Part shown: in pieces, positions 1-45,092 of the stretch
How positions within the stretch are numbered: position 1 is the stretch's first letter
Layout of the letters: each line of letters starts with the position of its first letter
Assembly (NCBI RefSeq): GCF_030605225.1
Contig: NZ_JAUWAV010000037.1
Span: 1 to 45,092, forward strand
Reading direction: 5' to 3'
DNA length: 45,092 nt
Source of the DNA: Geoalkalibacter sp.
Lineage (GTDB): Bacteria; Desulfobacterota; Desulfuromonadia; Desulfuromonadales; Geoalkalibacteraceae
Notes under the pieces: model-generated
The model's database searches: none
The model's input: only the letters and a program-made list of their open reading frames with translations
What the model was told of the DNA's origin: nothing
Made by a program: the position numbers and the translations under genes

Positions 1-132
1 GGCGCAGCGATCTTCACGCACATTGACGATGACCGGCGGGGCGAGATTTTGGGATTCATAGAAAGATTCGGCGGAAAAGCGCCCGGAGCGCCACAGCAGA
101 TCGGCGGTTGGAGTCAGGCAGTGCGTGGGCAT
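1..132 (-). CDS. N-terminal part of an unrecognised protein, cut by the window edge
   Basis: An open frame starts at ATG 132-130 and runs off the left edge after 44 codons. A GGAG sits five bases before the ATG, overlapping the stop codon of the upstream gene (TAA at 137-135), so the two genes are probably translated together. The visible part begins MPTHCLTPTADLLWRSGRF and has no clear signal peptide or membrane segment. I do not recognise the family. Its place at the end of the hydrogenase gene string could mean co-transcription, but about 110 bases separate the pair from the maturation protease gene. Confidence 0.55.
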   Translation of the reverse strand, partial: MPTHCLTPTADLLWRSGRFSAESFYESQNLAPPVIVNVREDRCA

Positions 133-134
133 GG

Positions 135-356
135 TTACTCCGGGGATCGAAGAAGAGCGGCGATCCGATGATCGGCATAGCCTTCGGACAAAAGGCGACC
201 CTCTTGGTCCATGGCCGCGTAGCGTCTGGGCGGGCGGGTGCGGGTATTTTTCCTGCGTCTCGAAGAAATAGCGTCTTCGCCAGACAGGGACAGGGCGGGA
301 AAATCAAGACCGCCCACCTGCACGTGCAGACGGGCGCGGTGGAAACTCGGGAGCAT
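135..356 (-). CDS. small unrecognised protein (73 aa)
   Basis: The ATG at 356 is preceded by a strong ribosome site (CGGAGGGG, six bases away) and the stop codon lies two bases before the next start, which argues for a real gene despite its size. The protein is basic in the middle (SSRRRKNTRTRPPRRY) and has no membrane segment or cysteine motif. I cannot assign a family. It lies downstream of the hydrogenase maturation protease in the same direction with a 110-base gap, and may or may not belong to that operon. Confidence 0.5.
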   Translation of the reverse strand: MLPSFHRARLHVQVGGLDFPALSLSGEDAISSRRRKNTRTRPPRRYAAMDQEGRLLSEGYADHRIAALLRSPE

Positions 357-466
357 GGGGATCCCCTCCGGGGTAAAAAATCATGACAATGAAACAGGCT
401 GCGCCAACCGGCGGATTTTCATGAATAACCGAAGCAAAACGCCGAGGCAAGTTTTTTTCAATCCTC

Positions 467-913
467 TCAGCTCTGCGCCAACTCGCCAAGAATGCGAGCG
501 AGCAACGCGGGCAAGGCCTCCGCCACGCGCGGCGACAGCTCCAGCGCCGGCGCGACACGGGCCGGCTGCACGCCGTAAAGAATCACCTCGGGCAAAGGCC
601 CCAACTCCCGCGCCAAGGCGAGAATCTGCGGCAAGCCGCTCTCATGCAGAGACAAAGCGCTTTGCTCGGCGACCTCGACGCCGCCCAAATCAAAACGCGC
701 GATGCACCCCGGCGGCTGCCCCATCTCCACGGCGTCGATGAACAGCACCCGCGCCGCCCCTTCCATGAGATGCAGCAGGGTCAGTCCGCCGGTGCCGCCG
801 TCCATCACCTCGACGCCCTTCGGCAAATCCAGCCTAGCCAGCCGCTCCACGGCGGCGATGCCGAGACCGTCGTCGCCCATGAGCGGGTTGCCGATGCCGA
901 TGATTCGGGTCAC
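467..913 (-). CDS. [NiFe] hydrogenase maturation protease (HycI/HoxW/HyaD family)
   Basis: Nickel-dependent endopeptidase that trims the C-terminal tail of the hydrogenase large subunit once the metal site is loaded. The 148-residue protein opens with the family motif GIGNPLMGDDGLG, followed by a conserved Asp in LFIDAVEMG and a conserved His in LSLHESG; acidic residues of the first two motifs and that His are the expected metal ligands. The length is normal for the family. Its GTG start at 913-911 overlaps the stop codon of the large-subunit gene by four bases (GTGA), so it is translationally coupled to its presumed substrate, whose C-terminal tail is still encoded. Confidence 0.93.
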   Translation of the reverse strand: MTRIIGIGNPLMGDDGLGIAAVERLARLDLPKGVEVMDGGTGGLTLLHLMEGAARVLFIDAVEMGQPPGCIARFDLGGVEVAEQSALSLHESGLPQILALARELGPLPEVILYGVQPARVAPALELSPRVAEALPALLARILGELAQS

Positions 914-2187
914 ACGAAATTCACCTTGACCAGATGGGTCGAACAGCTGATGCAGGGATCGTAGGCGCGGATGAGCATTTCCAGGCGGGCGGTGATCTGG
1001 TCTTGCGGCAGATGCAGCAGCTGGGGCACCAGGGCGCGCAGGTCGGCCTCGATGTTGCCGAGGTTCTGGGCGGTGGGGATGATGCAGTTGGCGGCGCGGA
1101 TGCGGCCGCTCTCGTCGTAGGTGTAGGCGTGAAACAGGGTGCCGCGCGGCGCTTCCACGGCGCCCGCGCCCTGGCCGCCGCCGGGCGGCACCCAGATGGA
1201 TTCGGCGCGGATGCCCTTGAGCAGCAACCGGTCGATGAGATGGATGGCTTCCTCGAAACCATGCACCACTTCCGTGAGGCGCGCCAGGTTGCCGTGGTAG
1301 GGGTTGGTGGTGGCGGCATCGAGGCCGAGAGCAGCGGCGACCTTTTTCGCCATGGGCGAGAGCTGGGCGGCGGCGTTGCGAAAGCGCGCCAGGGGGCCGA
1401 CCATGAGTGTCTCGCGCGAGGCGCGGGCGAATTTGGCGTTGGCGTAGGGCTTGAAATATTCCTGGATGACGCCGGCAAAGTCGCGCACGGGCGCATCGAT
1501 GCCGTCGCTCGAGACGATGCGCTCGCCAAGGCTGGGATAAGCGCCCTCGGCCGCAAGGCTCAGGTATTCGGTGTCGCGCGCCATCTCGGGGATGGCAAAG
1601 GCGGCGAACATGGCCACCGTGTCTTCCAGATCAGCCAGGGCCGCGACCAGACGCCGCCGCAGCTCTTTCAGCTCCTGCGCCGCCGGAAGCGCCGAAAAGC
1701 CGCCGACGCGCGGCGTCACGGGATGCACCGGGCGCCCGCCGATGATGCGCACCAGATCGTTGGCGACCTTCTTCAGGCGCAGGGCGCGCGCCACCAGATC
1801 GCGCCGGGTCTTGGCCAGGGGCAGGATGCTCGGCACGCCGAGATAATCGGGCACCGCCATGAAGTAGAGATGCAGCAGATGACTTTGCAGAGTCTCGCCG
1901 TAGCTCAGCAGCCGCCGCAGCCCTTGCGTCTGCTCCGAGACCCTGACCCCCAGGGCGTTCTCCGTGGCCGCCAGGGACGCCAGGGTGTGGGACACGGAAC
2001 AGACCCCGCAGATGCGCGCGGCGATGGGCGCCACATCCGAATAATGCCGCCCTTTCAGCATCACCTCGAAAAAGCGCGGCGACTCGACGATTTCCAGGCG
2101 ACACTCCTTGAGTTCGCCGTTGCGCGTATCCACCACCAGATTGGCGTGCCCTTCCATGCGGGCGAGATGCTTGATGTCGATGTTCAT
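910..2187 (-). CDS. [NiFe] hydrogenase large (catalytic) subunit, group 3-type
   Basis: Catalytic subunit carrying the Ni-Fe centre that splits or forms H2. In 425 residues, the N-terminal ligand motif is RICGVCSVSH (C60, C63) and the C-terminal one is DPCISCSTH (C412, C415, H418). Seven residues (LVKVNFV) follow H418 and are the tail expected to be removed by the protease encoded next. The short length, absence of an export signal on the partner small subunit, and the neighbouring iron-sulfur/flavin subunit point to a cytosolic group 3 enzyme, most likely 3b (NADP-linked, 'sulfhydrogenase' type). ATG 2187 overlaps the small-subunit stop (ATGA). The exact subgroup is inferred from gene context. 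Confidence 0.93.
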   Translation of the reverse strand: MNIDIKHLARMEGHANLVVDTRNGELKECRLEIVESPRFFEVMLKGRHYSDVAPIAARICGVCSVSHTLASLAATENALGVRVSEQTQGLRRLLSYGETLQSHLLHLYFMAVPDYLGVPSILPLAKTRRDLVARALRLKKVANDLVRIIGGRPVHPVTPRVGGFSALPAAQELKELRRRLVAALADLEDTVAMFAAFAIPEMARDTEYLSLAAEGAYPSLGERIVSSDGIDAPVRDFAGVIQEYFKPYANAKFARASRETLMVGPLARFRNAAAQLSPMAKKVAAALGLDAATTNPYHGNLARLTEVVHGFEEAIHLIDRLLLKGIRAESIWVPPGGGQGAGAVEAPRGTLFHAYTYDESGRIRAANCIIPTAQNLGNIEADLRALVPQLLHLPQDQITARLEMLIRAYDPCISCSTHLVKVNFV

Positions 2188-2918
2188 GATCTCTCCGGCG
2201 GCAGATTGAACACGCGGAATTCCGCCAGAATGTCCTCCACCGTCAGACCGTGCTGTTCGAGAATCCGGCGGTAAGGCTGGGAGCGCGGATTGTCCACCAG
2301 GCCGCGGCAGCCGCGGCAGCGATCACCGCCGGCGATGCACAGAGCGTTGCAGCCGGCGCGCGTCACCGGCCCCAGGCACAGGGTGCCGTGCTCGAAGGTG
2401 CAGGGATATTCGCCGAGCTTGCACTCGACGCACACCGCGTAGGCGGGCAGTTCCGGCGTGCGCCCCACCAGCAGAGCCTGGAGCAGGCCGAGAAATTCGC
2501 GGCCGTCGATGGGACAGCCGGGCACCCGCGCATCCACCGCGACAAAGCATTCGAGCGGTCGCGGCAGGCGCTCCTCAATGCCCGCCACCACGCGGCCGAA
2601 GGCGCTTTGTCCCAATTCTTCCGGAGCGCAAAAATGGCTCAGGGCGTTGACCCCGGCGTTGTCGGCGCAGGCGCCCAGGGCCACCAGGGTGGCGCTTCGC
2701 TCGCGGATGGCGCGCAGGCGCTCGGCCTCGGCGGCCGTGGCGATGCTGCCTTCGACAAAGGCGATGTCCAGGTCCGCGGCCGGCGCCGTCATGATTTCGC
2801 GAAACTCCACGATCTCCACCAGTTCCAGCAATTCGAGGAATTCCTCTTCGAGATTGAGGATGCTGAGCTGGCAGCCCTCGCAGCCGGTGAAATCGAAAAA
2901 ACCGACGCGCGGCTTCAT
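2184..2918 (-). CDS. [NiFe] hydrogenase small subunit
   Basis: Electron-transfer subunit of 244 residues that docks on the large subunit. The proximal [4Fe-4S] ligands are visible as C13 and C16 (TGCEGC), C84 (GACAD) and C135 (VPGCPI). The C-terminal third is cysteine-rich (C163, C166, C173, C181, C190, C194, C201, C204), enough for two further clusters. There is no twin-arginine signal peptide, so the enzyme stays in the cytoplasm. The frame is open upstream for 37 more codons, but the ATG at 2918 is chosen because it overlaps the upstream stop as ATGA and starts the family sequence MKPRVGFFDFTGCEGC. Confidence 0.93.
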   Translation of the reverse strand: MKPRVGFFDFTGCEGCQLSILNLEEEFLELLELVEIVEFREIMTAPAADLDIAFVEGSIATAAEAERLRAIRERSATLVALGACADNAGVNALSHFCAPEELGQSAFGRVVAGIEERLPRPLECFVAVDARVPGCPIDGREFLGLLQALLVGRTPELPAYAVCVECKLGEYPCTFEHGTLCLGPVTRAGCNALCIAGGDRCRGCRGLVDNPRSQPYRRILEQHGLTVEDILAEFRVFNLPPERS

Positions 2919-4813
2919 CGCTCGATGGCCTCCTTGAGGTGCTTGACCCGCGCATAGGGAAAGATCGGCCCGCTCTCGCACACGCAGATGTCGTTGATGC
3001 GGCACTTGCCGCACTTGCCCAGGCCGCACTTCATGTGGCGCTCCAGGTTGAGGAACAGGTGATCCTCGGCGATCCCCAGGCGAAACAGCAGCGGATTGAG
3101 GGAGCGGTACATGCGCGCCGGGCCCGAGACCGCCACGGTGGTGCGTTCGGGCACGACATCGAGATCCTTGAACAGATGGGTGATGTCGCCGCGCGTCACC
3201 ACCCAGGGATTATCGCCGTTGACCGCCGCGAAGCGGCAGTCGATCTCGCCGCCGCGATGCCAGGCAAGCAGCTCGTCGGCAAACAAGTAATGGCCGACGG
3301 AGCGCGCGCCGTAGAGCAGCAGCACCCGGCCGAAGCGCTCGCGTTGCGCCAGAATCCCCAGCAGCAACGAGCGCAACGTGATCAGCCCCATGCCGCCCGC
3401 CACCAGCAGCACATCGCGCCCGACGAAGCTCTCCAGGGGATAGCCGTTGCCGAAGGGGCCGCGCACCCCCACCGTATCGCCGGGCTTGAGGCGGTGCATG
3501 GCCTGGGTCAGGGTGCCCGCGGCGCGCACCACCACATCGACTTCCGCGCCGACGACGGGTGCCGAGGCGATGGTGAAGGGCGCCTCGCCCAAGCCGAACA
3601 CGCTGATTTCGAGAAATTCACCAGGCTGAAATTCTATGGCGCGGGGCAGACGCAGGCGAAAGAGTTTTTCCGTCGCCGTGAGTTGCGCCACATAGAGGAT
3701 TTCCGCCAACTGCGGACGGTATTCGGCGCCCGGCGCCGGGCTCAGGGCGGGATGGGCCTGCTCGGCGAACAGGCGGTTGAGCAGCGGCACCGGCTCGATG
3801 CGGCTCAGGCACTCGCGGCTGCACCGCCCACAGCCGACGCAGGCGGTGCGCTGGTATTGATCCCAGAGATATTTGTATTTGCGAAAAAAACGGTGGCGCT
3901 GACGATCGCCCTGATTGCCGCGAAACTCAGGGCCCTCGGCCACCTTGGTGAACTGGTCGAACTGGCAAGAATCCCAGGTGCGCACCCGCTCGCCGCCGGC
4001 GAGGTTGAGATCGAGGCGATCCTCGACGTTGAAGCAGTAACAGGTCGGGCAGAGCATGGTGCAGGCTCCGCAGCCCAGACAGCGCCCCCCCACCTCTTCC
4101 CACACGGGATGCTCGTAGACTTTCTCCATGAGCGGCGCCAGGGATTCGACGGGAAAATCCAGGCGGGTCGGGCACTGCTTGACCTGCAAGGGCAGGGGCG
4201 GTTCACTGGGCCGCGCGCCCACCTGAGGCGCGTAACGGCACAACAGGGCCTCGCCGCGCCGGCTGCCCGTCTGCACCAGATAGGCGCCTCCGTCCAACCG
4301 GTGAAAAAACAGATCGAACCCCTCGGCGACGCGATCCGTGCCCATGCTGGTGCAAAAGCAGTGGACATCGGGCACGCAGTCCACGCCGATGAGGATGGTC
4401 ACTTCGCGCTTGGCGCGGTAGGCGCTGTCGGCTTCGCCGTCGAACAGGCAGTTGTCGAGCACCTGCACGGCATGCAGGTCGCAGGGATGCATGCCGAAGA
4501 TCACGCGCGGCGTGGCGGCGCGCTCGGGTTCGAGCAGCACGCCGCCGCCCAGGCGGAAGCGAAACAGCTTCTCCCAGTTGGGAAAGAGAAATTTTTTCGG
4601 CGAGTGAACTCGGGGGGGAAACTCCAGAATCAGCGCCGCCGCATCATCGAGCCGCGCCAGGGTCTGGCGGTTGGCCTGCTGTTGCACCCCCACAACCTCG
4701 AAGGCACTTTGCAGCGCCCGCACGAACAGTTCGATTTCGGCACGGCTCATGCGCCGCCAAGGCGGATCGTCGAGGGGCAGCCGCCCGGCGGGGTCGGTGA
4801 GAATCTGGTTCAT
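2915..4813 (-). CDS. fused hydrogenase iron-sulfur and FAD/NAD(P)-binding subunit (HydB-HydG-like)
   Basis: A single 632-residue protein combines two partners that are usually separate in group 3b hydrogenases. Residues 1 to about 350 resemble the beta (4Fe-4S) subunit, with ligands C245/C248/C251/C255 and C325/C328/C331/C335. Residues from about 365 to 632 resemble the gamma subunit, a ferredoxin-reductase-like module with a flavin-site stretch (APFTIAS, 411-417), a dinucleotide loop (GGMGLITLRSLL, 473-484) and a C-terminal [2Fe-2S] motif C596/C601/C604/C610. It should carry electrons between NAD(P)H and the small subunit. One uninterrupted frame spans the junction (about residues 350-365, a Pro/Ala linker). 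It is the first gene of the operon; the ribosome site before ATG 4813 is weak. Confidence 0.9.
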   Translation of the reverse strand: MNQILTDPAGRLPLDDPPWRRMSRAEIELFVRALQSAFEVVGVQQQANRQTLARLDDAAALILEFPPRVHSPKKFLFPNWEKLFRFRLGGGVLLEPERAATPRVIFGMHPCDLHAVQVLDNCLFDGEADSAYRAKREVTILIGVDCVPDVHCFCTSMGTDRVAEGFDLFFHRLDGGAYLVQTGSRRGEALLCRYAPQVGARPSEPPLPLQVKQCPTRLDFPVESLAPLMEKVYEHPVWEEVGGRCLGCGACTMLCPTCYCFNVEDRLDLNLAGGERVRTWDSCQFDQFTKVAEGPEFRGNQGDRQRHRFFRKYKYLWDQYQRTACVGCGRCSRECLSRIEPVPLLNRLFAEQAHPALSPAPGAEYRPQLAEILYVAQLTATEKLFRLRLPRAIEFQPGEFLEISVFGLGEAPFTIASAPVVGAEVDVVVRAAGTLTQAMHRLKPGDTVGVRGPFGNGYPLESFVGRDVLLVAGGMGLITLRSLLLGILAQRERFGRVLLLYGARSVGHYLFADELLAWHRGGEIDCRFAAVNGDNPWVVTRGDITHLFKDLDVVPERTTVAVSGPARMYRSLNPLLFRLGIAEDHLFLNLERHMKCGLGKCGKCRINDICVCESGPIFPYARVKHLKEAIER

Positions 4814-4878
4814 GCGTGAAAAAACCCCGAGGACAGAGGGCGGAAGGCGGATCGGGCGCTGGAATGAAGCTGGGCAGA

Positions 4879-4907
4879 GTTTAAGCGAGGCCTGTTTGCG
4901 GAGTCAA
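4879..4907 (-). promoter_or_regulatory. candidate sigma70 promoter for the hydrogenase operon
   Basis: Read on the minus strand, TTGACT (4907-4902) is followed after 17 bases by TTAAAC (4884-4879), about 65 bases before the first hydrogenase start codon. The -35 box fits well and the -10 box poorly (3 of 6), so this is only a candidate. Confidence 0.4.
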
Positions 4908-4932
4908 GGCGAGGGGGGCGGACGGAATAGCG

Positions 4933-5211
4933 TTACTCGATGTTCCGCGCCGCGTGAAAAACCCGCAGGATGGTCACGGCACGGTCGATGACCGTATAGA
5001 CCACGACATAGGGCAACCCGGGGAATACCAGTTCGCGGGTTTCCGGCAAACGTCCCGGCTTGCCGCTGGCCGGAAAGGCCGACAATTGGTCGGCGACGCG
5101 CCGCAGGATCTTGAGGATCGTCGCGGCCGCCGCCCCGGGGTTGTCCCGGGCAATGAAGACGGCGATCTCCTCCAGATTGCGTTCGGCGCCTTCAGTCCAC
5201 TGAACCCGCAC
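4933..5211 (-). CDS. RelE/ParE-family toxin
   Basis: Small basic protein of 92 residues with the ParE/RelE pattern: WTEGAERNLEEI at the N terminus, a central helix region, and the C-terminal strand pair LPYVVVYTVIDRAVTILRVFHAARN. Family members poison gyrase or cleave mRNA on the ribosome; the sequence alone does not tell which. The GTG start at 5211 is chosen because GGAGG lies six bases before it and because it falls inside the end of the antitoxin gene (20-base overlap), the usual coupled arrangement. Upstream in-frame codons to 5253 have no ribosome site. Confidence 0.88.
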   Translation of the reverse strand: MRVQWTEGAERNLEEIAVFIARDNPGAAAATILKILRRVADQLSAFPASGKPGRLPETRELVFPGLPYVVVYTVIDRAVTILRVFHAARNIE

Positions 5212-5458
5212 GCCTGGCCTCCCACTTGGCGACGACTTCGTCGTGGGGCACAACCTTGCCGGCGCGGGCCTCCTCCAATCCCTGTTCGATTTCGGCGATC
5301 TGCCATTCGTTCAGGTCGAGGTAGCGATTGATGGCCTCTTCGATGACAAAGGTCCGCGAGCGGCGGGTCGCCTGCGCCAAGCGCTCGATGCGTGCGCGGG
5401 TTTCGGCAGGCAGGCGAAAGCTCACCTGATCCCTCCCGGACATCGATTCCTGTCCCAT
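5192..5458 (-). CDS. ribbon-helix-helix antitoxin (CopG/RelB-like)
   Basis: An 88-residue antitoxin that should bind DNA through an N-terminal ribbon-helix-helix (QVSFRLPAETRARIERLA then SRTFVIEEAINRYLD, residues about 9-47) and neutralise the toxin with its acidic C-terminal part. The ATG at 5458 is chosen over two upstream ATGs because GGGAG lies five bases before it. The gene overlaps the downstream toxin gene, and the pair sits between the hydrogenase and chemotaxis operons as a self-contained two-gene unit. Confidence 0.87.
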   Translation of the reverse strand: MGQESMSGRDQVSFRLPAETRARIERLAQATRRSRTFVIEEAINRYLDLNEWQIAEIEQGLEEARAGKVVPHDEVVAKWEARRAGSVD

Positions 5459-5478
5459 ACTGTCTCCCTTCATCCATG

Positions 5479-5506
5479 AATGTATGACGATGTCTTTCCA
5501 CGTCAA
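5479..5506 (-). promoter_or_regulatory. candidate promoter of the toxin-antitoxin pair
   Basis: On the minus strand TTGACG (5506-5501) and TACATT (5484-5479) are separated by 16 bases and lie 20 to 50 bases before the antitoxin start. Both boxes match sigma70 at four or more positions. Confidence 0.45.
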
Positions 5507-5570
5507 ACACTAGCATGCCCGGCGCGAACCTTCAACCCGGGAGAAAAGAGGAGGAGACGCATGGAGACGG

Positions 5571-6605
5571 TTACAGGAAACGGCTGACCTGCTCCAGGCG
5601 CCGCGCCCAGGTTTCCAGGGCGGCGGCATCGCCCTTGCGGGCGTAGAGGGAGAACAGGGCGCGGCACACATCGGCGTTGACCGGATCGCGAGCGGCGCAT
5701 TCCAGCCAATGGCGCTCGGCGCCTTCGAGATTGCCCTGCTCGAAGAAGAGCAGCCCCAGGTTGTAACGGGCGGCGTTGTTGTCGGGGGCGAGATCGAGAA
5801 CCTTCTGGTAGTGCGCCGACTGCTCGGTGAGATCCCGTGCGTTGTACGCCATCCAGTAGTGCCAGTCGGCGTTGAGCACCGGTCGATAGAGATAGAGACT
5901 GCCCGCCACCAGAGCCGCCGTCAGCAGAGCCGCCGGCGCCAGACGCACACCCAGGGATCGACCCGCCCCGCGCTTCTGCCACTCGGCGGCGGCCAACCCG
6001 AACATCAAACCCGCCAGATGCACGACGTTGCCGATGGCCACCAGGCCAAGGAGGGTGATGAGGGGGCCGATGAGCAGCCAGGAATAAAACAGCACGCGCG
6101 TCGGCCCGTCGCACACCCGCCGCGCCGCCTTGTGCGCCGGACGCAGGCGATCGAGATAAGCGAACATGAAATAGACCAGCCCCGAGAGACCGATGCCGCC
6201 CGCCTCCCAGGTCAAATTGCCCGCCAGACCCGTCACCCAGGCCGCCAGCAGCACCAGCACCAGGTAGCGCCGCGAACCGATCAGCGCTTCAAGCACCGGC
6301 GAGAAGCGCAAGACCCAATAAATGTTGAACAGGTAGTGAAAGATGTTGTTGTGCAGCAGGCTGTTGATGCCCAGCCGCCACAGCTCGCCCTGCCAGAACA
6401 GCGGGCCGTCGCCCCAGCCGAAGGCGGTGAGCACGCCGATGGTGCTGTTGCGGGGCGCAAGAATCAGAGTGAGGCTTAGAACCGAGGAGGCGATGAACAA
6501 CAGCGAGGAAACCGGCGCCTCCACCTGAAAGGTGAACGTCGGTTCGGAATGGGAGGAGCCCCGTGAAGAGGCGGAAGAGGCGGAACAACCAGAGCCGTCG
6601 TCCAT
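5571..6605 (-). CDS. rhomboid-family membrane protease with C-terminal TPR region
   Basis: A 344-residue membrane protein. The rhomboid core is visible: HNNIFHYLFN (H85, H90, N94) for the oxyanion region, GLSG with the likely nucleophile S141, and the partner histidine H196 in NVVHLAGLMFG; about six hydrophobic segments lie between residues 33 and 238. Residues 245-335 form TPR-like helical repeats (AYNARDLTEQSAHYQKVLDL and two more units). Start ATG 6605 has GGAGGGG six bases upstream. It is the last gene in line after cheB, 86 bases downstream, and may be co-transcribed. Substrate unknown. Cleavage activity is inferred from intact Ser/His. Confidence 0.87.
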   Translation of the reverse strand: MDDGSGCSASSASSRGSSHSEPTFTFQVEAPVSSLLFIASSVLSLTLILAPRNSTIGVLTAFGWGDGPLFWQGELWRLGINSLLHNNIFHYLFNIYWVLRFSPVLEALIGSRRYLVLVLLAAWVTGLAGNLTWEAGGIGLSGLVYFMFAYLDRLRPAHKAARRVCDGPTRVLFYSWLLIGPLITLLGLVAIGNVVHLAGLMFGLAAAEWQKRGAGRSLGVRLAPAALLTAALVAGSLYLYRPVLNADWHYWMAYNARDLTEQSAHYQKVLDLAPDNNAARYNLGLLFFEQGNLEGAERHWLECAARDPVNADVCRALFSLYARKGDAAALETWARRLEQVSRFL

Positions 6606-6691
6606 ATCGGACCCCTCCGAGTCAAGAGGAACCGCGCAAAATGCAGACCGTACGCTGAGTATACCCGACAGCCGACAACCGACAACCGCCC

Positions 6692-7774
6692 CTAAACCAG
6701 CCGCAACACCTCCCGCGCGATTTTTTCCAGGGGCAGCACCATATCCACCCCGCCGTGCTTGATGGCTTCGTTGGGCATGCCGAACACCACGCAGCTCTCC
6801 TCGTCCTGGGCGATGGTACGGGCACCGGCATCCTTCATCTCGCGCATGCCGCGCGCGCCGTCGTCGCCCATGCCGGTCAGGATCACCCCCACGGCGTTGG
6901 CGCCGGCGTAGCGCGCGGTGGAGCGAAACAGCACATCCACCGAGGGGCGATGGCGCGACACCAGGGGGCCGTCCTTGATTTCCACGTAGTAGCGCGCGCC
7001 GCTGCGCTTGAGCAGGCAATGACGGTTGCCCGGCGCGATGAGCACCCGACCGCGCAGCACCGTGTCGCCGTCCTCGGCTTCCTTGACCGTGACCCGGCAG
7101 AGGCTGTCGAGGCGCTGGGCGAAGGTCGCGGTGAAATGCTCGGGCATGTGCTGCACCACGACGATGCCGGGCACATCCAGGGGCAGGGCTTCGAGAAACA
7201 CCCGCAGCGCCTCGGTGCCGCCCGTCGAGGCGCCGACCACCACCACCTTCTCGGTGGTTTCGATCATCGCCTTGGAGCTGCCGCGGGCGATGACCGCATC
7301 GGCGGTCAGCTTGGGCGCGGCCTCCAGGCTGCGCGGCGAAAGTTTGACCAGCCGCGCCTGCGCCGCCGCCTTGACCGCGTCGCAGATGCGCACCCGCGCC
7401 TCGGCGAGAAACTCCCGCGTGCCCAGGCGCGGCTTGGTGATGATGTCCACGGCGCCGTATTCCAGAGCCTTGAGGGCGGTCTCCGAGCCGCGCTCGGTGA
7501 GGCTGGAGCACATCACCACGGGAATGGGATGCTGGCTCATGATCTTTTGCAGGAAGGTGAGCCCGTCCATGCGCGGCATCTCGACGTCGAGGGTGATGAC
7601 GTCGGGGATCTGGGTCTTGAGGCGCTCGGCGGCGACAAAGGGGTCGGAAGCCGTGGCGATCACCTCGATCCGCGGATCGGACGAGAGAAGATCCGCCAGG
7701 GTCTGGCGCACCACCGCCGAATCATCGACGATCATGACCTTGATCTTGTCGCCCTTCGTCCCATTCATCCCCAT
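6692..7774 (-). CDS. cheB: CheB, chemotaxis receptor methylesterase/deamidase
   Basis: Response regulator that removes methyl groups from MCP glutamates when phosphorylated. It has an N-terminal receiver ([14 protein letters not shown]; phospho-Asp 63 in [12 protein letters not shown]) and a C-terminal esterase domain with the catalytic Ser 183 in [12 protein letters not shown], His 209 in [10 protein letters not shown] and the Asp of [12 protein letters not shown]. All key residues are present and the length (360 aa from this start) is normal. ATG 7774 is preferred because GGAG lies four bases before it; ATG 7768 is an alternative. It follows two receiver genes and precedes the rhomboid gene in the chemotaxis operon. 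Confidence 0.96.
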
Positions 7775-7800
7775 CAGTCTCCTCACGGATCAATCAGCAC

Positions 7801-8199
7801 TCAGTCGAGCACCCTGCATTCACGCAGTTTCTCCAACAGCACCTGCTTGTCGATGGGCTTGACCAGATAATCGGTGCAACCGCCGCGATAAAAGGCCTCG
7901 ATGACATCGCGGGGCTGATCGAGGGCGGTGGTCATGAGCACCCGCGCCTCGTCGCGCGGCGCCACGCCGAGTTCGCCCTCGCGGCGCCGCAGGATCTTGA
8001 GGGCCTGCTGCCCGTCCATCTCGGGCATCATGATGTCGAGGCAGATCAGGCGATAGGGCCGCCCCTCGGCATGGGCGGCCTCGAAGGCCTCCACCGCCTC
8101 GGCGCCGTTGACGACGACATCGCAATCCCCCAGGGGCGCCAGCAGTTTCTGCATCAGGCGGCGGCTGGTGAAATCGTCTTCCGCGATCAGTATGCGCAT
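7801..8199 (-). CDS. single-domain response regulator (CheY-like)
   Basis: A 132-residue receiver with no output domain. The acidic pocket (AEDD, D8/D9), phospho-Asp D55 (LICLDIMMPEMDG), Thr 91 and Lys 114 (DYLVKPID) are all present, so it should be phosphorylated, probably by the CheA of this operon. Start ATG 8199 follows GGAGAAGAA. The neighbours are cheB downstream and the double-receiver gene upstream. Whether it acts on the motor or as a phosphate sink cannot be told from sequence. Confidence 0.92.
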   Translation of the reverse strand: MRILIAEDDFTSRRLMQKLLAPLGDCDVVVNGAEAVEAFEAAHAEGRPYRLICLDIMMPEMDGQQALKILRRREGELGVAPRDEARVLMTTALDQPRDVIEAFYRGGCTDYLVKPIDKQVLLEKLRECRVLD

Positions 8200-8228
8200 T
8201 GGATTCTTCTCCCGCATAAGGGCTGGTT

Positions 8229-9122
8229 CTAAGCTTCAGCCGGCGGATTGTCCGCCCTGGCGTAGCGTTCCACCAGGGCGAGCAGTTCCTGAACCTGAAA
8301 CGGTTTGGCCAGGCAGTGATCGACGCCGGCGTCGAGAAAACGCCGCGATCCATCCTCGCACTGATGCACCGTCAGGGCAAGAATGGGAATGCGCGGGTCA
8401 CAAGGAACTTTACCACCGGATCTCAGGGTTTGGGCCAGGTCGACCACATCCCGGGTGGGCAGGTGCATGTCCAGCAGGATGAGATCAAACAAGCGGCCGG
8501 CCAGCAGTTCCAGGGCCTGGCGGCCATGCGCCGCCTTGCTGACCTCGTGGCCGCGCTTTTCCAGCAAAGTCGACACCAGTTCCTCGTTGGCCGGGCCTTC
8601 GGCGACCAGCAGGATCCGCAGGCGCACGGGCGCCGTGCCCGTGGTCAGCCAGGCCTTGGTCCGCCGGGGAAAGCCGAAGATCCGTCCGCACAACACCTTG
8701 CTCACGGCATCCTGCAGATCCACCAGGCGCAGCGGCTTTTCCACGCAAAAAGCTCCGGACGGGCTGGTGGGATCAGGCGGCGGACAGGGCTCGTCGTTGA
8801 GATACAGCACGGGCACTTTGGCCAGGGCGGTTTCGGCGGCCAGGGCGCGCGCGGTGGACAGTCCCCTGGCCCCGGCGCTGTTCAGATCGATGAGGATGAG
8901 ATCGAACCGCCGTCCCGCCTCCAGGGCCTGGCGGGTACACGCCAGGGCCTCGGAGCCGCTTCGCGCCTCCAGGCACTCGCCGCCCCAGAGCAGGATCATC
9001 TCGGTGAGAAGGTCGCGGCTCTCGGCGCAATCGGCCACCACCAGGACCTGCCGCCCCCGCAAATCGGGAAGCGGGGACGCGCCCCTTGTGTCCTGAACAA
9101 TTCGGTCCGTAGCCTGCGCCAT
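8229..9122 (-). CDS. double receiver-domain protein with degenerate acidic pockets
   Basis: A 297-residue protein made of two receiver domains in tandem (about 24-146 and 168-290) and no output domain. Both keep the phospho-acceptor (D79 in DLILIDLN; D218 in DLILLDMHLP) and the conserved Lys (EKPL; AKPF). The first strand, which normally ends in two acidic residues for Mg2+, reads VVADCAES in domain 1 and LVAEGPAN in domain 2, so each has lost at least one acid. Phosphorylation may be weak. It starts seven bases after cheR stops, with AGGGG just before ATG 9122, and is clearly part of the chemotaxis operon. Confidence 0.9.
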   Translation of the reverse strand: MAQATDRIVQDTRGASPLPDLRGRQVLVVADCAESRDLLTEMILLWGGECLEARSGSEALACTRQALEAGRRFDLILIDLNSAGARGLSTARALAAETALAKVPVLYLNDEPCPPPDPTSPSGAFCVEKPLRLVDLQDAVSKVLCGRIFGFPRRTKAWLTTGTAPVRLRILLVAEGPANEELVSTLLEKRGHEVSKAAHGRQALELLAGRLFDLILLDMHLPTRDVVDLAQTLRSGGKVPCDPRIPILALTVHQCEDGSRRFLDAGVDHCLAKPFQVQELLALVERYARADNPPAEA

Positions 9123-9129
9123 AAGCCCC

Positions 9130-9966
9130 TCATTGCCTCCGGTAGACCGTCGGCGCCACCTGCGCCAGGGGCACGTCGAAACCGTGCAGCGATTCGGAAT
9201 GACCGAGAAACAGATAGCCGCCGGGGTCGAGATGGCGGCAGAACTTGCGCATCAGGCGCTCCTGGGTCGGCTTGTCGAAATAGATGATGACGTTGCGGCA
9301 GAAGATCACCTGAAAGCGCTCCTGAAAGCCGAAATCCTCGTCCATGAAATTGATCCGCCCGAAGCGCAGCAGGGCGCGCAGGCTGGAGTCCATGCGCACC
9401 AGCCCGGCCTTGGGGTCGCGGCTGCGCAGCAGGTATTTCTTGCGCAGCGCAGGCGGAATGGGGGCGATGCGCTCCTCGCTGTACACCGCGCGGCGCGCGT
9501 GGTCGAGCACCCGGGTGGAGATGTCGCTGGCGAAGATTTCGCCCTCGAGGGTCGGATCAGGTTGCGCCTCCTGAAATTCACGCAGCACCATGGCCAGGGT
9601 GTAGGGCTCCTCGCCCGTCGAGCAGCCCGCGCTCCAGATTCTGCATTTGCGCTTGTGGCCCGCGCCGCGCCCGTTGCACATCTCGGGCAGCACCACCTGG
9701 GAAAGAAACTCGAAATGACTGGGTTCCCGAAAAAAATCGGTCTTGTTCGTGGTGACCACGTCGATCATGTGCACCAGTTCCTGCTCCTGCCCCGCCGCGC
9801 TGAAGAGAAAATCGCAGTAGTCGCGGTGACTGGCCAGGCCCAGGGCGCGCAGGCGCTTCTGCAGGCGGCCTTCGAGCATGGTGCGCTTGACGTCGGACAT
9901 CTTGATGCCGACGTGCTCGTAGATGAAGCCGCAGAGTCTTTTAAAGTCGTGATCGGTCAGAGCCAT
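9130..9966 (-). CDS. cheR: CheR, chemotaxis receptor methyltransferase
   Basis: S-adenosylmethionine-dependent enzyme that methylates glutamates on MCPs. The 278-residue protein has the N-terminal helical domain (LTDHDFKRLCGFIYEHVGIK; MLEGRLQKRLRALG) and the methyltransferase domain with NKTDFFREPSHFEFL, the SAM loop IWSAGCSTGEEPYTLAM and the late motif VIFCRNVIIYFD. Start ATG 9966 (MALTDHDF) is chosen by family alignment; the upstream extension to 10014 is unlike CheR, and no strong ribosome site is visible. The upstream MCP ends in a sequence fitting the CheR tether motif. Confidence 0.95.
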   Translation of the reverse strand: MALTDHDFKRLCGFIYEHVGIKMSDVKRTMLEGRLQKRLRALGLASHRDYCDFLFSAAGQEQELVHMIDVVTTNKTDFFREPSHFEFLSQVVLPEMCNGRGAGHKRKCRIWSAGCSTGEEPYTLAMVLREFQEAQPDPTLEGEIFASDISTRVLDHARRAVYSEERIAPIPPALRKKYLLRSRDPKAGLVRMDSSLRALLRFGRINFMDEDFGFQERFQVIFCRNVIIYFDKPTQERLMRKFCRHLDPGGYLFLGHSESLHGFDVPLAQVAPTVYRRQ

Positions 9967-10040
9967 GGGCCACACACTTAATACGCGAATGGGACACGGA
10001 TAAAGTCGGATCAAAGCGGATAAAACCTCGAACCTCAGGG

Positions 10041-10135
10041 TACGCGGATGAACGCGGATTTTTCAGGATGAACGCAGATCAAGCCTTTTTGGGTTCAATC
10101 GGCCCTGATCCCGCCGTTTCCGCGTTCATCTGCGT
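10041..10135. repeat. inverted pair of a 'CGCGGATGAACGCGGA' intergenic repeat
   Basis: In the 182-base gap between cheR and the MCP gene, ACGCGGATGAACGCGGA (from 10042) recurs inverted at 10119-10135 with about two mismatches, and a partial third copy (GGATGAACGCAGATC) lies at 10066-10080. The arms could fold into a long hairpin. From memory, very similar short repeats occur between genes in many environmental bacteria. A shorter degenerate AAAGTCGGATCAAAGCGGAT precedes it. Confidence 0.6.
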
Positions 10136-10148
10136 CCCATGATCTGTC

Positions 10149-12212
10149 TCAATACCGCTCGAACTCGTCGTCGAGCTTGTCCTGCTTGGCGCCCATATCG
10201 AGGGCCACGCCGCTTTTGCCCCATCCATCTTTTTTCGCCGCGGCCTTCTTCGGCGCCGGCGCCGCATGGGCGATGGCCTTGGGGGCTTTGGGTTGCGGCT
10301 TGCCGGCGCGCACCACGGCATGCCCTGCGCCGTCGACCTTGAAGTAGGCGATGGCCTGCTGCAACTGCTCGGCCTGGCTGGAGAGCTCTTCCGAGGTGCT
10401 GGCCATTTCCTCGGAGGCCGAGGCGTTCTGTTGGATCACCTGATCGAGCTGCTGGATGGCCTTGTTGACCTGCTCGGCGCCGGCATCCTGCTCGCGGCTC
10501 GCCGCCGCGATCTCCTGCACCAGTTCGGCGGTGCGCTGGATGTCGGGCACCATCTGTTGAAGCATCTTGCCCGCCGCTTCGGCGATCTCGACGCTCGTGC
10601 CCGAGAGCTCGCTGATTTCGGCGGCCGCCGTCTGGCTGCGCTCGGCGAGCTTTCTCACCTCGGCCGCCACCACCGCGAAGCCCTTGCCGTGCTCGCCGGC
10701 GCGCGCCGCCTCGATGGCCGCGTTCAAGGCCAGCAGATTGGTCTGGCGGGCGATCTCCTCGACGATGGAGATCTTGTCGGCGATCTGCTTCATGGCCGCC
10801 ACGGTCTGCGCCACCGCCGCCCCGCCCTGACGAGCGTCCTCGGCGCTCTTGGCGGCGATCTTTTCGGTCTGCAGGGCGTTGTCGGCGTTCTGGCGGATGT
10901 TGGCCGCCATCTGCTCCATGGAACTCGACGCCTCCTCGGCGGCCGCCGCCTGCTCCGTGGCGCCCTGGCTCATTTCCTCGCTGCTCGCCGAGAGCTGCTG
11001 GGACCCCGAGGCCACGTTGTCGGCCGAAGCGCGCACGTCGCTCACCACCTCGCGCAGTTTCTCGACCATGCCGTTCAGGGCCGCGGCCAGTTGACCGATT
11101 TCGTCCTTCTGGTCGATGGCGAGTTGCTTGCTCAGATCGCCCGCGGCGACGGACTCGGCGAAGGCCACGCCCTGCACGATGGGGCGGGTGATGAGCCGCG
11201 TCAGCACCAGGCCCAGGCCCACCGCCAGGATCACCCCGAGCAGCGCCCCGGCGAGGGCGAGGGTTTCGGCCCGCGCGCCGTCCTGCTTGGCCGCGACGAC
11301 GGATTGGGCCGCGATGTCTTCGTTGAGGTGGATGATTTTTTCGAGCAAGGCGGTCGCTTCGTCGTGCTTGAGGCGCGCGGGGCCCATGGCCTGCTCCTCC
11401 ATGGCGACATACAGGGCCTCGGCGCGCCCCGCTTCGGCCAACAGACGGTCAAAGCGCGCGAAGGTGCCCTCCGCGCCGGGGATGATCGTGGCGTTGAGCG
11501 CCTCCTCGGCACCCCGCACGTCGCCCGCCTGCACGCGCTCCTTGGCCTGGGCGATGCCCTGATGAAAGGGACCGTGGTTGTCGTTGACCCCGGCCAGGAT
11601 CTCGCGGATCACGGGGTTGTCGCTCTGAAAGCGCGCCAGCCAGCGGCCGAAGTTGCAGGCGGTGTGGTCGGTGCCGCCGTCGAACACCTTGCCCTCGCGC
11701 AGCATGGTCATGACCCGGCCCATGAGCTGGTGATGATCGGCGCGAAACTGCTGGAGGTCGGCGCGCAGTTGCACGGGATCGAGAATTCCCGTGCCTTCCA
11801 GCTCGCGCGCCATGCGGAAGAATTCTTCGTTTTCCTTGCGGAATTCCGCCCAGAGCGGCTCGAACTGGCGCCAGAGCGCGGCTTCCTCGGGCGTCTGGGG
11901 CAGGGGCGCGTAGACATCCAGGGCCTGCTGGCTGCGCTGCCGGGCGCGCTCGACGTTGGCGAACTGGCGCTTGCGATCTTCCTCGGAGGCCCGGGGATTG
12001 AGCAGGGTGCGCTGGGAAATGAGGATCTGCTCGGCGCCCACCTCCATGTTCAGCAGACTCTGCACGCTCGGCAGGCGCACCTCGCCGACCTCGACAATCT
12101 GGCCCTGCAAACTGCTTACCCCGCGCCAGCCGATCAGACCGACCACCAGGGTGATCAGCGCCACCGCCAAGAAACCACCCGTCAGCTTGACACCCAATTT
12201 CACGTTTTTCAT
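10149..12212 (-). CDS. transmembrane methyl-accepting chemotaxis protein with CZB-like motif in the sensor
   Basis: A 687-residue chemoreceptor. It has TM1 (about 10-30), a helical periplasmic region (31-315), TM2 (316-340), HAMP (about 341-395) and a long cytoplasmic signalling domain with the hairpin tip around [20 protein letters not shown]. Inside the periplasmic region a CZB-type zinc motif is visible (H160/H161, C186 in CNFGRWL, H213, H217), so zinc or redox ligands are possible. The C terminus is an Ala/Pro/Lys-rich linker ending EFERY, which fits the x-[HFYW]-x2-[HFYW] tether for CheR/CheB. ATG 12212 has GGAG six bases upstream. It lies between cheW and cheR. Confidence 0.93.
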
Positions 12213-12266
12213 GGTCCGCTCCTGGTTGCAAAAAAGGTTGACCGCGGAATCAAATCACGATTCGTC

Positions 12267-12776
12267 TCAGGCCGTGGCGCGCGCGCCTTCGTCGCCGCCC
12301 GCCACGCTCGCCAGCTCCTCGCCGCTGAATACCCGGTCGATATCGAGAATGATGATGAACTGCTCATCGCGCTTGCCCATGCCCTTGATGAACTCGGTGC
12401 GCAGGCGCGTGCCGATGCGCGGCGCGGGTTCGATCTGCGCCGGGTCGAGGTCGAGCACCTCCTCGACCTGATCGGCGAGAGCGCCGAGCACGGTGGTTTC
12501 ACCCTCCATGCGGATCTCGACGATGATGATGCAGGTATTGACCGTCTGCGGGGTGGGTTCCATGCCGAACTTGACGCGCAGGTCGACCACCGGCACCACC
12601 CCGCCGCGCACGTTGATCACGCCGCGCATGAAATCCGGGGTCTTGGGCACCCGGGTGATGGCCGTGTAGTCGAGCACCTCGCGCACCTTGGCGATGCCCA
12701 GGGCGAACACCTCGCGATCGAGCTTGAAGGTCAGATACTGGTTGGTTTCGTTGACGCCTTCCTCATTCACGCTCAT
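12267..12776 (-). CDS. cheW: CheW, chemotaxis coupling protein
   Basis: A 169-residue adaptor that links MCPs to CheA. The CheW fold is visible throughout: YLTFKLDREVFALGIAKVREVL, FMRGVINVRGGVVPVVDLR, and VEEVLDLDPAQIEPAP, ending with IILDIDRVFS. ATG 12776 is used because AGGGAGG lies directly before it and the family sequence starts just after; an open extension to 12842 has no homology signal. It sits between cheA and an MCP gene in the operon. Confidence 0.95.
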   Translation of the reverse strand: MSVNEEGVNETNQYLTFKLDREVFALGIAKVREVLDYTAITRVPKTPDFMRGVINVRGGVVPVVDLRVKFGMEPTPQTVNTCIIIVEIRMEGETTVLGALADQVEEVLDLDPAQIEPAPRIGTRLRTEFIKGMGKRDEQFIIILDIDRVFSGEELASVAGGDEGARATA

Positions 12777-12844
12777 ACCTCCCTCCGGCGTGGCAGCACC
12801 GGGCAGACGGGTTGACAAGGTTGGATGTCCTTGAACTTTCATTT

Positions 12845-12879
12845 CCCTCTCCCCTTGTGGGAGAGGGCTGGGGAGAGGG
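12845..12879. repeat. hairpin repeat CCCTCTCCC / GGGAGAGGG between cheA and cheW
   Basis: CCCTCTCCC (12845-12853) and GGGAGAGGG (12859-12867) form a perfect nine-base stem around CTTGT, followed by a second copy of the right arm (GGGGAGAGGG, 12870-12879). The alternative right arm would allow two mutually exclusive stems. This type of repeat is widespread between proteobacterial genes; it may tune cheA-to-cheW expression. Confidence 0.65.
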
Positions 12880-12884
12880 CGAGC

Positions 12885-14996
12885 CTATCCCCCGTGAGTC
12901 GCCTGCTTCTCCTCCAGCTCGGCGCCGTGCAGGAGTTGGGGCACGTCGAGGATCAGCGCCACGCTGCCGTCGCCGAGGATGGTGGCGCCGGAGATGCCCT
13001 GCACGTCGCGGTACATGCGCCCCAGGGATTTGATCACCGTCTGGTGCTCGCCGATGACGTGATCGACGACGAAGCCCACGCGCTGGCCGCCCAGGGTGGT
13101 GATGACCACCTGCTCGATGGCGGGGCGCTCACCGGCCATGGCGAACCATTGGCGCAGGGGCAGATAGGGCACCAGCTGATCGCGCACCCGCACCAGGTTG
13201 CGGCCGTGGGCGGCGGCGACCTCCGCGCGGGTGAGCTCGATGCACTCTTCCACCAGGGACAGGGGCAGCACGAAACGATCCGTGCCGATGGCCACCAGCA
13301 GGCTCTCGATGATGGCGAGCGTCAGGGGAATGCGCACCCTAATGCAGGTACCCCGGCCCTTTTCGCTGTGGATCTCGATGGAGCCGCGCAGCGCCTCGAT
13401 GGCGCGGCGCACCACGTCCATGCCCACCCCGCGCCCCGAGACGCTGGTCACGGTCTGGGCGGTGGAGAAGCCGGCGCCGAAAATGAGCTGAAAGAGGTCC
13501 TGATCCGAGGGCTCGTCCTGCTCGGCGAGCAGGCCTTTTTCGATGGCCTTGCGGCGGATGGCGTCGCGGTCGAGTCCCTTGCCGTCGTCGCGAATCTCGA
13601 TCACCACGCTGTCGCCCGAATGAATCGCGGCGAGATGGATGGTGCCCTGGCGCGGCTTGCCCGCCACCTGACGCACCTCGGGCATCTCGATGCCGTGGTC
13701 GATGCTGTTGCGGATGATGTGCACCAGGGGATCGTTGAGGCGCTCGATGACGGTCTTGTCCAGTTCCGTCTCGGCGCCCGAGGTCTCCATCTCGATTTCC
13801 TTGCCCAGTTCGCGGGAAAGGTCGCGCACCAGGCGCTTGAACTTGCTGAAGGTGGTGCCGATGGGCAGCATGCGGATGTTGAGGGTCAGATCGCGCAATT
13901 CCTCCACCAGCCGCTCCACCTCCTCGGCGACGGCGGTGAGGGCCGCATCCTCGCGGCCGGCGGCGGTCTGCGAGAGTCGCGACTGCACGGTGACCAGCTC
14001 ACCGACCAGATCGACGAGCTTGTCGAGGCGCTCGGCGGGCACGCGCAGGCTCGATGCGCCATCGGCCGCGGGTCGATTCTGGCGCTGCGTCTCCAGGGCC
14101 TGCTGCTCGGCCAGGGCGGCGGCCACCTGCCCGGGCTTGACCAGGCCGTCCTCCACCAGCACCTCTCCCAGGCGCTTGCGCTCGCTCAGCACCCGCTCAA
14201 GATCGGCGGCGGCGAGATCGCCGCGCTCGACGAGAATCTCGCCGAGGCGCTTGCGGCAGTCGCCGTCGTCGAGACGGCCGCCGTCGTCGATGGCGCTGAT
14301 GGAGACCTCGCAGTCATCCTCGACGAAGATGAATACGTCGCGGATGGCGTTGGCGTCGGCCGAGGTGGTCAGGATCACATCCCAGTAGAGATAGCAGACT
14401 TCCGGGTGCAGATCGTCGATGGGCGGGATGAGATCGGTCTGGGCCACCACGCGCGCCTCGCCCAACTCGCAGAGCTCGCGCAGCAAGGAGAGGGGATTGG
14501 TGCCGTTGGCGAAGATGTCGTGGGCCGGGCGAAAACGGATGCGCCAGGTGCGCGGGGCGGCGCCTTCGGCCGCAGCCGGAGGGGCCGGCTTGCCCTGGGA
14601 AGTTTCAGCGGCCGGCGCTTGGGGCACGAAGGCGCGAAACGCCGCGACCAGCTGGGCGGTCTGCGAGCGGTCGACCTCCATGTGTCCGCCCGCCGCATCG
14701 AGCATCGCCTTGATCTGGTCGCGCGCCAGCAGGCACAGATCGACCATCTCCTTGGTGACGAGGAGCTCGCCGTTGCGCACCAGATCGAAAACCGTCTCGA
14801 TCTCATGGGTGAAGGCGGACATCTCGTCGAAGCCGAACATGGCTCCCGAACCCTTGATGGTGTGCATGGCGCGAAACACGCGGCCGATGACATCCATGTC
14901 GCGGGGATTGTCCTCGAGTTCCAGCAGGGAGGTTTCCAGCTCGGCGAGCAGTTCGTAAGCCTCTTCGCGAAAGGCGTCGTTGGGTCGTTCCCTCAT
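12885..14996 (-). CDS. cheA: CheA, chemotaxis histidine kinase
   Basis: A 703-residue kinase that phosphorylates receiver proteins in response to MCP signals. P1 (HPt) has phospho-His 45 in FRAMHTIKGSGAMF. Residues about 244-299 hold two back-to-back units (KRLGEILVERGDL and KRLGEVLVEDGLV) of a helical motif not part of the textbook CheA plan. P3 dimerisation follows (ERLDKLVDLVGELVTVQSRL), then the ATPase with the N box HIIRNSIDHGIE and glycine boxes DDGKGLD and GRGVGMDVV, then a CheW-like P5 from about 560. Start ATG 14996 follows GAGGGG. It lies between the STAS gene and cheW. Confidence 0.96.
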   Translation of the reverse strand: MRERPNDAFREEAYELLAELETSLLELEDNPRDMDVIGRVFRAMHTIKGSGAMFGFDEMSAFTHEIETVFDLVRNGELLVTKEMVDLCLLARDQIKAMLDAAGGHMEVDRSQTAQLVAAFRAFVPQAPAAETSQGKPAPPAAAEGAAPRTWRIRFRPAHDIFANGTNPLSLLRELCELGEARVVAQTDLIPPIDDLHPEVCYLYWDVILTTSADANAIRDVFIFVEDDCEVSISAIDDGGRLDDGDCRKRLGEILVERGDLAAADLERVLSERKRLGEVLVEDGLVKPGQVAAALAEQQALETQRQNRPAADGASSLRVPAERLDKLVDLVGELVTVQSRLSQTAAGREDAALTAVAEEVERLVEELRDLTLNIRMLPIGTTFSKFKRLVRDLSRELGKEIEMETSGAETELDKTVIERLNDPLVHIIRNSIDHGIEMPEVRQVAGKPRQGTIHLAAIHSGDSVVIEIRDDGKGLDRDAIRRKAIEKGLLAEQDEPSDQDLFQLIFGAGFSTAQTVTSVSGRGVGMDVVRRAIEALRGSIEIHSEKGRGTCIRVRIPLTLAIIESLLVAIGTDRFVLPLSLVEECIELTRAEVAAAHGRNLVRVRDQLVPYLPLRQWFAMAGERPAIEQVVITTLGGQRVGFVVDHVIGEHQTVIKSLGRMYRDVQGISGATILGDGSVALILDVPQLLHGAELEEKQATHGG

Positions 14997-15033
14997 GGCG
15001 GCAGGCCCCTCGGGGGTTCAGGTTGCATGGTCC

Positions 15034-15390
15034 TTAACACAGCCACAGACAGTTTTTGCGATCGTTGGACAGGGGACAGGCCTCGTGGCGCTGAAAACCG
15101 GCAAGGCGAAGAACCTGCGGCCAGGGACCGGCATCCAGCCCTTTCACCCGCACCTGCCGCTGTCGCGCGACGCCGCCGCGATGCACGGCGCAGAGGGCCT
15201 GCAGACCGGCCACATCGACCTCGCCGACCGCGCTCGCGTCGATCTCCAGCACCTCGCAGGCCTCCAGGGCCGCCATCAAGGCCAGGCGCAATTCGGCGGC
15301 CTCGGCCACGGTCAGGTCGCCGGCCAGGCGCAGGCACCCCTGGCGTCGCCCATCCCTCTCCCCGCTCTCGGCATAGACAAAATCGCTCAC
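15034..15390 (-). CDS. STAS-domain protein in the chemotaxis operon
   Basis: A 118-residue protein with a STAS (anti-sigma antagonist-like) fold: GCLRLAGDLTVAEAAELRLAL, the central strand and loop VLEIDASAVGEVDVAGLQAL, and a C-terminal helix. The residue in the usual phospho-serine position reads S53-A-V-G in IDASAVGEVD, so a phosphorylatable Ser is possible but not certain. The GTG start at 15390 has AGGAG seven bases upstream. STAS proteins are often found beside CheA/CheY in deltaproteobacterial clusters. Its role here is unknown. Confidence 0.85.
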   Translation of the reverse strand: MSDFVYAESGERDGRRQGCLRLAGDLTVAEAAELRLALMAALEACEVLEIDASAVGEVDVAGLQALCAVHRGGVARQRQVRVKGLDAGPWPQVLRLAGFQRHEACPLSNDRKNCLWLC

Positions 15391-15402
15391 GGCGAGACTC
15401 CT

Positions 15403-15768
15403 TTAGCCCAAAACCTTCTTCACCACGCCGATGAGCTTCTCGGGGTCGAAGGGCTTGACCAGCCAACCCGTGGCGCCCGCCGCCTTGCCCTTGGTCTTGA
15501 AGGCCTCGCCCGCCTCGGTGGTGAGCATCAGAATCGGCGTGAACTTGTATTTGGGATGGGCGCGCAGCTTCTGCGTCAGGGTGATGCCGTCCATGCGCGG
15601 CATGTTGAGGTCGGTGATGATCAGATGGAAATTGCCGCTGCCCGCCAGATCGTAGGCCGCCTGACCGTCGGCGGCCTCGGTCACCTGATAGCCCGCCCCC
15701 TTGAGGGTGAAGGACACCATCTGCAGGATGGAGCGGGAATCGTCGACGGCGAGAATCTGCTTGCTCAT
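15403..15768 (-). CDS. cheY: CheY-like chemotaxis response regulator
   Basis: A 121-residue single-domain receiver with all catalytic residues: D9/D10 (AVDDSRS), phospho-Asp D53 (IITDLNMPRMDG), T83 and K105 (GWLVKPFD). It is the canonical-looking CheY of the cluster and the probable substrate of the CheA encoded two genes downstream. Start ATG 15768 has GGAGG eight bases upstream. It sits 12 bases before the STAS gene. Confidence 0.94.
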   Translation of the reverse strand: MSKQILAVDDSRSILQMVSFTLKGAGYQVTEAADGQAAYDLAGSGNFHLIITDLNMPRMDGITLTQKLRAHPKYKFTPILMLTTEAGEAFKTKGKAAGATGWLVKPFDPEKLIGVVKKVLG

Positions 15769-15797
15769 GGTTCAACCCTCCTAGACATTTGTTGCGC

Positions 15798-15848
15798 GTA
15801 GGGGCGACCCGGAGGGTCGCCCAGGGCGAGGCAACGCCTCGCCCCTAC
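15798..15848. repeat. compound hairpin repeat bounded by GTAGGGGCGA and TCGCCCCTAC
   Basis: The 51-base element starts GTAGGGGCGA and ends with its exact reverse complement. Two smaller stems lie inside: GGCGACCC/GGGTCGCC (around 15802-15821) and GGGCGAGGC/GCCTCGCCC. It can therefore fold as one long or two short hairpins. It fills the gap between an MCP gene and cheY. Similar GTAGGGGCGA palindromes are common intergenic repeats in several phyla. Confidence 0.75.
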
Positions 15849-15852
15849 GGCC

Positions 15853-17085
15853 CTAGAACAGTTCGATATCCCCTTCGTCCATGCTCTTTTGCGACACGGG
15901 ATTGTGACTGGCGCGCTCAAGCAGGCGGCTGGCCTCTTCCAGGGCCGCCTTGAATTCGTCGAGGCGCAGCCGGCAGTCGTCGCTGAGGTCCTCGCCGCGC
16001 GCGCGATGATCAAGGGAGAGCACCGCCAGCCCGGTCAGCAGGCTTTCCAGGTTCTCGATGCGGTTGTTGGCCGTGCCGATGACCTGAGTGGCCATGTCCT
16101 GAAACTGCAGGGAGGTCACCGCATGGCGCACCTCGGTGCTGATGCGCTCGGAAGAGGCGGAAATCTCCCGGCCCGATTGTTCCACGCTGCGGTTGAACTC
16201 GCGGGTTTTGTTCATCAGCTCATCCACCCGCTGCTTGGCGCTGCCGGTGACCACCTGATCCTGGGAGGCCATGCGGCCGATGACCTGCTCCACATCGGCC
16301 AGGGCCTGGGAGATGCCCGACACCGACGCCCCGATCTGATCGCTGAAGCGATTGGAACGGATGGAGAGATTGCGCACCTCCTCGGCCACCACGGCGAAGC
16401 CCTTGCCGGCCTGTCCGGCGCGCGCCGCCTCGACGGCGGCGTTGATGGCGAGCAGATTGGTCTGGTCGGCGATTTTCTTCACCTCGCCGAGCAGCCCGAG
16501 AACTTTCTGAAATTGGGCGTTGGTCTCGCCCATGGACTGCACCATGGAGCGCGCCAGGTCGGAGTTGCGCCCGATGGCCTCGGCGAAGGTCTTGAGCACG
16601 CCGTCGATTTCGGCGAGAAAGGTCTCGAAGCTCAGCCCCCCGCCCTGCCCCGCGCCGCCCTTGCCGGCAAGCCCCAGGGCGATCTCCTGCTGGCGGCGGG
16701 TCTGCTCCTCGAGTCCGGTGAAGCTGTTGATCAGCTTCTCGATGGCATCGGCGAGCAGAGTGCGCACCTGGCCGTTCTCGGTCTTGATGTTGGCGAACTG
16801 GCCGTTGAACTGGCGCGCGAGAAACTCAAAGAGAGATTTGGTGCGCTGCGTCAGATCGGCCAGATTTCGGTTGGTTTCCTGCCAGCGCTCGCGCTCGCGC
16901 TGCCGCAGCAGATGCAGAGCCCCGCCGAGCAATCCGCCCCAGACGAGGGCCGTGGCCGCAACCAGGGCGAGGCTCAACCATCCGGCCCCGAGAAACCCCA
17001 GGACCGCGAGTCCCAGCACCGTGAACAGACTCGCGGCAAGCGCCGCGAGAACCACCGGGTCAAACTGTTTCAAGCCTGTCTTCAT
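15853..17085 (-). CDS. methyl-accepting chemotaxis protein without periplasmic domain
   Basis: A 410-residue receptor-like protein. Two hydrophobic segments (about 11-30 and 34-55) follow each other with almost no loop, so there is no external sensor; a helical cytoplasmic region leads into the signalling domain with the tip sequence [20 protein letters not shown] (about 205-225). It ends in GDIELF. ATG 17085 is chosen over the upstream frame because GGGAGGG lies seven bases before it. It is the first gene of the chemotaxis operon and probably senses a cytoplasmic or membrane state. Confidence 0.92.
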
Positions 17086-17313
17086 TCTCGTCCCTCCCTC
17101 GCCCCGCGAGGATCGCATCAAAGAAAGCCGCGCCACGCGGACACACCGTTGCTTCTATTTCTTAACTTAAATTCATTTATAAAGCAACATTTATTTAAAT
17201 TAATTTCATGGCTGATTTTCGCCTTGCCGCCCCTGGGCCTGGGCCCGAAAGACAATCATTTCAGCCGGATGAACCTCGACGTGGGAAGAGAGGAGAATCT
17301 GGGGTGGCGTGAA
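17086..17313. other. AT-rich gap, likely start of chemotaxis operon transcription
   Basis: The 228 bases between the sensor kinase stop and the first chemotaxis gene hold no open frame. About 17155-17212 is strongly AT-rich (TTAACTTAAATTCATTTATA and similar), unlike the rest of the region, and is the natural place for a promoter reading toward 17085. No clear FliA-type or sigma54 element was seen, and no single -35/-10 pair stands out. Confidence 0.4.
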
Positions 17314-19560
17314 TCAGGAGGCCGTGGCGGAGGGCAATTGATCCTCCTGGGCGAGAGGAAGGGTGAAGAACACCGTGGTGCCCTCGCCGAGGGCGCTTTC
17401 GACCCAGACGCGGCCGCCGTGGGCCTCGACGATGTGCTTGACGATGGACATGCCCAAGCCGGTGCCGGCGATGGCGATGTTGGAGGAATCGGCGCGATAG
17501 AACTTCTCGAAGACCCGGACGCTCTGCTCCGGCGACATGCCGATGCCCCAGTCGCGCACCTGGACTTCATAGAAATCGCCGACCACCCGGCCGCTGACCC
17601 GCACGCGCCGCTGCGCGGAAGAATACTTGACGGCGTTGGACAGCAGGTTTTCCATGATCTGCGAACTTTTGCGCCGATCGACGAACAGCCTCGCCGCCGC
17701 TGGTTGCAGATCCACCTCAAACTCAAAGGCGGGATGGTTGAGGCGATAGTCGCGGATCACCGGCAAAAAGACGCTCTCCGGCGCGCAGGCCTCCTCGTTG
17801 AGTTCGAGTTCGCGCCCGGCCTCGATGCGACTCAGGTCGAGAAGATCGTCGACGATGGCGGCCAGGGCATCGGCCTTCTCGAAGATGTAGGTGAGAAACT
17901 CCCGGCGCTGCTCGGGGGCGAAATCGTCGCGGCTGAGCAAGAGCTCCGAAAAACCCAGCACCGTGGCCAGGGGGGTGCGGAATTCATGGGCGACCGTCGA
18001 AATGAACTCGCTCTTCATGCGGTCGATCATGCGCGCCTGGGTGACGTCCTCCATGAGCACCACCACCCCGGAGCTTCCATCCTGCGCGCCGCGAATGGCC
18101 GAAATCCGCGACTCGATGATGCGCCGCGCGCCCTGGGCGTCCAGATGCTCGAAATCGAAACCACCGTCCACCTTCCCCTCGGCCAGCGCCTGGCGCAAGC
18201 CGGCAAGCAGGGTCGAGCCGGCGAAGAGCGTATCAATCGTCTGGCCGCCCGCGACCTCCGCCTGGAGATCGAACATCCGCCGCACCCGCTCGTTGATGAG
18301 CAACACCCGACCCGCCTGATCGATCACCAGCAGTCCGTCGGCCACCGAGCGCAAGATGGCATCGATGCGCTCACCGGCCTGTCGGGCCTCGCGCAGGGCG
18401 TCCTCGAGTTCGGCGGTACGCCGCGCGACGCGCCGCTCCAGTTCATCGCGCGCCTCGCGCAGGTCCTCCTCGACCCGGCGCCGCTCGGCCATTTCATGCT
18501 CCAGATGGTCGTTGGCCTGGCGCGTCAACTCGAATTCATCGACCAGCCGCCCCTGGACCTCGGCCAGTTGGCGCGCCGTGCGCCCGAGCATCACCCAGGA
18601 AAAGACGAAAAGTAAACCGCCGAGGCCCAGGGTCGAACCGGCGCCGATGAGCATCGAGCGATTGAAGACGGCGATTTTGTCCGTGACGTCGAGCATGATC
18701 AGCACATCGCCCACATCGGCGCCGCTCACGTCGGTGAGGGGCAGCAGCCGGCCGCGCAGCCTGCGCTCGCCGATCTCCATGTCGAAGAGCAGCTTGTGAT
18801 GGCTTTGGTGATCGAGATCAAGCGCCCTCTCAAACCCTAGCGGAAGAGCCTTGAGGGTGCCTTCCATCAGCACATGGCCGGGCAACCGGTCCCAGTCGGC
18901 CGCGCGCCCCTGCATCGCCATGCCCTGCTCCCAGCGCGCGCGGTCGAGATGATGCTTTTCCAGCGTGACGGCATACTCGACGCCGACACTCTCTCGTAGA
19001 CGCGCCAGAAAAAGATCGATGTCCTCGCCGGCCTCCAGATAGCCGATCACCTCGCCCGCCGCGCGCCAGGGCAGCACCACGCGCAGGGTGAAGGTGCCCA
19101 GGGGGCCCAGTTCCAAACCCGCCGCCGTGATCTGCCGCGTCCGAGCCTGGCGCAGGGTATCGCGCGAAATGAAGTCGCCGAAGAAATCGGGTTTGTGGAC
19201 CCGCAGAAAATTGTAACCGTCGCGCTGATGAAAATAGAGATGGGAGATGCCCAGGGGCTTGAGCACTTCCTGGAAAAGGGGCAGGGAATATTCCAGCAGC
19301 AGATCGCGCCTTCCGGCGACCATGGCCGATTGCAGATGGGGATCGCGGGCGATGAGCTCGAGCGCCAGGTTCAGCTGCCGGATGCGCTCCTCGCGCAGTT
19401 CCAGGGAGAGCACCTGCACCGCCTCGTAATGCTGGTCGAGGGCGGCATCGACCTCCTTGAGCTTGATCTTGTAGATGCTGAATAAAAAGGTGCCGAGCAG
19501 CATCAGCAGGGTCAGTGTCAGGGGCAGCAGGATGTGTCTGCGGATGCTGTTGACGCTCAT
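17314..19560 (-). CDS. membrane sensor histidine kinase with extracytoplasmic sensor and PAS domain
   Basis: A 748-residue two-component kinase. It has TM1 (about 10-30), a large periplasmic region (31-300) with Cache-like features (YFHQRDGYNFLRVHKPDFFG; GTFTLRVVLPW), TM2 (303-325), a long charged coiled coil (330-400), a PAS domain (about 400-510, ILRSVADGLLVIDQAGRVLL), then HisKA with phospho-His 525 in STVAHEFRTPLA, and an ATPase with ENLLSNAVKYS, DWGIGM and GTGLGMSIVKHIVEAHGG. No partner regulator lies next to it. ATG 19560 has AAGG upstream. A terminator separates it from the cytochrome operon, so it may have its own promoter. Confidence 0.93.
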   Translation of the reverse strand: MSVNSIRRHILLPLTLTLLMLLGTFLFSIYKIKLKEVDAALDQHYEAVQVLSLELREERIRQLNLALELIARDPHLQSAMVAGRRDLLLEYSLPLFQEVLKPLGISHLYFHQRDGYNFLRVHKPDFFGDFISRDTLRQARTRQITAAGLELGPLGTFTLRVVLPWRAAGEVIGYLEAGEDIDLFLARLRESVGVEYAVTLEKHHLDRARWEQGMAMQGRAADWDRLPGHVLMEGTLKALPLGFERALDLDHQSHHKLLFDMEIGERRLRGRLLPLTDVSGADVGDVLIMLDVTDKIAVFNRSMLIGAGSTLGLGGLLFVFSWVMLGRTARQLAEVQGRLVDEFELTRQANDHLEHEMAERRRVEEDLREARDELERRVARRTAELEDALREARQAGERIDAILRSVADGLLVIDQAGRVLLINERVRRMFDLQAEVAGGQTIDTLFAGSTLLAGLRQALAEGKVDGGFDFEHLDAQGARRIIESRISAIRGAQDGSSGVVVLMEDVTQARMIDRMKSEFISTVAHEFRTPLATVLGFSELLLSRDDFAPEQRREFLTYIFEKADALAAIVDDLLDLSRIEAGRELELNEEACAPESVFLPVIRDYRLNHPAFEFEVDLQPAAARLFVDRRKSSQIMENLLSNAVKYSSAQRRVRVSGRVVGDFYEVQVRDWGIGMSPEQSVRVFEKFYRADSSNIAIAGTGLGMSIVKHIVEAHGGRVWVESALGEGTTVFFTLPLAQEDQLPSATAS

Positions 19561-19660
19561 GGAAGCCTTGGACCGGCCGAAGAGGGATACCAGACAAAGT
19601 AAAATTTGTTAATTGTTCAAGAGTAAGCGCAAACCCTCATCCGTGTCAACGACCGCCGGC

Positions 19661-19699
19661 AAAAAATCGGGCGGGCCGCCCCTTCGGCAGCCCGCCCTG
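19661..19699 (-). terminator. rho-independent terminator after the cytochrome b gene
   Basis: On the minus strand GGGCGGGC and GCCCGCCC (between 19698 and 19669) pair perfectly around a loop that can extend the stem, and GATTTTTTG follows. It lies about 30 bases after the cytochrome b stop and before the kinase start. Confidence 0.8.
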
Positions 19700-19730
19700 A
19701 CCTGGATCGCGCAACCGATGCGCGATGATC

Positions 19731-20381
19731 TCAATGGGTCTTTTCCGCGTGATGGTCGTCCACCTTCTCCCAGCCCGTCCACATGGGCTTGAAGTAGGCG
19801 AAGAAAGTCTGCCCGAGGGTCGCCAGATACACGTGGGTGAAGAGAAACGCCGTCAGGCCGCAGGCCAGCAGGAAATGCGCGCCCACCACGAACTTCACGC
19901 CGCCCAGGAACAGGACCAGCTGGCGCAGGGGCCCGATGTTGAGCAGCAGCAGTCCCGAGACGATCACCAGCGGCACCAGCACCATCATGATCACCATGTA
20001 GGCCGATTTCTGCATGGGATTGAACTTCGAGTCGGGGGTGGCGTGATGCGGATTGGGCTTGCCCCGGAAGTAGTTGAAGAAATAGAAGCCCGCCTGGCGC
20101 AGCAGCCCGTGCTGGATGTCCTCGCGGGTCGGCACGTAGAGCGCCGCCAGCTTGCGCGCGATCACCAGGTAGTAGATCAGCCACAGGCAGAAGCTGATGG
20201 AGACCACGATGCCTGCCGTGTTGTGCAGCTCGATGGCCGCGCGGTAGCTGCCGAAGATGTTGATCTCGGGATAGCGGATCTGGATGCCGGTCAGGATCAG
20301 GGCGATGAATCCCAGGGCGTTGAGCCAGTGCCAGATGCGGACCGGTGTGGGTTGCAGATAGATGAATTTGCTCTCAGCCAT
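19731..20381 (-). CDS. membrane cytochrome b (Ni/Fe-hydrogenase/thiosulfate reductase cytochrome b-like)
   Basis: A 216-residue integral membrane protein with about four long hydrophobic helices. Likely heme b ligands are H18 (RIWHWLNALGF), H53 (IELHNTAG), H169 (VGAHFL) and H183 (LFTHVYLA), the two-by-two layout of the dihaem cytochrome b561/HydC family. It should pass electrons between the quinone pool and a periplasmic partner, here almost certainly the heptaheme cytochrome encoded four bases upstream. ATG 20381 is preceded by GGGAGG, which overlaps the end of the upstream gene. A terminator follows. Confidence 0.88.
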   Translation of the reverse strand: MAESKFIYLQPTPVRIWHWLNALGFIALILTGIQIRYPEINIFGSYRAAIELHNTAGIVVSISFCLWLIYYLVIARKLAALYVPTREDIQHGLLRQAGFYFFNYFRGKPNPHHATPDSKFNPMQKSAYMVIMMVLVPLVIVSGLLLLNIGPLRQLVLFLGGVKFVVGAHFLLACGLTAFLFTHVYLATLGQTFFAYFKPMWTGWEKVDDHHAEKTH

Positions 20382-20385
20382 GGTA

Positions 20386-21438
20386 TCAATGACCTCCCTG
20401 ACGATTTTTACGGGTAAGGAATCGCATGGTGCCGTGCCCCACGGGCAGCACCAGACCGCCGGCGATGATCATGGCGCCCAGAATGTCCATGACCTTGTTG
20501 CGCGTCGCGCCGACCATGTAGAAGTTGGGCGTGCCGTAGAGGGCATCGAGCGCCGCGCCGCGCTCCACGTCGAGGCGCAGGAACGAGCCGTCATCCTGGG
20601 GAAAGGCCACGTAGCTCACCTGCATGGCGCTCGGACCCGAGGCATGGCAGAAGGTGCAGTCCCAGCGGTTGTCGAGAATCTGGAAGTTGTGACTGACCTG
20701 CTCGGGCGTCATCATGCCCACCAGGTGCAGCCCGCGGAAATCGCGGCTGGTGTTGAAGGCGCGCAGTTCGGCCAGGGACACGTGCCCGTCGTTGTCGGTG
20801 TCGATGAGGACGGTGATGTCCTTTTCGCCGGCCAGCGTCGCCAGTTCGCCGGGACTGAGCAGCTCGAAATCGCCGTAGGCCTTTTTCTGCTTGACCAGGT
20901 ACCAGGTGATGACGATGTTTTCCGAGCCGGTGTGGCAGGTGATGCAGGGCACGGCCTCGATATGCAGGCCCGCCTGCGGCAGCCAGCGGTCATGGCTGTC
21001 CACCACCCGCGCCGTCACGTGGCAGCCGGTGCACATCTGGTTCATGTCGTAGCCGCTGACCTCCGTGGAGGCGCGGGCGCTGTGCGGATTATGGCAGTCG
21101 TTGCACGAAGCCAGACCGGCATGGATGCCGGCGTTGTAGTCCTGCTCCATGTCCGCGTGGCACTCGCTGCAGCTGACCTTGCCCAGCTTGAGCCCGTCGT
21201 CGGGATGCTCGGCGGTGACGTCGGCGTGACAGGCGACGCACCCGAGTTCGGCATGCAGGGTCGTGGCGAATTTGGGACCGTCAACGAACAGAGCATCCCC
21301 CACCATGCCGGCATCGCCATGACACATCAGGCAGTCTTCGGCTTCCATGGCCCACCCGGCCGGCACGGCGACCAGGGCGACAAAGGCCAGGAAGTACATA
21401 ATGAACAGAAAAAACAGATGCTTCGCTTTAATTTTCAC
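20386..21438 (-). CDS. heptaheme c-type cytochrome with EF-hand-like loop and C-terminal membrane anchor
   Basis: A 350-residue exported cytochrome. It has an N-terminal signal/anchor (about 8-30) and seven CXXCH sites at 36, 67, 90, 112, 136, 165 and 261. Between sites six and seven lies a non-heme stretch with an EF-hand-like calcium loop, DTDNDGHVSLAE (213-224). A hydrophobic segment near the C terminus (316-333) would anchor it so that the C terminus is cytoplasmic. The GTG start at 21438 has GGGAGG seven bases upstream. With the cytochrome b it resembles the parts of Geobacter-type inner-membrane quinol:cytochrome c systems, but I cannot match it to a named one. Confidence 0.92.
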   Translation of the reverse strand: MKIKAKHLFFLFIMYFLAFVALVAVPAGWAMEAEDCLMCHGDAGMVGDALFVDGPKFATTLHAELGCVACHADVTAEHPDDGLKLGKVSCSECHADMEQDYNAGIHAGLASCNDCHNPHSARASTEVSGYDMNQMCTGCHVTARVVDSHDRWLPQAGLHIEAVPCITCHTGSENIVITWYLVKQKKAYGDFELLSPGELATLAGEKDITVLIDTDNDGHVSLAELRAFNTSRDFRGLHLVGMMTPEQVSHNFQILDNRWDCTFCHASGPSAMQVSYVAFPQDDGSFLRLDVERGAALDALYGTPNFYMVGATRNKVMDILGAMIIAGGLVLPVGHGTMRFLTRKNRQGGH

Positions 21439-21474
21439 GGCTGATCCTCCCTCGTAGGCCCCTTGGATGCGGTT

Positions 21475-21711
21475 TCAGCGCAACTCGACACGGCGCGAAA
21501 CGCGCTTTTTCTCAAAAGATTCCTCGACCATGCGGCGCAACGCCATGAGCGCCGTGCAGAGCTGCGCCACGACGATGATCCCGCAGTAGAGCAGGAAAAT
21601 GGCGATGACGATCCCCGCGAACCCGTCCATGACCCCCGGCACCGCCGCGGCGATGGTCACCGCGCCCAAAAAGAGTGTAATGGTCAAAAACATCCACGCT
21701 CCCCGTTTCAT
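21475..21711 (-). CDS. small membrane protein, paralogue 3 of 3
   Basis: A 78-residue protein with two hydrophobic helices (about 7-27 and 31-58) and a basic C-terminal tail (RRMVEESFEKKRVSRRVELR). Its second helix, FLLYCGIIVVAQLCTALMAL, matches the pattern shared with the other two small proteins of this operon (F-x3-C/G-x-I-V-x2-Q-L-x2-A/G-L-M). GGGGAGG lies six bases before ATG 21711. It comes directly before the heptaheme cytochrome gene. Function unknown; a membrane subunit or assembly partner of the cytochromes is plausible. Confidence 0.75.
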   Translation of the reverse strand: MKRGAWMFLTITLFLGAVTIAAAVPGVMDGFAGIVIAIFLLYCGIIVVAQLCTALMALRRMVEESFEKKRVSRRVELR

Positions 21712-21786
21712 AGCAACCTCCCCCGTTCGAGTGTCGCACTGGTGGTTACCAGGCCACCTCCTGTCTGCAAGGCTGTCCGCCCCGCC

Positions 21787-22020
21787 TTACTTGTTTTGAA
21801 TCTTTTGCGGCGTGAATTCCTTGTCCCGCGCCACGCTCTTGATGACGCCGAGCATCATCAGCACGGCCGGCATCAGCTGGGCGACCACGATCAGGGCGCA
21901 AAAGCCAAGAAACACCCACACCACGATGCCGCTGCTGTCTTCCCGGGCGCTCGCCGCCAGGGCCGGAGCCGCGCCGGCCAACACCATCATCAGGGCTCCC
22001 ATCACACTCTTCGCTCTCAT
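21787..22020 (-). CDS. small membrane protein, paralogue 2 of 3
   Basis: A 77-residue protein with a signal-like N terminus (about 1-23, ending PALAASA) and one further helix, WVFLGFCALIVVAQLMPAVL, then the short tail KSVARDKEFTPQKIQNK. The helix is clearly related to that of the gene at 22481 (both contain FLGF-x-ALIV and QL-x-P). GGAGG lies five bases before ATG 22020; the longer open frame upstream has no such site. It lies between the pseudo-receiver and the third paralogue. Confidence 0.78.
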   Translation of the reverse strand: MRAKSVMGALMMVLAGAAPALAASAREDSSGIVVWVFLGFCALIVVAQLMPAVLMMLGVIKSVARDKEFTPQKIQNK

Positions 22021-22067
22021 GACATCCTCCTTTGTGGTTGTCGGACCTCCGGTCCGCTCATCACGTT

Positions 22068-22460
22068 CTAATGCTGACGCGCCATGCCGCCGGTATTGGC
22101 GAAGGCGCACTGCACGGCCAGCTTGAGTTCTTCCTTGTCCTCGGCGCTCATCGGCTTGAGGGCGTGATAGAAAATGCCCTCGCTGCGCAGCTTGCGGATC
22201 TGCGGCAGGGACTGCTCGTTGGACACCAGGATGATGGTCAGATGGCGGTTGCACTTTTTGATGATGGGAATCAGCTCCGCCGCGGGAATTTCATCGAATT
22301 CCCCGCTGAGCAGCACCACCTGCGCTTCTTTCTTGAAGGTGTCGAGCAACACCTGCGCCGCCGAATCGGTTTCCACCACCTGATAGCCTGCCTTGGCGAA
22401 GAAATCCGCCAACTGTTTGCGCCCATCCTTGTCCTTGTCGGCAATCAGCAGCACGCCCAT
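22068..22460 (-). CDS. pseudo-receiver protein (receiver domain without phospho-Asp)
   Basis: A 130-residue single receiver-like domain. The first strand and loop (VLLIADKDKDG) keep D8 and D10, the fourth strand ends in S80 (ILVSNE), and K102 is present (LKP), but the position of the phospho-acceptor Asp is S52 (VVLLSGEFDEIP). It should not be phosphorylated in the usual way and may act as a constant-state binding domain. AAGGGG stands before ATG 22460. It sits between two small membrane-protein genes in the cytochrome operon, so its partner may be one of them or the cytochromes rather than a transcription target. Confidence 0.82.
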   Translation of the reverse strand: MGVLLIADKDKDGRKQLADFFAKAGYQVVETDSAAQVLLDTFKKEAQVVLLSGEFDEIPAAELIPIIKKCNRHLTIILVSNEQSLPQIRKLRSEGIFYHALKPMSAEDKEELKLAVQCAFANTGGMARQH

Positions 22461-22480
22461 GGTTTCACCCCTTTCCTTGC

Positions 22481-22753
22481 TCAACCCGCTTGCGCTTTTT
22501 CCCTCTCAGGATGAATGCCCCCCCGGGATCCTTCGCCCAGCTTGGCGCTGCGCGCCTCCTTGCCGAACAGCCCCTTGAGCAGGCTGCCCAGCATGATCAG
22601 CCCCGGGATCAATTGGGTGGCCACGATCAAGGCAAAGAAGCCAAGAAAAATCTTGGTGATCAGGCTGGCTCCGGAAATTTCCTCGCCGGCTGCGGCAAAG
22701 GCCGTTCCCGCTCCCCCCAAAAGCATGAGCGCCGTCATGATCCGATTTTTCAT
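22481..22753 (-). CDS. small membrane protein, paralogue 1 of 3 (first gene of the operon)
   Basis: A 90-residue protein with a signal peptide-like start (MTALMLLGGAGTAFAAAGEE), one membrane helix (ITKIFLGFFALIVATQLIPG, extending to about residue 60), and a basic hydrophilic C-terminal tail. It shares FLGF-x-ALIV-x2-QL-x-P with the gene at 21787. AGGAGG is seven bases before ATG 22753. It is preceded by a good sigma54-type promoter. I do not recognise the family. Confidence 0.78.
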   Translation of the reverse strand: MKNRIMTALMLLGGAGTAFAAAGEEISGASLITKIFLGFFALIVATQLIPGLIMLGSLLKGLFGKEARSAKLGEGSRGGIHPEREKAQAG

Positions 22754-22806
22754 GGCTGACCTCCTTAAAGTCGCAAGCAAACTCCATCGCTCTGACTTTC
22801 TCTGAT

Positions 22807-22823
22807 AGCATCAGCCGTACCAA
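22807..22823 (-). promoter_or_regulatory. sigma54 (RpoN) promoter candidate of the cytochrome operon
   Basis: The minus-strand sequence TTGGTACGGCTGATGCT fits the sigma54 consensus YTGGCACGrNNNTTGCW with two mismatches and keeps the required GG and GC ten bases apart. It lies 54 bases before the start codon of the first gene, giving a leader of about 45 bases. An enhancer-binding activator would be needed; none is encoded close by. Confidence 0.6.
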
Positions 22824-23050
22824 CAATGAAGCGCCCTGGGCGCTTAATCCTAAGCAGCTGTTTTTGTTCGATTATTTCGAGAGCGGAGAGAGCCGCGAGG
22901 CGCTGCCGGGCGAGGTGTTTCGTATAGAAAATTTATGCGGCGCAAGACGTCGGGAGCGCGACAAAGCCTCGCACCGACGAGCCAACCTATTGTTTCTAAT
23001 TGGTTTTTAGAAGAAAAAGCCGAGGTGTATGGAGGAGATATACAGCAGAG
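22824..23050. other. gene-free stretch upstream of the cytochrome operon
   Basis: The 349-base gap 22754-23102 holds the sigma54 site near its left end and a terminator at its right end. Between them no convincing gene is seen; short open frames on both strands lack ribosome sites or sense. A stretch GAAGCGCCCTGGGCGCTTAA (22828-22847) forms a small hairpin. Activator-binding sites for the sigma54 promoter would be expected in this part. Confidence 0.4.
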
Positions 23051-23099
23051 AAAAAGAAAAAGTCCCTTTTCCCTTCCCACAAAGGCAGGGGGAAAGGAA
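23051..23099 (-). terminator. terminator-like hairpin after the 23103 gene
   Basis: On the minus strand CCTTTCCCCC pairs imperfectly with GGGAAGGGAAAAGG and is followed by the T-rich run ACTTTTTCTTTTTCTC. It starts only a few bases after the stop codon of the small membrane-protein gene. Confidence 0.6.
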
Positions 23100-23102
23100 C
23101 CT

Positions 23103-23357
23103 TCAGCCCAGATCGCGGTTGCGCACCAGACGCATGAGCAGCACGCCGAGAATGCTCAGCAACATCCCCACGCAGATGCCCAGGTACCCGAAGGCTTCGC
23201 CCGTGCCCCAGCCGAGGATGTAATCCTTGCGATAGAAAAACCACAGGGCCAGACCGCCGAAGGTGGCGATCCCCCCGATCACGAAAAATCCCAGGGCGGC
23301 GATGGCCAAACCCATGCCCGGAATCTTGGGCGGCTTATTTTCATCCTGCTTGCTCAT
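23103..23357 (-). CDS. small two-helix membrane protein, unrecognised
   Basis: An 84-residue protein with a short charged N terminus (SKQDENKPPKIPG), two hydrophobic helices (about 14-37 and 52-75) joined by a loop with YRKDYILGWGTGE, and a basic end (RLVRNRDLG). AGGAG lies eight bases before ATG 23357, which is why that start is chosen over the longer frame. It is a single-gene unit with its own terminator. I cannot assign a function; it is not obviously related to the three small proteins of the cytochrome operon. Confidence 0.72.
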   Translation of the reverse strand: MSKQDENKPPKIPGMGLAIAALGFFVIGGIATFGGLALWFFYRKDYILGWGTGEAFGYLGICVGMLLSILGVLLMRLVRNRDLG

Positions 23358-23451
23358 GCGGAAAACTCCTTGCCGAGGAATGCGCCGGAGTCTAGCACCC
23401 CCGGCCGCTCGCCGCAAGGGGCGAGCGCAGGGTTGCGATGACCGCGGGGAA

Positions 23452-23535
23452 AAAGCTCGCTACGACTGTTGCACGGTTTGCGGGAAAGACCTGAGGTTAA
23501 GATCGTGTGCCGCAGTTGCCCAGAACGGGATCAGG
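23452..23535 (+). pseudogene. possible frameshifted zinc-ribbon remnant
   Basis: One frame reads KARYDCCTVCGKDL and, after a one-base shift near 23492, the next frame reads EVKIVCRSCPERD, together giving two CxxC pairs about a dozen residues apart as in a zinc ribbon. There is no start codon with a ribosome site, and the remaining sequence runs into the antisense of the toxin gene. It may be chance. Confidence 0.25.
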
Positions 23536-23545
23536 GTAGCGCGCC

Positions 23546-23932
23546 CTACTCCTCGGGATTGCGAAACCGAACATTGTACAAGCGGATATTCGTGTCGGCG
23601 GTCATCAGAATAAGCCCCTCGGCCTGGGCCTGCGCGACCAACATGCGGTCAAAGGGATCGCGGTGAAGTGCCGGGAGGCGCCCGGCGAGTTGGCCATGAT
23701 AGAGAGTGATTGGGAGTTTGCTGAAACCCTCATCTTCGACGATGGATTCCATGTCCTCGGGGGCATCCAACTTGCCGAGCGCTTGCTTGATAGAGATCTC
23801 CCAGGTTGTGGCGGCGCTGATGAAAATCTCATTGCGCTGCTCGGAAATGAGTTCCCTGCAACGCGGCCCCAGTTCCGGCGCATCGGCCAACCACCAGAGA
23901 AAAACATGCGTATCGAGTAAAAAGCGCTGCAT
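23546..23932 (-). CDS. PIN-domain toxin (VapC-like)
   Basis: A 128-residue PIN nuclease. The acidic residues of the active site are visible as D7 (LLDTHVFLWWL), E45 (TTWEISIK), D95 (DPFDRMLVAQA) and D113 (TADTNI). Such toxins cleave RNA, often tRNA or rRNA. Its ATG at 23932 overlaps the antitoxin stop by one base (TGATG), so translation is coupled. The LWWLADAPELG region and a Phd-type partner place it in the group often annotated as type II PIN/Phd pairs. All catalytic residues seem intact. Confidence 0.92.
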   Translation of the reverse strand: MQRFLLDTHVFLWWLADAPELGPRCRELISEQRNEIFISAATTWEISIKQALGKLDAPEDMESIVEDEGFSKLPITLYHGQLAGRLPALHRDPFDRMLVAQAQAEGLILMTADTNIRLYNVRFRNPEE

Positions 23933-24165
23933 CAGCCTTCCCCCTCAAAGGCCTTGACGACATCCTCCGGTGTCCGGTCGAAATCATCGGCAATGCGAAT
24001 CCTGCCTTTAAATCGACCAGGCTTGCGGGGGCGACGCCCCTCCCGGTGCGGCAAGAGATCGACGTAGGGTTTTCCCGCCTTGGCAATGACGACAGTCTCT
24101 CCCTCCCAGACCTTTTCCGCCAATGCCGACAGTTTGCTTTTCGCCTCGTGCATATTGACTTTCAT
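23932..24165 (-). CDS. Phd/YefM-family antitoxin
   Basis: A 77-residue antitoxin. The N-terminal DNA-binding and dimer part is typical (MKVNMHEAKSKLSALAEKV then ETVVIAKAGKPYVDLLP). The C-terminal part (residues 45-77) is basic then acidic (DDFDRTPEDVVKAFEGEG) and should wrap the PIN toxin. GGAGG lies five bases before ATG 24165. It is followed directly by the toxin gene and preceded by a perfect 18-base palindrome that is the likely autorepression site. Confidence 0.92.
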   Translation of the reverse strand: MKVNMHEAKSKLSALAEKVWEGETVVIAKAGKPYVDLLPHREGRRPRKPGRFKGRIRIADDFDRTPEDVVKAFEGEG

Positions 24166-24182
24166 AAACGCCTCCGCCTAGC

Positions 24183-24200
24183 TTAGCTAAATTTAGCTAA
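24183..24200. promoter_or_regulatory. perfect palindromic operator of the Phd/PIN pair
   Basis: TTAGCTAAATTTAGCTAA is identical to its reverse complement over all 18 bases. It lies just downstream of the -10 box and would cover the transcription start, as expected for autorepression by a Phd-type dimer. A half-site (TAGCTAAAT) also occurs at 24443-24451 in the hipBA upstream region. Confidence 0.75.
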
Positions 24201-24205
24201 AAGCG

Positions 24206-24234
24206 ATATTACCCCTTCGGTGCGGACCCGTCAA
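24206..24234 (-). promoter_or_regulatory. sigma70 promoter of the Phd/PIN pair
   Basis: On the minus strand TTGACG (24234-24229) and TAATAT (24211-24206) are 17 bases apart, five and four matches to consensus, about 45 bases before the antitoxin start and adjacent to the palindromic operator. Confidence 0.65.
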
Positions 24235-24477
24235 GAGAAGCTCACTTTCGGAGACAAGTTGATCTCATCACCCTTACTCCCTCACCTTTGCGCCGTCCTT
24301 CCCCGCTGATCTGCACGGCAGGCACCTCCTTTTCCATGTTGCCACGAGAGAGATTCGCCTGCTCACAAAATCTTTTCTCCTGAATTTTATTGGTTTCGGC
24401 CTATTTTATTTTTTTATTGGCTATTGACTATATTCTTGTTTTATAGCTAAATACCTATGAATTCGACAGGAGGCTAT
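24235..24477. promoter_or_regulatory. AT-rich control region upstream of hipBA
   Basis: The 312 bases between the two divergent toxin-antitoxin pairs hold no gene. The right half is much richer in A+T than its surroundings and contains a direct repeat of TTTTATTGG (24385 and 24412 areas), a TTGACT at 24423-24428 and TATAGCTAAAT (24441-24451) as loose promoter parts. No single -35/-10 pair or classical HipB operator could be fixed. Confidence 0.4.
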
Positions 24478-24729
24478 ATGGACCAGAGGATCATTTCAAC
24501 CAAACACCTAGGAGAGGCGCTCCGGGCTGCCAGGAAAAATAAGGGGCTGACCCAACAGCAGGCGGCAAAATCGGTGGGCCTGGATCAGCCTTCGATGTCA
24601 AAGATCGAGCGGGGAGAATCCTATGCGCGCATCGACACGCTCTTCCGGCTATTGGCGGCCCTCGACCTTGAGATGGTTATTCAATCGCGGCAGCACCCGT
24701 TAGACGAGAGCCAAGGAGACCGCTGGTAA
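24478..24729 (+). CDS. hipB: HipB-like antitoxin (Xre-family helix-turn-helix)
   Basis: An 83-residue DNA-binding antitoxin. The Xre helix-turn-helix spans about residues 11-65 (LGEALRAARKNKGLTQQQAA then LDQPSMSKIERGESYARIDT, and LFRLLAALDLEM). The ATG at 24478 has AGGAGG four bases upstream; an earlier ATG at 24457 is less likely. Its stop overlaps the hipA start (TAATG). The family binds HipA and represses the operon. Confidence 0.92.
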   Translation: MDQRIISTKHLGEALRAARKNKGLTQQQAAKSVGLDQPSMSKIERGESYARIDTLFRLLAALDLEMVIQSRQHPLDESQGDRW

Positions 24730-26060
24730 TGGGGCGCAAACGGGTTGCCGCAGAGATGTTCATCTACATGAATGGTCAGAAGATGGGAAGACTGCTCCAG
24801 AGGGCGGCCGGCAAGTTAGAGATGACCTATGCCGAGGAGTGGCTGGGCTCTGAAGCCCGCCGCTCCCTCTCCCTCTCATTGCCGTTGAGCAGCCACAAAC
24901 ATTCGGGCGAGGTGGTCGAGAACTTCTTCGACAACCTGTTGCCGGACAGCCAGCCGATCCGGAACCGCATTCAGGCCCGGTTCGGCGCGAGAACGAACAG
25001 GAGTTTCGATCTCTTATGGCACATCGGCCGGGACTGCGTCGGCGCCCTGCAACTCTTTCCGGAAGATGTGCCTATTGAAATCCGAAGAGTGGACGCGGAG
25101 CCGCTCACGGAGGCGCAGATCGCAGAGACGCTGCGCAACTACAGGACCATGCCGCTAGGCATGAGAGCAGACAGCGAGTTTCGCATCTCCATGGCAGGGG
25201 CACAGGAGAAGACGGCCCTGCTCCGTCAGGATGGGAAGTGGCATCGGCCTCTGGGGGCCACCCCGACCACCCACATCTTCAAGCTGCCGATCGGCCGCAT
25301 CGAGCACAGCAACATGGATCTGAGCGACAGCGTCGAGAATGAGTGGCTCTGCCATCTGATCCTGAAAGCCTACGGAATTCCGGTCGCCGGCGCCGAAATC
25401 GCCACATTCGACAGCGTAAAGGCGTTGGTGGTCAAGCGGTTCGACCGTCGCTGGGCCGAAGATCGTTCCTGGATCATCCGCCTGCCCCAGGAAGACATGT
25501 GTCAAGCCCTGGGCGCGCCGCCCGCCTTGAAATACGAGAGCGATGGCGGGCCCGGTATCCCGAAAATCATGGAACTCCTCTTCGGGTCCAGCGAGGGGCT
25601 TGCCGACAGGCGAACTTTCATGGCCATTCAGGTTCTCTTTTGGCTTCTCGGCGCCATCGACGGCCACGCGAAAAACTTCAGCATCTTCCTGCTTCCGGGG
25701 GGAGGCTTCCGGCTCACCCCCGCCTATGACATCATTTCCGCCTACCCCCTCGTTGCCAAGGGGCACTTGGACCAGGCCAACCTCAGGATGGCGATGGCCA
25801 TCAGGGGCAAGAACCGGCACTATGACTGGGGCAAAATCCTGTATCGTCACTGGTTGGGGACAGCTCAAGCCTGCCGTTTTCCCACAGAAGAGATGGAGGC
25901 CATCATCGGCGACCTACTGGATAGGATGGACGAGGTGATCCAGGCGGTAACGGATCAGCTAACCCCTTCTTTTCCTGCCGATGTCGCGAAACCTATTCTG
26001 GACGGCATGAGGGAGGCGCGTGATCGCCTCATCCGCTCCCGGCTTCAGAAAAGCACCTGA
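24729..26060 (+). CDS. hipA: HipA-family serine/threonine kinase toxin
   Basis: A 443-residue kinase; E. coli HipA inactivates glutamyl-tRNA synthetase and gives persistence. Key residues match: the autophosphorylated Ser of the P loop region is S154 in ISMAGAQEKTALL, the catalytic Asp is D311 in GAIDGHAKNFS with N316, and the metal-binding Asp is D334 in PAYDIIS. The N-terminal part (20-110) is the HipA N domain. It overlaps hipB by one base. Full length and intact, so probably active. The pair sits between a PIN toxin pair and a recombinase remnant at a tRNA gene, a typical island setting. Confidence 0.94.
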   Translation: MGRKRVAAEMFIYMNGQKMGRLLQRAAGKLEMTYAEEWLGSEARRSLSLSLPLSSHKHSGEVVENFFDNLLPDSQPIRNRIQARFGARTNRSFDLLWHIGRDCVGALQLFPEDVPIEIRRVDAEPLTEAQIAETLRNYRTMPLGMRADSEFRISMAGAQEKTALLRQDGKWHRPLGATPTTHIFKLPIGRIEHSNMDLSDSVENEWLCHLILKAYGIPVAGAEIATFDSVKALVVKRFDRRWAEDRSWIIRLPQEDMCQALGAPPALKYESDGGPGIPKIMELLFGSSEGLADRRTFMAIQVLFWLLGAIDGHAKNFSIFLLPGGGFRLTPAYDIISAYPLVAKGHLDQANLRMAMAIRGKNRHYDWGKILYRHWLGTAQACRFPTEEMEAIIGDLLDRMDEVIQAVTDQLTPSFPADVAKPILDGMREARDRLIRSRLQKST

Positions 26061-26194
26061 AACTATGACTCCATCCAAATAGGACTCGAACTTTCAAGCT
26101 CCTGAATCTGTCAAGGATTATTTCCTTCGACTTTTTGGGAAAATCAAGAATAGCAAAACGGCCGATTTTACGAGGAAATCGGCCGTCTGGCTTG

Positions 26195-26462
<268 letters not shown>

Positions 26463-26556
26463 ATGGGTTCGCTTCGGGAACTTGGCGCGAAGCGAATTGC
26501 TTTATACACTTTTCATTTGCGGCAAGTCAAGGGAAAATCCTGGGCTTTGTCGTCCG

Positions 26557-27147
26557 TCAGCGTCGGCCTTTCTGCAGATCGAGAAGAATCAGCTTGGCCA
26601 CGGCCTTGAGGGTTTCAAACACACCTTCGCCGGTCATGGCGCAGGCTTCGAACTCGGGCACGCCGTCGGGGTTGAGCAGGCTGCGCAACTCCTCCAGGGA
26701 ACTCACATTGGGCAGATCGCGCTTGTTGTACTGCATGACGAAGGGCAGCTTTTCCAGGGCGAATCCCTGCTCTTCCAGGTTGTAGCGCAGGTTTTCGAGG
26801 CTCTCGATGTTGGCGTCGAGGCGCTCTTCTTGCGAGTCGGCGACGAACACCACGCCGTCGACGCCCTTGAGGATCAGCTTGCGCGAGGCGTCGTAGAACA
26901 CCTGGCCGGGCACGGTGTAGAGATGGAAACGCACCTTGAAGCCACGAATTTCACCAAGAGCCAGGGGCAGAAAATCAAAGAACAGGGTGCGCTCGGTTTC
27001 GGTGGCGAGACTGATCATCTTGCCCTTGGCCTCGGGCGCGGTCTTCTGGTAGATGTGCTGCAAATTGGTGGTCTTGCCGCACAGACCGGGGCCGTAATAG
27101 ACGATCTTGCAATTGATTTCGCGCGAGGCGTAGTTGATGAAGGACAT
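26557..27147 (-). CDS. mglA: MglA, Ras-like small GTPase
   Basis: A 196-residue GTPase of the MglA family, which in Myxococcus sets cell polarity and directs motility. The P loop is GPGLCGKT (19-26), the switch-2 motif is the family-specific TVPGQ in place of DxxGQ, and the guanine-specificity motif is YNKRD. It is intact and of standard length. The gene follows mglB by 12 bases. In flagellated relatives MglA's target is uncertain; pili or flagellar placement are possibilities. Confidence 0.95.
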
Positions 27148-27159
27148 GCGCGGCGCCCC

Positions 27160-27657
27160 CTAGCGAAACAGGTTGTCGATGTCGTCGTCGGTGATCTCGG
27201 CGAAGGGACCGCTCAACCCGCCGCTCTTTTCCACCTCGGCGGTCTTGCGCGCGAGGTCGGCGAAAATCTGGTCGAGTTCCTGGCTGGCGCGCTTGACCCG
27301 CAGCCGCACCAGCCCCAGGGAGCTGCGCTGATCGAAGATCACCACCAGAATCACCCGGCCGCCGACGATGGAGATGTGCAGATTGTCTTTTTCGCCCTCG
27401 TGAAAGAGGATGGAAAATTCCTTCTCGCCGATGAGCTTGGCCAGACCGCCCGTGGCGGCGATGTTGCCCGCGGTGAGGGAAGCAAGGCTGGTGGTGTCGA
27501 GGTGGGCGGTTTCGCCGACGGACGCGATGAGCTGCCCATTTTTGTCAACGAGGAAGATCACCTTGGAGTTGGATTCGCGCCGCAACTTCTCGATGACCGC
27601 GGTGATGCTTTTGAGCTCTTCATCGTACATGACGAAGGGCGACTGGGGTCCGAACAT
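27160..27657 (-). CDS. mglB: MglB, roadblock/LC7-domain GTPase-activating protein
   Basis: A 165-residue protein with a roadblock/LC7 domain (about 8-120): EELKSITAVIEKLRRESNSK, VIFLVDKNGQLIASVG, and ILVVIFDQRSSLGLVRLRV. MglB dimers stimulate GTP hydrolysis by MglA, encoded next. The C-terminal tail has acidic ITDDDIDNLFR. ATG 27657 (MFGPQSPF) is chosen because AGGAG lies ten bases before it; an earlier ATG at 27687 lacks a site. Confidence 0.92.
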   Translation of the reverse strand: MFGPQSPFVMYDEELKSITAVIEKLRRESNSKVIFLVDKNGQLIASVGETAHLDTTSLASLTAGNIAATGGLAKLIGEKEFSILFHEGEKDNLHISIVGGRVILVVIFDQRSSLGLVRLRVKRASQELDQIFADLARKTAEVEKSGGLSGPFAEITDDDIDNLFR

Positions 27658-27764
27658 GTTTGCCTGGCTCCTTGTCGAGGTTGGCATGCCGCACTGTTAT
27701 AGCACTCGGGCACCCTGAACATCAAGAAATCCTAACGCCATCCGGTTTTTTTGCAATTTACGCA

Positions 27765-27813
27765 CCACAAACAGCAAACCCCCGACGCCAGGCCGGGGGT
27801 TTGCTGTTTGTGG
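27765..27813 (-). terminator. 20-base-pair perfect hairpin downstream of the PFOR gene
   Basis: The bases 27765-27784 and 27794-27813 are exact reverse complements, with a nine-base loop; the arm begins CCACAAACAGCAAACCCCCG. It lies 20 bases after the PFOR stop and before the mgl promoter region. No T run follows on the minus strand, so it may work by stem strength or as an RNA 3'-end stabiliser. Confidence 0.65.
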
Positions 27814-27832
27814 TCATTGCGTCAGGGGCGGA

Positions 27833-30800
27833 TTACTTGGCGCCCCAGTCGGTCTGCATGTCGGCCAGCTTCTTGTACAGATCGAAGCGGCTGGCGGTGA
27901 TCTGGTTGGCGCGCTCCATCAGCTTGGCGGCGGCCTCCGGATTGGCTTTCTGCAGCACGCGGTAGCGGTTTTCCTGCGCAGCATAATCCTCGAAGGAAAT
28001 GCTTGCCTCCTTGCTGTCGAGTTGCAGCGGATTCTTGCCTTCGGCCGCCAGGCGCGGGTCGAAGCGGAACAGCGGCCAGTGTCCGGAGTTGACGGCCTTC
28101 TTGCAGTTCTCGATGCCGCTGTCCATGGCGATGCCGTGGGCGATACAGTGGCTGTAGGCCAGGATGATGGAGGGACCATCATAGGCATCGGCTTCGAGGA
28201 AAGCCTTGACGCACTGCGCCGGATTGGCCAGGGACACCTTGGCGACATAGATGTTGCCGTAGGTCATGGAGATCAGGCCGAGATCCTTCTTGGGCATGCG
28301 CTTGCCGCCCGCGGCGAACTGCGCCACGGCGCCCAGGGGAGTCGCCTTGGAGGCCTGGCCGCCGGTGTTGGAATAGACTTCCGTGTCGAGCACCAGCACG
28401 TTGACGTTCTCGCCCGAGGCGAGCACATGGTCGAGACCGCCGTAGCCGATGTCGTAGGCCCAACCGTCGCCGCCGACGATCCACACCGACTTCTTGACCA
28501 GATAGTCGGCCACGGAGAGCAGGTTCTGGGAATCTGCGTCGGTGCACTTGGCGAGGATGTCCTTGAGCTTGGCGACCCGCTCGCGCTGCGCCTCGATGGC
28601 TTCCTGGGTGGACTGGTCGGCGTTCTTGATCGCCGCGAACAGTGCATCCTGCCCCTTGCACGCCTTGCAGTCGCAGGCGGCGATGCGATCAAGCAGTTCC
28701 AGGGCGTAGGTGTTGAACTTGTCCACCGCCAGGCGCATGCCGTAGCCGAACTCGGCGTTGTCCTCGAACAGCGAGTTGGTCCAGGACGGTCCGCGCCCGT
28801 CGGCGCGCACGGTGTAGGGCGTGGTGGGCAGGTTGCCGCCGTAGATGGAGGAGCAGCCCGTGGCGTTGCAAATCATCATGCGGTCGCCGAAGAGCTGGGT
28901 GGCGAGCTTGATGAAGGGCGTCTCGCCGCAGCCGGCGCAGGCGCCGGAGAACTCGAAGAGCGGCTTGAGCAACTGGGTGCCCTTGAGGGTCGCGCGGTTG
29001 ATGAGGGCGGGATCGGTCTCCGGCAGGCTCAGGAAGAAGTCCCAGTTGATCGCTTCCTGCTCGCGCAGGGGTGCCTGGAACTGCATGTTGATGGCCTTGT
29101 GCTGGGGATTTTCCTTGCTCTTGGCCGGACAGTTGTAGACGCAGGCGCCGCAGCCGGTGCAGTCCTCGGGCGCCACCTGCAGACTGAACTTCTTGCCTTC
29201 GAGGCCCTTGCCCTTGGCGTCGACGGCCTTGAAGGCCTTGGGCGCGCCCTGCAGCTTGTCGGCGTCGTAGATCTTCATGCGGATGGTGGCATGAGGGCAG
29301 ATGAAGGAGCAGATGCCGCACTGGATGCACAGCGCCTCATCCCACACCGGGATGTTGATGGCGATGTTGCGCTTTTCCCACTTGGCGGTGTCGGTGGGGA
29401 AGGTGCCGTCGACGGGCATGGCGGAGATGGGCAACTGATCGCCTTTGCCGTCGATGATGGCGCCGATGGTGTTGCGCACGAAGTCGGGCGCCTCCTTGCC
29501 GAGGCCGACCTTCATCTTGATGGTGCTGGTCGCCTGGGCGGGCACCTTGACTTCCTCGATGTGGTTGGCGCCGGCATCCACCGCCGCGTAGTTCATGTTG
29601 ATGACCTTCTCGCCGGACTTGCCGTAGCTCTTGACGATGGCGTCCTTGATCTCGGCCACCGCCTGATCGAAGGGGATGATGTTCGAGATCTTGAAGAAGG
29701 CGGTCTGCATGATGACGTTGATGCGCGGACCCAGACCGATCTTCTCGCCGAGTTCGACGGCGTTGATCACGTAGAGCTTGAGCTGCTTGTCGATGATGCT
29801 CTGCTGCACCGCCTGGGGCAGGTGCTGCCAAACCTCGTCCTTGCCGTAGGGCGAGTTGATGAGGAAGGTCGCGCCCTTCTTGGCCGCCTTGAGCATGTCG
29901 TACTTCTCCAGGAAGGCGAAGTTGTGGCAGGCCACGAAATCGGCGGTCTGCACCAGGTAGGGCGCGCGGATTTCCTTCTTGCCGAAGCGCAGGTGCGAGG
30001 TGGTCATGCTGCCGGCCTTCTTGGAGTCGTAGACGAAGTAGGCCTGCACGTTGTTGTCGGTGGTTTCGCCGATGATCTTGATGGAGTTCTTGTTGGCGCC
30101 CACCGTGCCGTCGGAACCCAGGCCGTAGAACTGCGCCTGATAGATGCCCTCGTGGGGCACCTTGAAATCGGCGTCGAAGTCAAGGCTGGCGTTGGTCACG
30201 TCGTCCTTGATGCCGACGATGAAATGGTTCTTGGGCTTGGCGGCGGCCAGGTTGTCGAAGATCGCCTTGGCCATGCCCGGCGAAAACTCGTAGGAACCCA
30301 GGCCGTAGCGGCCGCCGACGATGACCGGATAGCCCTTGAGCTGGATCTTCTGATCGGCCATGGCCTCGCCGATGGCGGTGCGCACCAACTGATAGAGAGG
30401 CTCGCCCAGGGAGCCGGGCTCCTTGGTGCGGTCCATGACGGCGATGGACTTGACGGTCTTGGGCAGGGCGGCCACCAGGCCATCCACCGGGAAGGGGTTG
30501 AACATGCGCACCTTGAGCACGCCGACCTTCTCGCCCTTGGCGACCAGATACTCGACCAGTTCCTGCACGGTGTCGGCGCCCGAGCCCATGATCACCACCA
30601 CGCGCTCGGCGTCGGGGGCGCCCACGTAGTCGACCAGCTTGTACTGGCGGCCGGTGATGCCGGCGAACTTGTCCATCTGCTTCTGCAGAATGCCGGGGAA
30701 GGCCAGATAGTACTTGTTGACCGTCTCGCGGCCCTGGAAGTACACGTCGGGATTCTGCGCGGTGCCGCGCAGCACCGGATGATCGGGGGAGAGGGCGCGG

Positions 30801-31420
30801 GCGCGATGGGCGCGCACCAACTCGTCGCTGACCATCTGGCGCATGTCGTCGAAGGAAAGCTCGTGCACCTTCTGCACTTCATGGGAGGTGCGGAAGCCGT
30901 CGAAATAGTGGAGGATGGGCACGCGCGACTCAAGCGTGGCGGCCTGGGCGATGCAGGCGAAGTCCATGACTTCCTGCACGTTGTTGGAGCAGAGCATGCC
31001 CCAGCCGGTCTGGCGGCAGGACATGACGTCCGAGTGGTCGCCGAAGATGGACAGCGCCTGGGCGGCGATGGCGCGCGCCGAGACGTGGAACACCGTGGGG
31101 GTGAGCTCGCCGGCGATCTTGTACATGTTGGGGATCATCAACAGCAGGCCCTGGGACGCGGTGAAGGTAGTGGTCAGGGCACCGCTCTGCAAGGCTCCGT
31201 GCACGGCGCCGGCGGCGCCGCCCTCGGACTGAAGCTCGACGACCTTGGGCACAGTGCCCCAGATGTTCTGTTCGCCGATCGCGCTCTTGGCGTCGCAGAT
31301 TTCGCCCATCACCGACGAGGGGGTAATGGGATAGATCGCGCACACCTCGTTGGTGGCGTGCGCCACGTGCGCCGCCGCGGTGTTGCCGTCAATGGTCACC
31401 ATCTTACGGTTTTGCGACAT
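27833..31420 (-). CDS. nifJ: pyruvate:ferredoxin (flavodoxin) oxidoreductase, single-chain
   Basis: A 1195-residue enzyme that interconverts pyruvate plus CoA and acetyl-CoA plus CO2 using ferredoxin. Domains in order: pyrimidine-binding (IDGNTAAAHVAHATNEVCAI at residue 10), transketolase-C-like and the gamma domain (to about 640), two [4Fe-4S] motifs (CIQCGICSFICP near 700; CTGCGACVYNCP near 757), and the thiamine-pyrophosphate domain (GACAGCGETPFIKL near 825; GGDGWAYDIGYGGLDHV). All expected cysteines are present. ATG 31420 has GGAGGAG upstream. Single gene unit with its own promoter and 3' hairpin. In an anaerobe it can run in either direction. Confidence 0.97.
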   Translation of the reverse strand: MSQNRKMVTIDGNTAAAHVAHATNEVCAIYPITPSSVMGEICDAKSAIGEQNIWGTVPKVVELQSEGGAAGAVHGALQSGALTTTFTASQGLLLMIPNMYKIAGELTPTVFHVSARAIAAQALSIFGDHSDVMSCRQTGWGMLCSNNVQEVMDFACIAQAATLESRVPILHYFDGFRTSHEVQKVHELSFDDMRQMVSDELVRAHRARALSPDHPVLRGTAQNPDVYFQGRETVNKYYLAFPGILQKQMDKFAGITGRQYKLVDYVGAPDAERVVVIMGSGADTVQELVEYLVAKGEKVGVLKVRMFNPFPVDGLVAALPKTVKSIAVMDRTKEPGSLGEPLYQLVRTAIGEAMADQKIQLKGYPVIVGGRYGLGSYEFSPGMAKAIFDNLAAAKPKNHFIVGIKDDVTNASLDFDADFKVPHEGIYQAQFYGLGSDGTVGANKNSIKIIGETTDNNVQAYFVYDSKKAGSMTTSHLRFGKKEIRAPYLVQTADFVACHNFAFLEKYDMLKAAKKGATFLINSPYGKDEVWQHLPQAVQQSIIDKQLKLYVINAVELGEKIGLGPRINVIMQTAFFKISNIIPFDQAVAEIKDAIVKSYGKSGEKVINMNYAAVDAGANHIEEVKVPAQATSTIKMKVGLGKEAPDFVRNTIGAIIDGKGDQLPISAMPVDGTFPTDTAKWEKRNIAINIPVWDEALCIQCGICSFICPHATIRMKIYDADKLQGAPKAFKAVDAKGKGLEGKKFSLQVAPEDCTGCGACVYNCPAKSKENPQHKAINMQFQAPLREQEAINWDFFLSLPETDPALINRATLKGTQLLKPLFEFSGACAGCGETPFIKLATQLFGDRMMICNATGCSSIYGGNLPTTPYTVRADGRGPSWTNSLFEDNAEFGYGMRLAVDKFNTYALELLDRIAACDCKACKGQDALFAAIKNADQSTQEAIEAQRERVAKLKDILAKCTDADSQNLLSVADYLVKKSVWIVGGDGWAYDIGYGGLDHVLASGENVNVLVLDTEVYSNTGGQASKATPLGAVAQFAAGGKRMPKKDLGLISMTYGNIYVAKVSLANPAQCVKAFLEADAYDGPSIILAYSHCIAHGIAMDSGIENCKKAVNSGHWPLFRFDPRLAAEGKNPLQLDSKEASISFEDYAAQENRYRVLQKANPEAAAKLMERANQITASRFDLYKKLADMQTDWGAK

Positions 31421-31521
31421 CGAAGCTCCTCCTTTGGTTTGGATCACTTGCTGAATGGGTCGCGCCGCGAATATCCGCGGCCGGAACAAAAAACACCGAC
31501 TGGAGCACTTTAAACAAGACA

Positions 31522-31580
31522 CCGGGGAATCGCCCCGGCTTGGGGAACATACAGTATACGCACCCCGGCGCGAAAAACAA
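31522..31580 (-). promoter_or_regulatory. promoter and 5' hairpin of the PFOR gene
   Basis: On the minus strand TTGTTT (31580-31575) and TATACT (31558-31553) are 16 bases apart. The transcript would begin near 31546, and almost at once contains CCGGGG-CGATT-CCCCGG (31538-31522), a stable stem followed by GTGTCTTGTTT. The stem could protect the 5' end, attenuate, or end transcripts coming from recR. Confidence 0.55.
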
Positions 31581-31595
31581 CCGCGCCGCGCGACC

Positions 31596-32189
31596 TTAGA
31601 GCTCGCGACGACCGGCGACGGCGCGATGGACCGTGGCCTCGTCGACGAATTCCAGATCGCTGCCGAGGGGGATGCCGTAGGCCAGCCGCGTCACGCGAAT
31701 GCCGCGCGCCTTGATCTGTTCGGCCAGGTAAAGCGCCGTCGCCTCCCCCTCCACGGAAAAGTTGGTGGCGACCACCACTTCCTCGATCCCGTCGAGGCGC
31801 TCAAGCAGCTCGGCGAAGCGCAGATCCTCGGGGCCGATGCCGTCGAGAGGCGAGAGCGCGCCGTGCAGGACATGATAGCGGCCGCGAAAGGAACGACTGC
31901 GCTCGATGGCGATGAGATCCTGCGGCTGCTCCACCACGCACAACAATCGCCCGTCGCGCCCCGGATCGCCGCACAACGCGCAGGGATCCTCCTCGGTCAG
32001 ACCAAAACAGCGGGAGCAGAAACCGATTTGCGCCTTGACCTCGCGCAGCGCATCGGCCAGGGCCTCGACCTCCCCCACGGGCCGCCGCAACAAATGAAAC
32101 ACCAGGCGCGCGGCGGTTTTCTTCCCAATTCCGGGCAGTTTCGAGAGTTCGGCGACCAGCCTGGCAAAGGACGGGATGGAGTCTAACAT
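31596..32189 (-). CDS. recR: RecR, recombination mediator protein
   Basis: A 197-residue protein that helps load RecA with RecF/RecO. It has the helix-hairpin-helix (LSKLPGIGKKTAARLVFHLL), the zinc finger C58-C61-C70-C73 (FCSRCFGLTEEDPCALCGDP), the Toprim domain (CVVEQPQDLIAIERS through VVVATNFSVEGEATALYL) and the C-terminal VTRLAYGIPLGSDLEFVD. No clear ribosome site precedes ATG 32189. It is third in the conserved dnaX-ebfC-recR order. Confidence 0.97.
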   Translation of the reverse strand: MLDSIPSFARLVAELSKLPGIGKKTAARLVFHLLRRPVGEVEALADALREVKAQIGFCSRCFGLTEEDPCALCGDPGRDGRLLCVVEQPQDLIAIERSRSFRGRYHVLHGALSPLDGIGPEDLRFAELLERLDGIEEVVVATNFSVEGEATALYLAEQIKARGIRVTRLAYGIPLGSDLEFVDEATVHRAVAGRREL

Positions 32190-32405
32190 GCGTGTTGAAA
32201 AAATCCAAACATTTTAAAATGCTGTTTTATTTCTTTTTAGAGCGATGAAAAAAATTTTCTCCCGCTAAAACACACTGGTCTGACCAAGCAAAAGTAATAC
32301 CGAAAACACTAAATGCCGTAAACCGGATGTTCGCGCACCGAGCACGCCGGGGCCCAGCGGCCGACCCCGGCCACATCGGCCGATTTTCGTCGCGCGCGCA
32401 ACGGA

Positions 32406-32720
32406 TTAAAACATGCCGGGGATGTTGAGACCGCCGGTGATCTTGCCCATCTCTTCCTGCACCATGTCCTGGCTTTTCTTGATGGCCTCGTTGACCGCCG
32501 CCAGCACCAAATCCTGGAGCATGTCGATGTCGTTGGGATCGACCACGTCCTTTTCGATCTTCAGCGACACCAACTGCTGCTTGCCGGTGGCCACCGCCGT
32601 CACCATGCCGCCGCCGGCGCTGGCCTCGACGGTGCGCTGCGCCAGTTCTTCCTGCATGCGCGCCATTTTCTGCTGCATCATCTGCGCTTGCTTCATGATG
32701 TTGCCCAAACCTTTTGACAT
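32406..32720 (-). CDS. ebfC: YbaB/EbfC-family nucleoid-associated protein
   Basis: A 104-residue DNA-binding protein of the YbaB/EbfC family. The signature is clear: MSKGLGNIMKQAQMMQQKM, then GGGMVTAVATGKQQLVSLKI, and LVLAAVNEAIKKSQDMVQEEM ending in GLNIPGMF. AGGAGG lies before ATG 32720. It sits between dnaX and recR, the position where this family is found in most bacteria. The 216 bases after it before recR hold no gene. Confidence 0.96.
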   Translation of the reverse strand: MSKGLGNIMKQAQMMQQKMARMQEELAQRTVEASAGGGMVTAVATGKQQLVSLKIEKDVVDPNDIDMLQDLVLAAVNEAIKKSQDMVQEEMGKITGGLNIPGMF

Positions 32721-32773
32721 CCCTTCGTCCTCCTGAAAAAAGCCGGCGTGCCGCCGGTGGTTTATGACCCGTA

Positions 32774-34513
32774 CTAGCTTGGCTCACTCTCACTGCCGCC
32801 ATCGAGCGGCTTGACCTGCTTGACTTCGCCGCCGAACATCTCCAGCACCGCCTTGACCTTGGGATGCTCCAGGGCCTGGCGACGCACCTGCTGCTGGCGA
32901 TCCTGCTCCTGCACGCGCCGCTCTTCGATGAGCGGCGGCGGCGCCTGCCCTTCGCGACCCTCCAGAACGCTGACGCGCAGCTGCACCTTTTCGCCGAAGT
33001 ATGCGCCGGCCAGTTCCTCGAGTTGGGCGAGCTTTTCGGGATCCTTGAGCTGCTCATAATAAAAAGAGCCCGCGGGGAAGGCGATCTCCAGGCGCGGCAA
33101 CCGCGGCGGCAGCAGGCTGCCGTGCTCAAGGATGCTTGCCAGCAGGGGTTTTTTCCGCCGGATTTGTTCCACCAGCCCCGGCCAGCCCTTGGCGGGGACT
33201 GGGGAGCGAGAAGGTTCAGGCACGGGCGCGGGTTCCGGCTGGGCCGTTGGGGCGGGGGGAGCGGATGGCGCCACGACCTCGCGGGGCGCGGCGGCAAAAG
33301 CGGGCGCGGGACGCGCTGCCGGGGCGGACGCGGGTGCCTGCGGTGTCGCCAGGGATGATTGTCCCTCGCCCAGATGACGCTCCAACTCGTCGAGCTTGCG
33401 GATCAGGGCGGCGATATCGCGCGTCGGCGGCAACTGCGCGAGGCGGATCAGGGCCATCTCCAGGCACAGGCGGGGAAAGGTCGAGGCCGGCAGCTCGGCT
33501 TCGGTCTTAAGCAGCACCGTGAGCATGCGCTGCAGATCCTCCAGGGCGGCCTCGGCCATGAGCCCGCGCAATTCGGCGAGTTCCTCGGCGGTGGCATCGA
33601 TTAATCCGGCGGGGTCGTCCACCACCTTGAGAATGCTCAGGGTGCGAAACACCTCCACCAACTCGCGGCAGAACTGGCGAAAGGAATGGCCCAAATGATC
33701 GACGCGCCGCACCGCTTCCAGGGCGCGGCGACCGTCGCGCTGCAAGAGCGCCTCGGCGGCATCGAGCAGCAGGCGCCGGTCGACCTGGCCGAACAGGGCC
33801 TGCACCTCCTCGTCGCGCACCTCGTTGCCGCAAAAAGCGATGACCTGATCCAGCGCCGAAAGCGCGTCGCGCATGCTGCCCTCGCCGCGGCGCGCGACAA
33901 GCGCCAGGGAACGATCGGAGATGGCGATACCCTCGGCGGTAACGATCTCGCGCAGGCGCTCCACGACCGGCGCCAGGGCGATCTTGCGAAAATCAAAACG
34001 CTGGCAGCGCGACAGAATGGTGGCGGGAATCTTGTGCGGCTCGGTGGTGGCGAAGATGAACTTGGCGTGGGGCGGCGGCTCTTCGAGGGTCTTCAACAAG
34101 GCGTTGAAGGCGTTGATGGAGAGCATATGCACTTCGTCGATGATGAAGATCTTGTAGCGCGCCCGCGACGGCAGGTAACGGATGCTTTCGCGCAGTTCGC
34201 GCACGTCGTCGACGCCGGTGTTGGAGGCGCCGTCGATCTCCAGCACATCGACGCTGGTGCCGTTGGTGATCTCGGCGCAGATGGGACAGGCGTTGCAGGG
34301 ATTTTCCGCCGGACCCGCCTCGCAGTTGAGGGACTTGGCGAAGATGCGCGCCGCCGAGGTCTTGCCCACGCCGCGCGCGCCGGTGAAGAGAAAGGCGTGG
34401 TGCACGCGCTCCGCGGCGATGGCGTTGCCCAGGGTGCGGCTGACGTGCTCCTGGCCGACCAGGTCGGCGAAACTCTGCGGGCGGTACTTGCGGGCCAGGA
34501 CCAGGTAGGACAT
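32774..34513 (-). CDS. dnaX: DNA polymerase III gamma/tau subunit DnaX
   Basis: A 579-residue clamp-loader ATPase. Walker A is GARGVGKT (45-52), the zinc module is C64/C73/C76/C79, Walker B is IIDEVH (124-129), and the sensor motif SRC is at 168-170. Domain III ends near residue 375. A Pro/Ala-rich linker (about 390-440) is followed by a C-terminal tau-like domain to 579. No obvious slippery A-AAA-AAG site for making the short gamma form was seen. The gene follows the SRP RNA gene. Confidence 0.97.
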   Translation of the reverse strand: MSYLVLARKYRPQSFADLVGQEHVSRTLGNAIAAERVHHAFLFTGARGVGKTSAARIFAKSLNCEAGPAENPCNACPICAEITNGTSVDVLEIDGASNTGVDDVRELRESIRYLPSRARYKIFIIDEVHMLSINAFNALLKTLEEPPPHAKFIFATTEPHKIPATILSRCQRFDFRKIALAPVVERLREIVTAEGIAISDRSLALVARRGEGSMRDALSALDQVIAFCGNEVRDEEVQALFGQVDRRLLLDAAEALLQRDGRRALEAVRRVDHLGHSFRQFCRELVEVFRTLSILKVVDDPAGLIDATAEELAELRGLMAEAALEDLQRMLTVLLKTEAELPASTFPRLCLEMALIRLAQLPPTRDIAALIRKLDELERHLGEGQSSLATPQAPASAPAARPAPAFAAAPREVVAPSAPPAPTAQPEPAPVPEPSRSPVPAKGWPGLVEQIRRKKPLLASILEHGSLLPPRLPRLEIAFPAGSFYYEQLKDPEKLAQLEELAGAYFGEKVQLRVSVLEGREGQAPPPLIEERRVQEQDRQQQVRRQALEHPKVKAVLEMFGGEVKQVKPLDGGSESEPS

Positions 34514-34577
34514 GCGGGTTTGCGGCTCCCTGGGAAAAGCGCCGGCGGCAACCGGCGCCTAAAAGAATTGCCGGCAC

Positions 34578-34687
34578 AAGTGACAGCCAGGCACCCCCGC
34601 GGCACACGAAGCGAATCGTTACCGCTGCTCCCTTCCGGGCCTGACGGGGTTGGCGACCGTCCGTTGCGCAGGACCCGGCTGTCACTT
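34578..34687 (-). ncRNA. ffs: signal recognition particle RNA (4.5S, bacterial small type)
   Basis: The minus strand carries the universally conserved domain IV core GTCAGGCCCGGAAGGGAGCA, and the ends AAGTGACAGCC and GGCTGTCACTT (34578-34588 and 34677-34687) pair to close a long hairpin of about 110 bases. It binds Ffh to target proteins to the membrane. It lies between tRNA-Ser and dnaX. The exact ends are inferred from the closing stem. Confidence 0.94.
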
Positions 34688-34799
34688 CTATCGGCAATCC
34701 GGCCGCATCGGCCGTGAGCGAAATGAATCTGGCGGAGAGAGTAAAAGTTGCAGCGCTCGCTGCGCTTCGAATCCCCCCCCGGGGATTCATTTTTAAATC

Positions 34800-34887
<88 letters not shown>

Positions 34888-34936
34888 GCAGGGGGGACAA
34901 GATACATGATAGGGGGGCGGAAATCAAGGGAAAGGT

Positions 34937-35224
34937 TTAGCGGGCTTCCTTGTAGCGGCCGTTCATGCGATAGACGAAGGCGAGAATCTCGGCCACCGCC
35001 AGATAGAGCTCCTCGGGGATTTCCTCGCCCACCGGCACCTGGGCGAGAATCTCGATGAGATCGGGATCTTCCACGATGCGCACCCCGGCTTCCCGCGCCT
35101 TTTCGAGAATGCGCGCCGCCACCTCGCCCCGGCCGCTCGCCACCACCAGCGGCGCCTTGCCGCTGCCCGGCTCGTAGCGCAGGGCAGCGGCCTTCTTGAA
35201 TTTCTCGCTGGGGTTCAGGGACAT
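34937..35224 (-). CDS. FlhB C-terminal-domain-like protein (export switch homologue)
   Basis: A 95-residue soluble protein matching only the cytoplasmic tail of FlhB/YscU: KAAALRYEPGSGKAPLVVAS, GRGEVAARILEKAREAGVRI, and VPVGEEIPEELYLAVAEILA. The NPTH autocleavage site of true FlhB is absent. In Bacillus and many flagellated bacteria such a gene follows a FliK-like gene, as here (33-base gap). Its role in flagellar export control is unproven. GGAG lies eight bases before ATG 35224. Confidence 0.88.
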   Translation of the reverse strand: MSLNPSEKFKKAAALRYEPGSGKAPLVVASGRGEVAARILEKAREAGVRIVEDPDLIEILAQVPVGEEIPEELYLAVAEILAFVYRMNGRYKEAR

Positions 35225-35257
35225 GGATGGATTCTCCGAGAGCGGGCGCTGCGTTGA

Positions 35258-36763
35258 TCACACCCGGGCGTTGACGATGCTGGCCGTGGGCGGAATGAGG
35301 CGACGGATCAGCGCCTGAGCGGGCTCTTCGGCTCCGGCCGCGAAGGCCGCGCCGCGCAGGGTGTCCTCGCCCAGGGCCTGGGCGAGTTCCTCGCGCCCGC
35401 CGGCAAGAAATCCGGCAACCTCGCGATCGCGACAGAAAAAGCGCAGATACAACCCGGCGTCCTGATAGAGGCAGTCGATCTGCAAGGGCCCCAGCCCTTC
35501 GAGTTCCAGAAACAGCGTCAGGGAATGGGCCGCCCGCGCCGACTGCGCGCCCTGGTCCGACGCCTCACCCTGGCGGCGCGCCACCAGGTAGCCCTGCTCG
35601 AGAAAGCTCAGGGGCAAGGGCAAAAAATCCACGCCGATCTCCCCCAGGCGCGCGCGGCACATCTGCCAGAGTTCCAGGTGCTGCAGGGCGTCGCCGCTTT
35701 TGTCCAGCGCCCGGGACAAACCGCCGAGAGCCTCTTTTTCCAGAAGCGCCGCCAGCTTGCCCGCCAGCGCCTCGCCCTCCGTGCCGAGCAGCCGTTGCGG
35801 CTCGCGCCGCATCAGCCGCAGCAAGGTCGCCAGCAGTTCGCCCTGCCCGGCGTCGAATTGCCGCACCAGCGTCGCCTCGGCCGCCGGATTGAGCAGCAGA
35901 GCGGGCAGCTCCGCCAGCACCTGGCGCACCCGGGCGAGGGCCTCGGCCGTATCCTCGGCAAAAGGCGCCAGAACCTTGGCCAACCCCTGCTCCAGAACCT
36001 TCAGCGCCGCCGTCGCCTCGGCCTGCCCCGCAGCGGCGGGTTGCAGACGCGCCAGGGTCAATAACGCATCGACCACCTGGCCGCCGCCTTCGCCCAGCGC
36101 GGCGGCAGACGCGCCCGCGCCGGTCGCCAGCAACCGCGGCAGGCGGGCCAGCTCGGCAAAAAGCGGCTGAAGATGCGCCTTGAGCTCGCCCTGTTGCCGC
36201 AGCAACTGTCCTTGCAGCTCAAGCAGGGTGCTTTTCAGGGAGCCTTGCGCCTGCGGCGCCTGACCGGACAAGAGTTGCCGCTCCAGGGCCAGGCCCAGCT
36301 GCGCCGCCAGGGACGACAGGGCGCCGCTCGGCAGCGGCTTCGCGCCGTCGCGACCGAGATGATCGGCCAGCTGCGCCAATACCGCCTCCGGCTTGCCCGC
36401 CGATGCCGAGCCCAAGGCCGCCGCCAGGCGCGCCACGTCCAGGCGATTGCCGAGCAGATGCAGGGAACGGCCCAGGCGTTCGAGCAAGCCGCTGTCGAGA
36501 ATGCGCAGCTTGAGCTCGGGGTGCGTTTCGATGACTTGCAGGTTGAGGCGCTCGCCTGCGCGCAGGGGCACGCGACTTTCCACCCACAGCTTGCGCTCGC
36601 CGAACTGCAGCAGCGCTTTTTCCTGCCCCCCTTCCTCGACGGTGGCGCGGATCATCTGGTGCAGCAGCAGATCCTGGCGGCGCTCCTCGCGGGTCAGCTG
36701 CGCGGGCTGGGACAGGGCATGCACGACGAGATTGGGCTGGGTGACGGGCGGCACGATATTCAT
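35258..36763 (-). CDS. FliK-like flagellar hook-length control family protein
   Basis: A 501-residue protein, low in aromatic residues and rich in Leu, Ala, Gln and Gly, with long helical segments. The C-terminal 110 residues (LELEGLGPLQIDCLYQDAGL then LYLRFFCRDREVAGFLAGGR) resemble the FliK C-terminal domain. With the following FlhB-tail gene it forms the pair seen as ylqG-ylqH in Bacillus. ATG 36763 lacks a normal ribosome site and lies only seven bases after the -10 box of a FliA-like promoter, so the message may be leaderless or the start may be further in. Confidence 0.75.
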   Translation of the reverse strand: MNIVPPVTQPNLVVHALSQPAQLTREERRQDLLLHQMIRATVEEGGQEKALLQFGERKLWVESRVPLRAGERLNLQVIETHPELKLRILDSGLLERLGRSLHLLGNRLDVARLAAALGSASAGKPEAVLAQLADHLGRDGAKPLPSGALSSLAAQLGLALERQLLSGQAPQAQGSLKSTLLELQGQLLRQQGELKAHLQPLFAELARLPRLLATGAGASAAALGEGGGQVVDALLTLARLQPAAAGQAEATAALKVLEQGLAKVLAPFAEDTAEALARVRQVLAELPALLLNPAAEATLVRQFDAGQGELLATLLRLMRREPQRLLGTEGEALAGKLAALLEKEALGGLSRALDKSGDALQHLELWQMCRARLGEIGVDFLPLPLSFLEQGYLVARRQGEASDQGAQSARAAHSLTLFLELEGLGPLQIDCLYQDAGLYLRFFCRDREVAGFLAGGREELAQALGEDTLRGAAFAAGAEEPAQALIRRLIPPTASIVNARV

Positions 36764-36770
36764 GATCTGC

Positions 36771-36798
36771 TTATCGTCGGGCGCGCGACGATTGTTTA
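36771..36798 (-). promoter_or_regulatory. FliA (sigma28)-type promoter before the FliK-like gene
   Basis: Minus strand TAAA (36798-36795), 16 bases, then GACGATAA (36778-36771): one mismatch to GCCGATAA. Same spacing as three other sites in this window. Confidence 0.55.
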
Positions 36799-36866
36799 AT
36801 GATTTTTGGCCGAGGCGCTTTTATAATGAGAAGAAAAGGAAAAAATTAATCTTTTCTAAATTTTTC

Positions 36867-36894
36867 TAATTTCCGGCCGATTTGCCGTCGATAA
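36867..36894 (+). promoter_or_regulatory. FliA-type promoter before the diguanylate cyclase
   Basis: Plus strand TAAT (36867-36870), 16 bases, then GTCGATAA (36887-36894); each box has one mismatch. A second fit, TAAA-N15-GCCGATTT, overlaps it. It lies 62 bases before the start codon and is divergent from the FliK-like promoter. Confidence 0.45.
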
Positions 36895-36956
36895 GATGCC
36901 CAAGGCCGCTCCGAACCATCCGGCATCAGGCCTTCTCAGGAAAGGGATCCTCTCCC

Positions 36957-37940
36957 ATGAATTCTTCCGCCGTCATCTTCGCCCATCGCCACGCCGATCT
37001 CGAGGCACTGACCGGCCTGGCCGCCGGCGTCGGCCTGTTTGACGCCTACCTGCCCTGTTCCGGCGAACGGCAGCTTTTCGACCTCCTGGAACATCGCGAA
37101 CCCGCCATGATTCTGTTCGCCGGCGCCGCCGACCAGGTCGATGCCTTACTGTGGCTGAAAATTCTCGCCAAGCGCGACCGCTGGAAGGACATTCCCGTGG
37201 TGGTCTTCGCAGGCGAAGATCAGCTCGACATGCGCGTCGAGGCCCTGGAACTGGGCGCCTGCGACGTCCTGAGCCCAAGCACCCCCTTGCGTGAAATCGT
37301 CGCGCGCTTGCAGCGCCGCCTGACGCAAAGACGCGAAATGAACAAACTGAAAAAATCCCGGGAGGATCTGGCGCGCGTGGCCCTGACCGACAGCCTGACC
37401 GGGTTGTGCAACCGTGCCTTTTTCGATGTCACCCTCGAATCGGAGGCGGCGCGCAGCGCGCGCACCGGCCTGCCTTATTCCCTGCTGCTGATCGATGTGG
37501 ATCACTTCAAATGGGTCAACGACACCTACGGCCACCAACTCGGCGACACGGTGCTGCAAGCCATCGCCCGGGTCCTCAAGCGCGCGGTGCGCAAATCCGA
37601 CATGGCCTGTCGCTACGGCGGCGAGGAATTCGCCCTGATCCTGCCCGAGACCGACATTCCGGCGGCCCAGGTGCTGGCGGTGCGCATCCATCGGGAAATC
37701 GCCGAGCTGGCCGCCGGCTACGGCCATTTCCGCCAACCGCTCACGGTGAGCATCGGCATCAGCTGCGGTTCGGGCAAGGATGAGGCAAGCCCGACCCTGC
37801 TCATCGAGCAGGCCGATTGCGCCCTCTACGCCGCGAAACGCAACGGGCGCAACCGCACGGAAATCTTCAATCTGGGGAAAATGGATTTCGGCGCGGCGGA
37901 AGCCAAGAACCTGCAGCCGCCGTCCAATCTGCGCATGTAA
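36957..37940 (+). CDS. GGDEF diguanylate cyclase with degenerate N-terminal receiver
   Basis: A 327-residue enzyme that makes c-di-GMP from GTP. Residues 1-125 fold like a receiver but the phospho-Asp position is in MILFAGAADQ with no matching Asp, so it is a pseudo-receiver. A coiled segment (125-140) leads to the GGDEF domain (141-310): ALTDSLTGLCNRAFFD, LLLIDVDHFKWVNDTYGHQLGD, and the active site GGEEF (221-225). The product-inhibition site RxxD is present (R212-D215). The start ATG 36957 is chosen by family start and a loose AGGAAAGGG. It converges with the PilZ gene, a likely reader of its product. Confidence 0.93.
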   Translation: MNSSAVIFAHRHADLEALTGLAAGVGLFDAYLPCSGERQLFDLLEHREPAMILFAGAADQVDALLWLKILAKRDRWKDIPVVVFAGEDQLDMRVEALELGACDVLSPSTPLREIVARLQRRLTQRREMNKLKKSREDLARVALTDSLTGLCNRAFFDVTLESEAARSARTGLPYSLLLIDVDHFKWVNDTYGHQLGDTVLQAIARVLKRAVRKSDMACRYGGEEFALILPETDIPAAQVLAVRIHREIAELAAGYGHFRQPLTVSIGISCGSGKDEASPTLLIEQADCALYAAKRNGRNRTEIFNLGKMDFGAAEAKNLQPPSNLRM

Positions 37941-37974
37941 GACGGCCAGATGCTTTACAGCGGGGCAAGGGGAA

Positions 37975-38664
37975 TCAGCGCAGGCCGGCGACTTCGACCT
38001 TGGTGCGCAGTTGCCGGCGCTGCTCGGAAAAGCAGAAGGAAATGAGGGTTTCCTGATCTTCGTCGTCCAGATCGATGAAATGGACCGCCACCCCCCAGGC
38101 GTTCGCGCCGCGCTCGACCACGCGCAGCACCCGCCCCTCGCAACGCACCAGGGTGCGCGGCGGGCCGGGGATGCTCAGCTCGAAGCCGAGCTTCTGCCCC
38201 ACCGCCGGGGCGAATTCCGCCGTGAACATCATGCCGCCGCCGCTCAGATTGATGCGCTCGCTCGGCGCGCGAAACAGCTCGGGGATGTAATCGGGCTCGT
38301 CGCTACAGCGCCAGTAGCGCACCGGCACATCCACGTCGATGCGGAAATGCTCGCGCTTTTGGGGGTGCTCGTAGGCTTCGGTGGCTTCGAGGAGCAATTG
38401 GCGGTCGTTGACCACCTGGCGCACATGGCCGTGCACCGAGATGGTTGGCCCGGCCGAAACGATGGCCAGCTTGAATTCGCCGCGCGGATCGACATTGCGC
38501 GGCAGGGTGTCGGGGGGAAAGTTGACCTTGATCACCGTCGCGCTCACCAGTTGCGCAAGGCCCTCGAAGGGCAGCGAACCCGTGCCGCGGGTGGGAACGT
38601 AGACTTTGACGGATTTGTTTCCCCCCAAGTGTTGGAGGGCATCCTGGGGAGAGATTTTTTCCAT
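37975..38664 (-). CDS. PilZ-domain c-di-GMP-binding protein (YcgR-like)
   Basis: A 229-residue protein with an N-terminal YcgR/PilZN-like domain (about 20-105) and a C-terminal PilZ domain (about 108-220). The binding motif is present as KREHFRIDVDVPVRY (R, RxxxR type) and INLSGGGMMF in place of D/NxSxxG. YcgR-type proteins brake flagellar rotation when c-di-GMP is high. It is the last gene of the fliD-fliS-fliT-like operon (22-base gap), which fits that role. ATG 38664 (MEKISPQD) is chosen as the family start; the ribosome site is weak. Confidence 0.9.
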   Translation of the reverse strand: MEKISPQDALQHLGGNKSVKVYVPTRGTGSLPFEGLAQLVSATVIKVNFPPDTLPRNVDPRGEFKLAIVSAGPTISVHGHVRQVVNDRQLLLEATEAYEHPQKREHFRIDVDVPVRYWRCSDEPDYIPELFRAPSERINLSGGGMMFTAEFAPAVGQKLGFELSIPGPPRTLVRCEGRVLRVVERGANAWGVAVHFIDLDDEDQETLISFCFSEQRRQLRTKVEVAGLR

Positions 38665-38686
38665 GCGGGAGAACTTAAAATGCCTG

Positions 38687-39100
38687 TCAGAAATTGCCGC
38701 TGACCAACCCCCCTCGCTGGACCGCCCCGCCGCGATAACCCGACATGGCGGCCCGGCCGTCGCGGGCCTGGGAGAGCTCACTGGAAATAACCGACATCAT
38801 GCCACGGATTTTCTCGGAGAGCAACCGGTTGTTGGCCTGCACCTGCTGCATCAACTCCAGGCGCCGCGCCAGGGGCTCGGCCAATTCCGGCAGGGGCTCC
38901 ATGCACCCGAGCAGCGCGAAGAACGCCTCGTCGAGAGCCGCGGCCTCGGCCATGAGCCGGCGCAGCTCCTGGGCAAAGGCGGCGATCTCCTCGGCATCCA
39001 CCTGGCTGAGCGCCGCGTCAAAGGTCGTCAAGGCCGAGAGAATGCCGCGATAATGCAGGGCGGACTGCTCCAGCGCCTGGCGCAACTGAATATCGTTCAT
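38687..39100 (-). CDS. FliT/FlgN-like flagellar chaperone
   Basis: A 137-residue, mostly helical acidic protein (QLRQALEQSALHYRGILSAL, EIAAFAQELRRLMAEAAALD, RRLELMQQVQANNRLLSEKI) ending in a Gly-rich tail. Its start overlaps the fliS stop (TGATG), the place where fliT stands in many flagellar operons. Length and helical content suit a chaperone of FliD or hook proteins, but sequence similarity to FliT is too low to be sure by eye. Confidence 0.65.
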   Translation of the reverse strand: MNDIQLRQALEQSALHYRGILSALTTFDAALSQVDAEEIAAFAQELRRLMAEAAALDEAFFALLGCMEPLPELAEPLARRLELMQQVQANNRLLSEKIRGMMSVISSELSQARDGRAAMSGYRGGAVQRGGLVSGNF

Positions 39101-39522
39101 CAGAGGGCCGCCGCCACCGCGCGCTGCTCCGCGGGCTGAGCGGCGCGCTCCTTGCGCACGATTTCCGCCGCCTGCACCCAGGCATCGCGCAGTTCGTTCA
39201 GAATGTTGAGCACCGGCACCAGCACCTTAGGGTCGTTCTTGACGTTGGCGCGCGGGATCTCGCGCATCATGAAGTCGTAGAGCGCCGCCAGATTCGCGGC
39301 GATCTCGCCCCCCACCTCGTGATTAAGGGTGGCGGACAACTCGGCGATGATGGCCAGGGTCTTGTCTATATTCTTGATCTTCACGGCATAATCGCCGCTT
39401 TCCATGGCCGTCGAGGCGAGATTGAGAAACCGGATGGCGCCGTCGTAGAGCATCACCAGAATCTGCTCGGGCGAGGCGGTCTGCACCTGGGTGCTGCGGT
39501 AGTGATTGAGGTAGGCGTTCAT
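39100..39522 (-). CDS. fliS: FliS, flagellin export chaperone
   Basis: A 140-residue helical chaperone that keeps flagellin unfolded for export. Family features are clear: YRSTQVQTASPEQILVMLYD, GAIRFLNLASTAMESGDY, and LYDFMMREIPRANVKNDPKV. ATG 39522 overlaps the fliD stop (TAATG) and its own stop overlaps the next gene, so fliD, fliS and the fliT-like gene are translated as a coupled set. The C-terminal tail is Ala-rich. Confidence 0.95.
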   Translation of the reverse strand: MNAYLNHYRSTQVQTASPEQILVMLYDGAIRFLNLASTAMESGDYAVKIKNIDKTLAIIAELSATLNHEVGGEIAANLAALYDFMMREIPRANVKNDPKVLVPVLNILNELRDAWVQAAEIVRKERAAQPAEQRAVAAAL

Positions 39523-40883
39523 TATCTGCGACTCCCGAAGTTGGAAAGCATGGACAATTGCTGGGCCAGATAGCTGCTGGCGGCGCCCAGGGTACCGACC
39601 AGATCCTCCATGGCGCTGAATTGGGCGCGCATGGTCTTCTCGCGTTTTTCCAGGCGCATCTCCTGCCGCTCGATCTGCTGATCGATGCGCCGCAGGCTGC
39701 TGTCCGTGGCCGTCTTACGGCTGGCCAGAATGCCGTTGGCGCGATCCGTGACGCCCTTGAGATAATCCCCGAACTTCTTTGCCAGGCCGTCCACTCCGAC
39801 ACTGCCGTTAAACAGCCCCAGCACGCCGTCGAGATCGTTGCGGATGGCGTCCTTGAGCCTGGTGCCGTCCACCTTGAGGGTGCCGTCCTTTTGCGTCTGC
39901 ATGCCCAGTTGCGAGAGAGCCTGCAGACTGTTGTCGCCGCCGATGGCGGTACTCACCAGCAACTGCAGGTTGCGCAGCGGCGCCTGCATGCCCGCATCGC
40001 GGCCCCAGCTGGCATCCTTCTGCTTGGCGACGAAGGAGACGATCTCGTTGTAGGCATTCGTGAAATCACGGATTTTCTTCTCCACCGCGTCCACATCCAG
40101 ATCCACCTGCAGGCCCGTCGCCGCGTCCGCGGCGCCGTGCTCCTTGAGCAGATCGATGGTCACGCCGGAAATCGCCTCGGTGATGGTGTTGCTGGTGCGG
40201 TAGATATCGATGCCGTCCACCTGGATATGGGCGCGGGTGCCCTCCTGGGTCTGGGTGAACGCGAAGGGACGCTCCGGATCATCGACATAGCTGCCGCCGG
40301 TGAGGTTGGCGCTGATCTCGATGGGTGTTCCCGAATCGTCTGCGGTCACCACCAGGCGATAGGGATTGGCGGCGTCGCCGTCGTTGATGATCGCCGCCTT
40401 GACGCCCGCGCCCGAGGCGTTGATGGCGTCGCGAATCCCGCCCAGGGAGTTGTTGTTCTCGTTGATGTTGATGACGACGGGATCCTTGCCGCCCACCTGC
40501 AGACTCAGGGTGCCGGCGCCGAATTCCTTGGCGCCGACCGAGGCGACGCCCAGGCTGACTTCCTTCTCGCGCTGCGCCAGGCTCAGCACCTTGATGTTGT
40601 AATTGCCGGCCATGGCCGTCGAGGAGGCGCTGACCTTGAAAAATTCCTCGGTGGCCGGAGTCGCCTTGTTCGCCACCAGCTTGCGCGCCGTGGTCAGCTC
40701 CTCGGCCTTGCTCATGAGATCCCGCAGCCGCTTGTCGAGATCCGTGAACGCGGCGAGCCGCGCCTTGAAGAAGCTCCGATCACGCTCCAGCCGCTCGATG
40801 GGCTTGCGCTCGACCTTGAGCAGCTGGGAAATCAGCGAATTGGTATCAAGCCCCGTCGCCAGGCCGCCGAGTTGAATACTCAT
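39522..40883 (-). CDS. fliD: FliD, flagellar filament cap protein
   Basis: A 453-residue cap protein. The N-terminal FliD domain (IQLGGLATGLDTNSLISQLL, then VERKPIERLERDRSFFKARL) and the C-terminal domain (VDAVEKKIRDFTNAYNEIVSF; SLQALSQLGMQTQKDGTLKV; FSAMEDLVGTLGAASSYLAQ) are both complete. ATG 40883 follows GGGGG and is preferred over an open extension to 40940. A FliA-type promoter lies about 85 bases upstream. It heads the fliD-fliS-fliT-like-pilZ operon. Confidence 0.95.
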   Translation of the reverse strand: MSIQLGGLATGLDTNSLISQLLKVERKPIERLERDRSFFKARLAAFTDLDKRLRDLMSKAEELTTARKLVANKATPATEEFFKVSASSTAMAGNYNIKVLSLAQREKEVSLGVASVGAKEFGAGTLSLQVGGKDPVVININENNNSLGGIRDAINASGAGVKAAIINDGDAANPYRLVVTADDSGTPIEISANLTGGSYVDDPERPFAFTQTQEGTRAHIQVDGIDIYRTSNTITEAISGVTIDLLKEHGAADAATGLQVDLDVDAVEKKIRDFTNAYNEIVSFVAKQKDASWGRDAGMQAPLRNLQLLVSTAIGGDNSLQALSQLGMQTQKDGTLKVDGTRLKDAIRNDLDGVLGLFNGSVGVDGLAKKFGDYLKGVTDRANGILASRKTATDSSLRRIDQQIERQEMRLEKREKTMRAQFSAMEDLVGTLGAASSYLAQQLSMLSNFGSRR

Positions 40884-40967
40884 TTCATGCCCCCTTGGTT
40901 CGCGGAGAATCCGTCCCGCGGGTGTTTGGTGCGGGTGCATCCGGTGGACACACCCGCGTCGAAGTGC

Positions 40968-40995
40968 TTATCGGCAGGATCAGGGGTGGAGTTTA
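40968..40995 (-). promoter_or_regulatory. FliA (sigma28) promoter of fliD
   Basis: Minus strand CTAAAC with TAAA at 40995-40992, 16 bases, then a perfect GCCGATAA (40975-40968). The start of transcription would be near 40961, giving a leader of about 78 bases. Confidence 0.8.
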
Positions 40996-41026
40996 GGAGA
41001 AAATTTTAAGGATTTCGCCTTCAGCG

Positions 41027-41599
41027 CTATCCTTCAAACCCCGCGACCCACTGATCGAGCTTCTCGCGGATCGCGTCGTAGGTCTTGTAGGAAATCTCGG
41101 GCAGGGTTCCGCCAAAGGCTTTCTCCGCTTCGCGAAAGCCGCGCTCGACGCCGGCGAGGATCTGGTCGAGCTTGGCCGGATCGTTGCCAGCCATGCCGAC
41201 GGCGAAATCGACGATGCGCTGGGAGGTCTGCTCGACGCCGAAATAGCCGTCGTCGGCGATCAGCGCCTGGGCGTCCTCCGGGGTCAGGTCGAGCAGGCCC
41301 TTGTCTTCGCCGTTGATGGAAATGGAAAAGGCCGCGCCCTGCTCGTTGAGCATCTTCGCCACCAGTTGCCGCAGCAATTCAAACTGCGGCGAGAGCTCGG
41401 CGCGCGCGGCCTCGGGCTTGTAGACATCACCGGCCGGCTTTTCGCCGCCCAGGGACACCTTGTCGCCGGCGCCGCCGACGGAAGCGCTCTCCAGAGCCTT
41501 GTCCCGCAACTTGTCGAGCTTGCCGCGACCAGTGTCCTCGGCTTTGACGGCGGCATGCTTGAGCGCGCCCAACGATGACGGATCGACTCCCTTAACCAT
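41027..41599 (-). CDS. conserved-looking protein of unknown function in the flagellar region
   Basis: A 190-residue soluble protein. The N-terminal third is low-complexity and charged; residues 68-185 look folded and helical (SPQFELLRQLVAKMLNEQGA, LTPEDAQALIADDGYFGVEQ, TSQRIVDFAVGMAGNDPAKL, and FGGTLPEISYKTYDAIREKL). There is no signal peptide. It has its own perfect-looking FliA promoter, and GGGAGG lies six bases before ATG 41599, so it is a late flagellar-regulon gene. I do not recognise the family with certainty. Confidence 0.82.
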   Translation of the reverse strand: MVKGVDPSSLGALKHAAVKAEDTGRGKLDKLRDKALESASVGGAGDKVSLGGEKPAGDVYKPEAARAELSPQFELLRQLVAKMLNEQGAAFSISINGEDKGLLDLTPEDAQALIADDGYFGVEQTSQRIVDFAVGMAGNDPAKLDQILAGVERGFREAEKAFGGTLPEISYKTYDAIREKLDQWVAGFEG

Positions 41600-41678
41600 G
41601 GCGAACCTCCCTGGAAGTTGCGGCCGTCATCCCTGGCGGCCGGTGGGTGGACAAAGAGGCGCGCGGGCGCCCCGCTTC

Positions 41679-41706
41679 TTATCGGCGAACCAGGCGTGAA
41701 TGTTTA
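41679..41706 (-). promoter_or_regulatory. FliA (sigma28) promoter of the 41027-41599 gene
   Basis: Minus strand CTAAAC with TAAA at 41706-41703, 16 bases, then a perfect GCCGATAA (41686-41679), about 80 bases before the start codon. Confidence 0.8.
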
Positions 41707-41727
41707 GAAAAATGAACCTGCTTGCGA

Positions 41728-41756
41728 TTGACAGAGATGTTTCGGCGGAATAATGT
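41728..41756 (+). promoter_or_regulatory. sigma70 promoter of the HEPN/MNT pair
   Basis: A perfect TTGACA (41728-41733), 17 bases, then TAATGT (41751-41756), 50 bases before the first start codon and divergent from the neighbouring FliA promoter. Confidence 0.55.
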
Positions 41757-41805
41757 GGCGGTTGCGGCTCTCCCCAACAAATTAACCTCGCGAAGGAATC
41801 CAACC

Positions 41806-42228
41806 ATGCCTCAGGACATTCGCTGGCGCCAGCGTTTCGACAACTACCTCAGGGCGCTGGAAACCTTGCGGCGCGGCGTTGGGCTAGCGCAGCAACGGGA
41901 TTTGTCCGAACTGGAACAGCAGGGCCTGATCCAAGGCTTCGAGTTTACCCATGAACTGGCCTGGAATGTCCTCAAAGATTATCTGGAAGACATGGGCGTC
42001 GCGGGAATCGTCGGCGCCAAAGGAGCAACGCGCGAGGCGTTCAAAAACGCCCTGATCGCGGAAGGCGACGCCTGGATGGAGATGATCAGGGCGCGCAATC
42101 TCAGCTCCCACACCTACAACCCCGAAACGGCGAAGCAGATTGTCGAGACGATTCTCGCGCGCTTTTTCCCCGCCTTTGAGCAACTGGCAGAAACATTTTC
42201 CAACTTGGCGAAAGCCGGAGACCCTTAA
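41806..42228 (+). CDS. HEPN-domain toxin (HepT-like, nucleotidyltransferase-substrate family)
   Basis: A 140-residue all-helical protein of the HI0074/HepT group. The RNase motif Rx4-6H is present as R97-NLSS-H102 (RARNLSSHTY), so it may be an active RNA-cutting HEPN toxin. Other family marks are RFDNYLRALETL and GFEFTHELAWNVLKDYLEDM. AAGGA lies eight bases before ATG 41806. The MNT gene overlaps its stop (TAATG). In studied HepT/MntA pairs the partner silences the toxin by AMP transfer to a Tyr near the motif; Y104 here is a candidate. Confidence 0.9.
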   Translation: MPQDIRWRQRFDNYLRALETLRRGVGLAQQRDLSELEQQGLIQGFEFTHELAWNVLKDYLEDMGVAGIVGAKGATREAFKNALIAEGDAWMEMIRARNLSSHTYNPETAKQIVETILARFFPAFEQLAETFSNLAKAGDP

Positions 42229-42548
42229 TGCGCTTCGGCCTGCAACAGCAAACCATCGCAAGCATCCAAGCCGTTCTTGCGCGCCACCCGGCCGTGGAAA
42301 AAGCGCTGCTCTACGGCTCGCGGGCCAAGGGAACCTACAAACCGGGATCGGACATCGACCTGTGCCTTGAGGGCGCAGCCCTCGGCCCCCAAGAGCTCGC
42401 CCGCATCGACGACGAACTCGACGATCTGCTGCTCCCCTACCAGATCGATCTGTCTTTGCTCGCAGACATCGACCATCCCGCGCTACGCGAACACATCGCG
42501 CGCGTCGGCGTGGTTTTTTATGAGCGAAAACAGTCCGCACCAGATTAA
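42228..42548 (+). CDS. MNT-domain nucleotidyltransferase antitoxin (MntA-like)
   Basis: A 106-residue minimal nucleotidyltransferase. The active-site motif GSx10DxD is intact: G30-S31 (LLYGSRAKGTYKPG) and D42-x-D44 (SDIDLCLEG); a third carboxylate is in the strand QIDLSLL. It should act as antitoxin by modifying the HEPN partner encoded directly upstream. The start overlaps the HEPN stop by one base. Length is standard. Confidence 0.92.
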   Translation: MRFGLQQQTIASIQAVLARHPAVEKALLYGSRAKGTYKPGSDIDLCLEGAALGPQELARIDDELDDLLLPYQIDLSLLADIDHPALREHIARVGVVFYERKQSAPD

Positions 42549-42598
42549 TACGACACCCCACCGCCAAAACGCGACCCAATGAATTGAGCAAACCCAAA

Positions 42599-42637
42599 TT
42601 GACACATGGCAAAGATTGCCATATTCTTCGTAGAATA
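42599..42637 (+). promoter_or_regulatory. parDE promoter with two palindromic operators
   Basis: A perfect TTGACA (42599-42604), 17 bases, then TATTCT (42622-42627). ATGGCAA-AGA-TTGCCAT (42606-42622) is a perfect palindrome between the boxes, and TATTCT-TCGT-AGAATA (42622-42637) is a second over the -10 box. Both are well placed for ParD autorepression. Confidence 0.75.
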
Positions 42638-42660
42638 AATTCTCACGCAGGGAGGCACCC

Positions 42661-42894
42661 ATGGCGACCATGAATATATCCTTGCCCGATCGGATGAAAA
42701 ACTGGGTCGAAGAATGCGTCAAATCCGGACGCTACGCCAACGCATCCGACTACGTTCGCGACCTGATCCGGCAGGACCACATGAAACTGGAGCAATTGCG
42801 GCAGGCGTTGATCGAAGGGGAAAATTCCGGTCCGTCCGCCAGGATGGACATCGAAGCCTTTATCGCGAAGAAAAAGGGCTCCCTCGCCTTATGA
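42661..42894 (+). CDS. parD: ParD-family antitoxin
   Basis: A 77-residue antitoxin with an N-terminal ribbon-helix-helix (MNISLPDRMKNWVEECVKSG, then YANASDYVRDLIRQDH) and an extended acidic C-terminal part that should cover ParE. GGGAGG lies seven bases before ATG 42661. Its stop overlaps the toxin start (ATGA). Two palindromes in its promoter fit autoregulation. Confidence 0.93.
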   Translation: MATMNISLPDRMKNWVEECVKSGRYANASDYVRDLIRQDHMKLEQLRQALIEGENSGPSARMDIEAFIAKKKGSLAL

Positions 42895-43193
42895 GGAGAA
42901 TCCTTTTATCGCCAAGGGCCAAACTGGATCTGAGTGAAATCTGGGATTACACCCTTTGGCAATGGGGCGGCGAACAAGCCGAAAAATATGTGCGGGAACT
43001 CTGGTCAGCCATGGAAAATTCCGCAACAGACCCCGCAAGGTGCCCCGACATTGGCGACGTAAGAAGCGGATATCGAAAAACCAGGGCCGGTTCTCATGTC
43101 ATCTTCTTCAAGGTGACGGATGATGCCATCGAGGTTGTGAGAATATTGCACCAGAAAATGGATTTTGACCGTCACATTCTCCGCCACGAATGA
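42891..43193 (+). CDS. parE: ParE-family toxin
   Basis: A 100-residue toxin of the RelE/ParE superfamily: LSPRAKLDLSEIWDYTLWQW, then YVRELWSAMENSATDP, RSGYRKTRAGSHVIFFKV and IEVVRILHQKMDFDRHI. ParE proteins inhibit DNA gyrase. The ATG at 42891 overlaps the ParD stop by four bases; the frame is open further upstream but that part is the antitoxin gene. Intact C terminus. Confidence 0.93.
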   Translation: MRRILLSPRAKLDLSEIWDYTLWQWGGEQAEKYVRELWSAMENSATDPARCPDIGDVRSGYRKTRAGSHVIFFKVTDDAIEVVRILHQKMDFDRHILRHE

Positions 43194-43198
43194 CCACC

Positions 43199-43243
43199 TT
43201 GGCGCCCACCCAAATCAAGGCGTCCGCCGGGAGGCGACCCGCC
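43199..43243. repeat. toxin-island repeat, copy A
   Basis: TTGGCGCCCACCCAAATCAA followed by GGCGTCCGCCGGGAGGCGAC and CCGCC. It matches copy C (44723-44774) at most positions over about 45 bases and shares the GACCCGCC end with copy B. It lies between parE and the MazE-like gene. Confidence 0.7.
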
Positions 43244-43263
43244 GCACTCCGCCGTCGGATTTC

Positions 43264-43291
43264 TTGACCGCCCCAAAGTATGACATATCAT
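43264..43291 (+). promoter_or_regulatory. promoter of the MazEF-like pair
   Basis: TTGACC (43264-43269), 16 bases, then TATCAT (43286-43291), each five of six matches, 30 bases before the antitoxin start. ATGA-CATA-TCAT overlaps the -10 box as a small inverted repeat. Confidence 0.6.
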
Positions 43292-43320
43292 CACACCAAG
43301 CCGACGCCGAGGAGTCTTTC

Positions 43321-43563
43321 ATGGCTAAGACAAAAATCACCGTCACTCTTGATGAAAAAATCGTGCACGAGGTCGATCAGCTGGTCAGCCGACGGGCATT
43401 TCCAAGCCGCAGCCGCATCATCGAAGATGCCGTTCGCGAAAAATTGGCACGGATATTCCGGAATCGGCTGGCGCGCGAATGCGGCAAACTCGACGCAAGG
43501 TTTGAAAAGAGTCTCGCCGAAGAAGGTGTGGGGGAGGAGCTTGCCGAATGGCCCGAATACTGA
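43321..43563 (+). CDS. ribbon-helix-helix antitoxin of a MazF-type toxin
   Basis: An 80-residue antitoxin: the DNA-binding part is KITVTLDEKIVHEVDQLVSR then FPSRSRIIEDAVREKLARIF, and the C-terminal acidic tail (ARFEKSLAEEGVGEELAEWP) should occupy the MazF groove. GGAG lies before ATG 43321. The gene overlaps the toxin gene by 16 bases. The family is CopG-like rather than the AbrB-like MazE of E. coli. Confidence 0.88.
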   Translation: MAKTKITVTLDEKIVHEVDQLVSRRAFPSRSRIIEDAVREKLARIFRNRLARECGKLDARFEKSLAEEGVGEELAEWPEY

Positions 43564-43883
43564 GGGGCGATATCCGCTGGGCCGACCTCAACCCCGCGCG
43601 CGGCAACGAGCAGGCGGGGCTGCGGCCGGTCCGCATCATCAGCGCCGATGTTTTCAACGAACGATCCGGTACGGTGATCGCCATGGCGATCACCAGTCAG
43701 CCACAGCGCGCCGGATTCCCTCTGACTCTGGAACTTTCCGCAAGCGGCCTGCCGAAAAAATCCTGGGTCAAGATCAGCCAGGTGCGCACTCTCGCCGTGG
43801 AGCGTATCGGCAAGAAGCTCGCCCAGGCCGACCCCGAAGAACTGGCCGAGATGATCGAGGGGCTGAGCGAGATTGTGGGTTAG
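43548..43883 (+). CDS. MazF/PemK-family mRNA interferase toxin
   Basis: A 111-residue ribonuclease toxin. Family motifs are intact: RGDIRWADLNPARGNEQAGL, RPVRIISADVFNE, a central VIAMAITSQ, and SWVKISQVRTLAVERIGKKL. The catalytic Arg (RPV) and the Thr/Ser of the AITSQ strand are present. It cuts mRNA at short sites that cannot be read from sequence. It is followed directly by repeat copy B, which can form a terminator-like stem. Confidence 0.93.
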   Translation: MARILRGDIRWADLNPARGNEQAGLRPVRIISADVFNERSGTVIAMAITSQPQRAGFPLTLELSASGLPKKSWVKISQVRTLAVERIGKKLAQADPEELAEMIEGLSEIVG

Positions 43884-43907
43884 GCGGGACGCGACCCGCC
43901 GAATTCT
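43883..43907. repeat. toxin-island repeat, copy B (short)
   Basis: GGCGGG-ACGCGA-CCCGCC forms a perfect six-base stem, followed by GAATTCT. These bases match the right half of copy C exactly. It begins at the last base of the MazF stop codon and may serve as its terminator. Confidence 0.7.
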
Positions 43908-43993
43908 TGCCCCTGCCGCGGATCGAAGGTAAGATTTCAACCAATGCCGTAAACGGCGATTCATACCGCCGCGAACGCAAAGAGAGGGCTGCG

Positions 43994-44260
43994 ATGCCGA
44001 CAATTTCGATGTTTTACGGTCTGATCATTCGCATGTACTATGCGCCAGGCGAACATCCACCGCCACACTTCCACGCGTACTACAACGAGTTCAAAGCGAC
44101 CTTTGATATCCGCTCTTGCGAAATGATCGAAGGCAACCTCCCCAAGAAACAAACCAAACTCGTACTGGCCTGGGCCGAACTTCACCAGGATGAACTCATG
44201 GCCAACTGGACTCTACTCATGAACGGTGAAGAACCGTTCAAAATCCAGCCACTTCAGTAA
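43994..44260 (+). CDS. DUF4160 protein, putative toxin-antitoxin component
   Basis: An 88-residue protein with the DUF4160 signature: ISMFYGLIIRMYYAPGEHPP then PHFHAYYNEFKATFDIRSCE and a C-terminal helix with VLAWAELHQDELMANW. The HPPPHFHAYY stretch is the hallmark of the family. Function is not established; members are commonly paired with DUF2442 genes, as here (10-base gap), and are suspected toxin-antitoxin pairs. GAGAGG lies before ATG 43994. Confidence 0.88.
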   Translation: MPTISMFYGLIIRMYYAPGEHPPPHFHAYYNEFKATFDIRSCEMIEGNLPKKQTKLVLAWAELHQDELMANWTLLMNGEEPFKIQPLQ

Positions 44261-44270
44261 GGAGGACCCT

Positions 44271-44516
44271 ATGCACCCCGCCGTTAAAAACGTCGTTCCC
44301 GAAGACAATCACACTCTGACCATCGTCTTCGACAATGGCGAAACCGGCAAGCTTGACATGAATCCCTTGCTGGAATTCGGTGTTTTCCAGAAGATCAAGG
44401 ATCTCAGTGTTTTCCGGCGCGTGCGTGTCTCCTTTGACACCATCGAATGGGATTGCGGGGTCGACCTGGACCCGGAATATGTTTACCGAAAATGCATGGA
44501 AAACAAGGGTCATTAA
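44271..44516 (+). CDS. DUF2442 protein, partner of DUF4160
   Basis: An 81-residue protein of the DUF2442 type: VVPEDNHTLTIVFDNGETGK, then LDMNPLLEFGVFQKIKDLSV, and SFDTIEWDCGVDLDPEYVYR. GGAGG lies five bases before ATG 44271, which falls just after the DUF4160 stop. The pair is short, acidic partner second, and sits in a run of three known toxin-antitoxin pairs, which supports the same role by association. Confidence 0.88.
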   Translation: MHPAVKNVVPEDNHTLTIVFDNGETGKLDMNPLLEFGVFQKIKDLSVFRRVRVSFDTIEWDCGVDLDPEYVYRKCMENKGH

Positions 44517-44858
44517 CTATCTTGATGCTTATCGACTCCCACCCCCCCGCCGCCCGCCCAACAGGCCGCGGAAGCTCGCACGGCGAGCTTGGCAAGCGGC
44601 GCCTTTCCCGCCGAAACGGCGCACCACCGACGTCAACCTCTGCGCCGCCCAAAAAGCCGCAGAATCCCCGAGACAGACATCGCTCCGCGCGCAGCGGGAC
44701 CCTCAGGCGTTTTTGCTTCGTTTTGGCGCCCACCAAAATGAAGGCGTCCGGCGGGACGCGACCCGCCGAATTTTCCTCTTGAAACACCCCAAGAAAACGC
44801 GGTCGCACTCTGCATAAATCTCTGATAAAATGCAAAAAAATATTGCAATGAGGTTGCC
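44517..44858. other. gene-free stretch with hairpin and repeat copy C
   Basis: No convincing gene lies in these 342 bases; the open frames on both strands are Arg/Pro-rich and lack ribosome sites. The hairpin AAGCTCGC-ACG-GCGAGCTT is at 44572-44590, repeat copy C at 44723-44774, and TGCAA-N7-TTGCA (44831-44847) stands just before the truncated DUF4160 gene. Confidence 0.6.
44723..44774. repeat. toxin-island repeat, copy C (fullest)
   Basis: TTGGCGCCCACCAAAATGAA, then GGCGTCCGGCGGGACGCGAC, then CCGCCGAATTTT. It covers both the left part seen in copy A and the right stem seen in copy B. Confidence 0.7.
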
Positions 44859-44972
44859 GTGCCGACAGTTCTCCGCGTAGGTCCCTATCGTTTCTTCTTC
44901 TACGCCAACGAGGGCATGGAGCCACCCCATATACACGTCCAGCGCGAATCAAGCTGTCAGGCGACACGGTAA
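44859..44972 (+). pseudogene. second DUF4160 gene, truncated by an insertion sequence
   Basis: From GTG 44859 the frame reads VPTVLRVGPYRFFFYANEGM and EPPHIHVQRESS, the first half of a DUF4160 protein with its family motif EPPHIHVQR. After Ser at 44954 the sequence changes to the insertion-sequence end and stops six codons later. A normal member needs about 40 more residues. GAGG lies a few bases before the GTG. Confidence 0.82.
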
Positions 44973-45092
44973 ACTGACCCCCTGACGACACCAGGAATTG
45001 ACCCCCCTCCCGAGTGGAGGAGTCATGCAAAACATGAGATACATGGTCCCCGTTTTAGATTCTGGTCAAGCGAGGGACCTCATGCAGACACC
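44955..45092 (+). mobile_element. left end of an IS21-like insertion sequence
   Basis: The DUF4160 frame breaks at 44955, where the sequence TGTCAGGCGACACGGTAAAC begins. Two tandem copies of AA(C/T)TGACCCCC (44971 and 44996 areas) follow, resembling the multiple terminal repeats of IS21-type elements. An open frame then starts at 45025. The element runs past the window edge, so family and completeness are inferred. Confidence 0.65.
45025..45092 (+). CDS. first codons of an insertion-sequence gene, cut by the window edge
   Basis: ATG 45025 with GGAGGAG just upstream opens a frame reading MQNMRYMVPVLDSGQARDLM to the window end. Being the first gene inside the element it is probably its transposase, but 22 codons are too few to recognise a family. 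Confidence 0.55.
   Translation, partial: MQNMRYMVPVLDSGQARDLMQT

Follow-up and report, generated by a model that had tools for sequence, protein, structure and literature searches.

The window analysed here is a 45,092-nucleotide stretch of DNA from Geoalkalibacter sp. (contig NZ_JAUWAV010000037.1). It carries a minus-strand operon of six genes (19731-22753), which are separated by gaps of 4 to 75 bases. The first gene, sm1 (22481-22753), encodes a 90-aa protein with a signal-like helix followed by a transmembrane helix with a conserved F..Q..P pattern. It is followed by pREC (22068-22460), which encodes a 130-aa single-domain receiver with Ser replacing the phosphoryl-accepting Asp, and by sm2 (21787-22020) and sm3 (21475-21711), which encode small membrane proteins of 77 and 78 aa, respectively. 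The last two genes are a cbcA homologue (20386-21438; GTG start), encoding a 350-aa heptaheme c-type cytochrome with N- and C-terminal hydrophobic segments, and a cbcB homologue (19731-20381), encoding a 216-aa cytochrome b of the b561/Ni-hydrogenase type in which four His residues are invariant. An intrinsic terminator lies downstream on the same strand (19669-19697; a stem of 12 pairs, then T6). Terminator-like sites number five in the window, compared with a mean of 3.6 after shuffling, and the count is therefore unremarkable; that of the operon has the longest stem of the five. The arrangement in the original prediction, six close-packed, same-direction genes flanked by a sigma54 site (22808-22822) and a terminator, is present. 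For comparison with relatives, genes in their loci were called by a simple script, and unlabelled neighbours are approximate.

The cytochrome pair

The cbcA product contains seven CXXCH motifs, each invariant across 18 aligned sequences, and a hydrophobic segment near residues 315-337 of 350, taken as a C-terminal membrane helix, in agreement with its initial description as a seven-heme cytochrome with a membrane anchor. The window CbcB matches PF01292 (2.1e-27), and the four His residues proposed as heme ligands (18, 53, 169, and 183) are invariant in 96/96 aligned CbcB rows, including the window's own. A cbcB match adjoins cbcA in 80/80 named loci.

In G. sulfurreducens, the published account assigns cbcB and cbcA to GSU0593 and GSU0594, lists GSU0596 as a "response receiver" and GSU0597 as hypothetical, and reports that CbcBA is needed for respiration near -0.2 V. 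The window pair is almost certainly a CbcA/CbcB (Cbc5-type) pair; its probable orthology to GSU0593/GSU0594 is read from this annotation, the Geobacter sp. AOG1 locus L070, and PDB 28pb (a solved relative with seven CXXCH motifs; E 1e-102). The reading of the pair as a quinol:cytochrome module is upheld as a prediction. The proposal of an undescribed respiratory complex is not: because the pair is already published as CbcA/CbcB (Cbc5) of Geobacter, the enzyme is not undescribed.

Small membrane proteins, pseudo-receiver, and their distribution

By BLASTP, sm1 is similar to sm2 (E=1e-8) and sm2 to sm3 (E=3e-7), with no alignment between sm1 and sm3. The FLGF/ALIV/QL-P pattern that all three were thought to share is found in sm1 and sm2; sm3 (FLLYCGIIVVAQLCT), which is furthest from this motif, fits it only in part. 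None of the three has a Pfam or NCBIfam model above cut-off, and comparison with solved structures gave no clear relative (best E 0.19).

The window pREC matches Pfam Response_reg (2.6e-9), and its predicted structure (mean pLDDT 88.8) is a (beta-alpha)5 arrangement; its fold is that of a normal receiver. The predicted replacement of the phosphosite Asp is confirmed as Ser52, at the end of beta-3, and the protein does not classify as a phosphorylatable regulator. The Asp is absent from 106/110 pRECs, which have Gly, Ser or Ala, and is aligned at this position in 4/110; other receivers of the same loci keep it in 33/34 cases. A block around GIFYHALKP is strongly conserved, and pREC is found in 157/277 genomes of the class. 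The best-scoring curated families are NtrC-type regulators, with weak scores far below the cut-offs, and a pREC profile found no relative among solved sequences at 1e-12.

The order sm-pREC-sm is a recurring gene cassette. Among loci with at least 2 kb of upstream DNA, pREC lies upstream of cbcBA in 46/74, and 18/74 cbcA loci have neither a small protein nor pREC; because the loci were selected by the presence of cbcA, pREC or small proteins and are mutually related, shares computed from them, here and below, do not represent independent or genome-wide rates. An unrelated complex of pentaheme/FeS/NrfD type is likewise preceded by the cassette. Nineteen genomes contain 34 pRECs (counting the window's own copy): 13 before cbcBA, 9 before the pentaheme/FeS/NrfD-type complex, and 12 before neither. 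Six of the 12 belong to a single divergent family (f7). Type labels shift somewhat with the distance limits applied: L150 is "other" under one set and FeS/NrfD type under another.

The best models for the second complex are HmcB for the FeS subunit (7.1e-118) and HmcC for the polytopic subunit (7.2e-108), both under the NCBIfam cut-off, as is the match of the pentaheme c subunit; PF03916 (NrfD) is matched by the polytopic subunit in L141, the other full cassette of the window's own genome. The polytopic subunit has no solved relative and gave no alignment with the window cytochrome b better than E 4.5. The multiheme subunits of the two complexes align only around their CXXCH motifs (E 0.014). 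This second complex is perhaps Cbc3.

Small proteins also occur alone. Under the distance rules used, 34 groups have no adjacent pREC or cbcA, and at least 21 of these lie in stretches without any cbcA, FeS or NrfD-type label; some other groups lie within a few kb of cbcBA, and one (L154) is within an FeS/NrfD operon. Restriction of the small proteins to cytochrome operons is accordingly rejected. Since small proteins are found without the cytochromes, which is the refuting condition set in the original prediction, and cbcBA without the small proteins, a six-subunit complex is unsupported and the idea of a single six-part system is abandoned. The "built-in regulation" of the original prediction survives in another form, that of a portable sm-pREC-sm module that two unrelated complexes share, along with a common enhancer pattern in many loci.

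A tree was built from 104 of the 110 unique pRECs, leaving out six that are near neither complex and have a contig end within 2.5 kb. Fusions of pREC with a small protein make up 15/104 tree rows, with 4 changes on the tree. The tree has 3 changes between complex types, of which well-supported branches force only 1; 0/200 bootstrap trees need only 1. This pattern weakly suggests that the cassette may have jumped repeatedly between the two complexes.

The predicted sigma54 promoter and paired palindromes

A candidate sigma54 -24/-12 promoter, TGGTACGGCTGATGC (minus strand, 22808-22822), lies 69 nt before the sm1 ATG and is the sole window match to TGGYAYNNNNNWTGC. The shuffle mean for such matches is 0.62, so the call rests on conservation: the site is identical in a locus of the same genus (L205) and differs by one spacer base in a locus of the same family (L208), with largely diverged flanks. 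Allowing up to 2 mismatches, the site is found in 88/103 cassette upstreams versus 35/492 control upstreams, for which gene starts are rough. With this element conserved upstream of the first gene, sigma54 control stands as a prediction.

Two candidate enhancer sites lie further upstream on the minus strand, their first bases 105 nt apart. The distal site, GTATATCTCCTCCATAC (23027-23043), is an exact GTAT-N9-ATAC palindrome that is kept in L205 and L208, and the proximal site, GCATAAATTTTCTATAC (22922-22938), has one mismatch. Relative to the sigma54 site, most such palindromes lie at 83-101 or 187-205 nt upstream. Exact copies occur upstream of about half of the cassettes and before only 1/263 control genes, likewise with rough starts; close pairs number 77 in 2,163,542 bases of collected loci and 0 in each of three shuffles. 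With one mismatch allowed, 30/56 cbcBA-type upstreams still lack a palindrome, and L141 is also without palindromes. Lone small-protein genes have the sigma54 site (2 mismatches or fewer) in 26/34 cases and the palindrome (1 mismatch or fewer) in 30/34. The GTAT-N9-ATAC site was not found in the literature listings searched. A GC-rich palindrome by the -24 element (22829-22845) was also considered as a binding site and was dropped, as it is not conserved in the genus.

No sigma54-domain activator of NtrC type was found in the window, where matches are confined to receiver-type or other signalling frames. Such a regulator lies within 3.5 kb of 31/57 pRECs, and none was found for 26/57, some of which are on short contigs. 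In many relatives, an NtrC-type activator gene and a sensor kinase gene are beside the operon, and the sensor part of the kinase sometimes has a heme motif.

Interpretation and comparison with known systems

We interpret the locus as a CbcBA menaquinol:cytochrome c oxidoreductase operon with a portable sigma54-driven cassette, in a bacterium assigned to the same class as a Geobacter genome, a reading to which we assign a probability of roughly 75%, leaving aside any adaptor or feedback step. That sm-pREC-sm is a portable sigma54-driven accessory module is, judged from sequence, likely, and the catalytic core does not appear to need it. An NtrC-type activator would bind the paired GTAT-N9-ATAC sites and turn on sigma54 transcription, acting for the window operon from elsewhere in the genome, and the cassette would be produced together with the enzyme. 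The small proteins, embedded in the inner membrane and with a tail in the cytoplasm, would anchor the pseudo-receiver at that membrane. Given the resemblance of pREC to NtrC-type receivers and its lack of the phosphoryl-accepting Asp, its likeliest job would be that of an adaptor, feeding back on the kinase/activator pair or, alternatively, affecting assembly or activity of the quinol oxidoreductase encoded next to it; as a mechanism, this remains doubtful.

The close gene order, which puts three small proteins next to a membrane complex, could instead mean that these proteins belong to the structure of the oxidoreductase, a role that small subunits have in some oxidases and transporters, with pREC as a cytoplasmic peripheral subunit. 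This is unlikely in view of the 18 cbcA loci with neither component, the lone small-protein groups (at least 21/34) in stretches without cbcA, FeS or NrfD-type labels, and the cassette that precedes an unrelated complex. A purely regulatory titration, in which pREC has a damping effect by binding to the kinase or by pairing with the NtrC-type activator, and the small proteins serve only to keep it close to the membrane kinase, is somewhat more credible, if still rather improbable: the natural pREC-sm fusions, the regulators near 31 of the 57 pRECs, and the NtrC-type families that score best for pREC (though far below cut-offs) are consistent with it, but the other 26 pRECs have no such regulator found within 3.5 kb, some of them on short contigs, nor was one found in the window.

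The least probable alternative is co-expression only, with the small proteins as general envelope proteins of a sigma54 regulon that lead operons and pREC as a decaying receiver. Lone small-protein genes do share the promoter and palindrome, but the conserved GIFYHALKP block and the occurrence of pREC in 157 genomes are not expected from decay.

Extending the portable-cassette reading, we tentatively suggest that a single enhancer layout, a sigma54 promoter with two GTAT-N9-ATAC palindromes, unites a regulon in which membrane-tethered pseudo-receivers plug interchangeably into unrelated quinol:cytochrome c oxidoreductases. They would tune which respiratory exit is made or is active at falling acceptor potential, and heme-bearing kinases would sense the redox state; this is conceivable rather than probable. 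The cassette appears new within the literature searched, and the cbcBA enzyme is already known. How Geobacter-type bacteria choose among inner-membrane quinol oxidases by acceptor potential is a live question, and CbcBA is a known electron-export enzyme for low-energy metal respiration. A cassette and enhancer motif common to two enzymes offers a regulatory handle that predicts co-regulated genes; a small-protein family with no annotation is added as well, as is a subfamily of pseudo-receivers that occurs in 157/277 genomes of the class.

Cbc5 of G. sulfurreducens is described as CbcA, B, C, D, and E (cbcEDCBA). The window shares its heptaheme c and b-type subunits and has a receiver in the operon, as Cbc5 has the GSU0596 receiver and hypothetical GSU0597 nearby by locus tag in that account. 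In the window, unlike in Cbc5, a terminator downstream of cbcB separates the operon from the kinase gene that comes next. The window operon encodes three small proteins. CbcD-like and CbcE-like proteins, for which the HAMP/heme sensor and 165-aa protein of relatives were used as assumed equivalents, had no window match at 1e-3. The second complex, which lies outside the window, fits the composition given for CbcX, CbcV, and CbcW of Cbc3 (cbcVWX), a likeness of composition and heme count, not of Cbc3 sequences; by family, it also resembles Hmc/HybAB-type membrane modules. The sigma54 site and upstream palindromes are like those of NtrC-type sigma54 two-component systems, as is the NtrC-type gene that adjoins in many relatives, although no such regulator adjoins the window operon. 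Atypical (pseudo-)receivers are a known class of receivers. pREC is like them in having a receiver fold without the phosphoryl-accepting Asp, and unlike them in that its gene sits between, or is fused to, those for small membrane proteins.

Organization of the window operon

The six same-direction, tightly spaced genes originally predicted between a sigma54-like site and a terminator were all found. The operon runs on the minus strand from 22753 down to 19731 with intergenic gaps of 4 to 75 bases, and encodes, in order, the small membrane protein sm1, a single-domain receiver without a phosphorylatable Asp (pREC), two further small membrane proteins (sm2, then sm3), a cytochrome with seven hemes (cbcA) and a cytochrome b (cbcB). 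A strong terminator (19669-19697, minus strand) lies 3' of cbcB. The sigma54-like site upstream of sm1 (22808-22822, minus strand) is weak evidence as a bare motif, with 0.62 expected per window by shuffling. However, a genome of the same genus (L205) carries exactly this sequence and one of the same family (L208) differs by a single spacer base, whereas much of the flanking DNA has diverged.

Past the terminator is a gene for a 748-aa dCache/PAS histidine kinase (17314-19560, minus strand), and same-genus genomes carry a similar gene in the corresponding position. Translations read by eye only suggest a PIN-like/antitoxin-like pair (23546-24165, minus strand) and a HipBA-like pair (24457-26060, plus strand) beside the operon, and elsewhere in the window a NiFe-hydrogenase-like cluster (910-4813, minus strand) and a large chemotaxis-type cluster (6692-17136, minus strand).

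The small-protein and pseudo-receiver cassette

pREC belongs to a distinct subfamily present in 80 of 136 genomes of the order (1 to 4 copies per positive genome) and 157 of 277 of the class. Its phosphosite is Gly, Ser or Ala in 106 of 110 unique pRECs; four align with Asp. By contrast, of 34 receivers assigned to no cassette, 33 keep the Asp; the remaining one (L108) is in fact a pREC of the cassette type with no small protein detected next to it. An AlphaFold2 model of the window pREC (mean pLDDT 88.8) has a normal (beta-alpha)5 receiver fold, the nearest solved folds being Spo0F, CheY-like and NtrC-type receivers.

In 36 aligned small proteins, M1, F37 and Q48 (sm2 numbering) are invariant and P51 is present in 90% or more. 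These proteins had no match reaching cut-off in Pfam or NCBIfam and no good match among solved structures. A single sm2 query has matches in 88 of 136 genomes of the order, with up to 17 per genome. The chief argument for joint action of pREC and the small proteins comes from natural fusions, in which pREC runs in frame into a small-protein domain. Such fusions make up 15 of the 104 rows of the pREC tree, on which they account for 4 changes. The fused rows are Geomonas/Citrifermentans-type before cbcA, family f8 before a second complex (described below) or neither complex, and one lone row (L090). Two hydrophobic segments after the receiver are kept in the four fused proteins examined; a cytoplasmic receiver would then place the C-terminal tail of the small protein in the cytoplasm as well.

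Association with the cytochromes was scored with custom profiles at cbcA loci drawn from the best 80 of 126 CbcA relatives in one scan of genome contigs. At least 2 kb of upstream DNA was available for 74 loci (73 named loci and the window; 7 others were too short). Among these, pREC lies upstream of cbcA in 46, and in 44 of the 46 it is accompanied by two or three small proteins. Another 10 loci have small proteins without pREC, and 18 have neither. The idea of a single six-part system is not supported, given these 18 loci and 34 small-protein groups that lack a nearby pREC or cbcA. The window's own genome is an example: three further small-protein genes with two sigma54 sites occur at 2314-3662 of L142 (G000:C7:1-10000), a 10-kb stretch in which no cytochrome gene is labelled.

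A survey of 19 mostly complete genomes, including the window's own (89 contigs), recovered 113 small-protein matches and 34 pRECs, with one genome lacking pREC. Thirteen of these pRECs are upstream of cbcA-cbcB, nine are upstream of the second complex and 12 are upstream of neither. Six of the 12 form a divergent group in family f7 with the order sm-sm-pREC, and a sodium:solute symporter is one neighbour of this group; at L160 7179-8585 the cassette precedes the symporter gene (PF00474). In a separate tally, all 19 unique pRECs preceding the second complex have a small protein upstream, and 17 of the 19 also one downstream. The cassette is thus certainly common to both complex types. On a 130-column tree of 104 pRECs, in which many forks are unresolved, the two complex types require 3 changes, but strongly supported branches force only 1, so that repeated exchange of the cassette is suggested rather than certain. 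L141 (G000:C7:54000-73000) holds the own genome's second cassette, preceding FeS/NrfD-type genes, and its third pREC, which is unflanked and near NtrC-type genes.

Promoters, palindromes and regulators

Allowing at most two mismatches to TGGCAC-N5-TTGC, with GG and GC required, a sigma54 site was found in 88 of 103 cassettes with upstream DNA, compared to 35 of 492 other genes, and in 26 of the 34 cassette-free small-protein groups. The published G. sulfurreducens consensus is TTGGCACGGTTTTTGCT (PMC2725144). Conservation extends farther upstream to 17-bp palindromes of the form GTAT-N9-ATAC, many of them paired. The window has two candidate enhancer palindromes, GTATATCTCCTCCATAC (23027-23043) and GCATAAATTTTCTATAC (22922-22938). 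Exact palindromes occur in 50 of 102 cassette upstreams (19/56 cbcBA-type, 14/21 FeS/NrfD-type and 17/25 others; approximately 0.3 in all from shuffles), and 68 of 102 have one when one mismatch is allowed (approximately 12 from shuffles). The corresponding counts for cassette-free groups are 21/34 and 30/34, and for control genes the palindrome count is 1/263.

When pairs spaced 88-110 bp and carrying no more than one mismatch in total are counted, there are 77 in 2,163,542 bases of fetched loci and none in three shuffles. In 56 cases a small-protein gene follows within 420 bp. Of the remaining 21, eight precede a cassette-free cbcA and four a pREC that has no small protein detected ahead of it; the last nine lie at other places and include two next to genes for 12-heme cytochromes (exact pairs, L166 16932-17049 and L210 1086-1202). 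L107, L113, L117, L132 and L138 have pairs without a small-protein gene to account for them. Measured to the -24 element, the closest exact palindrome is mostly 83-87, 96-101 or 187-205 nt away (68 cases, range 61-218), a spacing that would suit a sigma54 enhancer.

An NtrC-type regulator is within 3.5 kb of 31 of 57 pRECs (L141-L214), often with a kinase. In the same loci, CXXCH is present in 16 of 43 proteins labelled as histidine kinases by similarity (mostly near residues 111-135) and in 23 of 27 HAMP proteins that lack a kinase domain, suggesting heme-based sensing. The latter kind includes HAMP/single-cache membrane proteins such as that at L145 11834-12667; those with CXXCH are possible orphan heme sensors, perhaps CbcD-like. 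We were unable to find an NtrC-type regulator beside the operon in the window. The sigma54-activator family is represented by 34 matches in the own genome, of which three lie on contig C7 close to two further pRECs; action from elsewhere is therefore assumed, with the 748-aa kinase as a possible partner of the missing activator. The sigma54-dependent activator of CbcBA is reportedly called BccR, a name with no match in the Geobacter cytochrome literature searched. No GTAT-N9-ATAC palindromes were found upstream of the C7 cassette, so that control by just one regulator is a less likely picture for this genus.

Most likely, an activator would occupy the paired palindromes, sigma54-driven transcription of the operon would follow, and the CbcBA enzyme would be co-produced with a membrane-tethered pseudo-receiver, which may provide feedback on the kinase or activator or, alternatively, control enzyme assembly or activity. 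The proposed built-in regulation would thus hold in modified form, as a portable module that also precedes an unrelated complex (9/34 pRECs).

Comparison with known cytochrome complexes

The second complex consists of a 60-aa one-helix protein, a pentaheme c, an FeS protein and a polytopic membrane protein, often with an added HAMP/heme sensor and a 165-aa membrane protein. Best models for the L145 FeS and polytopic proteins are HmcB (7.1e-118, next HybA) and HmcC (7.2e-108, next a HybB-type subunit), all below curated cut-offs, and the own-genome counterpart of the latter matches PF03916 NrfD at 1.9e-12, identifying an Hmc/Hyb/NrfD-type module. No similarity was found between its polytopic subunit and the window cytochrome b. 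By composition, it fits the description of Cbc3 (pentaheme CbcX, FeS CbcV and CbcW; PMC7894505). We found no description in the open-licence full texts searched of the sm-pREC-sm module or of its enhancer pattern, common to two unrelated complexes.

Heptaheme protein relatives occur in 66 of 136 genomes of the order (E 1e-20 or better). The predicted seven hemes are borne out by seven CXXCH motifs invariant across 18 aligned sequences and a match to a solved cytochrome with seven CXXCH (PDB 28pb, 1e-102). The cytochrome b is b561-type (PF01292, 2.1e-27), and its four candidate heme ligands, His 18, 53, 169 and 183, are invariant in 96 of 96 rows. Judged by sequence, this pair is of the CbcA/CbcB type, with probable orthology drawn from published annotations and from named relatives, among them Geobacter sp. 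AOG1 (L070) and Geobacter argillaceus (L083). Rather than an undescribed respiratory complex, the enzyme is a further member of an already known kind. The primary CbcBA paper is Joshi et al. (2021). Published sources describe G. sulfurreducens CbcA (GSU0594) as heptaheme and CbcB (GSU0593) as b561 (PMC7726332), place both in Cbc5 (cbcEDCBA; PMC11434368, PMC7894505) and report CbcBA use near -0.2 V (PMC12307469). A 'response receiver' (GSU0596) and a hypothetical protein (GSU0597), which co-vary in one expression table (PMC10599522), have numbers close to these cbcB and cbcA tags.
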